The notes under the pieces: model-generated
Told to the model about the DNA's origin: nothing
The model's database searches: none
The model's input: only the letters and a program-made list of their open reading frames with translations
Shown: one piece after another, positions 1-49,744 of the stretch
Position numbering within the stretch: the first letter of the stretch is position 1
Layout of the letters: each line of letters begins with the position of its first letter
Origin: a virus
Virus record (IMG/VR): IMGVR_UViG_3300050821_007132
Coordinates: 1-49,744 of that record
Length of the DNA: 49,744 nt
Direction: 5' to 3' (one strand)
Translations under genes and position numbers: made by a program

Positions 1-97
1 CGTAGCATCTCGCTGTGAAATGTGGGACGTGCAAGAAAATAATCAAAGGGACGACTCGTAAGAAATACTGCGATTCGCGGTGTCGCGGTCGTGCGTA
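1..97. repeat. terminal direct repeat, left copy (circular join)
   Basis: These 97 bases are identical to 49648-49744. A gene (15-128) and its probable promoter read continuously across the join, so the contig is circular or circularly permuted. An exact repeat of this short length is most simply an assembly overlap rather than a packaged terminal repeat, but the sequence alone cannot separate the two. Confidence 0.95.
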
Positions 98-128
98 CAG
101 GATGAGGCATGAAAAGAAAGCTCGGTAA
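15..128 (+). CDS. 37-residue zinc-ribbon/knuckle protein
   Basis: Starts with GTG and encodes a very basic 37-residue protein. It begins MKCGTCKK and has a second metal pair CDSRC followed by RGRAYR; this CxxC...CxxxC-RxRAYRxR layout is common in tiny zinc-binding proteins of bacteria and phages. It is complete only because the left end continues from the right end of the contig. A TAGCAT -10-like box lies six bases before the GTG, so translation may be leaderless. It overlaps the next gene by 20 bases. Molecular role unknown; nucleic acid binding is a guess from charge and fold. Confidence 0.7.
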   Translation: MKCGTCKKIIKGTTRKKYCDSRCRGRAYRMRHEKKAR

Positions 129-963
129 TCGCAAGGCGTCGTACAATCCGAAGCGCCTCTTTCTCGCCAAGTACATCAATCGCTCCACCATCAGCACGAC
201 GGCGCTACCCGTGGACATGTCGGTGTCGCCGATGATTCAGGCGAATCCGTGGATTATGAACGGAATGCTGATGAACGGTCCCGACCCCGCTGCGGCTCCG
301 GTGCTCGTCTCGACGTTCGGGCTGAGTCAGACGGCGGCGAATGACTTAGCGGCTGGTGGACTCGGTGACTGTTGGTTCGCCTGCGCTGCTCGGCGCTCTG
401 CTATCGCGGCGGCATCGGTAGGCAAGCTCGTCTACACGTCCTACGCCGACATGGTGAAGTCCGCACTGATGGGATACACCTCGACCGGCTGGAATCCGAA
501 AGACTCGGCCAACACAGATCAGGGCACCGATCCGACACAGGGGTTCGCTTACGTCAAATCGACGGGCCTGTGGACGAGCGACGGCACGTACAACAAGCAG
601 ATGGCGCAGTTGGGCGTTGACCCCAAAGACTTCGAGGCGGTGACGATTGCGTTCAACATCGGCATGGGACTGTCGGTCGGCATCAACTTCCCGCAGGACT
701 ACGAGAGCGCGACGGTCTGGGACGTGACCAGTTCGCCCATCGTCGGCGGTCACGAGATTTGCGGCTTCTCGAATCTGGCGGTGAAACCGGCGGGTATCGA
801 GATCGATTCGTGGGGAGAGATAATCACCTTCACGGCGGCAGGGCTGGCGCAGCAGTGTACGGACCTGTTCGCGATTATCGACCCCGACCAGTTCGGGCCG
901 GGGAGCACGGCAATTAACGGATTCGACAGCGAGGCAATGTTGGCCGACTTGGGGACGCTATGA
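109..963 (+). CDS. papain/calpain-like cysteine protease
   Basis: The 284-residue product has the landmarks of the papain-like (clan CA) fold. A nucleophile block GGLGDCWFACA gives Cys88, in the style of calpain (LGDCW) rather than papain (CGSCW). A GGHEICGF block gives His215, and IDSWGE (233-236) stands where papains have NSWG, with Asp instead of Asn. There is no signal peptide; the N-terminus is basic. The start ATG follows an AGGATGAGG Shine-Dalgarno-like stretch. It overlaps the following lipoprotein gene by ATGA. A peptidase could process virion proteins or act on a host target; genome position (first block after a terminator, away from the capsid genes) favours neither. Catalytic activity is inferred from motifs only. 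Confidence 0.65.
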   Translation: MKRKLGNRKASYNPKRLFLAKYINRSTISTTALPVDMSVSPMIQANPWIMNGMLMNGPDPAAAPVLVSTFGLSQTAANDLAAGGLGDCWFACAARRSAIAAASVGKLVYTSYADMVKSALMGYTSTGWNPKDSANTDQGTDPTQGFAYVKSTGLWTSDGTYNKQMAQLGVDPKDFEAVTIAFNIGMGLSVGINFPQDYESATVWDVTSSPIVGGHEICGFSNLAVKPAGIEIDSWGEIITFTAAGLAQQCTDLFAIIDPDQFGPGSTAINGFDSEAMLADLGTL

Positions 964-1253
964 AACGCAAGCTATTCTTTCGCTTCGTATTTTTGTTTGT
1001 CGCGGCGTTTGTACTCGCGAAGATTATCAGCGGCTGCGGCACCGTGACTCCGCCCGCGCCGACGCCGACGCCCACCGTCACCCCAACAGCGACGCCTACG
1101 CCTACAGCGGTAGTATTCAACGTCGAGGCGTGCCTGCAAAACGCCACGGCGGACTGCAACAAGGCGTGCGGAACTGTGGGCAACGTCGCGTGTCTGAACA
1201 ACTGTAACGCTGTCCGCGATCACGCCTGCCAAGTATTAGGAAATAACCCGTAA
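960..1253 (+). CDS. small Pro/Thr-rich lipoprotein
   Basis: The 97-residue product has a basic start, a hydrophobic stretch and a lipobox ISGC near residue 26, so it should be lipidated and anchored. It is followed by a Thr-Pro repeat linker (about residues 30-50) and a compact domain with six cysteines (ACLQN..CNKAC..VACLNNC). The linker type recurs in the secreted proteins of the late region. It is coupled to the protease gene by ATGA. An outer-membrane spanin subunit (Rz1-like) is possible by form, but the Cys-rich tail is not typical and the lysis genes are elsewhere. Confidence 0.65.
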   Translation: MKRKLFFRFVFLFVAAFVLAKIISGCGTVTPPAPTPTPTVTPTATPTPTAVVFNVEACLQNATADCNKACGTVGNVACLNNCNAVRDHACQVLGNNP

Positions 1254-1268
1254 ACAAGGAGAACTGAA

Positions 1269-1448
1269 ATGAGCAACTGGCTTCCATACATACTCGCATT
1301 CCTTCAGGCGCTTCCGACGCTGATTCCTGAAATCACGACGATCATCGACGCGATCATTGCGATCTTCAATCAGAACCCGACCCCCGCAAATCAGGCTCGC
1401 ATCGCGAATCTCCAGCAGATCAAAGCTGGCCTGCCCGCCAAGCCGTAG
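1269..1448 (+). CDS. 59-residue hydrophobic protein
   Basis: Has an ideal AAGGAG ribosome site 7 bases before ATG. The product begins MSNWLPYILAFLQALPTL and continues with an Ile-rich amphipathic or membrane stretch to about residue 34, then a short polar tail ending GLPAKP. No family recognised. Size and hydrophobicity would suit a membrane peptide. Confidence 0.6.
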   Translation: MSNWLPYILAFLQALPTLIPEITTIIDAIIAIFNQNPTPANQARIANLQQIKAGLPAKP

Positions 1449-1454
1449 TCCTCT

Positions 1455-2657
1455 GTGCCCGCGTCGTACATCGATCCGGTAATCGCAAGCCGAATCCGTG
1501 CGGCGTGGGGCAACCTCGCTCCCGACGTTCGCACCCGCATCACCGCCCGCCTGAACGCCAAGCGTGTCGCCAAGGGCTTCCAGCAGCCCGTGCCGCTACA
1601 GGAACTCGTCACGCTCGACGCTGCGGTCGGGGCGGTCGCGGTGCCTAAGGTGGCGCTCACGTCTCAGGTCGATTCCAGCGGCGAGATTTGGGGCACGGGC
1701 AGGTACGAGCATCTTGACCCTGGTTGGGCGGAGAGCATCGCGTGCTGGCTGGAGACGATGCACGACCATCATCCGTTCAACACGGCGGCTCAGGTCATTC
1801 AGATACCGGATACAGTGAAAATAGCGATTGCGGGGGACTGGGGCTGTGGTGATTGGCGCGACGCGGGGAATCCAGCACCGAGTACGCGGGTGGCGGCGCA
1901 GATGGCGGCGCTCAAGCCTGATTTGACTGTGCATTTGGGGGACGAGTATTACGCGGGTACGGCGGACGAGGAGAAGCATCTATTCGCGGCTCTGTGGCCC
2001 CAAGGAAGGCTTGGCTCGTTCGCGATGCAATCCAATCACGGCATGTACAGCGGCGGATACGGCTATTACGACGTGACGTTGGATCATCCTGCATTCAGGC
2101 TCCAACGCGGGTGCTCGTTCTTCGCGCTTGAAAACTCCAACTGGGTGATCGTCGGGCTGGACAGCGCCTACTACGCGGACCCCGAAGGGCTGTATATGGA
2201 CGGGACGCTGCGCGGGAACGGGTATCCAGACTTCCAGAGCGAGTTCCTGCGGGAGCAGGTGGCGAAGGGGAAGAAGGCGGTCGTGCTGACGCATCATAAC
2301 GGATTGAGTGACGATGGAATGACATTAAACGATTTCGGCGCTCAAGTGATGAGTTTCACCGCGCGATTGCCTGTGCAAACTTCGTACTGGTATTGGGGCC
2401 ACTCACATTTCGCGGCGGTCTACAAACAAGATGGGGCCGAGCCTTTCTGCCGATGCGTCGGGCACGGCGGCGTACCCTACGGCGTGGCGAGCGTGCTGGA
2501 GAGTTCCGCCGTCGAGTGGTACGAGAAAAGACTCGCGAACGACCCTGAGATTCCGCAGCGGGTGATGAACGGGTTTTGCCAAGTCGCGCTCGACGGGCCT
2601 AATATCGTAGAGACGTTCTACGACGAGCAAGGCGGCATCGCATGGCAAAGCAAGTAA
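1455..2657 (+). CDS. calcineurin-like metallophosphoesterase
   Basis: The 400-residue product carries the ordered metal-binding motifs of the family: GDWG (127-130), GDEYYAG (162-168), SNHGMYSGG (193-201, replacing the usual GNHE/D), THHN (279-282) and GHSH (315-318). These residues normally hold two metal ions and hydrolyse phosphomono- or diesters. An N-terminal region of about 115 residues has no recognised motif. No signal peptide, so cytoplasmic or virion-associated. The GTG start at 1455 is the first available in frame after the upstream stop and has no clear ribosome site. Substrate cannot be predicted; related phage enzymes act on nucleotides, RNA or proteins. Confidence 0.8.
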   Translation: MPASYIDPVIASRIRAAWGNLAPDVRTRITARLNAKRVAKGFQQPVPLQELVTLDAAVGAVAVPKVALTSQVDSSGEIWGTGRYEHLDPGWAESIACWLETMHDHHPFNTAAQVIQIPDTVKIAIAGDWGCGDWRDAGNPAPSTRVAAQMAALKPDLTVHLGDEYYAGTADEEKHLFAALWPQGRLGSFAMQSNHGMYSGGYGYYDVTLDHPAFRLQRGCSFFALENSNWVIVGLDSAYYADPEGLYMDGTLRGNGYPDFQSEFLREQVAKGKKAVVLTHHNGLSDDGMTLNDFGAQVMSFTARLPVQTSYWYWGHSHFAAVYKQDGAEPFCRCVGHGGVPYGVASVLESSAVEWYEKRLANDPEIPQRVMNGFCQVALDGPNIVETFYDEQGGIAWQSK

Positions 2658-2679
2658 TCCGCACGGGACGGGAGGATGT

Positions 2680-2895
2680 ATGAAACCGACCGACGAAATT
2701 CGCAGTGCGAACACGGTCGCGATCTGCTTCTGGCTTGGCGGTTTTGGAATGTTGCTGACGCGCTGGCTATTCTCGGATTGGTCGTTGCCGTTTGTGCTCT
2801 TTGTCTGGACCCTTATGAACATGGGAGGGCCAGCGGTGGCGATAAATAGGGCGCGTCGTGACCAAGCGGCTAACGCGGGCGCGAGACAGCCATGA
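2680..2895 (+). CDS. two-helix membrane protein
   Basis: A 71-residue product with two hydrophobic segments (about 13-30 and 35-55) and a basic tail. A GGGAGG ribosome site precedes the ATG. A copy of the dispersed palindrome (2870-2885) lies in its last codons. Overlaps the next gene by ATGA. Function unknown. Confidence 0.6.
   Translation: MKPTDEIRSANTVAICFWLGGFGMLLTRWLFSDWSLPFVLFVWTLMNMGGPAVAINRARRDQAANAGARQP
2870..2885 (-). repeat. dispersed palindrome, copy 1
   Basis: CTAACGCGGGCGCGAG on the plus strand; 14 of 16 match to the consensus CTAACGCCCGCGTTAG read on the minus strand. It lies at the 3' end of the 2680-2895 gene, just before the next start. Confidence 0.7.
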
Positions 2896-3116
2896 AACTC
2901 CGCTGGGTCTGGCAGTGCAAAGGCCCGTGCATGGTCGTCACCTCGACGCCGAAGGGGACGATTCCCCCGTATCCTTGTTCATGCGGTGGTGATGAATGGC
3001 TGTTGATTACCGAGAGGCCGGAGACTGAAGAGGAAGCCAAGGTGAACGCACTGTGGCGGCGGGTGGTCGCGGCGCATCCCGAATGGCGGATACCCTATGC
3101 CGGACCCACTCACTAG
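2892..3116 (+). CDS. small Cys-containing protein
   Basis: A 74-residue product starting by ATGA overlap with the previous gene. Cysteines form CKGPC (near 10-14) and PCSCGG (near 28-33), a plausible zinc site, followed by an acidic helix EETEEEAKV. No family recognised. Overlaps the next gene by 20 bases. Confidence 0.55.
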   Translation: MKLRWVWQCKGPCMVVTSTPKGTIPPYPCSCGGDEWLLITERPETEEEAKVNALWRRVVAAHPEWRIPYAGPTH

Positions 3117-3285
3117 AAAGTGCGCACTGTGCCACGGGGAAATGATGGACGGCGACGGGATCAACGACCTGCGAGTGCCGATGGTTGATGAGCGCGGGAA
3201 CTGGCGGCACTTGCATCTTGAGGCGTGCATCGTGGAGTTGCTGAGTCGGATCGACAGGATGAGCTATGCCGGAATCTCGCACTAA
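3097..3285 (+). CDS. small zinc-binding protein
   Basis: A 62-residue product with CALCHGEM near the N-terminus and HLHLEAC near residue 45, which together could hold a metal. The start lies inside the end of the previous gene; the end overlaps the next gene by 20 bases. Function unknown. Confidence 0.55.
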   Translation: MPDPLTRKCALCHGEMMDGDGINDLRVPMVDERGNWRHLHLEACIVELLSRIDRMSYAGISH

Positions 3286-3637
3286 AGGAGACATCTCGAT
3301 TTTCTACGTCGTGCTGGTGATCTTCGTGGGCGGCTGGCTGCTCGCGTCGTGCCCGCCGAATGGGACTACCTACGGGGCTGAGAATCCCTGCTCCTACAAC
3401 GACATGGCGGCATATCAGCAGACCGAGAAGCTACGCGAGGTGTCGAGCAACTTCGCCGACATCTCCACCAGAGCGCAGGAGACGTGCAGCCCCGCTAAGG
3501 ACGGCGACGCCTTCTGCCAGCAGGTAGTCATCAACGCGGCGGCCAATGCGGAGACAGCGGAGCAGCAAGCGTATCAGGCGTGGGGGACCATCTCGAAGGG
3601 GTGCCAGCAATACATCAAGAGCCAGCGAGATGAATGA
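3266..3637 (+). CDS. predicted lipoprotein
   Basis: A 123-residue product whose hydrophobic segment (about 12-26) ends in the lipobox LASC, then a Cys-containing helical domain (CSYND, TCSPAKDGDAFC, KGCQQY) rich in Ala and Gln. It is probably exported and lipid-anchored. Coupled by ATGA to the next gene. It has the size of an outer-membrane spanin or surface lipoprotein, but no specific family was recognised. Confidence 0.6.
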   Translation: MPESRTKGDISIFYVVLVIFVGGWLLASCPPNGTTYGAENPCSYNDMAAYQQTEKLREVSSNFADISTRAQETCSPAKDGDAFCQQVVINAAANAETAEQQAYQAWGTISKGCQQYIKSQRDE

Positions 3638-3855
3638 GAACGATCAAGCTCTCGAAGGGTAGCCCGCGCAAACCACGGTACAAGTACCCGGTACGCACCA
3701 TGAAGATTAATGATACCTTTTTTGTGCCGGGAAAGACGCGAGGATGGACCAGTTCATTCCGCTACTACTACAAAAAGACGCTGGGCTTCACGTTCGAGAT
3801 TGATCTAGTGACAGAGCACGGTGTGAAGGGCGTCCGCGTCTGGAGAAATACGTGA
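3634..3855 (+). CDS. basic small protein, unknown
   Basis: A 73-residue, Lys/Arg/Tyr-rich product with beta-strand-like pattern (TFFVPGKTRGW, FTFEIDLV). Starts by ATGA overlap and ends by GTGA overlap, so it is translated as part of the chain 3266-4535. No family recognised. Confidence 0.55.
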   Translation: MRTIKLSKGSPRKPRYKYPVRTMKINDTFFVPGKTRGWTSSFRYYYKKTLGFTFEIDLVTEHGVKGVRVWRNT

Positions 3856-4127
3856 ATAAAACGACAAGGGAACGTCTTTCAGCGATGGCGAAAGGGCGGC
3901 GGAGCTTATCGCAGATTCCAGAGACGCCGGAGCAGACGGCGGAGCGGTATCGTAAAGCTCGCGCGGCCAACCCCGTGATATCGTTATCCGTTCAACGTCG
4001 GTTAAAAGCAATGGGCCTACCATTCATTGAGTCTGAGTTCGGTTCGCCGACAAATCCGGCGCCCTCTACTCGTTGCGATTCTAAAGAACAGCACCCGCCT
4101 CACGACGAGACCGATGATTGGCATTAA
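3852..4127 (+). CDS. small basic protein, unknown
   Basis: A 91-residue product with GTG start sharing GTGA with the upstream stop. Basic helical first half (RERLSAMAKGRRS, RYRKARAAN) and a polar His-rich end. Could bind nucleic acid by charge; no motif supports more. Confidence 0.5.
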   Translation: MNKTTRERLSAMAKGRRSLSQIPETPEQTAERYRKARAANPVISLSVQRRLKAMGLPFIESEFGSPTNPAPSTRCDSKEQHPPHDETDDWH

Positions 4128-4353
4128 CATCCTGCTCGCCGCCGCCATCGTCACCGGCACCGTCGTTGTGCATCTGAATACAACCACTTGGACGCTGAAG
4201 ATAGAGCCGGTTGCGGCGACGACGCAGCGCGCGGAGTGGCAGGACCAACTCACGCCAGCAGACGCGCTGGGTATCGAGAAGGACATGGGGCGCTTCGGGT
4301 CTCTCTACTTCGTTGAGCCAGACCCTTCGTACCCCAACGCATCACAGCGATGA
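4114..4353 (+). CDS. single-pass membrane protein
   Basis: I start at ATG 4114 (MIGINILLAAAIVTG), giving 79 residues with one N-terminal transmembrane helix and a soluble tail. An earlier in-frame ATG (4027) would add a basic stretch inside the previous gene and is less likely. Coupled to the next gene by ATGA. Function unknown. Confidence 0.5.
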   Translation: MIGINILLAAAIVTGTVVVHLNTTTWTLKIEPVAATTQRAEWQDQLTPADALGIEKDMGRFGSLYFVEPDPSYPNASQR

Positions 4354-4535
4354 CGTACCAGGCAATCGCACGGCACCTCGGCCTGACTCATCAGGCTATC
4401 TGGCTCGCCGAGCGCAGGGCGATTCGCAAGCTGTGGCGCAAGTCTGACAAGCTCAAAGCGCGATATGTCGAAGTGCATGCGCCGCTGATTCGGCTGGACC
4501 CGCCAGCGCACGCGCCCGTCTGCGGACGGGATTAG
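4350..4535 (+). CDS. sigma-region-4-like helix-turn-helix protein
   Basis: A 61-residue product. Residues 1-31 (MTYQAIARHLGLTHQAIW then ERRAIRKLWRK) match the pattern of the sigma70 region 4.2 helix-turn-helix (TYxEIAxxLGxSxQxVxxIExRAxxKLR), which binds the promoter -35 box. The other sigma regions are absent, so it is not a complete sigma factor; it may be a small transcription regulator or a -35 competitor. Last gene of the plus-strand block; its stop overlaps the end of the convergent gene 4532-5104 by four bases. Confidence 0.55.
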   Translation: MTYQAIARHLGLTHQAIWLAERRAIRKLWRKSDKLKARYVEVHAPLIRLDPPAHAPVCGRD

Positions 4536-5104
4536 CGTTGGTACGGCGGCGGCGATCCGTGATCAACTCTTGGTTCTTCGATCCAGCCGCATAGTCTAAA
4601 TCCGTGCTGGGTTGGGCACCATTTCTGGAAGCTAGAAGTGAAGTCCATTATCTTAGCGGGATCGTTTACCCACGTTGGTTGCGACGTGACCTCGCCCAAT
4701 TCGAGACGATATTCCCAGTGCCCTTGGTACTCATCGCCCCATTGTCCTTTTAGCATGATTGGTCCTTCCGCAGAATCGAAGGCAACCTTGGTACTCATAT
4801 AGCCGTCGTAGTTGCTTTCTGTGCCTTGGCCCGCAACGCACTTAGTGAATGCCTGGGTCACCTTCGCTGGCGGCGTCCCGAAATCAGTCGTCTCGCCGAA
4901 AGTCCAAGTGCCGAACTCGTGGCGCTGATTCTGCTTGATAGACCACTCGCCGGTCAGGCTGATTATGCCTTCATTGCAGGAATACCATTTGGTCAGTGCG
5001 CCCGCCGGTGTGGACCGCCGCGCGATAATCACACAGTTAGTGAAGGCAAACACCGGATGCGAGAACCCCAACACCGATGCTAGGCATAGTATACGTTTGA
5101 TCAT
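4532..5104 (-). CDS. secreted protein with signal peptide, unknown
   Basis: A strong AAGGAG site precedes ATG 5104; a GTG one codon earlier is less likely. The product (about 190 residues) has a Sec signal peptide (MIKRILCLASVLGFSHPVFA) and a mature part with five cysteines and repeated aromatic/Gly beta pattern (GEWSIKQ, GTWTFGE, KGQWGDEYQGHWEYRL). It should be exported to the periplasm or outside. Last gene of the minus-strand operon beginning at 6788; convergent with the plus-strand block. Confidence 0.6.
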   Translation of the reverse strand: MIKRILCLASVLGFSHPVFAFTNCVIIARRSTPAGALTKWYSCNEGIISLTGEWSIKQNQRHEFGTWTFGETTDFGTPPAKVTQAFTKCVAGQGTESNYDGYMSTKVAFDSAEGPIMLKGQWGDEYQGHWEYRLELGEVTSQPTWVNDPAKIMDFTSSFQKWCPTQHGFRLCGWIEEPRVDHGSPPPYQR

Positions 5105-5140
5105 CACACATCTCCTTGCAGCGCACGCGCCGATTTGCGA

Positions 5141-5332
5141 TTAGCGGGGGTTAGGCTGGTCGCGACCTTCAATGACGATTTGCGCCACACCATGCCAGAA
5201 GGCCGATAGTTGATCGGGCCGCCAGCCGTCGAAATCGGACATCTCAACACGAACAGAGACCCCGAACGTCACTGCGGGTCGTGTCGGAGGAACTGTCAGC
5301 GGCTCGTAGAAATCGAACGTCTTGCGCTTCAT
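5141..5332 (-). CDS. small protein with LxAFWxGV motif
   Basis: AGAGGAG ribosome site, ATG 5332, 63 residues. Its C-terminal part QLSAFWHGVAQIVIEG resembles the motif ELNAFWRGVDALASV in the gene at 12868-13011, so the two may share a small helical domain. A nine-codon reading frame beginning in the repeated element 5357-5371 ends exactly on its ATG (ATGA). Function unknown. Confidence 0.55.
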   Translation of the reverse strand: MKRKTFDFYEPLTVPPTRPAVTFGVSVRVEMSDFDGWRPDQLSAFWHGVAQIVIEGRDQPNPR

Positions 5333-5356
5333 GTTTCTCCTCTCAGATTAAAGGTC

Positions 5357-5371
5357 ATCCCGAATATGCGT
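5357..5371 (-). repeat. repeat copy before gene 5332
   Basis: On the minus strand this reads CGCATATTCGGGATG; the same 15 bases occur at 5575-5589. In both places it directly follows a GGTAG stop region and its last ATG opens a 9- or 12-codon frame that ends by ATGA on the next gene's start. Confidence 0.6.
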
Positions 5372-5375
5372 GGCG

Positions 5376-5540
5376 CTACCTTTGGGGGATTCGCGTCGCC
5401 CGGGACATCGGGGTGGGACTCGGTGTTGAAGTTCCTACAAACCGATAGGTCGAGCCAAGATATTCGCCATAGCCGTTCTGTGCCATTTGAATGAGGGTGG
5501 CCGCCAACGCCATCGCGAGTATTAATGAGATTACTTTCAT
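5376..5540 (-). CDS. 54-residue exported or membrane peptide
   Basis: AAGGAG site seven bases before ATG 5540. Begins MKVISLILAMALAATLIQMA, a signal-like helix, and carries a short TPSPTP linker near residue 40, the same flavour as the longer linkers in the late secreted proteins. Possibly a small secreted peptide. Not previously recognisable. Confidence 0.55.
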   Translation of the reverse strand: MKVISLILAMALAATLIQMAQNGYGEYLGSTYRFVGTSTPSPTPMSRATRIPQR

Positions 5541-5574
5541 GCTGTGTCTCCTTGCATCATCCTCTTACAGCCCA

Positions 5575-5589
5575 TCCCGAATATGCGCT
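5575..5589 (-). repeat. repeat copy before gene 5540
   Basis: Second copy of CGCATATTCGGGATG (minus strand). The closing ATG opens a 12-codon leader frame that ends by ATGA overlap at the start of the gene 5376-5540. Confidence 0.6.
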
Positions 5590-5803
5590 ACCGAAGCGCG
5601 CGAGACACCTCTTGTTCGACTATTGCAGGGAAGCGTCGTTGGTCGTTGATGTATCGTAGGCTCTCTTCCAACTGATCTATTCGATTGCCCTGTTCCTCAA
5701 TCGCATCGCAGCACGCTTCCATGTCGAGGCGCACCGAGGGGTCGGCTATCAGGTGCAGGCGCTTGCGGATGTCGCGGGCGAGTTTCAGAGGGTCACTTGG
5801 CAT
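5588..5803 (-). CDS. small coiled-coil protein
   Basis: I choose ATG 5803 because AGGAGAG lies about nine bases upstream; longer in-frame starts lack a ribosome site. The 71-residue product is mostly helical, with a heptad-like stretch EEQGNRIDQLEESLRYIND. Function unknown. Confidence 0.55.
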   Translation of the reverse strand: MPSDPLKLARDIRKRLHLIADPSVRLDMEACCDAIEEQGNRIDQLEESLRYINDQRRFPAIVEQEVSRALR

Positions 5804-5822
5804 TAGGGCGTCTCTCCTGCCG

Positions 5823-6131
5823 TCAGCCTTGGTCATTGGGGTGCGCCGAAATCCACTCAGCCAGAGCATCGCAGGCGGCTTGGGCTGGGGCATGATTCGC
5901 GATGTGTTTTCCTTCACCACCCATGTCGTTAATCCAAGCCTCGCCACCGCGAAAGCTGGCTTCAACAATCAGGCTGGCGTGGTCTGGCAACCGCCGCGCC
6001 GCCCGCATCGTCGCGTTGAGGTCGTGGGCGTAGTCGGGCGGGTCTTCACCTTCCACCGCACCTTGGGGGATAAGGCCCATCCCGACGCGCTCGAACTCCG
6101 CGATGAGTCTGCATTTGTCGTCGTTGCTCAC
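5823..6131 (-). CDS. conserved-looking phage protein, unknown
   Basis: A 102-residue product with GTG start sharing GTGA with the upstream gene. Soluble, acidic; includes NATMRAARRLPDHASLIVEA and a C-terminal helix AACDALAEWIS. No family recognised. Confidence 0.6.
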   Translation of the reverse strand: MSNDDKCRLIAEFERVGMGLIPQGAVEGEDPPDYAHDLNATMRAARRLPDHASLIVEASFRGGEAWINDMGGEGKHIANHAPAQAACDALAEWISAHPNDQG

Positions 6132-6328
6132 GATTCATTGCTCCGTTCTATGCTTCGGCGCTGGGCGCGCGGGTCGTCGATAGTCATGGTTTCTCCGCAG
6201 CATTCGGGCCAGCCGTGCGCCAAGCAATGCGCCGAGTCCACCTTGCGAGTCGCGCCGCAGCGCCTGCACCAGACTTGTCCGCGCTTTAGTTGCGGCACGT
6301 CCTCAACGATTCTCGAATGGATGCTCAT
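6128..6328 (-). CDS. zinc-ribbon protein
   Basis: A 66-residue product with WCRRCGATRK and, 14 residues later, CLAHGWPECCGETM; the two Cys pairs and His fit a zinc ribbon. Coupled at both ends (ATGA before, GTGA after) within the minus-strand operon. Confidence 0.65.
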   Translation of the reverse strand: MSIHSRIVEDVPQLKRGQVWCRRCGATRKVDSAHCLAHGWPECCGETMTIDDPRAQRRSIERSNES

Positions 6329-6504
6329 GCGTCAATCTCCACGGGCCAGTGGCGGCAGACGACGTTCAGTTCGGTCGAGAGCTGCTGCGTGTGATCGACG
6401 CACAGGTTAAGCTGAACGTGATCCAGCAGGATAACCAGGTTGGCGGACGCTCCGCATTCGTCGCAGATGATGTTGTGCTTGGGGTTTGGAGTTTTCAGAT
6501 TCAT
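6325..6504 (-). CDS. zinc-ribbon protein, 59 residues
   Basis: AGGTAAGAAG before ATG 6504. Sequence begins MNLKTPNPKHNIICDECGAS and has a second site NLCVDHTQQL and CRHW, a plausible CxxC...CxxH metal site. Ends by ATGA overlap with the next gene. A copy of the dispersed palindrome lies just upstream (6517-6532). Confidence 0.6.
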   Translation of the reverse strand: MNLKTPNPKHNIICDECGASANLVILLDHVQLNLCVDHTQQLSTELNVVCRHWPVEIDA

Positions 6505-6516
6505 GCTTCTTACCTC

Positions 6517-6532
6517 ATCTCGCGGGCGTTAG
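6517..6532 (-). repeat. dispersed palindrome, copy 2
   Basis: Minus strand CTAACGCCCGCGAGAT, 13 of 16 to consensus. It covers the stop of the small frame 6529-6609 and the leader of gene 6325-6504. Confidence 0.7.
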
Positions 6533-6609
6533 CCAAAAATGACGCTGACGGTGTGGGCGTAGTGGGGGGTCGTACCCGTTTCCACAGCCGCCAGCGTGGG
6601 AGGAACCAT
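6529..6609 (-). CDS. possible 26-residue peptide
   Basis: Begins by TAATG overlap with the end of the ribbon-helix-helix gene and encodes MVPPTLAAVETGTTPHYAHT followed by VSVIFG. The coupling and tight packing argue for it, but it is too short for composition to decide. The alternative is a non-coding spacer. Confidence 0.3.
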   Translation of the reverse strand: MVPPTLAAVETGTTPHYAHTVSVIFG

Positions 6610-6788
6610 TACTGATTGGCCTCGCGTTGCGTGATGCCTTCGGCCACGAGGACTTGAATCAGGTTCGTAACCGTCCGATGTTCCTGCTCGGCAATGACGC
6701 GCAACTTCTCCAGCGCCAGCGATTCGAGCCGCACGTTGAACACCTTGGTCTGTGGTGGTCTGCCGTTCTGTGATGTGCGTTTCTTCAT
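6609..6788 (-). CDS. ribbon-helix-helix transcription regulator
   Basis: A 59-residue product with a basic N-terminal arm, the beta strand TKVFNVRLES, and two helices LALEKLRVIAEQEHRT and VTNLIQVLVAEGI. This is the Arc/MetJ/CopG layout: dimeric repressors that place a beta ribbon in the DNA major groove. It is the first gene of the minus-strand operon, with a TTGACA promoter whose -10 box ends eight bases before the ATG. The divergent promoter of gene 6878 starts 15 bases away, so an autorepressor that also controls the right operon is a natural inference. Confidence 0.75.
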   Translation of the reverse strand: MKKRTSQNGRPPQTKVFNVRLESLALEKLRVIAEQEHRTVTNLIQVLVAEGITQREANQ

Positions 6789-6796
6789 GGACTGGA

Positions 6797-6826
6797 ATCC
6801 TACACCAAACTACAAAGTATTGTCAA
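6797..6826 (-). promoter_or_regulatory. sigma70-like promoter of the regulator operon
   Basis: Minus strand TTGACA (6826-6821), 18-base spacer, TAGGAT (6802-6797), then eight bases to ATG 6788. The expected RNA start falls at or near the start codon, so the mRNA would be leaderless. Confidence 0.7.
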
Positions 6827-6841
6827 GAGGGGTCGGAGTGC

Positions 6842-6870
6842 TTGACATTGTGGTGCGCGCGGCGTATCGT
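6842..6870 (+). promoter_or_regulatory. sigma70-like promoter of the replication operon
   Basis: TTGACA (6842-6847), 17-base spacer, TATCGT (6865-6870), then seven bases to ATG 6878. The two divergent -35 boxes form an inverted repeat TGTCAAG...CTTGACA with 13 bases between, a compact shared operator candidate. Confidence 0.75.
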
Positions 6871-6877
6871 AATCTGC

Positions 6878-7618
6878 ATGGCAAAAGCAGACTACAACGA
6901 CAGGCTCAAGGATTACGTTGACGTTCCGACTCGCATCGCGAAGTTTTACGAGAAATTTCCTGATGGCTCTTTGCAATCGGAAATGGTGCATCTCGGACCC
7001 GAACTCGTAATCATCAAGGCGAGCGCCTATCGGACGGCGGACGATGCACGCCCCGGTATTGGGCATTCGGCGATGATTATCCCCGGCGACACGCCCTATA
7101 CCGAAGGCAGCGAAGTCGAGAATGCGGAAACATCGGCTTGGGGTCGGGCACTGGCTGCGCTCGGTTTTGAGGTAAAGAAGGGGATCGCCAGCCGCAACGA
7201 GATCGAGAGCAAACAACAGCGCTCCGAAACAGAGGCGGGCGTGCCCTGTCCGAAGTGCGGAACGCTGGGCACCATCCGCAAGGGACGCGAGGAATATGGT
7301 GGCGGCTGGTTCTGCGACAAGCGCAAGGGCGGGTGCGGAGCCAACTTCAAGGAGAAGCCGGAACCGCCTAGCGGCCCCGATCCTGCCGATACGTTCGTTG
7401 ATGGCCCGAAGATGAATCCGAATATCACGAATGGCGACCTAGCGGTTGTTGATTCGCGCGAGGTCGGGAAGCTGGCGACTCGCTTTGCGGCGAAGAAGGG
7501 CACCGGCTGGGACAAGCAGTGGAAAACGCTGCTCGAATCCCTGCACGTAACGAAAGATACGATGACGCGCCCCGCATACGAGGCGATCATGGCGGAAATC
7601 GAGGTGGACCAGCGATGA
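6878..7618 (+). CDS. recombination/ssDNA-associated protein with zinc ribbon
   Basis: Start ATG 6878 is set by the promoter just upstream; a longer frame would run through the promoter. The 246-residue product has EGSEVENAETSAWGRALA followed by ALGFEV (about 77-99), a signature common in phage proteins associated with single-strand annealing or recombination. A zinc ribbon follows, with CPKCG at about 124 and CDKRKGGC at about 146-153, then a C-terminal helical domain. First gene of the right operon; coupled by ATGA to the next. The recombination role is inferred from motif and position and could be wrong. Confidence 0.55.
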   Translation: MAKADYNDRLKDYVDVPTRIAKFYEKFPDGSLQSEMVHLGPELVIIKASAYRTADDARPGIGHSAMIIPGDTPYTEGSEVENAETSAWGRALAALGFEVKKGIASRNEIESKQQRSETEAGVPCPKCGTLGTIRKGREEYGGGWFCDKRKGGCGANFKEKPEPPSGPDPADTFVDGPKMNPNITNGDLAVVDSREVGKLATRFAAKKGTGWDKQWKTLLESLHVTKDTMTRPAYEAIMAEIEVDQR

Positions 7619-7920
7619 GAATAGCAAACGGAGATTCCGACATTCTTCACGAGTTGCGCTGCCCTAACTGCGGGTCAAAATGGAGTTGCGTCTGCGGGTC
7701 GATGGCTCTACATCGTGACTCGTCGGATCTGAATCGGTGCCCGCTCTGCTCGGCAACGTGCGCCCACTGCCAGCAGGAACGGGTGACGGGGCGATGGTCC
7801 GAGTTGTGCGCTGACTGCGTAGCCGTGGTGAGGCGGGAGCGGCCCTACAGCGACGGCAACAACGAGCCGGACGACGCGCACGACTGGGGCATCCCTGACC
7901 CCTGGATTGGACGGCGATGA
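7615..7920 (+). CDS. multi-zinc-ribbon protein
   Basis: A 101-residue product with four Cys pairs: RCPNCGSKWSCVCG, RCPLCSATCAHCQ and LCADCV. It probably binds two zinc ions and is likely to contact nucleic acid or protein. ATGA overlaps at both ends. Confidence 0.6.
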   Translation: MRIANGDSDILHELRCPNCGSKWSCVCGSMALHRDSSDLNRCPLCSATCAHCQQERVTGRWSELCADCVAVVRRERPYSDGNNEPDDAHDWGIPDPWIGRR

Positions 7921-8177
7921 GCGCCCCGACGACACGTCTGCCGTCACTGACTGCCAACGAAATCTATTCGCTGTGTCGCCAAGCGAACGAAGATGCCACG
8001 ATTCTCGTGCAGGCGTCCGACCAACTAGGCTATGCGGTTACTAGGTTTCTCAATGCGCTGAAAGCGACTAACGAGCACTTGGCGCGATTCGAGAGCGGAT
8101 TGAAAGATGAAAAGGTACAATCGGCTAAGGCTCAAGCGTCACGACGCGGGCAAAAATCGAAGCGGACGCAAGATTAG
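7917..8177 (+). CDS. small helical protein, PTTRLP family
   Basis: An 86-residue product starting MSAPTTRLPSLTANEI; nearly the same start (MSVPTTRLPYYP) occurs in the gene at 8315, pointing to duplication or a shared N-terminal tag. The rest is helical with a basic tail. Function unknown. Confidence 0.55.
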   Translation: MSAPTTRLPSLTANEIYSLCRQANEDATILVQASDQLGYAVTRFLNALKATNEHLARFESGLKDEKVQSAKAQASRRGQKSKRTQD

Positions 8178-8198
8178 GGAAGTGAAGCGGAGGCGCAA

Positions 8199-8318
8199 GT
8201 GAGCGATCCAGCTATAGATATTGGGTTGGCGATTCTCGGCCTCGTTATAGCGATCGGCTTCGGGGTCGTTAATTACAACTTAGAGCGAATCGCAAAGGCG
8301 ATTGAGAAATTAGCATGA
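8199..8318 (+). CDS. 39-residue membrane peptide
   Basis: GGAGG ribosome site, GTG start, sequence MSDPAIDIGLAILGLVIAIG plus a polar tail; one transmembrane helix. Ends by ATGA overlap with the next gene. Function unknown. Confidence 0.55.
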   Translation: MSDPAIDIGLAILGLVIAIGFGVVNYNLERIAKAIEKLA

Positions 8319-8566
8319 GTGTTCCAACTACGCGTCTGCCGTACTACCCGTTCATCGTGCTGCAAGAACCTGACCCGAATCGGCCTGACTATCCGCCACT
8401 GAAAGCCGAAGAAGTGCGGGTGCTGAAGGTAATCGCCAATACGTTGTTCATCTCGGAGAGCGCGATCCAGTGGATGTATTTCAACGCGCAGCGGGGCGAT
8501 AAGGACGCGGGGCGCAAAGTGCTGGCGGTTCTCGCAGGGCATCCCGTCAAGATGGTGGTCGGCTAA
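8315..8566 (+). CDS. small protein, PTTRLP family
   Basis: An 83-residue product. N-terminus MSVPTTRLPYYP matches the gene at 7917; the remainder (KAEEVRVLKVIANTLFISES) is helical. Its stop codon TAA is inside a copy of the dispersed palindrome (8563-8578). Confidence 0.55.
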   Translation: MSVPTTRLPYYPFIVLQEPDPNRPDYPPLKAEEVRVLKVIANTLFISESAIQWMYFNAQRGDKDAGRKVLAVLAGHPVKMVVG

Positions 8567-8578
8567 CGCGGGCGTGAG
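8563..8578 (-). repeat. dispersed palindrome, copy 3
   Basis: Minus strand CTCACGCCCGCGTTAG, 15 of 16 to consensus. Lies between the stop of 8315-8566 and the start of the peptide gene at 8581. Confidence 0.75.
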
Positions 8579-8580
8579 AG

Positions 8581-8676
8581 ATGAAAAAGGCATTCAATAT
8601 ATTCAAGCGGTGGTATCCGTTCAGTTTTATCTTGCTGTTGGCCGTTCCAATTTTAATCGGCGCAAATCGGACTTAA
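8581..8676 (+). CDS. 31-residue membrane peptide
   Basis: MKKAFNIFKRWYPFSFILLL then AVPILIGANRT: a basic start and one hydrophobic helix. Start follows GTGAGAG. Could be a small membrane peptide or toxin-like product; role unknown. Confidence 0.45.
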   Translation: MKKAFNIFKRWYPFSFILLLAVPILIGANRT

Positions 8677-8695
8677 AATCCGTGAGCAAAGATTC

Positions 8696-8720
8696 AGGCG
8701 GGGTACGTCAAGCCCCGCCT
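8696..8720 (+). other. GC-rich hairpin
   Basis: AGGCGGGG (8696-8703), nine-base loop, CCCCGCCT (8713-8720), an eight-pair perfect stem. It runs directly into palindrome copy 4. No T-tract follows, so it is not a classical terminator; it may be an RNA processing or attenuation structure. Confidence 0.55.
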
Positions 8721-8734
8721 AACGCCCGCTAGAG
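8719..8734 (+). repeat. dispersed palindrome, copy 4
   Basis: CTAACGCCCGCTAGAG, 13 of 16; the same 16 bases occur on the minus strand at 11875-11890. It lies between a hairpin and the ATG at 8739. Confidence 0.7.
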
Positions 8735-8738
8735 AACC

Positions 8739-8957
8739 ATGAGCCACGACGACCCGCACGTCCGCCGCTGCGCCTTCTGTGGGAATTACGTGCATCGAGA
8801 CGAGTGCATTTCGGTGCTGCGGCGGAAGTACGACCGGCCCCGCTTCTGGCGGAAGGGATTCAAGCGGGATTTTAAGTGCATCCGGTGCATCGAGCGGGAC
8901 AACGAAAAGAATCTGAAAGGGCTATTTCACGTTGGCACTACGGCGACGATAGGATAG
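8739..8957 (+). CDS. basic zinc-finger protein
   Basis: A 72-residue product with CAFCGNYVHRDEC and later CIRCIERDN, a four-Cys metal site, plus many Lys/Arg. The promoter of the next operon begins inside its 3' end. Likely nucleic-acid binding, but this is inference. Confidence 0.6.
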   Translation: MSHDDPHVRRCAFCGNYVHRDECISVLRRKYDRPRFWRKGFKRDFKCIRCIERDNEKNLKGLFHVGTTATIG

Positions 8958-8960
8958 AAT
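8932..8960 (+). promoter_or_regulatory. promoter of replication initiator gene
   Basis: TTGGCA (8932-8937), 17-base spacer, TAGAAT (8955-8960). Unlike most promoters here it leaves a leader of about 90 bases before the next gene at 9058. Confidence 0.65.
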
Positions 8961-9006
8961 ACTCGTGCGAAATATCTTGCCCGTCCGTGATCAGTCATCC
9001 GCCGCC

Positions 9007-9051
9007 TCACCACCCGGTGGACCTGACACGGGCGGGCTACTGAGGTGGTGA
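9007..9051 (+). promoter_or_regulatory. leader stem that could mask the initiator ribosome site
   Basis: TCACCACC (9007-9014) is perfectly complementary to GGTGGTGA (9044-9051), and the second arm overlaps the GAGGTG ribosome site (9042-9047) of the gene starting at 9058. Folding would hide the site. A GTG frame at 8965 (28 codons, ending 9051) runs through both arms, so translation of the leader could open it. Confidence 0.4.
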
Positions 9052-9057
9052 CCTACA

Positions 9058-9744
9058 GTGAGTGTTGAGGCTGAGGCATGGGCGTGGAAGCAGCGCGTTT
9101 CGTCAACCGAAAAAATCGTACTTGTCAGATTAGCTAATCGCTCAGACGAGCACGGGGTCTGCTGGCCGGGACAGAAGGGCATCGCTGAAGATTGCTCACT
9201 CAGCCGCGAAACCGTCAACCGGGCGATTAAGCATCTCGTCGAACTCAAGAAATTAGAGATCATCCCACGACACGATGGCCTCGGGCGTCCGATGTCGAAT
9301 TACTACCAGCTTCGCGTCAATGAGGGGGGTAATGTGACGGACGATCACAGGGGTAGTGATCCTGCGTCACAGGGGATAGTGACGGACGATCACACGAATA
9401 GTCATATAGAACAGTCAGTAGAACAGAAAGATAAGACCGATGATTCGATTTCAGTTCAAGAGCTTGTCGAGTCGTGGAACGATCTCTGTCCGCCTGTCGG
9501 TCTTGCCGCAGTTCGCGAGTTGTCGCCAACGCGAAAGCAGAAGGCTGGGGCCAGAATCCGCGAACACCCCAAGGTCGGATTTTGGAATGATGTTTTTCAC
9601 AACCTACGGCGTTCGGACTTTCTGCTTGGCAAGGTGAATCGAAACGGTCACGACCCATGGCGCGCAAACTTCGACTGGCTGATCGACAACGACACGAACT
9701 GCATCAAGGTCGCGGAGGGACGTTATGCCAAGAGCGAAAGATAA
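9058..9744 (+). CDS. replication initiator / replisome organiser
   Basis: A 228-residue product. The N-terminal part has the helix-turn-helix pattern of HTH_36-type initiators (STEKIVLVRLANRSDEHG, then KGIAEDCSLSRETVNRAIKH, about 18-62). The C-terminal part has the layout of phage O-like proteins (RRSDFLLGKVNRNGHDPWRA, then DWLIDNDTNCIKVAEGRY). The middle is a polar linker encoded by DNA repeats (9334-9394) that look like iterons. As in lambda, the origin may lie inside the initiator gene. No phage polymerase is seen, so it probably recruits the host helicase. Confidence 0.75.
   Translation: MSVEAEAWAWKQRVSSTEKIVLVRLANRSDEHGVCWPGQKGIAEDCSLSRETVNRAIKHLVELKKLEIIPRHDGLGRPMSNYYQLRVNEGGNVTDDHRGSDPASQGIVTDDHTNSHIEQSVEQKDKTDDSISVQELVESWNDLCPPVGLAAVRELSPTRKQKAGARIREHPKVGFWNDVFHNLRRSDFLLGKVNRNGHDPWRANFDWLIDNDTNCIKVAEGRYAKSER
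9334..9394 (+). other. candidate origin: iterons inside the initiator gene
   Basis: GTGACGGACGATCACA occurs twice (9334-9349 and 9379-9394), with related TCACAGGGG-TAGTGA blocks between them. The repeats sit in the linker between the two initiator domains and are followed by a more AT-rich stretch (9395-9450). This matches the architecture of lambdoid origins. Confidence 0.55.
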
Positions 9745-10159
9745 GGGTGAGACAACCGAAGTCGTAACAGCATGTTCCTACGGCGGAGATGAGCATTCGG
9801 GCGGCGCGAAGTTTCCGCGATGTGCGAATTGCGGGGAAGATGCGGGGTGTTCGCGATGCCGCCAGCAAGAAATCGTGCTCAAGTGCAAACACTGCGGGAC
9901 TCTTTGGAATGGGTTTCCGTGGTGGCGTGAACGATTAACTGCGCGCAAGGAACACAACCGACTCGCTCTGGCCGGTACGACGCGATTCACGCCGAGCGGT
10001 TTCCCGATGATTGTCGAGGGCGATGGCTGGCTGCGCGCCGTGCGGATCGATGCTGTGCCGTTGAAGCGACGAATCACCGTCGATGCGCGCGGTGCCTATC
10101 TCGATCAGGACGGCAATCCGTTCGTTCCTGAAGAATGGGATCGGTCGATGTTCGTATGA
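9725..10159 (+). CDS. zinc-ribbon protein
   Basis: A 144-residue product with CANCGEDAGCSRCRQ and CKHCG (about 33-61), giving a zinc-binding module, then a basic region and a beta-rich C-terminus (ITVDARGAYLDQDGNPFVPE). Overlaps the initiator gene by 20 bases and the next by ATGA. Probably part of the replication module. Confidence 0.55.
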   Translation: MPRAKDKGETTEVVTACSYGGDEHSGGAKFPRCANCGEDAGCSRCRQQEIVLKCKHCGTLWNGFPWWRERLTARKEHNRLALAGTTRFTPSGFPMIVEGDGWLRAVRIDAVPLKRRITVDARGAYLDQDGNPFVPEEWDRSMFV

Positions 10160-10539
10160 GGGCGCGCGGATTGAAGTTTGCGCAAGCCTCAGAACACGAA
10201 GAGCAGGCGGCTTTGGTAAGCTGGGCCTTCACGTTCCGCAAATCCTATCCAGAATTGGAGATGCTGTTCGCTATCCCGAACCAAGGCGCAGCCAGACTCA
10301 AGAACCTACAAACCGAAGGCGTGATGAGAGGAGTACCGGATTTGATGCTGGCGGTAGCGCGTGGCCCGTGGCATGGGCTGTTCATCGAGCTAAAGAGACG
10401 CAAGGGCGGGAAGCTGAGCATGGAGCAGATCGGCTGGCTGTCGAGGTTGGCGGCTGAGGGCTACTGTGCGATTCGGTGTGATGGCTGGGACGAGGCCAGA
10501 GAGGGGATACTGAGATATCTGCGGGGAGAAAGTGAATGA
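10156..10539 (+). CDS. VRR-NUC domain nuclease
   Basis: A 127-residue product with the single-domain VRR-NUC pattern: an N-terminal EHEEQAALVSWA helix (Glu), AIPNQGAAR, GVPDLMLA (metal-binding Asp), and FIELKRRKGGKLSMEQ (Glu-x-Lys catalytic pair, then Gln). These PD-(D/E)XK nucleases cut structured or branched DNA. Length and order fit stand-alone phage members. ATGA coupling places it in the replication operon. Confidence 0.8.
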   Translation: MRARGLKFAQASEHEEQAALVSWAFTFRKSYPELEMLFAIPNQGAARLKNLQTEGVMRGVPDLMLAVARGPWHGLFIELKRRKGGKLSMEQIGWLSRLAAEGYCAIRCDGWDEAREGILRYLRGESE

Positions 10540-11102
10540 CCAATAACGGGAATGGGCTGGTGGTGTGGGAGGGGTTGCCTGTAGCGCGGTCGCTGGACGA
10601 GTTCGCGGCGGGCGTGCGGCGGATCGCGACGTTTCAAAAGCAATTCAAGTGGCGGCTGGCGGAATGGCTGCACAAGAACGAAGAGGCGCATGGAGACAAG
10701 ATTTGGCAGTGGGTAGACGAGTTGGGCTACAGCCATCCGCAAATCAGCAACATGCTTTGGGTCTACCGGACGATAGGCGACCAGTACGACGCGAAAGCGG
10801 ACCTGACATTCGACACTTGGCGCGAACTCGCATCACTGACGCGGGAACAACGGAAGGGAATCCTGCAAGCGGACAAGAAAATCAGCCGTGACGAGATTCG
10901 GGCGATGACGCATAAGAACGGGGCCGCGCCATCTGAGCCGACGCCCTTAATCGACGCCTTGCTGCTCGTTGGCAAGTTGCTGAGTCTGGAAGCGAAGGGC
11001 GAGGACGTGGCGGACAGGCTCTCGCCGGCGTTAGACGAATTGATTGCAGAGGCGATCCAAAAGAAGGCCAAAATTGACGAGCGGAACGAACGGAGGGTGT
11101 AA
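10536..11102 (+). CDS. helix-turn-helix DNA-binding protein (DUF3102/ParB-like flavour)
   Basis: A 188-residue helical product with a candidate helix-turn-helix VDELGYSHPQISNMLWVYR and a second helical segment TFDTWRELASLTREQRKGIL. Similar layouts occur in small plasmid/phage DNA-binding proteins related to ParB or DUF3102. Last clear gene of the replication operon. Exact family not certain. Confidence 0.5.
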   Translation: MTNNGNGLVVWEGLPVARSLDEFAAGVRRIATFQKQFKWRLAEWLHKNEEAHGDKIWQWVDELGYSHPQISNMLWVYRTIGDQYDAKADLTFDTWRELASLTREQRKGILQADKKISRDEIRAMTHKNGAAPSEPTPLIDALLLVGKLLSLEAKGEDVADRLSPALDELIAEAIQKKAKIDERNERRV

Positions 11103-11226
11103 GGGATATGGACGGAGACGAGATAGACGGCGCTGGTCGCGGGAAAAGTGCCAAATCGCCTATTAGAACCGACGTGCGCAGCCGCCCGCAGTCCTCGCAG
11201 ATAATCTCGATAGGTTCACAAGTCAT
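10882..11226 (-). CDS. doubtful minus-strand frame
   Basis: Starts by ATGA overlap with the gene 11223-11396 and begins MTCEPIEIICEDCGRLRTSV, which looks protein-like and has CxxC. After about residue 30 it becomes Pro/Ser/Arg-rich and runs antisense to 10536-11102, which looks like shadow sequence. A short real gene broken or ending early here is possible. Confidence 0.2.
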   Translation of the reverse strand: MTCEPIEIICEDCGRLRTSVLIGDLALFPRPAPSISSPSISLTPSVRSARQFWPSFGSPLQSIRLTPARACPPRPRPSLPDSATCQRAARRRLRASAQMARPRSYASSPESRHG

Positions 11227-11396
11227 GGGGCTGTCGAGAAGGCATCGACGCCATCCTCGACGGGCACGATACGCAGGCCAGTATCGTAGTCTCTGCATAC
11301 GCGATTGACGAGTTCAGGCATCAAACCGACCGCAACGAACGCATAGAATATCCGAAAGAATCCGACCAGATAGACAGCCTTGCTCACTTCGCCCAT
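11223..11396 (-). CDS. 57-residue membrane-like protein
   Basis: GGAGG lies 10 bases before ATG 11396. Sequence starts MGEVSKAVYLVGFFRIFYAF then VAVGLMPELVNRV, one hydrophobic helix and a soluble tail ending DAFSTAP. Function unknown. Confidence 0.5.
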   Translation of the reverse strand: MGEVSKAVYLVGFFRIFYAFVAVGLMPELVNRVCRDYDTGLRIVPVEDGVDAFSTAP

Positions 11397-11416
11397 TTTT
11401 CATCGCCTCCGTAGGT

Positions 11417-11560
11417 TTATCGCATCAAGTTACAGACCGTTACGAGTCTCGCGGTAATTGCGTCGGCGAGCCAGGAGCCGGCCACAAGCGCACCGGCCGC
11501 CAGCATCGCCGTTACCGCGATATATTCCAGCGTCATTAGTGGGAAGCGCACGCGGTTCAT
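11417..11560 (-). CDS. 47-residue membrane protein
   Basis: TAATG overlap with the upstream gene. MNRVRFPLMTLEYIAVTAML then AAGALVAGSWLADAI: one transmembrane helix with a basic N-terminus. Function unknown. Confidence 0.55.
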   Translation of the reverse strand: MNRVRFPLMTLEYIAVTAMLAAGALVAGSWLADAITARLVTVCNLMR

Positions 11561-11826
11561 TAGACTGCCTGCCGGAGCGCGAAGCGTACGACGTTTTCAG
11601 GATAGCCGTGCTCCAAGGCGACGTCGTACATCGGCCGCGCGATTCTCTCAGGCGCTGATTGCGCGAGTAACCAGCTTGCATTTCGGAAGCGATTCAATCC
11701 CTGAATGCGATTGCGCATGGCGATCGCAATCTCAGGTGAATCGGCCCACACGAATCCGACCACGCCGCTATTGTCGGGCGTCTCGGAAATCAGATAGCTA
11801 AATCGTGCCTGCTTTGTTGCTTTCAT
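11560..11826 (-). CDS. 88-residue protein, unknown
   Basis: GGGAGGG ribosome site before ATG 11826. Soluble product: KQARFSYLISETPDNSGVV at the start and helices around EIAIAMRNRIQ and PERIARPMYDVALEHG. No family recognised. Confidence 0.6.
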   Translation of the reverse strand: MKATKQARFSYLISETPDNSGVVGFVWADSPEIAIAMRNRIQGLNRFRNASWLLAQSAPERIARPMYDVALEHGYPENVVRFALRQAV

Positions 11827-11840
11827 CGTTCATTCCCTCC

Positions 11841-11866
11841 CGAACAGATCGTTTTGTACCCTCGTA
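11841..11866 (-). repeat. repeat GGTTACGAGGGTACAAA, copy 1
   Basis: The minus strand reads GAGGTTACGAGGGTACAAAA between genes 11887-12105 and 11560-11826; a near-identical stretch is at 13331-13355. Both lie just upstream of minus-strand genes. May be a shared regulatory site or a remnant of a duplicated gene end. Confidence 0.5.
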
Positions 11867-11874
11867 ACCTCAGT

Positions 11875-11890
11875 CTCTAGCGGGCGTTAG
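11875..11890 (-). repeat. dispersed palindrome, copy 5
   Basis: Minus strand CTAACGCCCGCTAGAG, identical to copy 4 (8719-8734). It covers the stop codon of gene 11887-12105. Confidence 0.7.
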
Positions 11891-12105
11891 CGGTATTTAT
11901 CATCGCGAGTCATGCAAGCAGGGCAGACGCAATCTGCGCCATGATCTTCGGCTGCGAGGCGGATGCCGGTGTCATGGCCCGCGCAATCGCCGCACAAGGT
12001 GCCCGGATCTGGTCGCCCGTGCTTCAATTCGTTTTTGCGATATGCTGGTCCAAACCAACTTATACCCTCGTCAGTTTTGCCGCAGCGATCACAAGTATCG
12101 TTCAT
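11887..12105 (-). CDS. zinc-ribbon protein
   Basis: A 72-residue product with three Cys pairs: CDRCGK, LCGDCAG and CVCPACM. ATGA coupled to the gene upstream. Two zinc sites are plausible. Function unknown. Confidence 0.65.
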   Translation of the reverse strand: MNDTCDRCGKTDEGISWFGPAYRKNELKHGRPDPGTLCGDCAGHDTGIRLAAEDHGADCVCPACMTRDDKYR

Positions 12106-12296
12106 AGAATATTGTTACCTTTGACTTCGATGACCTTGCCATCCGTGAGAGTGAGGACAAAATCGCATCGCTTAACCTTCGCCATTGAGTAGGCGTGTCC
12201 TTCGTTCAGGGCGCACGCAACTAGGTCGGTAGGCGTTGGGTGTCTCGCGATCACGCCGATAGCCTCTTCTATTTCACCTTTGCTCGGCCAAGTCAT
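12102..12296 (-). CDS. 64-residue protein, unknown
   Basis: Helical first half (KGEIEEAIGVIARHPTPTDL) and beta-like C-terminus (KRCDFVLTLTDGKVIEVKGN). ATGA coupled on both sides. No family recognised. Confidence 0.6.
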   Translation of the reverse strand: MTWPSKGEIEEAIGVIARHPTPTDLVACALNEGHAYSMAKVKRCDFVLTLTDGKVIEVKGNNIL

Positions 12297-12424
12297 AAAT
12301 CAGACACCTCATGTTCAAAACCGCACCTTTCGCACACCCAACGATTCGATTCGGAGCTATAATCAAACTTAAGCTCAGCGCCGCAATCTGGGCATTTTGG
12401 CATTTCATTGTCATCCATAGTCAT
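12293..12424 (-). CDS. 43-residue zinc ribbon
   Basis: Starts at ATG 12424 by ATGA overlap. MPKCPDCGAELKFDYS then WVCERCGFEHE is a textbook four-Cys zinc ribbon, nearly the whole protein. Such minimal ribbons often bind RNA polymerase, DNA or RNA, but the role here is unknown. Confidence 0.7.
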   Translation of the reverse strand: MTMDDNEMPKCPDCGAELKFDYSSESNRWVCERCGFEHEVSDL

Positions 12425-12729
12425 GATTGCGCCGGCCCTTCGACTTTGTGATCGTGCGGGCCTTCGATTTTGCAATCCACGACGGGACACCATCCGCTAT
12501 CGTCTTCCGTCGGTTGGGTTGCGCACGGTCCAATAATGACTTGCGTGCCGCCGAGAAATAGGCAGTTGTTGCATTGACATCGCATCGCGCGATGGGCGAG
12601 CGCTTCACGCTTGGTTGATTCGACGATGACATGACAATTCGGATTTTCGGCATCGCACCATCCGCTTTTGAGATAAATCCAATAGCCGTCCTCGTCGCGT
12701 TCTTGTCGCTGGATCGCTTCGCGTTTCAT
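12421..12729 (-). CDS. Cys-rich protein, unknown
   Basis: GGGAG lies about 11 bases before ATG 12729, which I prefer to longer in-frame starts. The 102-residue product has WCDAENPNCH, CQCNNC and WCPVVDCKIEGPHDH, probably two zinc sites. Coupled by ATGA to the next gene. Confidence 0.6.
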   Translation of the reverse strand: MKREAIQRQERDEDGYWIYLKSGWCDAENPNCHVIVESTKREALAHRAMRCQCNNCLFLGGTQVIIGPCATQPTEDDSGWCPVVDCKIEGPHDHKVEGPAQS

Positions 12730-12731
12730 TT

Positions 12732-12866
12732 TTATAGCTCCCGTTTGAGTGGCCATCCGAACATACAGGCCAATATCAGAACCCCCATACGGCATTCGGC
12801 GCAATCCGAATCCCAACGATAATTATCGCTAGGATAGAAGTGCCAGCGGTGCAATTCCCTAGGCAA
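12732..12866 (-). CDS. possible 44-residue Cys/aromatic peptide
   Basis: Reading from TTG 12866 gives MPRELHRWHFYPSDNYRWDS then DCAECRMGVLILACMF, a CxxC and a hydrophobic helix, ending just before the next ATG. A rival frame starts GTG 12871 (GTGA overlap) and encodes a 31-residue Ile-rich membrane peptide ending at 12776. Only one is likely real. A perfect palindrome CGATAATTATCG lies at 12817-12828. Confidence 0.35.
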   Translation of the reverse strand: MPRELHRWHFYPSDNYRWDSDCAECRMGVLILACMFGWPLKREL

Positions 12867-12867
12867 A

Positions 12868-13011
12868 TCACGCCTGCCGTTTCAGCGTCTTGTGAAATCG
12901 ATTCATTGCGGAATTAACCATCCGCGTCATCTCGCGCGCTCGTTCCTCTTCAAGCACAGATGCAAGAGCATCGACGCCGCGCCAGAACGCATTAAGTTCG
13001 CCAGCGGTCAT
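12868..13011 (-). CDS. 47-residue protein with LxAFWxGV motif
   Basis: Begins MTAGELNAFWRGVDALASVL, and the FWxGV segment is shared with gene 5141-5332 in the other minus-strand operon. The rest is a basic helix. Function unknown. Confidence 0.5.
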   Translation of the reverse strand: MTAGELNAFWRGVDALASVLEEERAREMTRMVNSAMNRFHKTLKRQA

Positions 13012-13022
13012 TGTTTTTGCGC

Positions 13023-13307
13023 CTACGCGAAGGGCGCGCTTGACTTCGGCTCCATTGAAATGTTGACGGGGTTGCGTTCGTGCAAGCAGCGCAATCCCTC
13101 GACAATTGGGCAACCATTGTTGCGGCAATCTTCGTCGTTCGCATGCGCGCCGTCAGAGTGCGCGTTGTGTTGGCCGCTCGACTCGAAACAGACTCGGCAG
13201 AGGCAAATGTCGATACACCCGTCGATGCTGGAATGGGTTAACACTCCACAGCATCGGCAGGGAGCGACCACGTTAATCCCGCGTCTGAACTTGCCTTTAT
13301 TCGCCAT
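13023..13307 (-). CDS. Cys-rich zinc protein
   Basis: GGAGG lies eight bases before ATG 13307; an ATG two codons earlier is too close. About 94 residues with PCRCCGV, CIDICLCRVCFE, and later CRNNGC and LRCLHER, enough for two metal sites. Function unknown. Confidence 0.6.
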   Translation of the reverse strand: MANKGKFRRGINVVAPCRCCGVLTHSSIDGCIDICLCRVCFESSGQHNAHSDGAHANDEDCRNNGCPIVEGLRCLHERNPVNISMEPKSSAPFA

Positions 13308-13485
13308 TTTCATGTCCTCCGTTAAATTCAGTTTGTACCCTCGTAACCTTCAGACTGCGGGCCAAGAGCGTTGCAGCTGATCCAAGTGTGTCGCTGACTT
13401 CACCTTGCGGCAATCCTTTGTGCGTTCGGCAACCCGCCTCAAGAGCTATATCGGGAGACCCCACGCCGCTTGACCCATCGTTCAT
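13297..13485 (-). CDS. first gene of the second minus-strand operon
   Basis: ATG 13485 lies seven bases after the CATATT box of a TTGACT promoter, so it is probably translated from a leaderless mRNA. The 62-residue product (MNDGSSGVGSPDIALEAG...) is soluble with no known motif. It ends NGGHENGE over the start of the next gene. Its segment KVTRVQT is encoded by the repeat shared with 11841-11866. Confidence 0.5.
   Translation of the reverse strand: MNDGSSGVGSPDIALEAGCRTHKGLPQGEVSDTLGSAATLLARSLKVTRVQTEFNGGHENGE
13331..13355 (-). repeat. repeat GGTTACGAGGGTACAAA, copy 2
   Basis: The minus strand reads AAGGTTACGAGGGTACAAAC, nearly identical to 11841-11866. Here it falls within the 3' part of gene 13297-13485, shortly before the ribosome site of the next gene. 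Confidence 0.5.
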
Positions 13486-13492
13486 GACAATC

Positions 13493-13521
13493 AATATGAA
13501 CTAGCTAGCAAGTTAAGTCAA
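13493..13521 (-). promoter_or_regulatory. promoter of the second minus-strand operon
   Basis: Minus strand TTGACT (13521-13516), 17-base spacer, CATATT (13498-13493), then seven bases to ATG 13485. The -10 box is weak (4 of 6) but the start-codon spacing matches the other leaderless promoters. Confidence 0.5.
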
Positions 13522-13593
13522 CTAGCAAGCACGTCAGAAGTTACAGAACAAGTCGATTATTTGGTAAATCCTGACATTGACTTACAAGCACGT
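13505..13593. promoter_or_regulatory. three operator-like boxes in a divergent control region
   Basis: CTAGCAAG occurs at 13505-13512 and 13522-13529, flanking the minus-strand -35 box. A related CTTACAAG at 13581-13588 overlaps the plus-strand -35 box. The last two extend to CTAGCAAGCACGT and CTTACAAGCACGT. The placement fits repressor operators. Confidence 0.45.
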
Positions 13594-13606
13594 TTGGGCG
13601 CATAAT
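13577..13606 (+). promoter_or_regulatory. promoter of the rightward operon
   Basis: TTGACT (13577-13582), 18-base spacer, CATAAT (13601-13606), then six bases to ATG 13613: another probable leaderless start. Confidence 0.7.
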
Positions 13607-13612
13607 CAAAGA

Positions 13613-13771
13613 ATGGAAGTAAAGGAAATGGCGCGGCTAGGCGGATTGGCGAGGGCCGCGGCTCTTACAAAGAAAGAACGCATCGAGGCCGCGCGCAAAG
13701 CAGGACAAGGAAATCTAGGCAAGAAGCGCAAACAGTCTAACGCCCGCGTTAGCCCAGAAAGGAGCGAATGA
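13613..13771 (+). CDS. 52-residue basic protein
   Basis: ATG 13613 is fixed by the promoter directly upstream. MEVKEMARLGGLARAAALTK then KERIEAARKAGQGNLGKKRK; the GGxARAxxLTxxER layout occurs in many tiny basic phage and bacterial proteins that may bind DNA. Being first in the rightward operon, it could be a regulator. Its end contains the only perfect copy of the dispersed palindrome. Confidence 0.6.
   Translation: MEVKEMARLGGLARAAALTKKERIEAARKAGQGNLGKKRKQSNARVSPERSE
13737..13752 (+). repeat. dispersed palindrome, perfect copy
   Basis: CTAACGCCCGCGTTAG: arms CTAACG and CGTTAG around CCCG. It lies in the last codons of gene 13613-13771, just before the AAGGAG site of the next gene. Confidence 0.8.
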
Positions 13772-13962
13772 TGGACTACCGAAAGCGATGCGACGAGCAT
13801 TGGCCTAAGCCTTGGCGAAATTCCGAAACGGGGAATCTTGAGCCGCGAGACGCTGGACTCATTCGCACCGATAAGGCTGGATGCGCGCAATGCGACCTTG
13901 ACAAGTACGGCGATGCGATGGGATTTCGGTCCCGCTCAATTTCCAACGAGAGCAAGCCATGA
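13768..13962 (+). CDS. 64-residue protein, unknown
   Basis: AAGGAG site; two adjacent ATG codons (13768, 13771) are possible. The product has a CDEHWPKPW motif near the start and GCAQCDLDKYG in the middle, a possible zinc site. Function unknown. Confidence 0.5.
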   Translation: MMDYRKRCDEHWPKPWRNSETGNLEPRDAGLIRTDKAGCAQCDLDKYGDAMGFRSRSISNESKP

Positions 13963-14051
13963 GCATAGAGGAAACTTGGCTAAACGGTAATCAGTCTATT
14001 TGCCCTGGCTTTCGCCATCGCAGATCATCTCACGGCACGAGGCCCGCATGA
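13959..14051 (+). CDS. possible 30-residue peptide
   Basis: ATGA overlap with the previous stop; encodes MSIEETWLNGNQSICPGFRH then RRSSHGTRPA. The coupling is the only support. Confidence 0.3.
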   Translation: MSIEETWLNGNQSICPGFRHRRSSHGTRPA

Positions 14052-14054
14052 CTG

Positions 14055-14156
14055 ATGTTTGTCTATCTGCTCATAACCGGTGCAGCCTGCTTTTGTATCG
14101 GTCTTGTGACAGGGGTGTTTATCACAGCTAATGCAAAGCTCCCGCCTCCGTGGTGA
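14055..14156 (+). CDS. 33-residue membrane peptide
   Basis: MFVYLLITGAACFCIGLVTG then VFITANAKLPPPW: one transmembrane helix with Cys and Gly, Pro-rich end. Similar in style to the other tiny membrane peptides here (8199, 8581, 47608). Confidence 0.4.
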   Translation: MFVYLLITGAACFCIGLVTGVFITANAKLPPPW

Positions 14157-14200
14157 ATCGCTTACTCCTCATAGCTGGTTACTCCCTCTGTGCCGAGTAC

Positions 14201-14230
14201 TTGATTTAGCTACTCGCCAAGCGCTATCTC
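14201..14230 (+). promoter_or_regulatory. weak promoter candidate
   Basis: TTGATT (14201-14206), 18-base spacer, TATCTC (14225-14230), six bases to GTG 14237. The -10 box is poor, but spacing to the start codon matches the other sites. Confidence 0.3.
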
Positions 14231-14236
14231 TCTTGA

Positions 14237-14530
14237 GTGCGCCCCATCAACGAAACCCGTCGCCCTGACGGTACTCTCACGTCTGAAACCGCCTATCGCC
14301 TACTTAAGCGCAGAGGCGGCCTTGCTCGTGCCCACCAATTGCGCCAGGATGGCTTTAAAGCCCTCGCAGAGATGAGGGAGAAGTCTATCCTCATCCGCTC
14401 TCTGAAAGCTAAGCAGAGAGCACGTTGTGTCCAGTGCAAGGCATTCGCAGAGCGTATGATAGCCCTGTACTACGCTAACCAAGGCCACGAGTACCCGCTA
14501 AGCGACGCAGACCGTAAGCTACTAGGCTAG
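14237..14530 (+). CDS. 97-residue basic protein, unknown
   Basis: GTG start. Helical and basic (RLLKRRGGLARAHQLRQDGF), with CVQC near residue 65 and a tail HEYPLSDADRKLLG. The RGGLARA segment recalls the GGLARA of gene 13613. Function unknown. Confidence 0.55.
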   Translation: MRPINETRRPDGTLTSETAYRLLKRRGGLARAHQLRQDGFKALAEMREKSILIRSLKAKQRARCVQCKAFAERMIALYYANQGHEYPLSDADRKLLG

Positions 14531-14690
14531 ATTAGCCGCGTATATGCTAGCCTTTCTGTAGTCAGGTAGAACATTCAGTCATGATTGTATGTGTCGTGCC
14601 TGGGGGTAGCCCCCAAGCGATTCGGGTGGATACTGATGAAGACTAGCGCTGATCTAATAAAAATATATTCTGCTACAAGACACTAGCTAC
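14531..14690. other. intergenic stretch with short hairpin
   Basis: No convincing gene. TGGGGG-TAG-CCCCCA (14601-14615) is a six-pair hairpin. A 21-codon frame (14581-14646, starting MIVCVVPGGSPQ) spans it but has no clear promoter or ribosome site. The end (14660-14690) is AT-rich and leads into a promoter. Confidence 0.5.
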
Positions 14691-14719
14691 TTGACCTACG
14701 TAGATGTAGCTGCTACTAT
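14691..14719 (+). promoter_or_regulatory. promoter, probably leaderless
   Basis: TTGACC (14691-14696), 17-base spacer, TACTAT (14714-14719), then eight bases to ATG 14728. Confidence 0.65.
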
Positions 14720-14727
14720 CTCTAAGC

Positions 14728-15090
14728 ATGAAGCTGGTTAGGTGTAGATGTGGAGTGACGCATGAGTGTGCGGCGAGGTTATCGAATAGGGAGAGGGCGA
14801 CGAAGGCGGCGAGGGCTAGACTACCGAATGGAAAGATTGATACCGAGTTCGAGGCACGGCGACCATACATCGAAATACCTAGGTCGGATATCGTGGCGGG
14901 AGGAGCGGTTGATTCGGAACCTAAGGGCGAACGTAGTGTTGAGACAGTTGACGACTCGGGCATGGACGAACTTTCTGATAGCCACCGCGAAACAAAGGTT
15001 TCCCGCGTACGAAAATCTGATGGGGTTGAAACCGCACAAGAGCCGCAAGCGCGGAAGTTTATCGAGCAGCACACGAAGAAGGGGCGCTAG
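14728..15090 (+). CDS. 120-residue protein upstream of terminase
   Basis: Start fixed by the promoter. N-terminus MKLVRCRCGVTHECAAR has CRC...C, then a basic helix and a polar, charged C-terminal half. Position, shortly before the terminase gene, allows a packaging-associated role, but it lacks recognisable small-terminase features. Confidence 0.5.
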   Translation: MKLVRCRCGVTHECAARLSNRERATKAARARLPNGKIDTEFEARRPYIEIPRSDIVAGGAVDSEPKGERSVETVDDSGMDELSDSHRETKVSRVRKSDGVETAQEPQARKFIEQHTKKGR

Positions 15091-15096
15091 GCAACC

Positions 15097-15282
15097 ATGA
15101 GCGACGACCTATCCCAAATCCTGAAGGTAAAGGAAGTGGCGGCAGCGCTGAAGATCAGCAGGAGCCACGTTTACCGGATGGTGGAGGCGGGGACGATACC
15201 ATGTTTTAGGATGGGGAAGCGTGGGCAGGTGCGGTTTCGGGAAGATGCGCTGGACCGGTGGATGAGGGAGTTGAGCAAATGA
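15097..15282 (+). CDS. helix-turn-helix (excisionase/MerR-type) DNA-binding protein
   Basis: A 61-residue product that is almost entirely one winged-helix domain of the HTH_17 type: LKVKEVAAALKISRSHVYRM then EAGTIPCFRMGKRGQVRFRE. Such proteins are excisionases, transcription regulators or small DNA binders. No integrase was found, so regulation or packaging-site recognition is more likely than excision. Ends by ATGA overlap. Confidence 0.75.
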   Translation: MSDDLSQILKVKEVAAALKISRSHVYRMVEAGTIPCFRMGKRGQVRFREDALDRWMRELSK

Positions 15283-15500
15283 CTAAGACAACGCAGGAAG
15301 TGATGACGAAGGCGGTGCAGATGAGGCCGGATGTAGTGGAGTTTTTCCAGAAGCATCTGGGGAGCTTCGGCGACATGGTGGACCAGTTGAGGGTGTTGGG
15401 CCACGTCTGTCAGGCGATGGTAGACCTGGCGCAGCACGAGCTGGAAGAACTAAGGATGCAGGACGAGCTTGAGAAGCCGAAGATTCTGCTGGCGAACTAG
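15279..15500 (+). CDS. 73-residue helical protein
   Basis: ATGA coupled to the helix-turn-helix gene. Two long helices (TQEVMTKAVQMRPDVVEFFQ, and MVDLAQHELEELRMQDELEK). The pairing of a DNA-binding protein with a helical partner directly before terminase could be a divided small terminase; this is a guess. Confidence 0.5.
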   Translation: MTKTTQEVMTKAVQMRPDVVEFFQKHLGSFGDMVDQLRVLGHVCQAMVDLAQHELEELRMQDELEKPKILLAN

Positions 15501-15704
15501 ATGAAGAAACTTATCTTTAGCCTAGTTGCAATTCTGGGCATCGTCGCAGTCGCGGTCCACTTCATCCCCCAAGAGAAGCGACCCGCAATCTTGCGATGTT
15601 CGGGATGTTGGTACGGCGACGAGTATATTTGCGGCGACCGATTCCTCGAAGGGGGCATGCCTCCTAACGAAGACGGCACTTGTCGCCGGAACTTTATGCT
15701 GTAA
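15501..15704 (+). CDS. single-pass membrane or exported Cys protein
   Basis: MKKLIFSLVAILGIVAVAVH forms an N-terminal membrane segment or signal anchor; the tail has four cysteines (RCSGCWYGDEYICG, TCRRN). Immediately after the previous stop and overlapping the terminase start by TAATG. Function unknown. Confidence 0.55.
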   Translation: MKKLIFSLVAILGIVAVAVHFIPQEKRPAILRCSGCWYGDEYICGDRFLEGGMPPNEDGTCRRNFML

Positions 15705-17101
15705 TGCCCAAGCGTGGAAGGCCAAGAAAGGGCGCTAGGAGCGGAGCGACCCGTCGCGACCCCAGTCCGGACGAGATAGAGGAGCTTCGCGCCGAACTCG
15801 TTGCGGAGGGCGAAGCGCCATCGGTGATGGATTTCAAGGGCTGGCTGCGCCGCCACGCAGAACGCGAACTCTGGTTCTTCTCAAGATGGATACTCGGCAA
15901 CACGTTCCTGAGTCTCGGTGATTTTCACCGCAAGGAGGTCTGCCCGTGGCTAACCGACTTCACCCGTTCGCGCTCCAAATTAATGATGTTACCCTTTGGG
16001 CATCTGAAAACTACCGTCGTCTCGCGCTCGATGCCCTTGCACATTCTAATTCAGCCGAAAGAGCACAATATATATTTTCCTGGCATGTCGGGCCGCGAGG
16101 CGAGGATCGCCTTAGCCAACGAAAACGAAGCCAAGTGCAAGGAAAACGCCGACACGATTAAAAGGCAGGCGGAAAGTAACGTCTGGCTCTACTGGCTCTG
16201 GCCGGAGGTATTCTGGGATGACTGCAAAAAAGAGTCTCCAAGGTGGTCTGATTCTCAACTTGAGTTCAAGCGAAGCCGCATCTACGCTGAGGCTTCTATC
16301 ACTATTCTTGGAGTCAAAACCGGCTATATCGGCAAGTACTACGATGCCATTTTCCCAGATGATATTTGCGGCCCAAAGGATGCTCAAAGTCCTAAGGACA
16401 TGGACAAGATTAAAAAGTGGCGTCGCGCCTCTAAAACTCGTTTCTACATCAAGCAGGGGCCGTGCGCCGGAATCTACTGCGGCATCGGCACCCACCACGG
16501 CTCCGAAGATGTCTACGTCGAATGGAAAAAAGACCCCGGCTTAGACCTGATGTGCCGGTCTATCGAGGAACCCGATCCCTACGGAGTCCTGAAACCCATC
16601 TGGCCTGAGAAATATCCTCCTGCTCTGGTGGATAAGATGCGGCCACCAGGGACCGACGAAATCGAATGGGCGCTCTGGTACATGAACAAGCCCGTGTCCG
16701 CCGGGTACACGGCCCTTAGCTGGAACGACTTCCGCGAGTACGAACTAAGATACGAGGACGGCGTGCCGCTACTCGCCTTCGCCGACAACGAGTTCGACGC
16801 GCGAATCGCCAAGCGGTACGAAGTGAAGTCCAAGAACCTCGGCTTCAGACTAGCCAGCCCCTACGACCCCCTGAACTCGCGTCCGAGAATGAAGCCGACC
16901 GACAGCATGGACCGCGATCAGTTCGATGCTCTTCGAGAAAAGTACCCCGAATGCCCACAATGTCTGGAGCAGGAGAAGCGCACCCGCACCATACAGCCAT
17001 ATCCACCTTACGTTTGTCCGGCAGGGCACACTTGGCTAACGCCCGCGAGAGAGGCGGAGCCGGAATACAAGTTCTTGGGGAATCGCTTTGCGACGCGTTA
17101 A
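15704..17101 (+). CDS. terminase large subunit, ATPase part
   Basis: ATG 15704 shares TAATG with the upstream stop; 465 residues. The packaging-motor ATPase motifs are visible: a Walker A variant PFGHLKTT (97-104), Walker B AIFPDD (215-220) and a coupling-type segment GIYCGIGTHHG. The C-terminus has an unusual zinc knuckle (CPQC and CPAGH) and stops before any nuclease domain. The RNase H-like nuclease is encoded separately at 17299-17919, with another gene between. A copy of the dispersed palindrome (17036-17051) lies near the 3' end. Confidence 0.85.
   Translation: MPKRGRPRKGARSGATRRDPSPDEIEELRAELVAEGEAPSVMDFKGWLRRHAERELWFFSRWILGNTFLSLGDFHRKEVCPWLTDFTRSRSKLMMLPFGHLKTTVVSRSMPLHILIQPKEHNIYFPGMSGREARIALANENEAKCKENADTIKRQAESNVWLYWLWPEVFWDDCKKESPRWSDSQLEFKRSRIYAEASITILGVKTGYIGKYYDAIFPDDICGPKDAQSPKDMDKIKKWRRASKTRFYIKQGPCAGIYCGIGTHHGSEDVYVEWKKDPGLDLMCRSIEEPDPYGVLKPIWPEKYPPALVDKMRPPGTDEIEWALWYMNKPVSAGYTALSWNDFREYELRYEDGVPLLAFADNEFDARIAKRYEVKSKNLGFRLASPYDPLNSRPRMKPTDSMDRDQFDALREKYPECPQCLEQEKRTRTIQPYPPYVCPAGHTWLTPAREAEPEYKFLGNRFATR
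17036..17051 (+). repeat. dispersed palindrome, copy near terminase end
   Basis: CTAACGCCCGCGAGAG, 14 of 16, encoding LTPARE in the C-terminus of the ATPase part, where the terminase reading frame is split. Confidence 0.7.
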
Positions 17102-17312
17102 AGTTCAGTGCACCCTAATTGTTGAACTTGATTGGCCTGACGAATGGACTGATCCGCATTTTCAGATCGAAGAGAACGGTTGTCCCGGCACTGGTTCGAT
17201 TGGACGTGCCATTGATGACGCTATTGAAGAAGGAGAGCGCAATGGTACTTGCTGGGCGTGCGGACTTCGTGGCGAGAACAAAATTCTTGAGATAAAAAAT
17301 GCCGACGATTGA
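17088..17312 (+). CDS. small gene between the two terminase parts
   Basis: TTG start, 74 residues, beta-rich beginning (RRVKVQCTLIVELDWPDEW), then an acidic helix and a CWACG motif. It overlaps both neighbours (14 bases each). It does not resemble any terminase segment, homing endonuclease or intein and may be an insertion that split the terminase gene. Confidence 0.55.
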   Translation: MRRVKVQCTLIVELDWPDEWTDPHFQIEENGCPGTGSIGRAIDDAIEEGERNGTCWACGLRGENKILEIKNADD

Positions 17313-17919
17313 TCGCCGGAAATTGTGGATCTGCGCTTTTGCAGATCCTGCCGGTGGCCCGCGCGCCGGTCGTTCCAACTACGGCCTGAGCCGCGCCGCC
17401 ATCGTCGTCATCGGGCAGGACGACCTCGAACGTGTCTTCATCCTCGAAGCCTTCATCCAGCGTATCCCGCCCGATAAGCTCATCGACCGTATTCTCGACA
17501 CCCAGCAGAAATGGAATCCCGCCGTCTTCGGCATCGACGCCAGCGGTCCCCAGCTTGAGTTCGCCCAGATGGTGCAGAAAGTAGCGCGCGAGCAGGCAGT
17601 GAAAATTCCGCTCAGGTTCGTCGCCCAGAGGCAGGAAAAAACATTCAGTATCGAAACGACGATTCAGCCGCTCGCCTCTTCGGGACGATTGTTCCGCCCC
17701 CACGAAAACGACTGCCGCGCCCTCAAGGACGAGACGACCAGCTTTCCCGACGGCATGTATCGAGACGGCCTCGACGCGCTCGCCAACGCCATCAAGTTGC
17801 TCCCCGCCATCCTGCCTGCATATCTTCGCCAGATGAACCGTGAGCAACTTCGCCGGTATCTCGACAGAACCGGCATGCCGAAGGACCAAATTGCGGAGCG
17901 ACTTTCGCAGGTGGAGTGA
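17299..17919 (+). CDS. terminase large subunit, nuclease part
   Basis: A 206-residue product with the RNase H-like terminase nuclease pattern: FADPAGG (Asp16), VFGIDASG (Asp80) and MYRDGLDALANAI (Asp156/Asp159), the acidic residues that hold the catalytic metals. It aligns with the C-terminal half of standard large terminases, completing the ATPase encoded at 15704-17101. The two chains would need to associate, or be joined by an RNA-level event not evident here. Confidence 0.8.
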   Translation: MPTIDRRKLWICAFADPAGGPRAGRSNYGLSRAAIVVIGQDDLERVFILEAFIQRIPPDKLIDRILDTQQKWNPAVFGIDASGPQLEFAQMVQKVAREQAVKIPLRFVAQRQEKTFSIETTIQPLASSGRLFRPHENDCRALKDETTSFPDGMYRDGLDALANAIKLLPAILPAYLRQMNREQLRRYLDRTGMPKDQIAERLSQVE

Positions 17920-18153
17920 ATGATGATTATTTTGATGCACCCGAAATACCAATTTGAAATCGACAACTTCGTCGCCACAGACCGTTGTCGGGAGTGGATG
18001 GTAGAGGCGCGCATACCTGATGGGACGCGCGTGTTCTTCGATCCGAATCTACCAGAGGAAGACGAGGAAGGCCGACCCATCTTTGCATTTAAGGTAAGTG
18101 CAGGAGAAACGCATTATTGGCGCGGCGAACCTCTCAAAGTTCCGAACAAGTAA
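17920..18153 (+). CDS. 77-residue protein, unknown
   Basis: ATG directly follows the terminase nuclease stop. Acidic, with aromatic beta pattern (YQFEIDNFVATDRCREWMVE). No family recognised. Confidence 0.55.
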   Translation: MMIILMHPKYQFEIDNFVATDRCREWMVEARIPDGTRVFFDPNLPEEDEEGRPIFAFKVSAGETHYWRGEPLKVPNK

Positions 18154-18165
18154 TTTCAATCGAAA

Positions 18166-18187
18166 CGCCGTTATGATAGAAACGGCG
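18166..18187 (+). other. hairpin before the virion operon
   Basis: CGCCGTT (18166-18172), eight-base loop containing ATGATAGA, AACGGCG (18181-18187); the ATG of the next gene follows two bases later. It could control translation of that gene; it lacks a T-tract, so termination is unlikely. Confidence 0.45.
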
Positions 18188-18189
18188 CG

Positions 18190-18783
18190 ATGGCACAGAA
18201 TGTTGGAAATCTGACTTCTCAAGTTAGCGAGCGCGCCCGCGACCCCAATCAGACGGGCACGACGCAAGCCAACGTCATCCTGCTTTTCTCCTTCTGCCAG
18301 CAAGTCGTCAATGGTGTCCTCGCCGACGTGACCGTGCAGGATGTCCTGCCTCTGACGGCGCGTCAACTCATCTATCCCATCTTCGCCAATATGCCGGACT
18401 CGGTGCGCGTGCTGGCGGTGCGCGATGCGAGCGAGCGAGACCTTCAACCCTTCGGTGAGTTCGCAGGCCTCGGCAACGTCAAGAATAGTTGGCCTTCGTC
18501 GTACTCCGATACGCCCCGAAGCTACGCACCCTGCGGTCGTGACCTCCTCATTATATATCCTGGTCCCACCGGCACGCCGATCCTCACCGTCATCTCCGCT
18601 GCACTGACGACCGCACTCACTCTTCCTGCCCAAACGACACAGGTAACGAACGACAGCGACGATGCCGTGATGGACCTCTGCGAAGTTCTGTTGCTCTTGA
18701 AAGCGCGGGACATTCCCGACTGCCAGAAGATAATCGAGCGATTCAAAAATCGGATGGCGGCATTGGAGACGGAGCCGAAGTGA
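18190..18783 (+). CDS. putative structural protein, unknown
   Basis: A 197-residue product, mixed helical with a hydrophobic beta centre (RDLLIIYPGPTGTPILTVIS). Ends by GTGA overlap. Position between terminase and tail-type genes suggests a virion connector or tail role, but no family was recognised. Confidence 0.5.
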   Translation: MAQNVGNLTSQVSERARDPNQTGTTQANVILLFSFCQQVVNGVLADVTVQDVLPLTARQLIYPIFANMPDSVRVLAVRDASERDLQPFGEFAGLGNVKNSWPSSYSDTPRSYAPCGRDLLIIYPGPTGTPILTVISAALTTALTLPAQTTQVTNDSDDAVMDLCEVLLLLKARDIPDCQKIIERFKNRMAALETEPK

Positions 18784-19337
18784 GTTCCTTCACCGACTGC
18801 CAAGGGATCGTAAATTTGCTCAGTAACGGCCAAGCGGACACCAATCTGTTCCAGCTACAATATAATGATGTAGTCAACACGCTCGGCCCGAAACGCTGGC
18901 ATACGACTACCGCCATCGTGAACGTCACCGAAGGTACGCCCCTAATCACCCTGCCTGCATCCCTGCTCGACCTCATCAAAATCATCTACGACGGCAAGTC
19001 GTGTTCTCTCTTGGAACTGAGAGAAGTCGAAGTGCTGAACTCGGGCTGGCGCAACGCCGTAGGCACGCCCATCGCCTATATAGAGGAAGCAGAATCGGCA
19101 CAGACGGTGGAACTCTACCCCGCTCCATACACGAACAGCCCACCGACCGCGCTCGCCATCTACGTGGAGAGTCGCGCGAACGTACTGCCCATCTTGACGC
19201 TGCCGGTAGCTTTGCTCGTACTCCAACGGGAGTTTTCCCGCGAGTCCGACCACACATCAGTGGACTTCGCGAATCTCTGCGGAGAATTGGGCATGATGCT
19301 CTTGGATATGCTCGATGCGCCGGAGAATCATCTTTGA
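18780..19337 (+). CDS. head-tail adaptor / tail tubular A-like protein
   Basis: A 185-residue product with GTG start. Features shared with short-tailed phage adaptors: N-terminal helices, a beta segment with WHTTTAIVNVTEGTPLITLP and TVELYPAPYTNSPPTALAIY, and helical C-terminus. The same QVEIYPPP-type segment occurs in the protein at 42801-43844. The adaptor assignment is an inference from layout. Confidence 0.45.
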   Translation: MSSFTDCQGIVNLLSNGQADTNLFQLQYNDVVNTLGPKRWHTTTAIVNVTEGTPLITLPASLLDLIKIIYDGKSCSLLELREVEVLNSGWRNAVGTPIAYIEEAESAQTVELYPAPYTNSPPTALAIYVESRANVLPILTLPVALLVLQREFSRESDHTSVDFANLCGELGMMLLDMLDAPENHL

Positions 19338-19945
19338 GCAACGTGATTCCATTCCCGCGACTCAAGCAGCCCAAGGACTTCGCCGATGCGACCGTTCAGA
19401 TCAACAAGGCATTCGAGATGTTCCGCCAAGCGATAATGAATGCAGGTGGTACGGGCGGCGTGCCGATGGCGGAATTTCTCGCCCTGCAAGCTCAGGTGAA
19501 GAATCTCACCGCGCTCTCCGGCAACGACATCAACAACGGCGGCACCGGCAACCCAGCGCCGACTCCGGCAACGCAGACCGTCACGACAGACGGCACCACC
19601 ATCACCGGCGACGGCGGCTCGTCTCCCATCTCGCTGGTTGTACCAGTCACACTACCCGATGGTGGCACCGGAATCGTTCAGGCAGGTACGCAGCAAATCA
19701 CCACCAACGGCACCCTCATTGGCGCTGGGACGGCGCAGGCGCAACCGGCGCTGACCTTGCCGGGGGTGACGACTAAATCCGCCGTGGCGTGGAGCCTGCC
19801 CAATGTTCCCGATGCTACGTGGCAGACTGGCATTGCCATGATATTCGTATGCACCGCCAACACGGTGACGCCCTATCTTATCAATCCAACAGCAGCGGGC
19901 ATCACGCCTATCGCGCAACTGGTGAATATCAAGGTGATTCTGTGA
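19334..19945 (+). CDS. fibre-like protein
   Basis: TTG start inside the TTGA overlap with the previous stop. The 203-residue product has a helical N-terminus (MSNVIPFPRLKQPKDFADAT), then Gly/Thr-rich repeats typical of phage fibres (TLPDGGTGIVQAG, TQQITTNGTLIG) and a beta-rich end. Likely a tail fibre or fibre-attachment protein. Ends by GTGA overlap with the secreted phosphoesterase gene. Confidence 0.5.
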   Translation: MSNVIPFPRLKQPKDFADATVQINKAFEMFRQAIMNAGGTGGVPMAEFLALQAQVKNLTALSGNDINNGGTGNPAPTPATQTVTTDGTTITGDGGSSPISLVVPVTLPDGGTGIVQAGTQQITTNGTLIGAGTAQAQPALTLPGVTTKSAVAWSLPNVPDATWQTGIAMIFVCTANTVTPYLINPTAAGITPIAQLVNIKVIL

Positions 19946-22029
19946 GAATGGTCCTGCTATTCATCTTGCTCACGCCCGCGTTAGCCAGCGCGCAAGTACT
20001 TTGTCCTCTATGCGATTGCTCCTTCGATGCAATCTCCGGTTCCACCACAGCCTCAACCGGCGGCAACCTCAACACGAGCATAGCGATTGCGGACCCCGGC
20101 GTTCACATCGGAGATTCAGTGTTGTGTCTGGTCGGCTACGACTCGTACCTGCACGGAATTAATGCGATCGATAACACATGGACAAATCTCGGAAATCTGC
20201 AACTGCCTGATGGCTCGGGCGAATCGTTGCTCTTGCAGAACTACCCCGGATCGTATCCGACGGCCAGTTTTCAAAATCTGAGCACTCTGATTGCCGAGAA
20301 CTGGTCGGCCATCTGCGTTGCGAGTTCGTATCGCGCGTCTCTCGATGGCCTCGTGACGAGTCTGGCTAACGCGGCCTCGACCACCGCGACGGCTCCCAAG
20401 GTCGTGATAGACCAAACCCTCACGTCTCTGTTTAACTTCTGCTCCGCGCCGGGGACGATCGCCTTCTCGTCGCCTACTCTCGGATCGCTGGTCGCGCAGC
20501 AACACGCCTTCGGGCCGAGCGTGGCGGTAGCCAATAGCCGCGATGCGATTGTCTCTCCCACGTCCGCGAACCAGATCACGCTCAGCACTTCGGCGGTGTC
20601 GGGCTGCATATCGGCGGCGTTCAAGTGCGGGCCAAATCCGACGCCTACGGCCACTGCCACCGCGACGCCCACGGCGACCGCGACTGGCGCAACCGCCACT
20701 GCGACCGCAACGGCTACACCAACTGCAACCGCAAGCCCTACCGGCTCGATCACGAATATCGTGGTGATCGAAAAGGAAAACCGCAGCTACGATAATTACT
20801 TCGGTACCTTCCCGTGCTCGGGCGGTCCTTGCGGAGTCTCGACGGCGACCCTGAGTACGGGCGCCACCTACGCGCTGACGCGCGGGATGGATACGACCTC
20901 GACGGACTTCGACCACGACTACATTCCATTCATCACCGACATCGACGGCGGCTTGATGGACGGTTTCGATAAGGCTCCGTGGTGTACCTCGACCAGCACG
21001 CCACCCTACGGCTGTCTCATTCAGCAGGTGCAGGCGGACATCCCGAACTACTGGACGTTGGCGACGAACTACGCGCTCGGCGACAATATGTTTCCTGACA
21101 TCATCGGCCCCAGCCAGCCGAATCACTTGGCGATGCTGTTCGCGAGTTCCTTCTTCGACATCAGCAATACGTGGAATAACGGCACGACGCAGAGTTGGGG
21201 CTGCGATGCACCGCTGAAAGCGAGCGACTGCACGGCGGCGAACGTGCCGGGGCCGCAATGCACCGGCGCGGGAACCTGCCCGACCTGTACGGCGACGACT
21301 TCGGCCTACGTTCAACTTCTAGGACAGACGCCGAATACGAAGTACCCATGCTTCACGCAGACTTCTCTTATGGACGAAGCGGCGACCGCCAGCGTCAGTT
21401 TCAAGTGGTACGGCGATATAACGTTCGGCGACACCGGCTATTACTGGACCGCGCCGGATGAGTTGATTCGCTTCACCAACGGGACCGCGAATTGGACGAG
21501 TCACGTCGTGGCATCCACCCAATTCACTACCGATGCCGACGCGGGCACGTTGCCGCAGATTGCGTGGGTAACGCCGGACCTCGCGCATAGCGAGCATCCG
21601 CTGGAAGGTATCTGCACCGGCGAGAACTGGACCGTCAACCTGCTCAATCATCTGTTCGCGGGGCCGCAGGGGGCGCACACCGTCGTCTTTATCGTGTGGG
21701 ACGAAAGCGGCGGCCTTTATGATCACGTAAATCCGCCAGTCATTCAGAGCGTCGGCGCGAATCGGCTATCGGCTGGTCCACGGGTGCCTGTGCTGGTCGT
21801 CTCGCCGTATGCTCGCGCGACGGGCGGGGTCGCTGCCAACGTAAACCATACGCAGGTGCTATTCTCTTCAATCGTGAGGCAGATCGAAAACCAATTCGGA
21901 CTGGCGCGACTCGGTGGTCACGATTCGACCGCGAACGACATGAGCAGTTTTCTCAATCTCAACCAGGCACCGATAACATGGACGCCGCTGACTCAGAGGA
22001 CGGGAGGATTATGCGTTACGTCGCCGTAG
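19942..22029 (+). CDS. secreted two-domain protein with phospholipase C/acid phosphatase-type phosphoesterase
   Basis: GTG 19942 (GTGA overlap) gives 695 residues. A Sec signal peptide MRMVLLFILLTPALASA is followed by a Cys-containing beta-sandwich-like domain (to about 230), a Thr-Ala-Pro linker (about 233-268) and a phosphoesterase domain of the PF04185 type. The latter has VIEKENRSYDNYFG (275-288), QPNHLAML, EHPLEGICTGENW, VWDESGGLYDHVNPP (585-599) and GPRVPVLVVSPYA. That family includes bacterial phospholipase C and AcpA-like acid phosphatases, acting on phospholipid or phosphate esters outside the cytoplasm. An export signal on a gene inside the virion operon is odd: the protein may be secreted by the infected cell or be a virion fibre taken from host genes. 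Confidence 0.75.
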   Translation: MRMVLLFILLTPALASAQVLCPLCDCSFDAISGSTTASTGGNLNTSIAIADPGVHIGDSVLCLVGYDSYLHGINAIDNTWTNLGNLQLPDGSGESLLLQNYPGSYPTASFQNLSTLIAENWSAICVASSYRASLDGLVTSLANAASTTATAPKVVIDQTLTSLFNFCSAPGTIAFSSPTLGSLVAQQHAFGPSVAVANSRDAIVSPTSANQITLSTSAVSGCISAAFKCGPNPTPTATATATPTATATGATATATATATPTATASPTGSITNIVVIEKENRSYDNYFGTFPCSGGPCGVSTATLSTGATYALTRGMDTTSTDFDHDYIPFITDIDGGLMDGFDKAPWCTSTSTPPYGCLIQQVQADIPNYWTLATNYALGDNMFPDIIGPSQPNHLAMLFASSFFDISNTWNNGTTQSWGCDAPLKASDCTAANVPGPQCTGAGTCPTCTATTSAYVQLLGQTPNTKYPCFTQTSLMDEAATASVSFKWYGDITFGDTGYYWTAPDELIRFTNGTANWTSHVVASTQFTTDADAGTLPQIAWVTPDLAHSEHPLEGICTGENWTVNLLNHLFAGPQGAHTVVFIVWDESGGLYDHVNPPVIQSVGANRLSAGPRVPVLVVSPYARATGGVAANVNHTQVLFSSIVRQIENQFGLARLGGHDSTANDMSSFLNLNQAPITWTPLTQRTGGLCVTSP
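19969..19984 (+). repeat. dispersed palindrome, copy in signal peptide
   Basis: CTCACGCCCGCGTTAG, 15 of 16, encoding LTPAL of the signal peptide; the same codons recur at 41248 and 43870. Confidence 0.7.
20638..20745 (+). repeat. Thr-Ala-Pro linker repeat
   Basis: Degenerate (GCN ACN)n DNA encoding the linker of the secreted phosphoesterase. Wobble positions vary, so the protein repeat is kept while DNA identity is partly lost. Confidence 0.8.
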
Positions 22030-22289
22030 TGCTGGCGTTGCTCGCAGCCTGCAACCCCTATCGCGGGAATCCTGACGGCATTCAGGGTGAGGCGGTCTGG
22101 CAGGCGAGGCAAGAGATTTGCGCTGCGGCTCGAACGGGTGCGCCGCTGGTGCCGGATGCCGCGATGGGGATGGCGATATTCGACTACGAGAACAAGCAGT
22201 GGGACGATGACGACTGCGTGATTCGTCCGAAGGCGGGCCAGATAAACAGGCTGCTCAACGTGCGTCCGACAGGGCCGGATTGGTCGTGA
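22011..22289 (+). CDS. small lipoprotein
   Basis: GGGAGG before ATG 22011. Begins MRYVAVVLALLAACNPY with lipobox LAAC at Cys15; 92 residues. The mature part has a few Cys and acidic residues (DYENKQWDDDDCVIR). It overlaps the upstream gene by 19 bases and ends by GTGA overlap. Possible outer-membrane anchor; function unknown. Confidence 0.6.
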   Translation: MRYVAVVLALLAACNPYRGNPDGIQGEAVWQARQEICAAARTGAPLVPDAAMGMAIFDYENKQWDDDDCVIRPKAGQINRLLNVRPTGPDWS

Positions 22290-24268
22290 AACGAATAGCG
22301 ATTATCGCCGTATTGCTCGCACTACTCTTACCGACGAAGGGATGGGCGCAGAGCGGCGTCGATTCCACCAGCATCGTACAGCACAAGTCCTGCCCGAACC
22401 TGACGCCAAGCGGGTCTGTGGCGACATGCGCGTTCACGAGTTCACCGGCAACCGGCAATCTCATCATCGTGGTTGGAGCGACGGGCGGCACGACCATCAC
22501 GCAGACGATCACGAGCAACAACGGGAGTTGCACCTCGCGCGAAGTGCAGACCGGCCAGAACGCAGGGCTGCAAATCGCGGAATGTACTGTTACGGCGAAC
22601 AGCGCCACGACCATCACGGACACGCTGTCGTCGGGCAATCTCGTTACTGCGCTGGAAATCATGGAAGTCCACGACACTGGCGGCGTCATCTCATTTGACG
22701 TGGCAGGCGGCGTGAAGAACGGGTCGCTCTCAGCCAATGCTCCAACCGGCGCGACGGCGGCGACTAATAACGTGGTGGACTTCTGCGTGGCGGCGCTGGC
22801 TTTTGCCAGCACGGTTGCCAAGACTCCGACCGCAGGGCCGGGATTGTTGGCAGCAGCGGTTCCGTCTGCGTGGAACACTATCGACAACAACGCGACCATC
22901 GGACCGGGGATGCTGACGGCGAGCACCGTCACGAGCGCATCAGGATTGGCTGTTCAGTCGGCGTGGTCATGGAGCGGCGCGACGCCGAGCACCGGCGGCA
23001 CGGTCTGCTACAAGGGGCAGGTGCAGCCGACGATTGCGCCGGTGGGGACGCCAGCGGCGACGAATCTCAGTGGTACGAGCACGGTGGTCACTATCGCGAG
23101 CACGGCGGCGGGCGCGTGTAATCGGATTCAGCTATGCGATACCAGCGGAGTCTTTGTGACACCTTCTTGCTCGGGCAATAATTGCACCTGCACCCGAGTT
23201 CTTGGGGCTACCACATGGAACACGACAGGCAGCAAGGCGGTATTTTTGTGTAGTGGATGCACGGGAAATCCCACCTGCACGTTTGGCGTAACTGTCGTCG
23301 GAAATCCTGAAGCCGTTGCGGACGCATATTCTGGCTCCGCTTGTACGGTCGATTGCACGGGGGCTGGCGACCAGACCGGCAGCAGTGCGACCTCGACATC
23401 GAATAGTCTTAGTTCCTGCAATCAGGGAGATGCGCTTCTTTACGATGCGTGTAGTGCTGGCGCGACGGCATCTTCAAATTCGACTCCGCTCGCTACCACG
23501 GTCTCGATCAACGTCGCAGGGACTCCGACAAATCTTCTCGCCTACTACTTCGATACCGCCCCCTCGACTAATACATCCCCCGCGCAGAGCCGCACACAGG
23601 GCAACGTCGCATGGGTATCCGGTGCGGTAGGGCTGGCACCGGCATCAGCGGCGACCGCGACGGCTACAGCGACAGCTACCGCCACTGCTACCGCTACGGC
23701 TACGGCAACAGCCACGGCCACCGCTACCGCAACTGCCACAGCCACAGCTACGGCAACGGCTACCGCGACAGCTACCGCAACAGTGACGGCAACGCCCACG
23801 CCGATCGCTACGCCTACGGCGACCGCTACGGCTACGGGCGGCGCTCCGACCCCTACGGGAGTGTGCACCCCCAATGCGACTATCTCGCTACTGAACCACA
23901 ACAAGAACGTGCTGAATGGAACGGCATCAGCAGTCGTCGGCAAGGGTGCGAACTGGTTTGCATGGGGTATCGACACCAACGCGAGCGACAACATCGTCGA
24001 TGCTTTCAACGCAGGTACGGCGAGCGGTACAACGGCGGCAGTCAATAAAACCATTCGCATCGTGGACGGGAATAACCTCGTTTGCACCGGCACCACCGTG
24101 AGCAGCACGCCCGCCTGCTCAACGCTGCCCTGCGACGTGATCACCGTTCGTGTCTGTAACACGGAAGGCAGCGTAGCGGGATGCACGGAAAGCGCGACGA
24201 CGGCACTGCCTAGCATGTCGGTTTATATTCAGGACGCCAACGGATTCATTGACGACATTATTCCGTGA
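22286..24268 (+). CDS. secreted multidomain adhesin-like protein
   Basis: GTG 22286 (GTGA overlap) gives 660 residues. Signal peptide MKRIAIIAVLLALLLPTKGW then AQ. Two Thr/Ser/Gly-rich beta-sandwich-like domains with paired cysteines (to about 450), one of the longest Thr-Ala linkers in the genome (about 453-525), and a C-terminal domain beginning PTGVCTPNATISLL. No catalytic motif seen. It should be exported; binding to surfaces or polysaccharide is a guess. Confidence 0.6.
   Translation: MKRIAIIAVLLALLLPTKGWAQSGVDSTSIVQHKSCPNLTPSGSVATCAFTSSPATGNLIIVVGATGGTTITQTITSNNGSCTSREVQTGQNAGLQIAECTVTANSATTITDTLSSGNLVTALEIMEVHDTGGVISFDVAGGVKNGSLSANAPTGATAATNNVVDFCVAALAFASTVAKTPTAGPGLLAAAVPSAWNTIDNNATIGPGMLTASTVTSASGLAVQSAWSWSGATPSTGGTVCYKGQVQPTIAPVGTPAATNLSGTSTVVTIASTAAGACNRIQLCDTSGVFVTPSCSGNNCTCTRVLGATTWNTTGSKAVFLCSGCTGNPTCTFGVTVVGNPEAVADAYSGSACTVDCTGAGDQTGSSATSTSNSLSSCNQGDALLYDACSAGATASSNSTPLATTVSINVAGTPTNLLAYYFDTAPSTNTSPAQSRTQGNVAWVSGAVGLAPASAATATATATATATATATATATATATATATATATATATATATATATVTATPTPIATPTATATATGGAPTPTGVCTPNATISLLNHNKNVLNGTASAVVGKGANWFAWGIDTNASDNIVDAFNAGTASGTTAAVNKTIRIVDGNNLVCTGTTVSSTPACSTLPCDVITVRVCNTEGSVAGCTESATTALPSMSVYIQDANGFIDDIIP
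23644..23850 (+). repeat. long Thr-Ala linker repeat
   Basis: About 200 bases of GCN-ACN dipeptide repeat with varied wobble bases inside gene 22286-24268. Similar tracts occur at 20638, 24945, 25726, 41275 and 46615. Confidence 0.8.
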
Positions 24269-25896
24269 AGAAACTCGTCCTTACCGTTGCGTTCCTGCTC
24301 ATCAGCCGCTCCGCATTCGCGGCACTTGCCTTTGTCGCCAGCGCCACCGGCACGGCATCCTCGTCTCCCTGCGTCGTGAACGTCCCTACGGGCACGCTGA
24401 ATAACCATTGCATGATTCTCCAATGGTCCTACGCCTGTACGTCCGCTCCTACGACACCATCGGGCTGGACAGTCATTCGGCACGATACAGACGGTTCCGG
24501 TGCCATCTCTAATCTCTACTACCGCGTAGCGAGCAGCGAACCAGCCAGCTATTCACTCGCAATGGGATCGTGCGCCTTCCAGACTTGTGCCATCGCGACG
24601 TATTCTGGCTGCAACACGGGCGGACCCATCGGAGCGACATCCGGCAACGGTTCTGGCGGTACGCAAGGAACCAGTGCGGTTGCCAATTCAATCACGACGA
24701 CGGGATCAAATAGTTTCGTTCTAGGCGAATATGAGTTTAGTTCGGGCGGTACGATAGCGACTCTGCCGGGAGCTTTGACCTTCCGCTATAACATGTCTGC
24801 CGGAGCCTTCAACCATGTCGGCGAAGCGATGGGCGACCAAGCCATCGTGAGTTCCGGCACCGCTAGCGGTAACCAGACCGCGATGCTCAATCAGAACTCA
24901 AACTGGATCGGGCAGCAAGTGGAAGTGCTGGCTAGTGTTGCGGCGACGCCGACCCCAACACCAACAGCTACCGCGACAGCGACGGCGACAATCTCAGCAA
25001 CGCCGACTCTAACAGGTACGCCGAGCATCACTGCAACACCAACAGCGACGGCCACGGCCACGGCGACCGCCACAGCTACCTCTACGGCCACGGCTACGCC
25101 AACCGGCGTGCCTACGGTTACAACGGGTCTCGGCTCCTGCACTCTCGGCAGCAATGGCGTTCAGGCCAACAACGTCCTCATCGGCGGCATCGTGTACGAC
25201 AGTAGCCAAGGTACGGCGACGCTGACCCCGCCCCCGAACTGGACTCTGTTCAAGACTTGGAATCTTGGCGGGGCCGATGGAAACTGGTACTGGCATACCG
25301 TCACCGCGACTGAGCCTGCGTCGTACACATGGAGCCTCAACGCCCTAAAAGCCATGAGTTGCGGCTACGACGTAATCACCGCCTCATCTAATCCGATGAA
25401 CCCGATTGACGTGGTAGGCGTAGCAGGGATCAATTGCGCATCCTCGACTTGCACGGCGGCGGGTGTCACCACCACCCAATCCAACGATATTCTCGGCTAC
25501 GGCGGTGCGACGTTTCTGATTGGCGTCATCGGCTATCCCACGAATTTCTTCCCCGGCTACGAAATAGGCGGTACGTTCCAGCAGATGGGTGACGAACTTT
25601 CCCACAACTACACCTGCGGGGGCGCAGGGCCAACAGGAAGCGTCAGCGGCGTGGTCGGCGGTGCTGGACAGGCTTCCAACTTCCTATTCGCTCTCAAGGG
25701 ACCGCAGGGGCCTTGCACGTCAACTCCGACGCCAACGGCAAGTGCCACGGCCACCGCAACGTCTACAGGCGGTGCGACGCCATCAGCTACAGCAACGGCG
25801 ACGATTACGGTAATATGTCCGACGCCGGGACTGGAAGGTAAATTTGGAAGTGGGTACTGCCCACCAGGATGTCCGCATTGCCCTCCAAAAGAATAG
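24265..25896 (+). CDS. secreted protein with duplicated beta-sandwich domains
   Basis: GTG start in a GTGA overlap; 543 residues with signal peptide MKKLVLTVAFLLISRSAFA. Two related domains: the first has PSGWTVIRHDTDGSG and SSEPASYSLAMG, the second PPNWTLFKTWNLGG and TATEPASYTWSLN, joined by a Thr-Ala linker (DNA 24945-25104). A second linker (25726-25803) leads to a short Cys-rich tail (CPPGCPHCPPKE). The 'GWT...EPASY' pattern is known from secreted bacterial beta-sandwich domains of uncertain function. Confidence 0.6.
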   Translation: MKKLVLTVAFLLISRSAFAALAFVASATGTASSSPCVVNVPTGTLNNHCMILQWSYACTSAPTTPSGWTVIRHDTDGSGAISNLYYRVASSEPASYSLAMGSCAFQTCAIATYSGCNTGGPIGATSGNGSGGTQGTSAVANSITTTGSNSFVLGEYEFSSGGTIATLPGALTFRYNMSAGAFNHVGEAMGDQAIVSSGTASGNQTAMLNQNSNWIGQQVEVLASVAATPTPTPTATATATATISATPTLTGTPSITATPTATATATATATATSTATATPTGVPTVTTGLGSCTLGSNGVQANNVLIGGIVYDSSQGTATLTPPPNWTLFKTWNLGGADGNWYWHTVTATEPASYTWSLNALKAMSCGYDVITASSNPMNPIDVVGVAGINCASSTCTAAGVTTTQSNDILGYGGATFLIGVIGYPTNFFPGYEIGGTFQQMGDELSHNYTCGGAGPTGSVSGVVGGAGQASNFLFALKGPQGPCTSTPTPTASATATATSTGGATPSATATATITVICPTPGLEGKFGSGYCPPGCPHCPPKE

Positions 25897-28658
25897 CAAT
25901 CCACGACTTCGATTCCCGCCTCTGGCTATCGGGTGGGCGAGACCAAGTGCCGCAGAACGGTGCGCGCCGTCTCGTGGGCGCGGCCCCTGAACTGACACGA
26001 AGCATCCAGTCGCGCTGGGGATCGACATTCATTTCCAATATCAACTCGATTTCTCTCTTTCAGTACAACGGCATCCGCTACGAATACGACGGTGTGAATC
26101 TCTACGCGAACGGCGTAATCGTCACTCAGAACGGCTCGGCAATCGTCTGGAATGGCGGATTGCTCACCTTCAACGTGATGCCGCCGCAGGAAGGCTTGCC
26201 GGATTACCTGTTCATCATCGGCGGTGGCAACGCCATCAAGATTGCGCCGTCGTTGGTCGGCGGACAGCCGGTAGTGGCAGCGCAGCAGGTGACGTTGTGG
26301 GGAATAGAGGCTCCCCCTGACGGCATGAGCGCATCGCTCGGCCTTCAGGAAGTCCAAGTAATCGACGCCTGCGACACCACAGCAGGCTCGTGGACCAATC
26401 ATCCGAATTGCACCGTCTCCAACTCCAGCACCGACCCCTTCTCCGGCTCCGCGAGTATGTTGGTGAGCCTCAGCGGTTCGGGGCCGACGCATATTACGCG
26501 CGCCGCGCCCGTCAGTCCGTCTCCATTGCCGAGCATGTTGACCTACGGCGACGGGACAATCTCGCTGCCGTCTGACATCATCTCGTTCTATTTCAAGTGC
26601 CCCAAGCCAGTGAAAATCGGCTGGCTCTGGCTGACCTTCAATGTCGGCACGGGAGCCATCGGCGATAAGAACTGGCCCGATTACTACCGCCTTGTCGTCC
26701 AGATCGTACAGACCACGAACCAGAAGAACGCAGCGGGCGCGCAGGTTATCGTGACGCCCTCGACCGACCAATGGATTCAGATAGCAGCACCGAAGTCCGC
26801 ATTCATGCGAATCGGCAACAACTTGAATCTCGACTGGTCAGACGTGAATTTCGTCCGGTTCAACATTGGCGACTTAGGCGACTCGTCGGCCACCTCGTGC
26901 GAGTTCGATGCCTTGACCATGTTCGGTGGATTTCCACTAGGCGCTGGTCCTGCGGCCCTGCTGGGCGGCTCCCAGTACCGATACTACGTCACCTTCGGCA
27001 ACAACCTGACCGGCTCGGACTCCAATCCGCAGGGAATGCAGTTACTTGGTAACGGCACGACATCGCAGCCGAATCCGTCTGTGGTAGGCGGCGTGGCCGT
27101 TCAGGAAGTAACCCTCAGCAACATACCGACCTCGCCGGACCCGCAAGTCGGCAACCGCAAGATTTGGCGCACGTCCGCCGGAGGCGCGGTCCCGTTCTAT
27201 GCTTTTACGATCCCCGACAACACGACGACTACGTTCACCGATTTCTACGGCGACTTGCCGGGGCAGCCGATCATCGCAACGCCGTGGACGAAATCTGTTT
27301 CGGTGGACAGCACGATTCCCGATTACGTCGATGGCGGCAACGGCTACTACTTCAAAGCGACGACATCGGGGACGACAGGCTTAACTCTGCCGAATTGGGA
27401 CATTCCGACCGGAGCCTTTCTAGGTTTCTGGAGTCCAATCACTCAGTACCTCGTTGGCAATTGGGTGAGTTTCAACGGCACCGGCTACGCCTGCATCGCA
27501 CCCGCTCAAGGACCGACGCAATCGCCTACCAACGCGGCTTATTGGGTCGTCATCGGCACGACCCCTGAGAACACCGTAGTCTGGACGTGGGCTGGCCTGA
27601 ACGAAGTGCCCCATCTCAGCCTCGACATGCAACTCCTGCTGGACAACGCGCCCCCGCAGATTACCTATGGCGATGCCGTGGGACCGTACCAGGGGTCGAT
27701 GTGGTGGGGCCGCGACTCGGTGCCGGGACGCCGTGGCTGGATATACTCGTCACCACCGGGCCGTCCCGAATCAGTGGCAAATCAGTTCGCTCCGACCAGC
27801 GACGATGACCCGACACAGAAACTCGTCATCTTCGATTACACACTCTGGCTCATCACCACGAAGATTGCATTTCAGACAGACGGTCAGAATCCCGAAATCG
27901 TGTTCTACCCCATCATGTACGCGACGGGGACGACGAATCCGTTCAGTGCCGTAGCGGGGCAAGAGGGCATCTACTATCAGGCAAGCGACGGAATCCGCAT
28001 CATCAATCGCGCTGGCTCATTTCTCCCCGGATTCGAGGCTCTGGATACGATTCAGCGCGGGCAGCAATCCGAGAACGTGCTGCCGTTCGTCGCCAACGTT
28101 GCTGCCTATTGCCGCAACGAAATAATCTTCTCGAATGGTCAGTACAGTTTCGGACTCCAACGCGGCGGCGATGGCTACGTCTGGCGCATTCTTGGTGTAG
28201 GACTCCAAGCCCTCTACTACGAGCGCAACGACAACAAGATTCTGGCGTCGTTCTACGGGCTGACGATGTTGTATGAAGACCCGCAAGTGCTGGTCGATCA
28301 GTCGGCAAATCCGCTCATCGTGAACGGCGTCATGTTCGAGCTTCAAACGCCGTCTCAACTCCCCGACGAAGGGCAGGTAGCGGTCATTCGCAGAATCTTC
28401 ATCGACATCGACTGCCAAGTTGAGCCTGCGGCGCCCGCACAAGTAGTCGGCGTCATCGCTATTTGCGACAACGTGGAGACGAGCTTGGGCAACATCACGA
28501 ACACGGCGCGGAGCACGATTGAGCTTGCTTTCCAGCAACCGGCACGGCAGTTCAGCCTTCGATTGTTAGGCTGTCTTACCAACCGGATTGAAGTATTCGG
28601 CGTCGAACTAGATGTGGCGCTGACGGGCGCGGAAATAACGCAGGGGGCGAGTGCGTGA
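25869..28658 (+). CDS. large virion (tail hub/tubular) protein with carbohydrate-binding-like segment
   Basis: A 929-residue product with no signal peptide. The beta-rich N-terminus (GAAPELTRSIQSRWGST, FQYNGIRYEYDGVNLY) resembles the beta-propeller-like tail or DNA-stabilising proteins of short-tailed phages. Around 518-560, FWSPITQYLVGNWVSFNGTG then YACI and YWVV has the spacing of a CBM5/12 carbohydrate-binding module. Its size and place after the fibre and secreted genes and before the ejection-type proteins fit a tail hub or tubular B protein. Not certain. Confidence 0.5.
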   Translation: MSALPSKRIAIHDFDSRLWLSGGRDQVPQNGARRLVGAAPELTRSIQSRWGSTFISNINSISLFQYNGIRYEYDGVNLYANGVIVTQNGSAIVWNGGLLTFNVMPPQEGLPDYLFIIGGGNAIKIAPSLVGGQPVVAAQQVTLWGIEAPPDGMSASLGLQEVQVIDACDTTAGSWTNHPNCTVSNSSTDPFSGSASMLVSLSGSGPTHITRAAPVSPSPLPSMLTYGDGTISLPSDIISFYFKCPKPVKIGWLWLTFNVGTGAIGDKNWPDYYRLVVQIVQTTNQKNAAGAQVIVTPSTDQWIQIAAPKSAFMRIGNNLNLDWSDVNFVRFNIGDLGDSSATSCEFDALTMFGGFPLGAGPAALLGGSQYRYYVTFGNNLTGSDSNPQGMQLLGNGTTSQPNPSVVGGVAVQEVTLSNIPTSPDPQVGNRKIWRTSAGGAVPFYAFTIPDNTTTTFTDFYGDLPGQPIIATPWTKSVSVDSTIPDYVDGGNGYYFKATTSGTTGLTLPNWDIPTGAFLGFWSPITQYLVGNWVSFNGTGYACIAPAQGPTQSPTNAAYWVVIGTTPENTVVWTWAGLNEVPHLSLDMQLLLDNAPPQITYGDAVGPYQGSMWWGRDSVPGRRGWIYSSPPGRPESVANQFAPTSDDDPTQKLVIFDYTLWLITTKIAFQTDGQNPEIVFYPIMYATGTTNPFSAVAGQEGIYYQASDGIRIINRAGSFLPGFEALDTIQRGQQSENVLPFVANVAAYCRNEIIFSNGQYSFGLQRGGDGYVWRILGVGLQALYYERNDNKILASFYGLTMLYEDPQVLVDQSANPLIVNGVMFELQTPSQLPDEGQVAVIRRIFIDIDCQVEPAAPAQVVGVIAICDNVETSLGNITNTARSTIELAFQQPARQFSLRLLGCLTNRIEVFGVELDVALTGAEITQGASA

Positions 28659-29392
28659 GGCTTTACGACCCCGACAAGGATGAATTGAAGTTACTTTATT
28701 GGTGGCTTCATCTCCGTTCCGATCCAGTTGAATTTGAAAATCTATTTGCCGAGCCACTACGCGGACTGACGGCCATCCTGAACTGGGCCAAGAACTCAGT
28801 GAACATAATGTTCAATAGCGATGAACAGGGAATCACTTTCGCAGCGTGGGTAGAGCCGTTTCTATCGGGTGCCTATTTTGGAGCATGGTCGCGTAAGGAC
28901 GTGCGCGGGTCCAAGGGCCATCTTCGATTCATGGATGAATGCTTCACGCGGGCGTTAGAGCAATATCCGGTACTCGTCGGCGTCACCAAGCAGGAGCGGC
29001 TTCACAACATCCATCTCAAGATGGGCTATCGCTATCTGGGAGAAATCGGCGCACTATTTGACGGTAGCCCCGCGCGAGTGTACACCATGAATGCAGAGAG
29101 CCGCGCGAATCGAGCGCAGGCACGGCAGGAGATTAACCATGGGCGCAGGCGGATCGGGAATGACATCAACGGGAACGGAAAGCAGCCCTTACGCGCCTCT
29201 CATCGCAAAGTTCGCGAAAGCGTTCCTGCTAGCGGCGAAGACATTCGGACAACAACAGGAAGAAGCCCTAAAAACCGGAGGCGTCAACGCAAACATCCCG
29301 ATCATCAATCGGGCAGTGGACGCATCGAGGGGAGCGGAATCGTCGGCGAATCAGGAGACGCAGCAAGCGTTGGCGAGAGCGGGACTGGCTGA
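28655..29392 (+). CDS. GNAT-like acetyltransferase fold protein
   Basis: GTG start sharing GTGA with the previous stop. Residues about 1-150 have a GNAT-like order: GITFAAWVEPFLSGAYFGAW (beta core), then ERLHNIHLKMGYRYLGEIG (the acetyl-CoA fold's last helix and strand) and ARVYTMN. Such proteins occur next to tail genes in podoviruses. After about residue 160 the frame becomes Arg/Ser/Gly-rich and overlaps the next gene out of frame for 254 bases, so the true C-terminus may be degenerate. Confidence 0.5.
   Translation: MRLYDPDKDELKLLYWWLHLRSDPVEFENLFAEPLRGLTAILNWAKNSVNIMFNSDEQGITFAAWVEPFLSGAYFGAWSRKDVRGSKGHLRFMDECFTRALEQYPVLVGVTKQERLHNIHLKMGYRYLGEIGALFDGSPARVYTMNAESRANRAQARQEINHGRRRIGNDINGNGKQPLRASHRKVRESVPASGEDIRTTTGRSPKNRRRQRKHPDHQSGSGRIEGSGIVGESGDAASVGESGTG
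28943..28958 (-). repeat. dispersed palindrome, copy in GNAT-like gene
   Basis: Minus strand CTAACGCCCGCGTGAA, 14 of 16; encodes FTRALE on the plus strand. Confidence 0.6.
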
Positions 29393-29675
29393 CACATCAT
29401 TCGGCGCGTCGATTCTGGGTAACCAGGAAATGACCGGCGCACAAAATACGGCGAGTATTCCTACCAGCATCGCGGGGCAGTTCATCAATGCCGTTCCACA
29501 GACGGCGGGATTGGGCATTGGCGCAGCGGAAGGTGCGGCTGGAGCGAATCGAACATCCACCCAAACGCCTAGTTGGTGGGATTTGTTTTCTCAGGGACTT
29601 CGCGTCGCGGGTGGCTCGGATGCTGCTACGGCGTTTGGAGCTTCACAGGCTGGCGGTGGCGGAGGCAGTCCGTAA
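29139..29675 (+). CDS. putative virion protein, Ala/Gly-rich
   Basis: Start ATG 29139 (MGAGGSGMTSTGTESSPYAP); 178 residues. Mostly helical and Ala-rich with a Gly-rich end. It precedes two larger proteins of ejection type and overlaps the GNAT-like frame. Probably an internal virion protein, by position and composition only. Confidence 0.5.
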   Translation: MGAGGSGMTSTGTESSPYAPLIAKFAKAFLLAAKTFGQQQEEALKTGGVNANIPIINRAVDASRGAESSANQETQQALARAGLADTSFGASILGNQEMTGAQNTASIPTSIAGQFINAVPQTAGLGIGAAEGAAGANRTSTQTPSWWDLFSQGLRVAGGSDAATAFGASQAGGGGGSP

Positions 29676-30682
29676 TGGCTGCGGCGCTTGGACTTATATC
29701 TGGTCTTGGGCTTGGCGCGCTCGGTGGCTATGCCAAAGAAAAGGTTGCGCAGAAGCATCAGAGCGAAGCCGCGTGGCACGACTTCATGACTAACTCGCTC
29801 AACCAACACCCCGAAATCGCCAACACCCCCGAAGGCCAGAAACAGATAGCGCAAATCTACGGCAAGGAACACGGACCGCTCGTTCAAGGCTTTCTCCAGA
29901 TGGCGGCGACCGCCAAGCAGAAGGCCGCACAAGACTACCAGCAGAACGTCATAGGAGGCGGTGCTGTGCCCACGGCTGGCGGACCCCCAGTGGCAAGTGG
30001 GCAACCCGACACTCCTGACTCGCTACGGTCCCTTGCGCAGCGGGCTGAAGCGCATCTTGCCGACCCGCAGTACGAAAATACGTACACCAAATCTCAAAGA
30101 GAAATGGGGATGGCGCACATTAAGGATTTACTTGAGCGTGCGGATAAGTTAGAAGCCGAAGCGCAACGCGCCAAGTACGAATCACCGGAAGCGAAGGCTA
30201 CAGCGGCGACGGCCACTGAGAAAGCGAAGAAGGCTGTGGATACGTCGTCTGATGTTGTGAGCAAAGAAGCGGGTGCGGCGGCAACGATAGGCGCGGCACG
30301 TAGCGGCGCGGAGGCGCGAGCGAAACTAGCGCCGGACATCGTTGCTGGTGAAGTATCGGAGGCGGGTAAGAAATCGGCTGCGGAATCGACAGCAAAAGCA
30401 ACAGTTGCGGCGAAGCTCGGTAAGCCGTGGACGCCCAAAGACGCGCTTCAAGCTCGTACTGCCGCGACAAATCAAGCGCAGAAAGAAGTTGCGAAGGGCG
30501 GGTTGCTAGGAAGGATTTCCCCGGCATCGGGCGCTGACGTGCGCAAGCGAGCCGCTGAAATCCTAAAAGCCGAAGGTTTGGATGAAAACGGGCAGATGGT
30601 CGTTGGCGCTCACAACGTAACGGCCACCGGACCTGACGGGAAGAAGATGGTCTATCGTAGCGGTGAATGGGTTCCGATGTAG
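29675..30682 (+). CDS. internal virion/ejection-type protein
   Basis: TAATG overlap. 335 residues: a Gly/Leu-rich hydrophobic N-terminus (MAAALGLISGLGLGALGGYA), then long Ala/Lys/Glu-rich coiled-coil-like regions. This fits the DNA-ejection proteins of short-tailed phages, which pass through the tail and insert in the cell envelope. No enzymatic motif. Confidence 0.5.
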   Translation: MAAALGLISGLGLGALGGYAKEKVAQKHQSEAAWHDFMTNSLNQHPEIANTPEGQKQIAQIYGKEHGPLVQGFLQMAATAKQKAAQDYQQNVIGGGAVPTAGGPPVASGQPDTPDSLRSLAQRAEAHLADPQYENTYTKSQREMGMAHIKDLLERADKLEAEAQRAKYESPEAKATAATATEKAKKAVDTSSDVVSKEAGAAATIGAARSGAEARAKLAPDIVAGEVSEAGKKSAAESTAKATVAAKLGKPWTPKDALQARTAATNQAQKEVAKGGLLGRISPASGADVRKRAAEILKAEGLDENGQMVVGAHNVTATGPDGKKMVYRSGEWVPM

Positions 30683-32620
30683 ATGGGCGGAGCGATTCCA
30701 CCGCCGCCAGCGGGATTCAAACTTGACGTACCGCCCCCTCCCGATGGATACAAAATAGATTCTCCGGGTGACCCCGGTGTTCCGAACATTCCGCCATCTG
30801 CATCGCAGGTTGCTGACAGTGCGACTAAAACCATTGGCAAGATTATCCCTCGAATCGGTACGCAAGTCGGCGGTGCTGAGGCGGGCGCTCTCCTTGGTGC
30901 TCCGTTGGGGCCGCTCGGTTCTGTTGCGGGTGCTGCTATCGGTGGTGGTATTGGGAATGTGGTCGGTAGTAAGTTACCAGAGGCGATTGGCGGCGACCCG
31001 TCTGAATCCACGCTCCACGCTTTCGGATGGGGTGCGATACCAGAGGGCGCGGGACGTGGCATCGCAGGGGCGGTTGAATCGCGAGTAGCCAAGCGCGGCG
31101 CGAACGAAGCCTACGATGCAATAATCGACGCGCTCGATAAGGGCGCGAATCCGATGCCCGCAGAACAAGCAGGCCGCACAGCGGAAGCCCTTGGCCGCAC
31201 AACGCTTGAATCTGCGAAGCCACTCACGGGTGAGGCGCTATCTGACGCGACTAATTCTCTGCGGGACGATATTCGCGGGCCGATCACTGCGATGCGTCGG
31301 CAACTCGGCGAGCCGATTGGCGATGCGTACAAGGCGTTGAAAGAAGATCCGACGCCGCTTGACCCGAAGCAGATTGCCGATATACAGGAAGCCTCTCAGA
31401 ACGTCCGCGAGGACATGATTTCGCCGTATCCAAAGGCGAAGGCAATTCTTCAACGCATCAAGAATCTATCGCCACCGGAAGCGCCGGATTGGATGCAGCC
31501 TGCATATAAGGGCGACCATCCGCCGCGTCCAGTAACGCCCGAAGATTTCGCGGCGGTGCAGAAATATCTCGATGGAGTGAAAAACTACAAGCCGCCGACG
31601 TGGGACGACATTCGAGAACTTCGACAGGCCAATAACCAGATTCTACGCAATGCACAAGGCGGTGACATTCACGCATCGGCAGGACTCCAGCAGGCACTTG
31701 ATGAGCAGTTGATGACTAAACTGCCCGCAGGTATTAGCCGCGACCGCGAACTCTATCGTTCGTTTATGAATCGGTTCCCGTGGCGCGATGCCACTCGCCT
31801 AGATCGTATGGGCACGCCGGGAGAACTCGCTGACTACGCATTCGGTGGAACGCCTGAACGCGCAGCGGAAATAGCACAGGGCGCGAGTCCGCAAGGTAAG
31901 CAGGCTCTCAAAGAAGCATTCACGGATCGCGTTCTTCGCAACGCGAATCCCGATGCGCCGCTTGCGGACCAAGTGAAGTCAGTTCGTGAGGCGATGGCCC
32001 CGCATATCAAAAGTGGGCTGGCTGCGAGTCTGTATGGGGCTAAGAACGCTGACGAATTGCGCAACATCTTTTATCTGCCAGAGCACTTTCAGCAATGGAA
32101 GGCCGCAGTCACCATGTCCGACTTCCACGACGCAGCTATCCAAGAGATGACCGATGCGATTAAGCATCCCAAGACCGCCGATGCACTTGAGAAGGGATGG
32201 AGTCGAGTCGTGCAATCGCTACCGCCAAAGACTCGCGCGATGCTCGAACAACCCACGCTTCCCGGCGCTCAGATGCCCGTTGTGATGGGGACGGAAGAGG
32301 CTCTGACAGAAGGCGCAAAACCAGGAGCATCTAGCATCGGTGGCCGCGTCGCGCGTCGGGCTGAGTTGACGATACCGATGGCGGCGGGTCGCGTAGCCTC
32401 GACAGGCAATCCTCTATTCGCCGCAGGACAGGTCGCAACGATGGCGGGAATCATGGGCACGTCGGCGGGTTATCGCGCGCTCATGGAGAATGGCGGCGCG
32501 AGCATGGTCGGGAAGTTGTACGGGTCGCAGGGTGGCAAGGCTTCAGTGCGCGCGTTGCTCGAAACTCTTGGTGCAATCGGAACGCAGGCCGAACGAAAGG
32601 TTACATCAGACCAGAATTAG
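30683..32620 (+). CDS. large internal virion/ejection-type protein
   Basis: ATG immediately after the previous stop; 645 residues. The Pro-rich start (IPPPPAGFKLDVPPPPDGYK) and glycine-zipper-like segment (GGAEAGALLGAPLGPLGSVA) are typical of phage internal virion proteins that cross membranes; the remainder is helical. It ends convergently, overlapping the minus-strand ATP-grasp gene by 20 bases. Confidence 0.55.
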   Translation: MGGAIPPPPAGFKLDVPPPPDGYKIDSPGDPGVPNIPPSASQVADSATKTIGKIIPRIGTQVGGAEAGALLGAPLGPLGSVAGAAIGGGIGNVVGSKLPEAIGGDPSESTLHAFGWGAIPEGAGRGIAGAVESRVAKRGANEAYDAIIDALDKGANPMPAEQAGRTAEALGRTTLESAKPLTGEALSDATNSLRDDIRGPITAMRRQLGEPIGDAYKALKEDPTPLDPKQIADIQEASQNVREDMISPYPKAKAILQRIKNLSPPEAPDWMQPAYKGDHPPRPVTPEDFAAVQKYLDGVKNYKPPTWDDIRELRQANNQILRNAQGGDIHASAGLQQALDEQLMTKLPAGISRDRELYRSFMNRFPWRDATRLDRMGTPGELADYAFGGTPERAAEIAQGASPQGKQALKEAFTDRVLRNANPDAPLADQVKSVREAMAPHIKSGLAASLYGAKNADELRNIFYLPEHFQQWKAAVTMSDFHDAAIQEMTDAIKHPKTADALEKGWSRVVQSLPPKTRAMLEQPTLPGAQMPVVMGTEEALTEGAKPGASSIGGRVARRAELTIPMAAGRVASTGNPLFAAGQVATMAGIMGTSAGYRALMENGGASMVGKLYGSQGGKASVRALLETLGAIGTQAERKVTSDQN

Positions 32621-33800
32621 TGGCGTCTTCTTCCGCCTTGTCCAACTCGCTCGCGTCGAATACCAACTGATTTGCTTTCACGGTCTCTGCCGCTTCGATG
32701 CACATGGACTTGGCCTCGTCAGCGGTCTTGCCCCAGCCCAGCGCGGAGCCAAATTCCTTGTACTTGGAGTCGTGCGGGATGATCCAGACTTCGCCGTCAC
32801 GTTCGCAATAATTGTGGAAGGCAAACCGCTCCGCCATCTTCTTGGGGAACGTCACTTTGAGCCAGTTATCAGCAACCCAATCTGATTTCAGGACTATTTC
32901 GCAGAAGTAGCGGGCGTCGCCATAGTCGGGATTTTCGCCTTTCAGCACGACATCGGAGAAGTTCTGACATGCCGCCATCATCACGCCGCCAGGAGGCGAC
33001 GGCACGCGGCACGTGGCATCGGTAACGAAGATTCCGTGCTTGTTCTGGCGCATCTCGACGGAAAAGAAATTGTTGTAATCGACTGAATCGAAGTATCGAC
33101 CTAGCGCGCCAACGGCGGGCGCGTACTGTTCTGGCAATTCGGCTAGCCATCCGAAGTAGGCAGCATCCTTGCGCTCGATGCCGAGAATCGACGGCTCCGC
33201 GAATTTGCCATGAAGAACGAATGTGTCGATGCCGATTTCGACCGCATCTTCAATCGGGTCTTCGATGATAAACAGAATCGAGTCCGCTAGTTCCCCTAAC
33301 TTGTTCCGTAAGAAATTATATTCGGTAAGGAAATCCTCTCCCGACCTTGTTTCTAAATCGCCACGGAACACGCTGACCTTGACGAATTTGTCGGGGTCTT
33401 TCTCGATGAGCTTACGCGCCGCTTCAATGCCTTGAACCTGAACGGTGTTGATTACGTCGAGGTCGTTGGCAGAGAGAAACTCTTTCAGCTTCCAGCGGTC
33501 GGTTTCGAGGTCGTTGCCAGCGCCGCTGCCGAAAGTCGGTATGTCTAACGCCCGCGAGAGCCTGTCTAATCCTTCGAGGTAGAGGTCAGGGACGATGACG
33601 TGCGACGCCTTGCCGTCGAGCATAAACGCGATGGGGTCGTCTATGCGCTCGACGTTCTTGAGGCCGGTTCCGGGTGCCAGTTCGCGACTCTGCGGGAAGG
33701 CATTTACCCACGTCGAAAAATACGCAACGGGCTGGTCCTGCGCCATGCGCGCCGCAAGAGAAACGTATAATCCTGAATCGACTATTAACGGCTTCGGCAC
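32601..33800 (-). CDS. ATP-grasp-like ligase (moron)
   Basis: GTG start, 399 residues. The fold pattern resembles ATP-grasp enzymes such as PurD: an N-terminal substrate-type domain (SHVIVPDLYLEGLDRLSRAL), FGSGAGNDLETDRWKLKEFL (approach to the ATP-grasp domain), DKFVKVSVFRGD (the lysine strand that binds ATP), a central beta-sheet, and FFSVEMRQNKHGIFVTDATC (acidic metal-binding strand). ATP-grasp enzymes join a carboxylate to an amine or thiol using ATP. Substrate unknown. It is the only minus-strand gene within the structural block and has its own promoter. Confidence 0.6.
   Translation of the reverse strand: MPKPLIVDSGLYVSLAARMAQDQPVAYFSTWVNAFPQSRELAPGTGLKNVERIDDPIAFMLDGKASHVIVPDLYLEGLDRLSRALDIPTFGSGAGNDLETDRWKLKEFLSANDLDVINTVQVQGIEAARKLIEKDPDKFVKVSVFRGDLETRSGEDFLTEYNFLRNKLGELADSILFIIEDPIEDAVEIGIDTFVLHGKFAEPSILGIERKDAAYFGWLAELPEQYAPAVGALGRYFDSVDYNNFFSVEMRQNKHGIFVTDATCRVPSPPGGVMMAACQNFSDVVLKGENPDYGDARYFCEIVLKSDWVADNWLKVTFPKKMAERFAFHNYCERDGEVWIIPHDSKYKEFGSALGWGKTADEAKSMCIEAAETVKANQLVFDASELDKAEEDATNSGLM
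33545..33560 (+). repeat. dispersed palindrome, copy in ATP-grasp gene
   Basis: CTAACGCCCGCGAGAG, identical to the copy at 17036-17051; encodes LSRALD on the minus strand. Confidence 0.65.
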
Positions 33801-33806
33801 GCCGCC

Positions 33807-33835
33807 ACTTTACATCGTGCGGTCGGTAGCGTAAA
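33807..33835 (-). promoter_or_regulatory. promoter of the ATP-grasp gene
   Basis: Minus strand TTTACG (33835-33830), 17-base spacer, TAAAGT (33812-33807), six bases to GTG 33800. Each box matches 4 of 6, and the spacing equals that of the other leaderless promoters. Confidence 0.5.
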
Positions 33836-33877
33836 CCATTCTCTAACGACATTCTTAACGAACACGGAGAAATCATT

Positions 33878-34063
33878 ATGTCTCGTGGAAGAAATGAGGG
33901 ACCGGAGCAGGAGCGCATTAAGGCCGACGAAATCGCGAGCACGCGCAACGCGGGTAAGCGTGGTTCCGGCGCTGTGAACTTCGAGAAGAAGGGATTCGGC
34001 TCCGAAAAAGGAATGCAGACCAATCCAAAGAGCGGAATGCCAGCCGACAAGCACGGTATCTAA
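33878..34063 (+). CDS. 61-residue basic protein
   Basis: CGGAG before ATG. Lys/Gly-rich (NAGKRGSGAVNFEKKGFGSE) and ending in ADKHGI. Its KKG-G-G style end recalls the gene at 41817 (KKGYGG...GKKGI). May bind DNA in the head; inference only. Confidence 0.5.
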   Translation: MSRGRNEGPEQERIKADEIASTRNAGKRGSGAVNFEKKGFGSEKGMQTNPKSGMPADKHGI

Positions 34064-34438
34064 ATGGCGGTCGGGATCACCGTCGATTTCAGTTCAAATC
34101 CGTGGGTAGTGACCTACAACGGTAGTGTCACGCCGGGGCCGACACAATTCACGCTGCCCGCGCAGATTTGGCCGCTAGCGGGATACGCCGGAGCGACGTC
34201 GCCATTCTTGTGCAAGAGGCTAGTCGCTATTGGCAACGCTACGGCTCAAGGCGCGGAAATCACGCTCGAGGATAATGTCCCCAGCCCGAATGGTCCCAAC
34301 GTATTCGCCGACTTTCTAGCGACGGGCGCGGATTACGAGCCTCCGCAGGAATGGAAGCGCAACAAGGACGAAGGCGGTCCATTCGGCTGTACGGTGTCGG
34401 TATTCGCATCGGGCTGGACGCTCTACATCCATTTCTAG
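34064..34438 (+). CDS. putative structural protein, beta-rich
   Basis: ATG directly after the previous stop; 124 residues, beta pattern throughout (ITVDFSSNPWVVTYNG, CTVSVFASGWTLYIHF). Before the portal gene; may be a decoration or connector protein. No family recognised. Confidence 0.45.
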   Translation: MAVGITVDFSSNPWVVTYNGSVTPGPTQFTLPAQIWPLAGYAGATSPFLCKRLVAIGNATAQGAEITLEDNVPSPNGPNVFADFLATGADYEPPQEWKRNKDEGGPFGCTVSVFASGWTLYIHF

Positions 34439-34447
34439 GGGATCGCC

Positions 34448-34822
34448 GTGCCGGAACTACGCGCGACCTTACTTTTGGAAGTTGATGGTGTGGCACTTCC
34501 AGACTTCCCGATAATTCGACGGTACGTTGTTGCCGAATTGTCGGGCCTGAACACCATCTCTCAGCCTGCGGATAATAACACCACCTCGTATCATCCATTG
34601 CCGCAAATCACGATGCCGTCGCTCGGCGTCTTCTTGCTAACGATGGATCAGGCTCTCAATCTCAAACTGAATCTGAATACTCCCTTGCCGATGAATGCGA
34701 ATGGTCTTGTTCTGATACTCGGTACTAGCATCATTCAGGGAACACCATCGCAATCGGTCGAAGTGAACAATCCAGCTGCCGCAACAACGGCGAATGTCGG
34801 CATACTGGCTGGCGGAACCTGA
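34448..34822 (+). CDS. putative structural protein, unknown
   Basis: GTG start, 124 residues, beta-rich with an N-terminal ELRATLLLEVDGVALPDFPI. Ends by TGATG overlap with the portal gene. Function unknown. Confidence 0.45.
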   Translation: MPELRATLLLEVDGVALPDFPIIRRYVVAELSGLNTISQPADNNTTSYHPLPQITMPSLGVFLLTMDQALNLKLNLNTPLPMNANGLVLILGTSIIQGTPSQSVEVNNPAAATTANVGILAGGT

Positions 34823-36699
34823 TGCGCGAAATCTCGATACCTGGTGGCACCGGTAAGCCATTCGTCTTCAAGTCCGGTCAGCGCCAGATGCTCAAGCAGT
34901 GTCTGCAACTAGAGCACACACGCGCCTACAACTCCCGCTTCGGCGTAGACAACACGATGAAGAACGCCATCCGGCAGTATCAGGGACAGGCTCCTGAAAA
35001 GCTCGGCTGGGTGCCGTTCGAGAATGCGCCTACTATTGAAATAACGAGCGGGGCGACGCAGGCCGATCAGATTCTTTCTCAAGCAGAAGATTTAATCTTT
35101 CAGACCAATCCCATTCTCACCGTTCAGGCCCGTAAGGATGAGTTTGATGATGTGCAAGAGGACATCCAAGAACTCGTAAAGTGGGGTACGGCGAACAGTG
35201 CCAATGGTGGTCCGTGGCGCTACGAACCGGGCATGAAAGAAGGGCTAATCGACGGTGTGCAACTCGGCACGATGATTGGCTACATCCCATTCGTAAAGAG
35301 CGAACGCGTCACCGATATTCGCCGCGTGATTGATTTTGGCCCGCAGATTATGTCTATCGCACCTGAGCATTTCATCCTGCCTGCCAATGCCACGAAGGAC
35401 ATCCAGCGTGCGAAGTTTTGCACAATGGTTCAGTACATGGACAAGGATGAACTTCGGTGGCGTGCGCAAGCGGGCGAATGGATGATGGACGACGCCGCCT
35501 CCGCCGATGGAGAATCCAATATCCGCAAGGACCGACTGCGTGCGGCGGGCGTGATGGAATCCACGCCAGACGGCTCCACGCGAGTCAAAGTCGGCTACAC
35601 GTTTATCTACTTCGATTTCCACGACGGGATGGGCCAGCGCGACCTTGAAGTCGTCTGGAACATGACTTCCGGCAACATTCTGAAATGCCGGTATAATCGC
35701 TATAACTGCCGTCCCTTTGTTCTTGAGTGCTATCAGGACCGCGCGCATTTGCCGTGGGGGATCGGCGTCATGGAGATGGACGCACCCTATGGACGGCTGG
35801 CGACCGAGATTTGGAATAACCACGTCTGGAACATGATGATCTGCAATACAAAGATGTATCAGGGACCAGCGGAGGTGATGAACGAAAGCCCTGAAATCTT
35901 CCCCGGCAAGAAGTTCGATAACGACGCCGGAGAAATCAAAGCCATCGACATGGGCGAGGTGAACAATACCGGCATTCAAGCATTCCAGCTTGTAACGGGC
36001 ATGTCGTCGGCTCGTATCGGTACGAATCAGCTTACGGCTCCGCTGCGCGGCGGGAATCGCACCCCCGGCATTTCGATGTTGTCGATGTTGCAGCAGGCGA
36101 ATCGTAGATTTACGCATCCCTTCAACAACATGCGCAACTTCGGGGCGCAGTTGGCGATTCAGTGTCTCTACCGGATTCAGGAGCAAGTGAAAGGCGGTCC
36201 CGAAAAGGCCGCGACGGTAAAAGCGCTGAAGCAAATCATGGGGGACGAGAAGGCCGACAGAATCATCGCGCTCATGCGTCGCACCGACATCGAATTGACA
36301 GATGCGCTTGACGTGCAACTCACGGCGGCGAGCGTATCCGTGAATAGAGAGGCGGATCGGCAGAACATGGTAATGCTGATGACGCAGGTGATGCCGCTCT
36401 ACTGGAACGGCAAGAAGGAACTGGCGCAATTCATAGCGCAGCCGCCGTTTCCCGGAGCCAAAGAGACTGCGGAGCAAGCGGATAGGCTACTCGAAAAGCT
36501 CAAGAACAAGGTGCTGGAAACCTTCGATGAGATAGCCGATGGTCGGACGATGACAATTGACTTGTCTGCGGTAGCGCAGATGGCGGAACAGATGGATCAG
36601 CAATTCGCGCAACTCACACAGGGCCAGCCGCAGGGACAGCCACAGCCAGCACCGCAAATGCCACCACAGCCATCTCCTAACGGGACGCCGCTGCAATGA
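34822..36699 (+). CDS. portal protein
   Basis: A 625-residue product. Size, order and segments fit portal proteins of short-tailed phages: an N-terminal region QMLKQCLQLEHTRAYNSRFG, a clip/stem part PWGIGVMEMDAPYGRLATEI then WNNHVWNMMI, a conserved-type GVQLGTMIGYIP, and a Gln/Pro-rich flexible C-terminus. The portal forms the 12-subunit ring through which DNA enters and leaves and binds terminase. Followed at once by scaffold-like and capsid genes, as is usual. Confidence 0.75.
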   Translation: MREISIPGGTGKPFVFKSGQRQMLKQCLQLEHTRAYNSRFGVDNTMKNAIRQYQGQAPEKLGWVPFENAPTIEITSGATQADQILSQAEDLIFQTNPILTVQARKDEFDDVQEDIQELVKWGTANSANGGPWRYEPGMKEGLIDGVQLGTMIGYIPFVKSERVTDIRRVIDFGPQIMSIAPEHFILPANATKDIQRAKFCTMVQYMDKDELRWRAQAGEWMMDDAASADGESNIRKDRLRAAGVMESTPDGSTRVKVGYTFIYFDFHDGMGQRDLEVVWNMTSGNILKCRYNRYNCRPFVLECYQDRAHLPWGIGVMEMDAPYGRLATEIWNNHVWNMMICNTKMYQGPAEVMNESPEIFPGKKFDNDAGEIKAIDMGEVNNTGIQAFQLVTGMSSARIGTNQLTAPLRGGNRTPGISMLSMLQQANRRFTHPFNNMRNFGAQLAIQCLYRIQEQVKGGPEKAATVKALKQIMGDEKADRIIALMRRTDIELTDALDVQLTAASVSVNREADRQNMVMLMTQVMPLYWNGKKELAQFIAQPPFPGAKETAEQADRLLEKLKNKVLETFDEIADGRTMTIDLSAVAQMAEQMDQQFAQLTQGQPQGQPQPAPQMPPQPSPNGTPLQ

Positions 36700-36950
36700 A
36701 CGAAGATAAGCCCATACGCCTGATACGCGCCTGCACCGAAGACACGGCTATTCTCACAGCGCTATTGCGGTGGTTCGAGAATGAGCGTGAAAGCGTAAAG
36801 GAACGGCTGGCCGACGCGACTCTCGATTTGGAAATTCATCGTCTGCAAGGGGAAGCGCGATGCTTGCGACGACTCGGAAAATTGATGCCTACATGGACAA
36901 GAGAGAAGGGAGCGGTGGATGAACAATCGAGACTTCGCAGCGTCAGATAA
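36696..36950 (+). CDS. 84-residue protein, unknown
   Basis: ATGA overlap with the portal stop. Helical with heptad-like WFENERESVKERLADATLDL; possibly a small morphogenesis factor. No family recognised. Confidence 0.5.
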   Translation: MNEDKPIRLIRACTEDTAILTALLRWFENERESVKERLADATLDLEIHRLQGEARCLRRLGKLMPTWTREKGAVDEQSRLRSVR

Positions 36951-37140
36951 AGATTTCATAGCCGCGTGCAGGAATGCTGGAATCCCGCCGACACAGCGTC
37001 AGGCATCGAAATATCGCCTCAAGTCGGGCAAGGCATATCAGCATCGCGTCGGTTTGAATCCAGCGATTCCCGATGAATGCTTTGCGCCGCATGTTGACAA
37101 TCGCGAGACTTTAGGAATACAAGTTTCGGCAGAGCGATAA
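36919..37140 (+). CDS. 73-residue protein, unknown
   Basis: Overlaps the previous gene by 32 bases in another frame; start follows GGAGCGG. Basic, with NAGIPPTQRQASKYRLKSGK, which could be a small DNA-contact segment. Function unknown. Confidence 0.45.
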   Translation: MNNRDFAASDKDFIAACRNAGIPPTQRQASKYRLKSGKAYQHRVGLNPAIPDECFAPHVDNRETLGIQVSAER

Positions 37141-37168
37141 TATAAACTCGTTCGGAACCCCGCTAAGA

Positions 37169-37196
37169 GGCCCGACTTGCAAAAGCAGGTTGGGCC
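37169..37196 (+). promoter_or_regulatory. RNA hairpin abutting the scaffold start codon
   Basis: GGCCCGACTTGC (37169-37180), AAAA loop, GCAGGTTGGGCC (37185-37196): twelve pairs including two G-U, ending on the base before ATG 37197. The AGG inside the 3' arm is the best-placed ribosome site, so the hairpin would hide it. AAGAGG lies at the foot of the 5' arm. Confidence 0.65.
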
Positions 37197-38063
37197 ATGC
37201 CGGAAGAGACACCAGAACAGAAAGCGACGCGCGAGGCTGACGAAGCCAAGCAGCGCGAACTCGATGATCGCATTGCTCGCGGCGTAACCGCAGGCATCAA
37301 GCCTCTCATCGAGGCGATGAACGATCGTGAGAAGCCGGTTGTTCAGACCCGCACCGAAACCGTCTCCACAATCCAACGCCCAACCGACGACCAGCTTGCC
37401 AGTGCGCTGATCGACGGCAACAAGGCCGAATATGCGCGGCTGATGAACTTGGTTCGTGCTGCCGACCGTCAGGAACTTCAGCGCGAGTTGGGCACGCTGG
37501 CTTCGCAGGGCGGGTCTGCGATTAGTTCGCTATCTCAATCTCTCGCCGAGCAAGACCCCGACTACAAACGCTTCAAGAAAGAAATCGACGCAGAGATGGC
37601 GCAGTTCAAGGCGTCGAATCCCGGCGTCATCGTCACCCGCGAGCACCTCAAGATTTGCACCGACATGGTGAAATCTCGGCACATAGACGAGATCGTCAAC
37701 GAACGTCTGGAAGAGAGTCGGCGTCAGGCGCGTGAGAAAGAAGAAGCCCTGCTCCCCGACAATTCCAGCGAAACCGAAGAGCACGAGGAAGTCGAGCCTA
37801 CGTCATTGGCGGCGGCGCTTCCCGGCGATTGGAAACGGGAGTTCCGAGAGAAGGCCCGTCAGGTCGGCGGACGCACCGACGAAGAGGAACTCCGCACCAT
37901 GTCGCGCAAGCTAGGCTTCAAGGACGACGGGAGCCTCAAGAGCTTCCTGAATCGTCGCAAACAGGTTGCGGCTATCGAAGATGAAGTCGGGTCCGGTATG
38001 GGCCTCGACCGCGATTGGGTCTGGACCGACAAAGCCAAGGGAGAAGGCCATTGGGTAAACTAA
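37197..38063 (+). CDS. scaffolding-type protein
   Basis: A 288-residue, highly charged helical protein (EQKATREADEAKQRELDDRI; ERLEESRRQAREKEEALLPD) located between portal and capsid, the standard place of a scaffold. Scaffolds guide capsid assembly and leave before maturation. No protease domain is seen in it. Overlaps the next gene by 13 bases. Confidence 0.6.
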   Translation: MPEETPEQKATREADEAKQRELDDRIARGVTAGIKPLIEAMNDREKPVVQTRTETVSTIQRPTDDQLASALIDGNKAEYARLMNLVRAADRQELQRELGTLASQGGSAISSLSQSLAEQDPDYKRFKKEIDAEMAQFKASNPGVIVTREHLKICTDMVKSRHIDEIVNERLEESRRQAREKEEALLPDNSSETEEHEEVEPTSLAAALPGDWKREFREKARQVGGRTDEEELRTMSRKLGFKDDGSLKSFLNRRKQVAAIEDEVGSGMGLDRDWVWTDKAKGEGHWVN

Positions 38064-38857
38064 CCCCTGAGCATAAAGCGAAAATGTTGGCAGGTCGAGT
38101 CCGCGCTGCTGAAGCTCGGAAGGCTCAAGCCAAATCGACTGTGGGCATGGAAGCGGGGCACGAGCGCGATGAGCAGCGTCGCATCAACAAGGATGCGAAC
38201 GAAGAGCGCATCGAGAAGCAGATGGCCGCCACCGAAACAGAAGCCATCGATCCGTCAAAGCTCGCAGAACGCGACCGTGAGGCTCAATACCGCATCGAGC
38301 AGGTAGAAGACGAGGCGGTGCAGAACGCACAACCTGGTTATCGCTATGCGCGCATCACCTGTCCTGAAGGCTACAGCCACAACGCCCGCACCAATATCCG
38401 GCAGATGAAGACTCTGGCCGAGCAGAACGGCTACGAGCCAGTTCAGGGCGGTATGCCAGAAGACGAGCGTTTCAAGGGTAACGACCACGCCAACGGCGGC
38501 ACGCTTCGCGGGGTCATGGATACGTTTCTGTGGCGCATTCGCGAAGAAGACTATCAGGCCATGCAGCGCCGTAACGCTGAGAAGGCGCGGCGTCAAGGTT
38601 CCATCGAAGAGCAGACTGTCCGATACGCGGAGAGTAGGGGCGTCGGCACCATGCACGCGGCGGCTGGTGACTTCGCATCTCAAGACCCGCTCTTGGGCCG
38701 CATCGCGCAGGGAGCGGGACGTGTCGAGACATATCGAGCGCCGAGGCCGGGGCAAGTACAGACGAAATTTACCGAAGGGGACATTCGACGCGGCTCCATG
38801 CGCGGCCCTGACGGGAGCACTTTAAAGCCGGGTTTTGAAACCCAAGCAGGGAGATAG
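38051..38857 (+). CDS. head morphogenesis protein, unknown
   Basis: TTG 38051 chosen because AGGGAGAAGG precedes it; 268 residues. Charged and helical (EHKAKMLAGRVRAAEARKAQ) with a central segment YRYARITCPEGYSHNARTNI. Between scaffold-like and capsid genes; may be a second scaffold component or minor head protein. Confidence 0.5.
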   Translation: MGKLTPEHKAKMLAGRVRAAEARKAQAKSTVGMEAGHERDEQRRINKDANEERIEKQMAATETEAIDPSKLAERDREAQYRIEQVEDEAVQNAQPGYRYARITCPEGYSHNARTNIRQMKTLAEQNGYEPVQGGMPEDERFKGNDHANGGTLRGVMDTFLWRIREEDYQAMQRRNAEKARRQGSIEEQTVRYAESRGVGTMHAAAGDFASQDPLLGRIAQGAGRVETYRAPRPGQVQTKFTEGDIRRGSMRGPDGSTLKPGFETQAGR

Positions 38858-38859
38858 TA

Positions 38860-39351
38860 ATGGCGGCAAAAATCCAACCCATCGCGCCGGATATAGGCTT
38901 TGCAAATTGGCAGGACGCCATCTTGCACGGACAGGAAGCCGCCAGTCAGACATGGAAAGTCGGAGCGCCGCTGGTCAATTCAAGCGGTTCGCTGGCTGAA
39001 GCTACCACAGGCACCACCGGCTACGCTGGTTTGATCGTCGGCTTCGCACTGGCGCCCGCAACCGGCGTCACGGCAACCGATGTGCCGTTCGTGCCTTGCG
39101 TATCGTCACTGTCGTTTGCCGGAACCGTGGATGGCACTCTGGTCGCCACCAACGCGCCGGGCACCGGCTCCGTCGCCCAGACAGCGGTATGGGGCGGCAT
39201 CGGACTTCAGAAGGACGCAGCGTCGGGCCTCTGGTATCTCTGCACCACCGGCACCGCGAGTTTTATCATAATCGGTCTCATCGACCCCGCAGCAACTGTC
39301 AACGGTCGTGTGCGCGTGCAGATTCTGCGAGCACAAACGCTGCTCATCTAA
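38860..39351 (+). CDS. capsid decoration-like protein
   Basis: GGGAG ribosome site; 163 residues, beta-rich and Gly/Ala/Thr-rich (GSLAEATTGTTGYAGLIVGF; GTGSVAQTAVWGGIGLQ). Directly upstream of the capsid gene, where head decoration proteins usually lie. Assignment by position and composition. Confidence 0.5.
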   Translation: MAAKIQPIAPDIGFANWQDAILHGQEAASQTWKVGAPLVNSSGSLAEATTGTTGYAGLIVGFALAPATGVTATDVPFVPCVSSLSFAGTVDGTLVATNAPGTGSVAQTAVWGGIGLQKDAASGLWYLCTTGTASFIIIGLIDPAATVNGRVRVQILRAQTLLI

Positions 39352-39362
39352 GGAGATAGTCA

Positions 39363-40262
39363 ATGCCAGCAGTAACCAGTGCTTTCTCGGCTTTACTCAG
39401 CACGCAGTACCAGACGTTTCTTGTGAACGTGGGCAAGGAATATCCGCGACTGTGGCCGACGTGGTTCAAGTCGATGGACATGGATACCAACCCGTATATC
39501 TCCGACAAGATTTCGGGTGCGCCCGCCGAGCCGGTGAAGCCGGAAGGCCAGCAGTTCGTGCCGGTGCTGCCGACTATGGGGTCCAGCTTTCAGGTCACTG
39601 CCACTCCCTACGGATTTCTGTTCTCGGTGACTTGGGAAATGTGGCGTGACGACAAGTACGGCGTGATGGGCGAGATGTGGACTTCGATGGCGCGAAACAA
39701 CCGCACCAGACAGGAAGTTCAGGCGTTCTCGATGATCAACAACGGCTTCGGCACGAACACCGGCTACGACAACGCCACGCTGTTCAATACCGCGCACGTT
39801 GACCTCGACAACAGCACTCAGGCCAACCGGCCTTCACCGGACGTGACGCTCTCGCAGTTGGGTATTCAAGCTGGACAGATCAACTTCGATGGTCTAAACG
39901 ACGAAAACAGCCTGCCGATTTCGGTCAGCGCGACTCGCCTACTCATTCAGCAAAGCAACCGCTATCTCGCGAGGGAACTGCTGGGGTCGAGCGGCAAGAC
40001 TGGCACCGCCGACAACGATACCAACGCGCTATTGGCTGATGGCTTGCAGTGGGGCGTCAGCCGATTCCTGACACGTACTCAGGACTGGGTGCTGATGGCA
40101 CCGATTGAGGAGGTGGATTTGGAGTTCATGTGGCGCGACCGGCCTCGTTCTCGGACCTTTGACGATCCGTTCATCGAAGCCTCGGATCACACCGTCTATC
40201 AGCGTTTCGCAACTCGTGTGGGCGACTGGCGCGGGGTCTACGGGAGTAGCGTGGGATTTTAA
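39363..40262 (+). CDS. major capsid protein
   Basis: AAGGAG site; 299 residues. It resembles the Mu gpT / HK97-fold head subunit group: N-terminal helix, ATLFNTAHVDLDN and DVTLSQLGIQAGQINFDG around the middle, a P-domain-like LLIQQSNRYLARELLGS, and QDWVLMAPIEEVDLEFMW near the end. No N-terminal delta domain is evident, in line with a separate scaffold gene. Expected to be the most abundant virion protein. Confidence 0.75.
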   Translation: MPAVTSAFSALLSTQYQTFLVNVGKEYPRLWPTWFKSMDMDTNPYISDKISGAPAEPVKPEGQQFVPVLPTMGSSFQVTATPYGFLFSVTWEMWRDDKYGVMGEMWTSMARNNRTRQEVQAFSMINNGFGTNTGYDNATLFNTAHVDLDNSTQANRPSPDVTLSQLGIQAGQINFDGLNDENSLPISVSATRLLIQQSNRYLARELLGSSGKTGTADNDTNALLADGLQWGVSRFLTRTQDWVLMAPIEEVDLEFMWRDRPRSRTFDDPFIEASDHTVYQRFATRVGDWRGVYGSSVGF

Positions 40263-40270
40263 AGGAGTAT

Positions 40271-40300
40271 TTGACTTAGGCAGTCGCCCACAGTTATAAT
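40271..40300 (+). promoter_or_regulatory. near-consensus promoter of the endonuclease gene
   Basis: TTGACT (40271-40276), 18-base spacer, TATAAT (40295-40300), seven bases to ATG 40308. The best -10 box in the window, used for a probable inserted gene. Confidence 0.75.
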
Positions 40301-40307
40301 GGGTGGC

Positions 40308-40865
40308 ATGACACAAACATACGACGAGACAAAAGCGAAGCAGCGTGAGTATCACAAGAGAGATTGGGAACGGATTAAGAACGATCCGATCCTTCTGGAG
40401 CAAGAACGAGAACGGCTCCGCAAATGGCGCGCTGCGCATCTTGAAAGTGAGCGTGAAAGAAGTCGGGAAAAATATCTCCGCACGAAAGAACGGCATAATG
40501 CTAAAACTTCTGAGTGGTTCAAAACACATCGGGAGTGGGATAACGAGCGCAAGCGCAAACGGTACGCTGAGAATCGAGAACGAGAGTTACAGAATTGGGC
40601 ACGCGGCAAGTACCGTGCAATTCTCAGTCGGGAAGAACTTGCGGCAATCTGGCCTCGCCTACAACATGGGCCGTGTGAAATCTGCGGCGCTATGCGAACC
40701 GACGAGAGCAATCGAGGTCATGCGCGCATGTCGATAGACCACAACCATGCGACGATGAAGTTTCGCGGCGTTCTGTGCTACCGATGCAATTTGGCCATCG
40801 GTCATTTTAAAGAAAATCCCGCGACGTTGAGGGCGGCAGCAGAGTATCTAGAGAGGCAAGTATGA
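40308..40865 (+). CDS. endonuclease VII-like HNH protein
   Basis: ATG 40308 is set by the promoter; 185 residues. A long, very basic helical N-terminal half (ERERSREKYLRTKERHNAKT) is followed by the endonuclease VII core: CEIC (123-126), IDHNHATMKFRGVLCYRCNL with Asp144-His145-His147, and HFKENPATLRAAAEYL. Endonuclease VII enzymes resolve branched DNA; related genes also behave as free-standing homing enzymes. Its own promoter and location next to the capsid gene fit a mobile endonuclease, though a packaging resolvase role is also possible. Confidence 0.75.
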   Translation: MTQTYDETKAKQREYHKRDWERIKNDPILLEQERERLRKWRAAHLESERERSREKYLRTKERHNAKTSEWFKTHREWDNERKRKRYAENRERELQNWARGKYRAILSREELAAIWPRLQHGPCEICGAMRTDESNRGHARMSIDHNHATMKFRGVLCYRCNLAIGHFKENPATLRAAAEYLERQV

Positions 40866-41197
40866 TCACAGCAGAAGAAGTAGCGAACTCGTTGATGGCC
40901 GGAAACGTCATTCAGGACAAAGCTGTTGCCCATCCTGCCGGATTAATGGAGCAGGTCGGAGAGATTCTGAAGGCCAAGGGCTTCGAGCTTCGCCACGAGA
41001 GCGACGTATATACGGTCAAGGGGCAGGCTAAGGCGCTTGCCGCCAAGACAGCCAAAGATGCGGCAGACAAGGCGGCTGTGGCGGCAAAGGAAGCGGCTGC
41101 GAAGGCTGCGACAGCGAAGGTAGTGGCGGATCAGGCGGCAGTAGCAGCGAAGGCAGCGGCACAGCCTGTGGCAGCGCCGACTACGGGAACCGAGTGA
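40862..41197 (+). CDS. Ala/Lys-rich helical protein
   Basis: ATGA overlap; 111 residues. A folded N-terminal part (VGEILKAKGFELRHESDVYT) and a long Ala/Lys repeat (KDAADKAAVAAKEAAAKAAT) similar to histone H1-like tails. May bind DNA or act as a coiled spacer in the head. Function unknown. Confidence 0.5.
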   Translation: MITAEEVANSLMAGNVIQDKAVAHPAGLMEQVGEILKAKGFELRHESDVYTVKGQAKALAAKTAKDAADKAAVAAKEAAAKAATAKVVADQAAVAAKAAAQPVAAPTTGTE

Positions 41198-41817
41198 GTC
41201 TAATGCGAAGTCTTAAATACGTTCTCGTTGCACTAGGCTTGCTGTGCCTCACGCCCGCGTTATCCTTTGCGCAGACCGCGACGGCCACAGCGACTGCCAC
41301 CGCCACGGCGGTAACGGCTACGCCCGCTTCGACGCCCTCGCCTACGGGTACGACGTTCTCAGGCGTGACTCATTTCGGATACTTGGCAACCGTCACGAAG
41401 TCCAATGGACTGCTTGGCGGCTACATGGTGCAACTGAAGGCGACTGCGGCCCTGCTCTATGGGCAGGTCGTCATACCCGATGCGTCGAATAATAATTCGG
41501 TTGTCGTCGCGGCCAGCGGAGCCACAAACCCGATTGGCGTGGTAGTCGGCTGTGTCGGAGCCGTGGCCGGAAGCACGCAACCAGGAGCCAAGTTCGGCTG
41601 TAATCCTGCGGCGGCACAGACCGCGATGGTTCTGATGGACGGTGTTGCGCAAGTCGTATGCGATAGGGCCATGAGTCCGGGGCAGGTCGTTATGACCAGC
41701 ACGCTCGTTAACGGAATGGTAGGCCCCTACGTCGCGGGCACCGTGGATGAGCAAATCGGCGTCTTGCTGAGTTCGTGCGCCGTCAACGGAACGGCGAATA
41801 TGCTGGTCTATAAATAA
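41194..41817 (+). CDS. signal-peptide protein with decoration-like domain
   Basis: GTG start in GTGA overlap; 207 residues. Signal peptide ending LCLTPALSFAQ, a Thr-Ala-Pro linker (DNA 41275-41351), then a domain like phage decoration proteins of the DUF2190 kind (ATNPIGVVVGCVG, VLMDGVAQVVCDRAMSPGQV, DEQIGVLLSS). A decoration-type domain behind an export signal is unusual: the protein may leave the cell instead of joining capsids in the cytoplasm. Confidence 0.55.
   Translation: MSLMRSLKYVLVALGLLCLTPALSFAQTATATATATATAVTATPASTPSPTGTTFSGVTHFGYLATVTKSNGLLGGYMVQLKATAALLYGQVVIPDASNNNSVVVAASGATNPIGVVVGCVGAVAGSTQPGAKFGCNPAAAQTAMVLMDGVAQVVCDRAMSPGQVVMTSTLVNGMVGPYVAGTVDEQIGVLLSSCAVNGTANMLVYK
41248..41263 (+). 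repeat. dispersed palindrome, copy in signal peptide
   Basis: CTCACGCCCGCGTTAT, 14 of 16; encodes LTPAL of the signal peptide. Confidence 0.65.
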
Positions 41818-41978
41818 TGGCTCAGGAAACTAGAGCGCAGAAGGATTTCGTCGCCCGCAAGAATCGCGAGCGGGACCGCGAGGAAACCGATCCGCCGCAC
41901 GCCCGCATCCCGAAGAAGGGATACGGCGGGATGGACACCAAGAACAAGGACACGGGCGCTGGCAAGAAGGGCATATGA
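41817..41978 (+). CDS. 53-residue basic protein
   Basis: TAATG overlap. MAQETRAQKDFVARKNRERD start, KKGYGGMDTKNK middle and GKKGI end. Its Lys/Gly end resembles gene 33878-34063. Possibly a head-internal DNA-binding protein. Confidence 0.5.
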   Translation: MAQETRAQKDFVARKNRERDREETDPPHARIPKKGYGGMDTKNKDTGAGKKGI

Positions 41979-42121
41979 AAAAGTACGCCAAGATGAAGAA
42001 GAAAATCTCGATGGGCAACATGAGCGGCGGCAAGGACACCGGCAGTCCCTTCGGGAAGAAGACCAAAGCGGCGTATTCCACCAACAAGCTTATCCCTACT
42101 AAGAAGAAGAAAAAGAAGTAG
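41975..42121 (+). CDS. 48-residue polylysine-rich protein
   Basis: ATGA overlap. MKKYAKMKKKISMGNMSGGK at the start and an unbroken lysine run at the end. Extreme positive charge suggests nucleic-acid binding or charge neutralisation of packaged DNA. Confidence 0.5.
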   Translation: MKKYAKMKKKISMGNMSGGKDTGSPFGKKTKAAYSTNKLIPTKKKKKK

Positions 42122-42133
42122 AAGGAGGTCGAT

Positions 42134-42346
42134 ATGGAACGCTGCCCTCATTGTGGATATTGCCCTCATTGCGGTCGGTCGAATTTTGCGCTGGTTCCCT
42201 ATTGGCCTCAGCCGTGGGGTTCGCCATATGGACCTATATGGATATATCAGGGCAACATTGGCGTCGGCGGAAGTGGGATCGCCCAAGGCGGGATGCAGAC
42301 CACGACAAATACGATGGGCGTTCTAACCTACGGTCCCGACAACTGA
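42134..42346 (+). CDS. tandem CPHCG protein
   Basis: AAGGAGGT ribosome site. The 70-residue product starts MERCPHCGYCPHCGRSN, two CxxC knuckles only four residues apart, followed by a Gly/Pro/aromatic region. Could hold one zinc with four Cys. Function unknown. Confidence 0.55.
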   Translation: MERCPHCGYCPHCGRSNFALVPYWPQPWGSPYGPIWIYQGNIGVGGSGIAQGGMQTTTNTMGVLTYGPDN

Positions 42347-42352
42347 TATAGT
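42347..42352 (+). promoter_or_regulatory. possible -10 box of the HNH gene
   Basis: TATAGT ending six bases before GTG 42359, the same spacing as the other leaderless promoters, but no good -35 box is visible 16-18 bases upstream. Confidence 0.35.
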
Positions 42353-42358
42353 CGCGAT

Positions 42359-42820
42359 GTGGAAACCATTGACCGCTTTTTGGATAAGGTGCAGTTCGAG
42401 CCAATGTCGGGATGTTGGCTATGGACTGCGAGTCGCGGCACGGGCGGCTATGGACAGTTTGGATTAGGGCCGAGAACCGCAAAGCGCCGTCTCTTCGGCG
42501 CGCATCAAATCTCGTACAAATTGTTCAAGGGTGAGGTACCAGAAGGGTTGGTGCTTGACCATATTTGCGAGGTCCGGTCATGCGTCAATGCCGACCATCT
42601 GCGTCCCGTTACTCACCGATTCAATATTTTAAGGGGTAGTGCGCCATCGGCGAAGGCTGCGCGAGCGACCCATTGCCCGCAAGGTCATGCGTATGAAGGG
42701 AAGAATTTATATATCACTCCGCTAGGAGACCGGAAGTGCAGAACGTGTCATCGAGAACGCTACCGCAAAGCGCATGGATTGGAAGGGTCGGGACGATTTT
42801 ATGGCGGTTCAGATAAGTGA
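42359..42820 (+). CDS. HNH homing-type endonuclease
   Basis: GTG start, 153 residues. The HNH_3-type motif is complete: GCWLWTASRGTGGYGQF, AHQISYKLFKGEVPEGLVLD, then HICEVRSCVNADHLRPVT with the catalytic His and zinc cysteines, and a C-terminal CPQGHAYEG...CRTCHRER zinc site. This group are free-standing homing endonucleases in phages. It lies between small head-type genes and the adaptor-like gene, whose start it overlaps. Confidence 0.8.
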   Translation: METIDRFLDKVQFEPMSGCWLWTASRGTGGYGQFGLGPRTAKRRLFGAHQISYKLFKGEVPEGLVLDHICEVRSCVNADHLRPVTHRFNILRGSAPSAKAARATHCPQGHAYEGKNLYITPLGDRKCRTCHRERYRKAHGLEGSGRFYGGSDK

Positions 42821-43844
42821 CGTTGCGCGGCAGGCCGTAGCGCAACTTGGCCTAGATTCTGGGTACGAATTGAGTGCCCAGTTTTGCGGCCAAGCGTATG
42901 CGGAATTATGTTCGCGGGCCAAGTTTCGCCATCTCCGCAAGCTAGGCACCCTGTACATGCCCGCGCCCATCCAGACGGGCACCTGCACGATCACTTTCGA
43001 TTCTCCGACGATAACGCTGGACGCTACGGCGCTGGCCGCATGCGAGGCGAATCAGTTTCTACAGTGGCCGGATGGGTTTGAGGGGCTGTTCTTCCGGCCT
43101 CAGATCGGCATTACGTGGTATCAGATTTCGCGCGCTTACGTGGACCCCTCGACAGGCGTTGGAACCGTCGTCCTAACAACGCCGTTTGCCTTCGACAATT
43201 CGTATCTGATTACGTCGCCTCCTCCGCCTCCGCCCGTACAGCAGGCGGGCGTGACTTTTTATATTCTCCCTCGATTCTATGCGCTCGCGCCCGATGCACG
43301 GCAATTAGGCGTATTTGGTTGTGACTTCGTATTCCGGCCCCTGCAAGTGGTCAGCGAAGACCAGTTGAACATGATGGTGCCGAGCCGGTTTCTCGTCTCG
43401 ACGTATCCGCAATTCGTGGCCGAGATGAACTCGAATCTCGACCAGACCGGCGTACCTAAGCAAGTGGAGATTTATCCTCCTCCAACCAACTCAGTCACGG
43501 TGCATTATACCTACTACGCAACACCGAAGATTTTGCAGTGGGAAGACTTCCTGCCGCCGACGATAGACCCAGACACCATCCGGTCTGGTGCGATGGCTCA
43601 GATCGCCTCTAATCGCTCAGGAAAGGCCGTCCGCGCGGGCAACCTCGAAGAAGCCGCGTACTGGCGAAACGTTAGCAATCAGGAGCGGACGGCATTCGAG
43701 GCCAAGATACCGAAGGCCATCAGGAACGATAGGGGCATCGAAGACATCAAGTTTCTGCTCAAGGGCATGACATCGAATAGATACCCCCTTGACTGGGATC
43801 CGAACCGGGACGCAGTGAGCAATTGGATACTGCGTGGCTACTAA
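42801..43844 (+). CDS. head-tail adaptor/tail tubular-like protein
   Basis: ATG 42801 (MAVQISDVARQAVAQLG) chosen; 347 residues. N-terminal helix bundle and beta segments including KQVEIYPPPTNSVTVHYTYY, a pattern shared with gene 18780-19337. The C-terminus (GNLEEAAYWRNVSNQERTAF) is helical. Probably part of the neck of a short tail. Inference from layout. Confidence 0.45.
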   Translation: MAVQISDVARQAVAQLGLDSGYELSAQFCGQAYAELCSRAKFRHLRKLGTLYMPAPIQTGTCTITFDSPTITLDATALAACEANQFLQWPDGFEGLFFRPQIGITWYQISRAYVDPSTGVGTVVLTTPFAFDNSYLITSPPPPPPVQQAGVTFYILPRFYALAPDARQLGVFGCDFVFRPLQVVSEDQLNMMVPSRFLVSTYPQFVAEMNSNLDQTGVPKQVEIYPPPTNSVTVHYTYYATPKILQWEDFLPPTIDPDTIRSGAMAQIASNRSGKAVRAGNLEEAAYWRNVSNQERTAFEAKIPKAIRNDRGIEDIKFLLKGMTSNRYPLDWDPNRDAVSNWILRGY

Positions 43845-44169
43845 ATTCGTCATTGCGCTACTTCTATGCCTCACGCCCGCGTTAGGTTGGGCGCAGAGCA
43901 CGACTATCGTTGGCACTTGCGACCAGTATCAGCCGGGGGCGGGTGGAGACTTCTGCATCAACACGGGTGCGGCGACCTATTGGCAGCAGTTCACCGGAGA
44001 TGTGGTGAATACTCGCAACGTGCCGCAATGTTCTCCGACGAACACGACTGCCTGCGGAAAGCTGACGGTTCAGGGGATAAACGGCGTGCCGCTAAACGGG
44101 ACATTGGCTGACGGGCAGACCTGGTGCTATCAGGCATCGTCCAACACGATGATCCCGTGCGCACCTTAA
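43834..44169 (+). CDS. secreted one-domain Cys protein
   Basis: GTG start; 111 residues with signal peptide ending LCLTPALGWAQ. The mature domain (GGDFCINTGAATYWQQFTGD; CGKLTVQGINGVPLNG; WCYQASSNTMIPC) is closely related to the C-terminal domain of the next, much larger protein. Four to six cysteines probably form disulfides after export. Function unknown. Confidence 0.6.
   Translation: MATKFVIALLLCLTPALGWAQSTTIVGTCDQYQPGAGGDFCINTGAATYWQQFTGDVVNTRNVPQCSPTNTTACGKLTVQGINGVPLNGTLADGQTWCYQASSNTMIPCAP
43870..43885 (+). repeat. dispersed palindrome, copy in signal peptide
   Basis: CTCACGCCCGCGTTAG, 15 of 16; encodes LTPAL of the signal peptide. Confidence 0.7.
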
Positions 44170-47165
44170 TTGCCATTCTCGCCATTCTGTTACCTTCATT
44201 AGCCTTCGCTACTCCTACGCCGACGCCTACCGCCGTGGCTACCTCTGTGCCGACTTCTCTCGTGGGCGGTTCCAATCGGATCGGTACGAATCTTGGCAGT
44301 CAGGATTTTCAGGGCTGCTGCGGTGGCAATTATATGCAAAACCTGTTCGACAATCCCGGTCTGGAGCCGAGCACGGACGGGCATTTGATGCAGGTAGGCA
44401 GCGGAGGCACGAGCAGCACCTTTACCGACACCTTGGATCAGGGCGAAGCGACGGGGTACTGGGTCGGTGCTCAAGCATCGGTCAGGGTGGGCGCGGCGGC
44501 AGGTACCACATTCACGATTACAGGCTATACGGCGGGCGGTTCCTATACCTTCGGCTCGTGCTCTCCGAGTTGTCCGACGCTAAGTTCTGGTAACTGGGTA
44601 GCGGAGGTACTGACGAGCGTCAACGTGGCTGGGAACATGGACACCAACGTCATTGGTGGCTGGGGCGGCGTCCACGACGGGCATTGCCTGCTCTCCACCG
44701 CAGACAAGTACGAGGGACAAGGGTCCGTAGCCTGCGATGTCGCGGACGGTTCCGCTCACACCTTCGATTACGGCTGGGATTTGTCCACTACTACCGGCGG
44801 CGTATGCGCAGACGATAATGTAACGCCTTGTACCGTAGCGAATCAGGCAACGGATTGCGCGACAGTGTGTTTGACTGCTCCGCAAGCTGGACCTTGGCAT
44901 CCGATTGTAGGAAGTTTCGAGACTTCGTTCTGGGCCAAAGGTGCGAATACATCGACCGGCACGCCGCAGGTATCGTTTCAGCTTTATCGGACCGCTGGCG
45001 GCGGCGTGAACGTCAGTCACATATGGACTCTCACCAATGATGGCGCATGGCATCAATATACCTACTCGTTCACCGGCAACGACGTAGTGAACCAAAACTC
45101 CCTGCTCTATACATTCTCCACGACCAATAACTCGGCAGAAACCGGCGCGACCATCTATATTGACGATGCTTATTTGGGCAGAGCAGCTTCGTCGGCCACG
45201 GGATTCCGTACCGAGATGATTTCGACCATGCAGGCGATCAATCCGGGTTCCACGCGCTACGCCGCCTACGATCAGCTTGCGACGAATGACAGAGGCTACG
45301 AGGGGCCGAGCGGGTGCGTAATAGGCTCCAGCCCGACGACTACCGGCACCTGCGACATGCTCCACGGGACGGCGTTCAATACTACTGGCGGCGGTGTCTG
45401 GGTATTCGCAGGACAGGACGCATACGCTCTCGACAATGCTGTCGGGGCCGAACCCTACATGACCATCGGCAACGTGATGAGTGACGCCGACCTCAAGACG
45501 TTCATCGACAATATGTGTTCGGCTCTAACCACCTATAATTTCCCGGCGACTTGGGTCGCGCAGAGCAACGAGGATTGGAACAATCATCAAGGGCGTATCT
45601 CATTTGGCGCATCCGGCTGGTCGGCCAACTACGCAACCAACGCTGCCCGAAACTTCAGCATTATGAGTACGGAAGCGACTAGCCACTGCCCGAGTCTTGC
45701 GAGCCGCATTCACTACATCATGAACAATCAGGCGTGTGCGGGTCCGTTCGCCTACATTCAAGCCGCCTATGCGAACAACTTCGGGAGCATTCCCAACACG
45801 AGCCAGTACGGCTTCGAGAGCGCGCCTTACGTACCGGCTAGTGGATCGCTGCCGAGTGAGAGCGGTAATCTTACTGCCCAAGCGGCTGCGTATGCGGCGC
45901 TGCAATTCGGGACTTCCGGCGTGGAAGCCTACATGCCGCCCTCTGGTTGTCTGGTAGCTGACGATTACGCACCGCTCCAATCGAATAACTTTCTCACGTT
46001 CTACGAAGAAGGTCCGAATGCCGTAGGCGGCGGGGCCAACACAGAGCAGTTCTATCTCTCTGAGGCCGGTTATCCATCGGCGGCGTGGATGGCGGCTAAT
46101 TGGCTGCTGGGTCAGCAACTAGGCAAGACACCGATTCAGAACGAGTATCAGTTTTCGCAGATAGAGTTCGGGCAGGGAGGCAATTCCGCCCCTATTTGGG
46201 GAGAGACGCACGATTTGGATTTTGACTTTGGCCCAGCGACTCCTCATTTACGGTCGGTCGGCGTCGGGAAAGAAGTCGTTAATGCGGGAATTCAGGGAAA
46301 TTATTATCCCTTGTCGAATTTACCTAGTGGCGTTTACGGTAGTGCCTATAACTCGAACGGTAGTGCGACTGGGCTTTGGTCTGCGGTCCTGACCAACAGT
46401 AACAATAGCGCGATTCCGATGGCGATTGTGTTCCCCGGTACGGGCACGGCACCCGGCAGTTGTACGGCGACAATAAATACCAACGGAATCACCGATAATG
46501 CAGAGAACTCAAGCGACGTTCGCACTGGATCGTGTACTTTTACCTCATGTGTGGGCAATACCTGTCCTTTTACACTGCAACCATATCAGGTCGTAGCGTT
46601 CGCCCCAGCGAGTGGAGCGACTCCGACAGCGACGGCAACAGCCACGGCCACCGCTACCGCGACAGGAACCGCCACGGCTACCGCTACAGCCACCGCAACG
46701 GCGACCCCTACTGTCAGCGCGACGCCCACCGTTAGTGCTACACCGACCCCATCGGTCACTGCGACGCCGACAGTATCAGCAACACCGACGATATCAGCGA
46801 CACCTACCGCTACGGCCACCGCCACTTCGACTGCAACGGCAACAGCGACGGCCACAAGTACAGCCACGCCTACAGCCACTGCCACCGCGACGCCGACTAG
46901 CACAGCGACACCCGGTCCCTGTGACGTGCATCCGGGCGTTCCGGGCGATTATTGCCTGAATACCGGATCGACAACGCAATGGACGCCGTTCACTGGGGAT
47001 GTCAGCAACGTTCGCAATACCACGACCTGCAATCAGTTCAACCATACAAAATGTGGCAAGCTGACGGTTAACGGCATGAAGGGCGTCCCCTTCGTCGGTA
47101 CGCTCACGAATCATCAGAAATGGTGCTATCACGCCGCCAACAAGACCATGATACCGTGCAACTGA
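44157..47165 (+). CDS. large secreted glycosidase-like protein with binding domains
   Basis: GTG 44157 gives about 1,002 residues. Signal peptide MRTLIAILAILLPSLAFA, short Thr-Pro linker, N-terminal beta domains with Cys pairs, then a region resembling clan-A glycoside hydrolases: EPYMTIGNVMSDADLKTFID, and WVAQSNEDWNNHQGRISFG, where the NE pair matches the usual acid/base Asn-Glu, and FLTFYEEGPNAVGGGANTEQ as a possible nucleophile strand. A long Thr-Ala-Pro linker (DNA 46615-46916) leads to the same Cys domain as gene 43834. A secreted polysaccharide-degrading enzyme is likely but not proven. Confidence 0.55.
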   Translation: MRTLIAILAILLPSLAFATPTPTPTAVATSVPTSLVGGSNRIGTNLGSQDFQGCCGGNYMQNLFDNPGLEPSTDGHLMQVGSGGTSSTFTDTLDQGEATGYWVGAQASVRVGAAAGTTFTITGYTAGGSYTFGSCSPSCPTLSSGNWVAEVLTSVNVAGNMDTNVIGGWGGVHDGHCLLSTADKYEGQGSVACDVADGSAHTFDYGWDLSTTTGGVCADDNVTPCTVANQATDCATVCLTAPQAGPWHPIVGSFETSFWAKGANTSTGTPQVSFQLYRTAGGGVNVSHIWTLTNDGAWHQYTYSFTGNDVVNQNSLLYTFSTTNNSAETGATIYIDDAYLGRAASSATGFRTEMISTMQAINPGSTRYAAYDQLATNDRGYEGPSGCVIGSSPTTTGTCDMLHGTAFNTTGGGVWVFAGQDAYALDNAVGAEPYMTIGNVMSDADLKTFIDNMCSALTTYNFPATWVAQSNEDWNNHQGRISFGASGWSANYATNAARNFSIMSTEATSHCPSLASRIHYIMNNQACAGPFAYIQAAYANNFGSIPNTSQYGFESAPYVPASGSLPSESGNLTAQAAAYAALQFGTSGVEAYMPPSGCLVADDYAPLQSNNFLTFYEEGPNAVGGGANTEQFYLSEAGYPSAAWMAANWLLGQQLGKTPIQNEYQFSQIEFGQGGNSAPIWGETHDLDFDFGPATPHLRSVGVGKEVVNAGIQGNYYPLSNLPSGVYGSAYNSNGSATGLWSAVLTNSNNSAIPMAIVFPGTGTAPGSCTATINTNGITDNAENSSDVRTGSCTFTSCVGNTCPFTLQPYQVVAFAPASGATPTATATATATATATGTATATATATATATPTVSATPTVSATPTPSVTATPTVSATPTISATPTATATATSTATATATATSTATPTATATATPTSTATPGPCDVHPGVPGDYCLNTGSTTQWTPFTGDVSNVRNTTTCNQFNHTKCGKLTVNGMKGVPFVGTLTNHQKWCYHAANKTMIPCN
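46615..46916 (+). repeat. long Thr-Ala-Pro/Val-Ser linker repeat
   Basis: About 300 bases of GCN-ACN and related codons with internal TPTVSA units, joining the glycosidase-like part to the C-terminal Cys domain of gene 44157-47165. Confidence 0.8.
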
Positions 47166-47611
47166 TTACTGACATCACGTCGCTACTCCGGTTCGAGGAA
47201 GGCGAAAAGTTGTTCGTCTACGACGATTTCAATGGTAAACCCATCACGAAAGGCTCCCGTGTCTACGGTAACCCAACCATCGGCGTGGGCCGCGCGCTGA
47301 ACGTCTCCGGCATCACGCAAGCCGAGAGCACCCAGTTACTCACTAACGACATCGCGAAGTGGTACACGGCATTTCCCGATCCTTGGTTCACGGCACTAGA
47401 CACCGTGAGGCGGGCGGCAATCGTCAGTATGGCTCATGCGATGGGTGCGCAGGGGGTGCGCGACTTCTCCGATATGATAGCGGCGCTACAGGCTCAGGAT
47501 TGGAAGGCGGCGCGCGATGCCGTGTTGCTATCGAAGTGGGCGGGTGAAGCTCCGGCACGGGCCACGCGCTGCGCCAACATGCTATGGACTGGGGTGTACC
47601 CGATAGTATGA
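47156..47611 (+). CDS. endolysin, T4-type lysozyme (GH24 muramidase)
   Basis: GTG 47156; 151 residues. T4 lysozyme pattern: RFEEGEKLFVYDD gives the catalytic Glu (14/15) and Asp (23/24), and NPTIGVGRALNV gives the conserved Thr and Gly; the loop between them is a few residues longer than in T4. The C-terminal helices (RRAAIVSMAHAMGAQGVRDF) fit the family. It cuts the glycan chain of peptidoglycan at lysis. No signal peptide, so it needs a holin. Followed at once by membrane proteins. Confidence 0.85.
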   Translation: MQLITDITSLLRFEEGEKLFVYDDFNGKPITKGSRVYGNPTIGVGRALNVSGITQAESTQLLTNDIAKWYTAFPDPWFTALDTVRRAAIVSMAHAMGAQGVRDFSDMIAALQAQDWKAARDAVLLSKWAGEAPARATRCANMLWTGVYPIV

Positions 47612-47691
47612 ACATCGACGCGGGGATCGTGGTCGTGATAGCTATCGTCTTGGTGATCGTTTGGATGTTTCCTCAGGAAAGAGAGGGATGA
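47608..47691 (+). CDS. 27-residue membrane peptide in lysis cassette
   Basis: ATGA overlap with the lysozyme stop. MNIDAGIVVVIAIVLVIVWM then FPQEREG: one transmembrane helix. Possible pinholin-like or regulatory peptide; too short to classify. Confidence 0.5.
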   Translation: MNIDAGIVVVIAIVLVIVWMFPQEREG

Positions 47692-47694
47692 GAC

Positions 47695-48084
47695 GTGGTA
47701 CCTTCAGGCAATCTGTATGGCCTTCTCACGGCAGCGCTCTTGATTCTCAACACGATAATGGTGTGGTGCTCGGGACGAGCTACACGCGGGACCGTCAAGA
47801 ACGAAGGAGAAGCCACGCGCGGTGATGTCAAAGAGGTTCACACGTTAGTCAATAGCGGGCTGACCAAGTTGATCGCATCGAAGGACGAGACAATCGCGAG
47901 TACAGAACGCGCCGCGAGCGCGGAAGGAAAAGCCGAGGGAATAGCGCAGGAACGCGAACGGCACGAAGCCTCGTCGATGACGGCGGCACTGAAAGTGATC
48001 GACGAGCCAGTCCAAGCGGCGAAATCGGGTGACTCCATCACGTTGGAAGCGCCTGTGAAAATTGAGGTCACGGAGAAGAAATAG
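47695..48084 (+). CDS. inner-membrane spanin-like or holin-associated protein
   Basis: GTG start; 129 residues. One N-terminal membrane helix (GLLTAALLILNTIMVW), then a long charged helix rich in Glu/Ala/Lys (ERAASAEGKAEGIAQERERH). The anchor-plus-coil layout is that of i-spanins. No overlapping o-spanin is seen here; lipoproteins at 960, 3266 or 22011 might serve. Confidence 0.5.
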   Translation: MVPSGNLYGLLTAALLILNTIMVWCSGRATRGTVKNEGEATRGDVKEVHTLVNSGLTKLIASKDETIASTERAASAEGKAEGIAQERERHEASSMTAALKVIDEPVQAAKSGDSITLEAPVKIEVTEKK

Positions 48085-48094
48085 GAGAACGCAA

Positions 48095-48349
48095 ATGCTG
48101 TTACTAACCTGCCTTGTGAATTTGGTTTTCTACGCCATCATCGCGCTATTCACCCTGTGGCTGCTCGGCTACATCTTGGGCATGTTCATTCCGGGCTTTC
48201 CGGGACTGTGGCCGGGGACGCCGGGGACTCCCATCGTGTCGCTGGTTTATCTGCTCATCGGGCTAATCCTGCTGCTCAACTTCCTGATTTGCTTCATGGG
48301 CGGTGGACACGGCGGGATACTGCCGGAGTTGTGGATGGGCGTGCGCTGA
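48095..48349 (+). CDS. candidate holin
   Basis: AGGAG ribosome site, ATG 48095; 84 residues with two strong transmembrane segments (about 5-30 and 46-65) separated by a Pro/Gly turn (GFPGLWPGTPGTP) and a short Gly/His tail. Size, topology and place after lysozyme fit a class II holin. Confidence 0.6.
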   Translation: MLLLTCLVNLVFYAIIALFTLWLLGYILGMFIPGFPGLWPGTPGTPIVSLVYLLIGLILLLNFLICFMGGGHGGILPELWMGVR

Positions 48350-48765
48350 TGGCGACCGAAGAGAATCCCGATCCGGTAAAGGTGATCGGCCCCGTCGAAC
48401 TCAAGAAAGACGATGCCGTCAACTTACCGCCATCCACCGCACAGACCACGACCAAGACGGAGCGTACCGAAGTCGTCACCGGTCCACCTGGTCAAGCGCC
48501 GCCACCCGCCGTCATCGCCGACGACAACATTCGCAAGTGGATTGCTCAAGAAGCTATTATCACTGACTTCCTGCTGGCGATGTTCATACTCTACCTGCTC
48601 TTCTTCCAGTCATCGGCGGTGAGTAAGGACGTGCTGCCGTTCGCGACGGGGGCCATCGGGACGATTATCGGCTACAAGGCGCGAGACGTGGGGACGGTGT
48701 ACGGGTATCTGTTCGGCAGCAGCAGCGGCTCGACCGCGAAGTCGGCCATTCTTGAGAAAAAATGA
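48349..48765 (+). CDS. membrane protein, second holin-like candidate
   Basis: TGATG overlap; 138 residues. Long polar N-terminus (about 60 residues), a first transmembrane helix (FLLAMFILYLLFFQSS) and a second weaker one (VLPFATGAIGTIIGYKA). May be a holin or antiholin. No clear family. Confidence 0.5.
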   Translation: MATEENPDPVKVIGPVELKKDDAVNLPPSTAQTTTKTERTEVVTGPPGQAPPPAVIADDNIRKWIAQEAIITDFLLAMFILYLLFFQSSAVSKDVLPFATGAIGTIIGYKARDVGTVYGYLFGSSSGSTAKSAILEKK

Positions 48766-48968
48766 AGCGAGAACTCAAGCAGCCGCCCGAGCGGAAGTTC
48801 GTCATCGGCGAGGACCATTTGGACGAGTTGGAGGCTCATCGCGACCGATTGCGTCGGGGGTGTGATCGATTCGAGCAGTTGGGGGTTGCGGGCGACATCG
48901 ATGTTGTCGTTAAGAAGTGCCGCCAGCACCCGCTCGTACCGGAAAGAACGCGATTAATCGACCCTTAA
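48762..48968 (+). CDS. small charged protein after the lysis genes
   Basis: ATGA overlap; 68 residues, Arg/Glu/Asp-rich helix (EDHLDELEAHRDRLRRGCDR). Last gene before a new promoter. Function unknown. Confidence 0.5.
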   Translation: MKRELKQPPERKFVIGEDHLDELEAHRDRLRRGCDRFEQLGVAGDIDVVVKKCRQHPLVPERTRLIDP

Positions 48969-48969
48969 T

Positions 48970-48998
48970 TTGATATTGGGCGCGCGTCGGGGTATCGT
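48970..48998 (+). promoter_or_regulatory. promoter of the last two genes
   Basis: TTGATA (48970-48975), 17-base spacer, TATCGT (48993-48998), eight bases to ATG 49007. The TATCGT box equals that of the promoter at 6842-6870. Confidence 0.65.
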
Positions 48999-49006
48999 CA
49001 GTGGTC

Positions 49007-49168
49007 ATGGACCGCGATTCTGAAAATACGAAGCTATTTGAGAAGATTCTCGCGGCCATCAAAGACGGCAATGGAAAGCTCGACCAAATCATCCAGCTTC
49101 TCACGCCCGCTCCGGGCGACGACATCACAAACCTTGGCGGATCGATTTCTCCGCCCATAAAGAAATGA
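49007..49168 (+). CDS. 53-residue protein with LGGSIS tail
   Basis: Start placed by the promoter. Acidic/basic helix (ENTKLFEKILAAIKDGNGKL) followed by ITNLGGSISPPIKK. The tail matches the end of the next protein. Function unknown; a small coiled-coil followed by a docking tail is suggested. Confidence 0.6.
   Translation: MDRDSENTKLFEKILAAIKDGNGKLDQIIQLLTPAPGDDITNLGGSISPPIKK
49100..49115 (+). repeat. dispersed palindrome, degenerate copy
   Basis: CTCACGCCCGCTCCGG, 11 of 16; encodes LTPAP. The left arm is kept and the right arm lost. Marginal. Confidence 0.3.
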
Positions 49169-49180
49169 AGGAGAACTGAC

Positions 49181-49552
49181 ATGGCAATCGGCAAACTCGG
49201 AGCGGCGACATCTCTCTCGCAGAATATGTTCGATGACCAGAAGGCGACCTACACACCTTCGCCGACCAACGCGCAGGGCGTGGCGGAAGCATTCCCGACA
49301 GGGACCGCGCCGGTTTACGTCGCAGCGCCAGGGACCGCCGTTACTCTCACGCCCGCGACAGACGGCAGCGGCGGCGTGGACATTATTGGCGTCACCGGAC
49401 AGGCTGGCGTCGAAGTCATCACCGGCACCTACACGAATCCTGACGGCACGGCGGCTGACCCCGTGACGATGACGTTCACGCAGAGCGTTGACCCGGCAGA
49501 AGCCGACGTGAAGACTCTCGGCGGATCGATTTCCACGCCTGTAGCGAAGTAG
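49181..49552 (+). CDS. beta-rich protein with LGGSIS tail
   Basis: AAGGAG site, 123 residues. Ala/Thr/Gly-rich beta pattern (GTAVTLTPATDGSGGVDIIG; GTYTNPDGTAADPVTMTF) reminiscent of Ig-like or decoration domains, ending KTLGGSISTPVAK. Possibly a virion surface domain. Followed by a strong terminator. Confidence 0.55.
   Translation: MAIGKLGAATSLSQNMFDDQKATYTPSPTNAQGVAEAFPTGTAPVYVAAPGTAVTLTPATDGSGGVDIIGVTGQAGVEVITGTYTNPDGTAADPVTMTFTQSVDPAEADVKTLGGSISTPVAK
49346..49361 (+). repeat. dispersed palindrome, copy in last gene
   Basis: CTCACGCCCGCGACAG, 13 of 16; encodes LTPAT. Confidence 0.5.
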
Positions 49553-49560
49553 CTTCCTCG

Positions 49561-49617
49561 CGGCGGCGGGCCTGCCATTTCTCCCCCGAAAGCGCAGGTT
49601 CCGTCGCCGTTCTTTTC
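49561..49617 (+). terminator. intrinsic terminator of the rightward operon
   Basis: CGGCGGCGGGCCTGC (49561-49575) pairs with GCAGGTTCCGTCGCCG (49594-49609): fifteen pairs with two G-U and one bulged T, an 18-base loop, and TTCTTTT right after. It closes the operon ending with gene 49181-49552 and separates it from the block that begins at the contig join. Confidence 0.75.
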
Positions 49618-49626
49618 CCGTTCCGT

Positions 49627-49655
49627 TTGCGTTCGCACATTAGGCGGCGTAGCAT
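49627..49655 (+). promoter_or_regulatory. candidate promoter across the contig join
   Basis: TTGCGT (49627-49632), 17-base spacer, TAGCAT (49650-49655, equal to 3-8), six bases to the GTG at 49662 (equal to 15). The -35 box is weak (3 of 6), but the spacing to the start codon matches the other sites. Confidence 0.4.
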
Positions 49656-49744
49656 CTCGCTGTGAAATGTGGGACGTGCAAGAAAATAATCAAAGGGACG
49701 ACTCGTAAGAAATACTGCGATTCGCGGTGTCGCGGTCGTGCGTA
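49648..49744. repeat. terminal direct repeat, right copy
   Basis: Exact copy of bases 1-97; it contains the start of the small zinc-ribbon gene that is complete at the left end (15-128). See the left copy for interpretation. Confidence 0.95.

Follow-up and report, generated by a model that had tools for sequence, protein, structure and literature searches.

Predicted export signals on fibre-like and hydrolase genes in the tail region of a podovirus-like phage with SU10-type portal and adaptors

For proteins of the tail-fibre type, synthesis and assembly in the cytoplasm are the expectation, and small phage lipoproteins encoded near tail genes are familiar from superinfection exclusion (T5 Llp, phi80 Cor, TP-J34 Ltp). 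In phage SU10, the long fibres gp12/gp13 and the short fibres gp16, described as attached virion parts, come from genes that lie between those of adaptor gp11 and nozzle gp17 (PMC9509320). Certain phage endolysins, Lys44 of fOg44 and the SAR endolysins among them, are sent out by the host Sec system before lysis (PMC6116005); rumen phages carry 0-2 signal peptides per genome (PMC5723332), and a study of DGR targets in phages read the absence of signal peptides as a sign of phage origin (PMC6199706). Phrase searches of the literature, in which subscription papers were mostly not covered, found no precedent for exported tail fibres. Here we describe a phage, one of a family of short-tailed phages from soil known only without culture, with export signals on late virion genes, which for genes of such kind and position is very unusual.

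Genome organization and the two exported blocks

The window, by which we mean the whole 49,744-nucleotide stretch analysed, is a podovirus-like phage genome of about 49.6 kb from an uncultured phage. Its ends share a 97-bp repeat (49648-49744 and 1-97), and contig L050, 100% identical, crosses this overlap to join the window's end to its start; the genome is therefore complete and circularly permuted. Its genes include those for a large terminase (phrog_38), a capsid protein and an SU10-type portal (SU10_portal, 6.1e-11); in portal and adaptors it matches the SU10-like podoviruses. Searches of genome contigs for a host, by capsid and by phosphoesterase domain, gave no match. The first exported block, site A, is flanked by the SU10-type adaptor genes on one side and a nozzle-like gene on the other:

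18190..18783, + strand: tail adaptor-like protein 1; Pfam SU10_adaptor 7.5e-5, under the curated cut-off; kept in relatives
18780..19337, + strand: tail adaptor-like protein 2; Pfam SU10_adaptor 6.9e-8, over the cut-off
19334..19945, + strand: short non-exported fibre with docking-helix stub and C-terminal domain; the only ordinary fibre candidate
19942..22029, + strand: exported phosphoesterase of phospholipase C/acid-phosphatase type, 695 aa; Sec signal, N-terminal module, Thr-Ala linker, catalytic domain
19942..19992, + strand: Sec signal peptide of 19942, VRMVLLFILLTPALASA followed by QV; cleavage before QVLCPLC
22011..22289, + strand: small lipoprotein, 92 aa; lipobox LLAAC; N-terminus MRYVAVVLALLAA followed by C
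22286..24268, + strand: exported Cys-rich modular protein, 660 aa, with long Thr-Ala linker; N-terminus VKRIAIIAVLLALLLPTKGWA followed by QS
24265..25896, + strand: exported protein, 543 aa; Sec signal; N-terminus VKKLVLTVAFLLISRSAFA followed by AL
25869..28658, + strand: large tail protein, nozzle-like in its position and size; conserved, with relatives about 42% identical

The initial annotation had the coordinates and frames of 19942, 22011, 22286 and 24265 all correct. As it had also proposed, a Sec signal opens each of 19942, 22286 and 24265, and 22011 begins with a lipobox sequence; the signals of the three large genes are positively charged and hydrophobic and end in AxA-type sites. The linkers it described as Thr-Ala-Pro are found, as Thr-Ala(-Pro), in all three large genes. 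The junctions from 18783 to 28655 overlap by 4, 4, 4, 19, 4, 4, 28 and 4 nt, within a run of overlapping genes that spans 18190 to 29392 (overlaps of 4 to 28 nt). The end-to-end overlap on the + strand is thus observed; the translational coupling that had been claimed for the block is what such overlaps suggest. Gene order in SU10 (PMC9509320) points to a nozzle role for 25869; a PDB search with its protein gave zero matches.

The stub gene 19334, presumably a docking protein, has homologues at the same place in the relatives with a readable site A, fused to a beta-helix in G009, and its C-terminal domain is common to G001 and L089; the finding of the stub and its relatives led us to abandon the view that ordinary fibres are entirely absent from these phages. 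Homologues of 22286 occur in G001, L009, L010 and L089, with a signal wherever the N-terminus is readable, and the three phages known to have these genes (the window, G001 and L009) all place 22011 between 19942 and 22286. One might speculate that the lipoprotein protects the phosphoesterase or helps its folding. The 24265 protein consists of two homologous modules, an internal duplication, each followed by a Thr-Ala linker, and is related to G010_19.

The second block, site B, lies between the 42774 gene and the endolysin gene; it is listed here with the exported gene 41194, which comes before it:

41194..41817, + strand: exported protein with Thr-Ala linker; Sec signal; C-terminal part common to L010 and G011
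42774..43844, + strand: conserved structural gene preceding site B; close relatives 55-84% identical, distant ones about 30%
43834..44169, + strand: exported small domain with six invariant Cys (alignment A3); Sec signal
44157..47165, + strand: exported large protein; Sec signal VRTLIAILAILLPSLAFA; CBM-like region, Thr-Ala linkers, six-Cys domain
47120..47611, + strand: endolysin directly after site B; phrog_7 endolysin 7.2e-14

Here too the initial annotation's view of 41194, 43834 and 44157 as exported is borne out, with Sec signals by the same criteria. The 43834 domain recurs as the C-terminus of 44157 and within exported proteins of relatives; its AlphaFold model (pLDDT 52) was too poor for a fold search. 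The CBM-like stretch of 44157 matches Pfam CBM_4_9 at 0.0016, under the cut-off, and the protein probably holds a glycosidase-type domain, for which an NEDWN motif is suggestive; in the G001 homologue, the C-terminus is a Gly_rich_2 tip (1.7e-9). PDB profile searches with alignments A2, A3, A4, A7, A8 and A10 returned nothing usable.

Elsewhere in the window, the 109-963 protein contains GDCWFACAAR, resembling the cysteine region of calpain-type proteases, with Pfam C2 at 0.082, under the cut-off, and a diverged G001 homologue (24%). A minus-strand gene of about 400 aa (32601-33746) lies between ejection-protein and portal genes; it has no Pfam family, and minus-strand genes of like size occupy the same place in relatives. 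Around the capsid gene are Endonuclease VII/HNH-type genes (40299-40865 and 42359-42820), probably homing endonucleases, whose placement varies in relatives. Among these relatives, the nozzle-like gene of G009 (37068-39773, minus strand) has one in-frame TAG, a sequencing error, a pseudogene or readthrough, and the 60.4-kb G006 contig repeats ~11 kb at both ends (1-10800 and 49600-60422; L030-L033), with slight differences in gene calls, making it longer than one genome unit of about 49 kb.

Export signals and conserved slots

Signals were called by a home-made N-terminal rule in genes of at least 150 aa, gene starts in relatives being those of our own gene caller. Seven related phages have export signals in 30 of 211 genes after removal of 3 artefacts. 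Six control phages whose capsids are homologous (Caulobacter RW, Roseobacter CRP-901, Pelagibacter HTVC027P, Planktothrix Pag-Yong1 and two environmental genomes) have them in 0 of 192; the Fisher p of 1.3e-9 is indicative only, the relatives being non-independent. Shuffled N-termini under the same rule give 0.05-0.4 matches per genome in the group, and together with the empty controls this argues that the signals are not due to chance. In G006/G010 the exported proteins amount to 3,800-4,100 aa, up to about a quarter of coding capacity. Two further N-termini in the window, those of 960 and 3266, end in possible, weaker lipoboxes. A 'lipoprotein' on the minus strand at 4532 was set aside, since it is probably not a gene, and the apparent Sec signal of a 519-aa gene of G006/G010 proved false, the real start being an ATG with a Shine-Dalgarno at the end of that stretch.

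Exported proteins have a median Cys content of 2.04% versus 0.90%, a statistic drawn from related phages and hence not independent. This enrichment, with the six cysteines of the 43834 domain and the two invariant ones of a second recurrent domain, DDSN, would fit folding outside the cytoplasm. Export out of the cytoplasm, as predicted from the signals, is strongly supported, and the proteins should therefore function beyond the cytoplasm of the bacterium.

At site B, all 14 readable contigs have an exported gene immediately downstream of the 42774 homologue, including G016, whose capsid is only 40% identical. At site A, exported genes are present in the window, G008, G011, L083 and L089, the last having three large ones in exactly the window's arrangement with largely different sequences; G009, G010 and G004 have no exported gene there. 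In G017, the most distant contig with a DDSN gene after an adaptor-like gene, the exported gene overlaps the adaptor gene. The slots are conserved and their content turns over.

A mobile phosphoesterase and phage-fibre modules

The 19942 protein matches Pfam PF04185 over 355 of 356 positions (4.3e-55; 187.7 bits vs a cut-off of 23), and its closest PDB entries are the acid phosphatase AcpA (2d1g, 5.5e-20) and phospholipases C. Against the AcpA catalytic set, which we take to be E43, N44, H106, S175, D386 and D387, it aligns E279, N280, H325, S391, D587 and E588, the last Asp being replaced by Glu; H350 is off by one in the alignment with 2d1g. The alignment indicates that the active site of an acid phosphatase/phospholipase C is kept. 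The mature protein is 98.1% identical to that of G001 (dS 0.44, dN 0.011), and the dN/dS of 0.025 points to strong purifying selection, which with the conserved catalytic residues predicts a working enzyme. The signal peptide of 19942 is unrelated to those of its 96-98% identical homologues, as is everything upstream in G001, and DNA homology with G001 picks up again at the cleavage-site Ala codon, the pattern of a whole signal peptide swapped between phage types exactly at that site. G001 has a P22-like portal, with terminase and capsid of other families, and shares 19942, 22011, 22286, 44157 and downstream genes with the window; on this comparison the cassette evidently moves between phage types, here the window phage and a P22-like podovirus. 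A second phosphoesterase, at 1455-2657 (Metallophosphoesterase PF00149, 1.1e-4), has no signal peptide and is 83-85% identical in G001. Under the name Acinetobacter phage MD-2021a, database record CAKLQH020000009.1 and three others like it contain plcN genes; they have the look of bacterial contigs deposited as phage.

Exported proteins of relatives match collagen-like tail-fibre families, the tail-fibre tip phrog_7049 (2.5e-7), a pectate-lyase-like region, NHL propeller repeats, beta-helix and Gly_rich_2 tips; the window's own site A genes gave no family match to fibre modules. Compared with tail fibres and tailspikes as a class, then, the group has the modules, recognized in the relatives' proteins, and departs from cytoplasmic synthesis without an export signal, as its predicted signals indicate. 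The DDSN domain lies behind a signal peptide in ten phages, of which some use a Sec signal and the rest a lipobox. In G013, a distant relative, it occurs (E 1.0e-24) in a 272-aa protein that starts MTTTPITTIPSPNNSF, leaving no room for a signal peptide, and the preceding gene matches tail-fibre families; from this homologue and its neighbour, DDSN is a phage-fibre domain, cytoplasmic in one lineage and exported in another. Its N-terminal EDAxR segment is kept in both exported and cytoplasmic versions; an AlphaFold model of the domain (pLDDT 37) was too poor for a fold search.

The initial annotation had offered either secretion of enzymes and adhesins by infected cells or 'recently captured host genes' used as fibres. 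Of the first, a mix of enzymes with adhesin- or fibre-like proteins in the late operon is strongly supported. The second finds no support as a general answer, because the slots are filled in every readable relative, GC3 of the exported genes (0.63-0.73) equals that of core virion genes (0.57-0.74) and so gives no sign of recent import, and both the fibre modules and the cytoplasmic DDSN homologue speak for a phage source. Capture at some time is likely for the catalytic part of 19942, since that domain belongs to a bacterial secreted-enzyme family. The exported genes look like, for the most part, fibre and hydrolase genes retargeted for export.

Where the exported proteins may act

The reading we prefer, at a probability of roughly 0.48, is that a tail-fibre-derived and hydrolase cassette has been retargeted through Sec and lipoprotein signals to act on the infected cell's envelope and surroundings. 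A fast-changing cassette in two late-operon slots beside tail genes would yield exported proteins alongside virion proteins; these would cross the inner membrane, lose their signals and fold outside the cytoplasm. Late in infection and at lysis they would be active in the envelope of the infected cell and around it, where they could cut or mask surface glycans and phosphate or lipid groups, so that progeny would be freed and re-adsorption blocked. Transport, disulfides, and the place and purpose of action are what we infer. A secreted or envelope role is favoured because some versions are lipid-anchored, some members are hydrolases, 19334 provides a separate non-exported fibre, and the cassette is exchanged with the P22-like G001. 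Retention of EDAxR counts against it, as if the domain still docked, possibly to the virion.

That segment, common to exported and cytoplasmic DDSN versions, belongs equally to the strongest competing account, a serious contender of perhaps a third of the weight: the exported proteins would be virion fibres or spikes that mature in the periplasm, disulfides included, and attach to virions once lysis has brought the compartments together. T4 and P22 are the classical cases in which fibres or spikes are added in vitro to particles already complete. SU10 carries gp12, gp13 and gp16 in the place that these slots occupy, between adaptor and nozzle-like genes; fibre modules occur in the exported proteins, and the window has few other fibre candidates. 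Yet half of the DDSN proteins have lipoprotein signals and would be held in a membrane, several members are plain hydrolases, and there are the separate non-exported fibre gene and the same cassette in a P22-like phage to account for. Its broader form, a phage clade that builds its virion partly outside the cytoplasm, from fibres with exchangeable signals that fold with disulfides in the periplasm and dock at lysis, we consider rather unlikely.

Host-derived genes for lysogenic conversion or for metabolism (phosphate or carbon scavenging), that is, morons or auxiliary metabolic genes, are an improbable explanation. The placement of 19942 in a bacterial secreted phosphoesterase family and the second phosphoesterase at 1455 would suit them, but the block overlaps tail genes gene by gene (4-28 nt) and so forms no independent transcription unit, no integrase was recognised, and most members are fibre-like, with core-like GC3 and slots filled in all readable relatives. 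Least credible of all is that the signal-like N-termini go unused on ordinary cytoplasmic fibres: the signals do rest on sequence rules, and one apparent signal in G006/G010 proved false, but the signal swap at the cleavage site, the Sec/lipoprotein exchange, the Cys enrichment and the 0/192 in controls speak strongly against it.

Either these phages secrete a receptor-destroying or matrix-cutting kit ahead of lysis, or parts of the virion mature beyond the cytoplasm. Among described systems, the group resembles SU10-like (Kuravirus) tail fibres and tailspikes in its slots by adaptor and nozzle-like genes and in its collagen-like and beta-helix modules, but differs in its signal peptides or lipoboxes, high Cys content and many genes. 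With the PF04185 phosphoesterases (AcpA, phospholipase C), 19942 shares a full domain and catalytic residues aligned with 2d1g; unlike them, it carries the domain behind an N-terminal module and Thr-Ala linker, in a phage tail operon. Sec-exported endolysins are likewise phage proteins with Sec signals, whereas those described here are not peptidoglycan hydrolases by family matches, are much larger, number several per genome and lie in the tail region. By description, the 22011 lipoprotein is like the superinfection-exclusion lipoproteins in being small, having a lipobox and sitting near tail genes, but it travels with 19942. Finally, soil viral contigs carry secreted carbohydrate- or phosphate-active enzymes described as CAZyme auxiliary metabolic genes, which the present genes resemble; the latter differ in their coupling to tail genes and their fusion with fibre modules, and secreted enzymes on such contigs are better read as belonging to the machinery of adsorption and release than as metabolic genes.

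Follow-up and report, generated by a model that had tools for sequence, protein, structure and literature searches.

A PurD-like ATP-grasp ligase family of uncultured viruses, with a conserved slot near the portal gene

A stretch of 49,744 bases, which comes from one virus record and is termed the window here, encodes a 399-residue protein on its minus strand. The protein is predicted to adopt a complete ATP-grasp fold within the whole three-domain architecture of PurD. Alignment with PurD indicates that it is not a GAR synthetase: the PurD substrate pocket appears to be lost, and the ATP-grasp catalytic positions K141, E188, E249, D261, and R265 appear to remain. We see about an even chance that the protein is a catalytically competent ATP-grasp carboxylate-amine ligase that acts on a small molecule late in infection.

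Gene, fold and viral relatives

The ORF at positions 32601–33800 of the minus strand is a real gene with a GTG start, as delineated from the ORF, its homologs, the structural model, and codon usage. The sequence-only reading had described a complete gene at 32601–33835. The gene is indeed complete, but its coding sequence stops at 33800. The GTG is directly preceded by an in-frame stop, and the homologs start at the same residue, so the ~35 bp up to 33835 are upstream DNA. The codon usage of the ligase (0.207 bits per codon, versus 0.04–0.26 for 14 training genes of the phage) fits that of the phage, and dN/dS is 0.027–0.043 over six pairs of near relatives. The ligase was also said to be the sole gene on the minus strand from 13.6 to 49.6 kb. 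This is borne out within the greedy ORF set, in which the five other minus-strand ORFs of this region have codon scores of −0.288 to −0.005. One further minus-strand ORF, at 22255–22932 and outside the greedy set, reaches +0.093, but a plus-strand ORF with a better score overlies it.

At E ≤ 1 the window protein matches no Pfam family, and at E ≤ 10 no NCBIfam family; PHROGs returned nothing useful. A Pfam GARS_C match, at 0.18, appears in one of 11 family members. A phmmer search of the PDB gives weak L16 matches only. A tblastn search of 50,697 phage records gives no match to the window protein and nothing useful with its relatives as queries, and a plasmid search was equally uninformative. 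Two narrow-motif scans of GTDB genome contigs returned 16 and 3 stretches with 0 relatives among them; cellular relatives may still exist. Motif and profile scans of IMG/VR recovered relatives with 26–57% identity to the window protein. The last of these scans, run with the L117 subfamily, found 158 stretches encoding relatives. The family is large and has been seen so far in uncultured viruses only. The locus analysis covers 80 of the 158 stretches; two of these have no ligase ORF in the greedy set, leaving 78 loci.

A profile of 16 sequences detects the PurD structure 2yw2 in the PDB with an E value of 4.6e-10. An AlphaFold model from 16 sequences has a pLDDT of 93.4 and a pTM of 0.90; an earlier run, with five sequences of which four were near-identical, was set aside (pLDDT 44.7). 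Ranks 1–15 of a Foldseek search with the model are GAR synthetases (best E = 2.1e-20). A VIA structural comparison likewise places GAR synthetases in its first 13 rows, with Z of 25.7–30.3, followed by PurT at 23.1. The model aligns with 2yw2 over 366 residues (Z 30.2, rmsd 3.2), and its best match in a library of viral structures has a query-normalized TM of 0.47. Profile–profile alignment with nine PurDs scores 98.1% (E = 1.1e-13) over 377 columns; the nine are the E. coli protein and eight picked by hand from 40 listed plasmid rows, excluding a further record, L105. The structure-based search that had been proposed from sequence therefore puts PurD on top over the full length. The original ATP-grasp assignment holds and survives the refutation proposed with it, since the fold is present in the model and residues of the nucleotide and metal sites are present by alignment.

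Active-site residues compared with PurD

The residue comparison repeats the PurD profile–profile alignment with 16 viral members and the nine PurDs. Six residues are invariant in 16 of 16 viral members: E188, K211, E249, D261, T263, and R265. Codons 261–270 (32991–33020, minus strand) spell the family signature DATCRVPSPP, in which D261 and R265 align with E286 and R290 of PurD and T263 with N288. The codon of E249 (33054–33056, minus strand) aligns with an ATP-grasp metal-ligand position at which PurD has a glycine, G273. We presume that E249 corresponds to E276 of biotin carboxylase and that the E249/D261 spacing equals that of the two acidic metal ligands in that enzyme. K141 (codon at 33378–33380, minus strand) is aligned with K145 of PurD. 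Its column holds lysine in 14 of 16 members, and the relatives L042 and L008 have a lysine two columns past it.

The PurD-invariant columns number 49. Five of them, E99, K141, E188, K211, and R265, are kept in at least 12 of the 16 viral members, and 30 are matched in 0 or 1 of 16. Six PurD-invariant positions within G224–P235 fall in a gap of the viral family; the gap takes in the glycine-rich loop with G224, N226, G229, M230, and G231. The GGREH loop is found in none of the 15 viral members aligned. At the PurD signature R[LF]GDPEx[EQIM] (PS00184, in the form quoted in PMC3261824), the window protein reads RVPSPPG, with the signature Asp changed to Ser. Among the 16 viral members, position 267 holds Pro in 15 and position 268 holds Ser in 14.

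A true GAR synthetase, encoded by an auxiliary metabolic gene and raising purine synthesis in the host, would agree with the PurD fold and the full-length similarity. It would also have to dispense with 30 of 49 PurD-invariant positions, the glycine-rich loop, and the signature Asp, and the window protein has no Pfam match. In PMC3261824, two archaeal PurD-like proteins were denied GAR synthetase function because they lack the signature Asp and their N-terminal loop diverges. The viral family does not pass these tests either, which argues against this function on the same kind of evidence. A GAR synthetase is thus scarcely credible, and purD as an auxiliary metabolic gene is rejected on the loss of PurD-specific residues.

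Neighboring genes and the conserved slot

The ligase gene overlaps its convergent neighbor (30683–32620, plus strand) tail to tail by 20 bp. This neighbor encodes a fast-evolving, 645-residue, probable ejection (internal virion) protein. The product has weak Gly-zipper and phage matches only, and its N terminus resembles the third gene of a run in L055 (33% over 93 residues, E = 0.001) that starts with a phrog_598 ‘DNA ejection’ gene. The convergence noted in the sequence-only reading is therefore confirmed, and the ejection identity given there is suggested by weak matches. On the other side, a divergent 61-residue gene (33878–34063, plus strand) is conserved in the portal clade, including L117, and is absent from the other ligase-carrying loci examined. 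Two 124-residue genes (34064–34822, plus strand) lie between the slot and the portal gene; the second (34448–34822) is present in eight of eight close loci tested, and the first in three. The SU10-type portal of 625 residues (34822–36699, plus strand) served to examine whether the slot is fixed.

Two nearby peptides, at 33878–34063 and 41817–42121, had been put forward as possible substrates. The former, the 61-residue product, is rejected as a cognate substrate because it does not accompany the ligase outside the portal clade. The latter, with 53 codons from 41817 to the first stop, has no relative among the loci examined. Neither proposal is supported.

The slot is defined as the region between the ejection-like and the portal-side genes. 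A portal scan found 15 loci on 13 contigs. The ligase occupies the slot in nine of the nine contigs that reach it, and the other four end before it. In eight contigs the ligase runs antiparallel to the head genes, as in the window. In L117, it is co-directional and overlaps the end of the ejection-like gene. The L117 ligase belongs to another subfamily: it groups with that of L095 (support 98/96), and an AU test rejects placing it in one clade with the window group (p = 0.002). The L117 portal nonetheless shares 70.7% identity with the portal of L045, where the ligase is of the window type. We read the L117 ligase as a replacement in place, and this suggests that the slot has been maintained for this activity.

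The ligase is under strong purifying selection, with a constraint like that on the portal. Over three pairs, dN/dS is 0.026–0.041 for the ligase versus 0.027–0.042 for the portal. Between L001 and L003, the ejection-like neighbor has been exchanged (dN 0.90) and the ligase has hardly changed.

The gene had been taken for a moron with its own leaderless-type promoter. A promoter-like TTTACG-17-TAAAGT (33807–33835, minus strand) can be picked out by eye, with TAAAGT 6 bp from the GTG. It finds no support in a sigma-70 scan of 32400–34200, which gives 0 sites versus 0.9 expected; the one terminator-like site in the same region, at 34065–34085, is on the strand opposite to the ligase. Upstream of the ligase in six relatives, TACTGT is present instead in L001, L003, and L028, no likeness is seen in L037 and L023, and L064 is ambiguous. 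The promoter claim is therefore unproven. In the L117-subfamily scan, the nearest upstream ORF of at least 150 residues is co-stranded with the ligase in 67 of the 74 loci that have one, and both neighbors oppose the ligase in 2 of 78 loci. The reverse strand is thus an exception peculiar to the window clade. A moron that was acquired recently, is transcribed independently, and serves lysogeny would fit the opposite strand and the promoter-like sequence seen by eye. We consider it very unlikely, given a ligase fixed across the portal clade rather than sporadic, phage-like codon usage, a scan devoid of promoters, and co-directional ligases in most relatives. Slot fixation, codon usage, and a dN/dS equal to that of the portal together lead us to reject a recent moron.

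Fixation beside the ejection-like and portal genes in nine of nine contigs, together with the same-strand overlap of the ligase with the ejection-like gene in L117, is what a packaged or assembly component would show, with catalysis secondary or absent. Such a role is improbable, since the ATP-grasp catalytic positions are invariant across members that are ~26–57% identical to the window protein, and the ligase is coupled elsewhere to small non-structural genes.

Distant copies of the ligase adjoin portal, terminase, tailspike, and lysis genes. They are also found near GNAT, HNH, ADP-ribosyltransferase, and Zeta-toxin-like genes, indicating that the location is not always structural. The scan of upstream neighbors covers 49 of 50 non-redundant ORFs of at least 480 residues. 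A few of these each match portal, terminase, or tail families, with at most four per family, and most have no assignment. The 1786-residue ORF of L057 has no match in the PDB.

The main rival to a small-molecule ligase is a RimK-like peptide or protein ligase, one that couples an amino acid or a comparable group to a protein of the virion or the host. In the window clade the gene is surrounded by structural genes; in L055 it comes after an ejection gene cassette, and in L057 it sits between a large ORF and a tailspike gene. ATP-grasp ligases of other families have also been proposed, in PMC7824862 and PMC4431377, to serve phage modification of host proteins. Yet the nearest folds, PurD, PurT, PurK, and biotin carboxylase, act on small molecules, and no target gene is conserved: the ejection-like neighbor is replaced between L001 and L003, and outside the clade the ligase occurs without the 61-residue gene. 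Peptide or protein modification, as raised from sequence, is thus not the best-supported role, and we rate it as rather unlikely.

Partner genes and proposed function

Small partner genes were counted within 600 nt of the ligase in 67 of the 78 loci, after near-identical ligases had been dropped. Partner family A or B is present in 33 of the 67 loci (A in 25, B in 15, both in 7). N-terminal fusions to the ligase occur in six further loci, those of L130, L142, and L188 being HAD-like by eye. The remaining 28 loci have neither an A or B gene within 600 nt nor a fusion. All A and B genes are co-stranded with the ligase, and most touch or overlap it or each other.

Family A proteins are ~125 residues long and share D20, H47, E51, D69, G85, P91, Y92, and H96 in 20 sequences. 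They have no match in the PDB and constitute a putative metal-binding enzyme family (HExxE-like). Family B proteins are ~120 residues long. AdoMet_dc (PF02675) matches 10 of 12 records at E ≤ 1, with a best value of 8.8e-9 and two of the 12 above the curated cut-off. A family B profile finds an AdoMet decarboxylase, 2iii, in the PDB only at E = 1.6, below unrelated weak matches. Ser and Cys are both retained at the S63/C83 spacing, and Asp occupies the position of the essential H68 in 12 of 12 sequences, suggesting that family B may not be an active decarboxylase. On a quick tree of 81 viral rows with many weak branches, the partner state changes at least 17 times for A and at least seven times for B. 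The tree leaves out L117, L002, L003, and L005 and uses three PurDs. These changes suggest that the association of ligase and partner has been made or lost many times. In addition, a pyruvoyl-dependent arginine decarboxylase (PvlArgDC) gene adjoins the ligase in L183, one of 46 records.

The window has neither a family A nor a family B gene. A search of its clade with AdoMet_dc finds no polyamine genes, and family A is seen there only in L052/L028 (one contig), convergent to the ligase.

In ATP-grasp chemistry, ATP phosphorylates a carboxylate, and the acyl group is then passed to an amine. By analogy, the viral ligase would convert a carboxylate to an acyl phosphate with ATP and link the acyl group to a small-molecule amine late in infection. 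A small-molecule amide is favored by the closed three-domain architecture of PurD, by the small-molecule substrates on which its closest enzyme relatives act, and by the presumed amine-forming partners. The amine may be of the decarboxylated-amino-acid kind, such as a polyamine or agmatine, as suggested by the AdoMet-decarboxylase-like partner and by PvlArgDC in one locus. The window ligase stands alone, so the host would supply the amine, or its role differs. Weighing against a small-molecule ligase are the absence of both partners from the window, the 28 loci with neither partner nor fusion, the doubtful activity of family B, and the late-region location, which is just as compatible with a virion-linked role.

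A broader, unlikely extension of the small-molecule reading is a recombining mini-pathway, in which the PurD-derived ligase, the AdoMet-decarboxylase-derived protein, and the metal-binding protein make a polyamine-like amide for late use. The amide could, for example, neutralize packaged DNA, alter the envelope, or counter host defense. Such a pathway would move among unrelated phages, and the lone ligase of the window would be its last step, working with a host amine.

Pfam, PHROGs, and NCBIfam contain no label for the family, and no description of it was found among titles and abstract openings in a partial literature library. Superfamily and fold are already described; in the libraries searched there is no label for the family itself, for its spread among viruses, or for its partner genes. 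Without such labels or a tblastn match in the phage records, present annotation would miss the family. Given kinship to PurD with a rewritten pocket and a recurrent decarboxylase-like partner, the chemistry lends itself to direct testing. Should the product prove to be a new amine conjugate, it would be an unknown piece of phage metabolism.

Among known systems, a phage enzyme annotated as ATP-grasp is found in LUZ24-like phages (UFV-P2 ORF28, 291 residues; PMC3890496). It differs in being encoded in the early region, together with a glutamine amidotransferase and an amidoligase. The Pfam families of amidoligases and class II GATases have 0 matches among the 30 window proteins scanned. Phage AdoMetDC/SpeD homologs decarboxylate ornithine or arginine (PMC9992855, PMC10407285), and the main text of these two papers contains 0 occurrences of the term ATP-grasp. 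Family B resembles these homologs in its AdoMet_dc matches and its Ser/Cys spacing, but differs in the Asp at H68 and in its coupling to a PurD-like ligase. PurT, PurK, biotin carboxylase, and other ATP-grasp carboxylate-amine ligases have the ATP-grasp fold in common with the viral protein (Z 20–23), and their structural similarity is clearly below that of PurD. Biotin carboxylase presumably also has an acid pair spaced like E249/D261. PurD (EC 6.3.4.13) shares the whole three-domain fold, and Glu99, Lys141, Glu188, Lys211, and Arg265 of the viral protein match PurD-invariant residues. However, the viral family is without the GGREH loop, the GPNTGGMG loop, and the RFGDPE signature, and it has D261 and T263 where PurD has E286 and N288, and an invariant E249 where PurD has Gly273.

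Intergenic palindrome and neighboring genes

The ligase, a PurD-fold ATP-grasp gene, and the divergent gene for a 61-aa protein flank an intergenic region that contains a 24-bp imperfect palindrome, GTTTGAT..ATATCAAAC, in one subgroup of the related IMG/VR loci (L001:6538-6561, L003:5543-5566, L005:3622-3645, and L028:4586-4609). The palindrome is confined to this subgroup, which accounts for 27 of the 120 loci compared and includes many overlapping copies of one contig. It looks like an operator.

On the other side of the ligase, the ejection-like proteins of L003 (7037-9316) and L054 (6359-7999) share 57% identity over 554 aa, whereas that of L003 is quite different from its counterpart in L001, a locus with a related portal. 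This pattern is one of mosaic exchange adjoining the ligase.

Two contigs, IMGVR_UViG_3300046517_000933 and 3300047321_000419 (L003-L006), carry a ligase region near each end, spaced by ~49.3 and ~49.7 kb, respectively. In 3300047321_000419, the 61-aa protein encoded near one end differs by one residue from that encoded near the other, and this contig may therefore be a join of two strains.

Short ORFs and late-region cargo

The sequence-only reading had suggested, as its second candidate for a small substrate peptide, window 41817-42121. This stretch is interrupted by stops and scores as non-coding; the candidate itself is a 53-codon ORF (41817-41978) that ends in KKGYGG..GAGKKGI and has no relatives among the loci compared. 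The suggestion is not supported.

In L045, an additional short ORF between 4863 and 5992 seemingly separates the ligase from the divergent intergenic region, as judged by eye. The late region of the window also contains a phosphoesterase-family gene (19789-22029, + strand, 746 aa; PF04185, E=5.2e-55), an unusual cargo amid structural genes.

N-terminal segments of distant ligases

Some ligases possess additional N-terminal segments. Those of L130, L142, and L188 appear HAD-like by eye. Those of L055, L056, L138, L191, and L198 contain a short '...LHSE/R...' motif reminiscent of small phage proteins.
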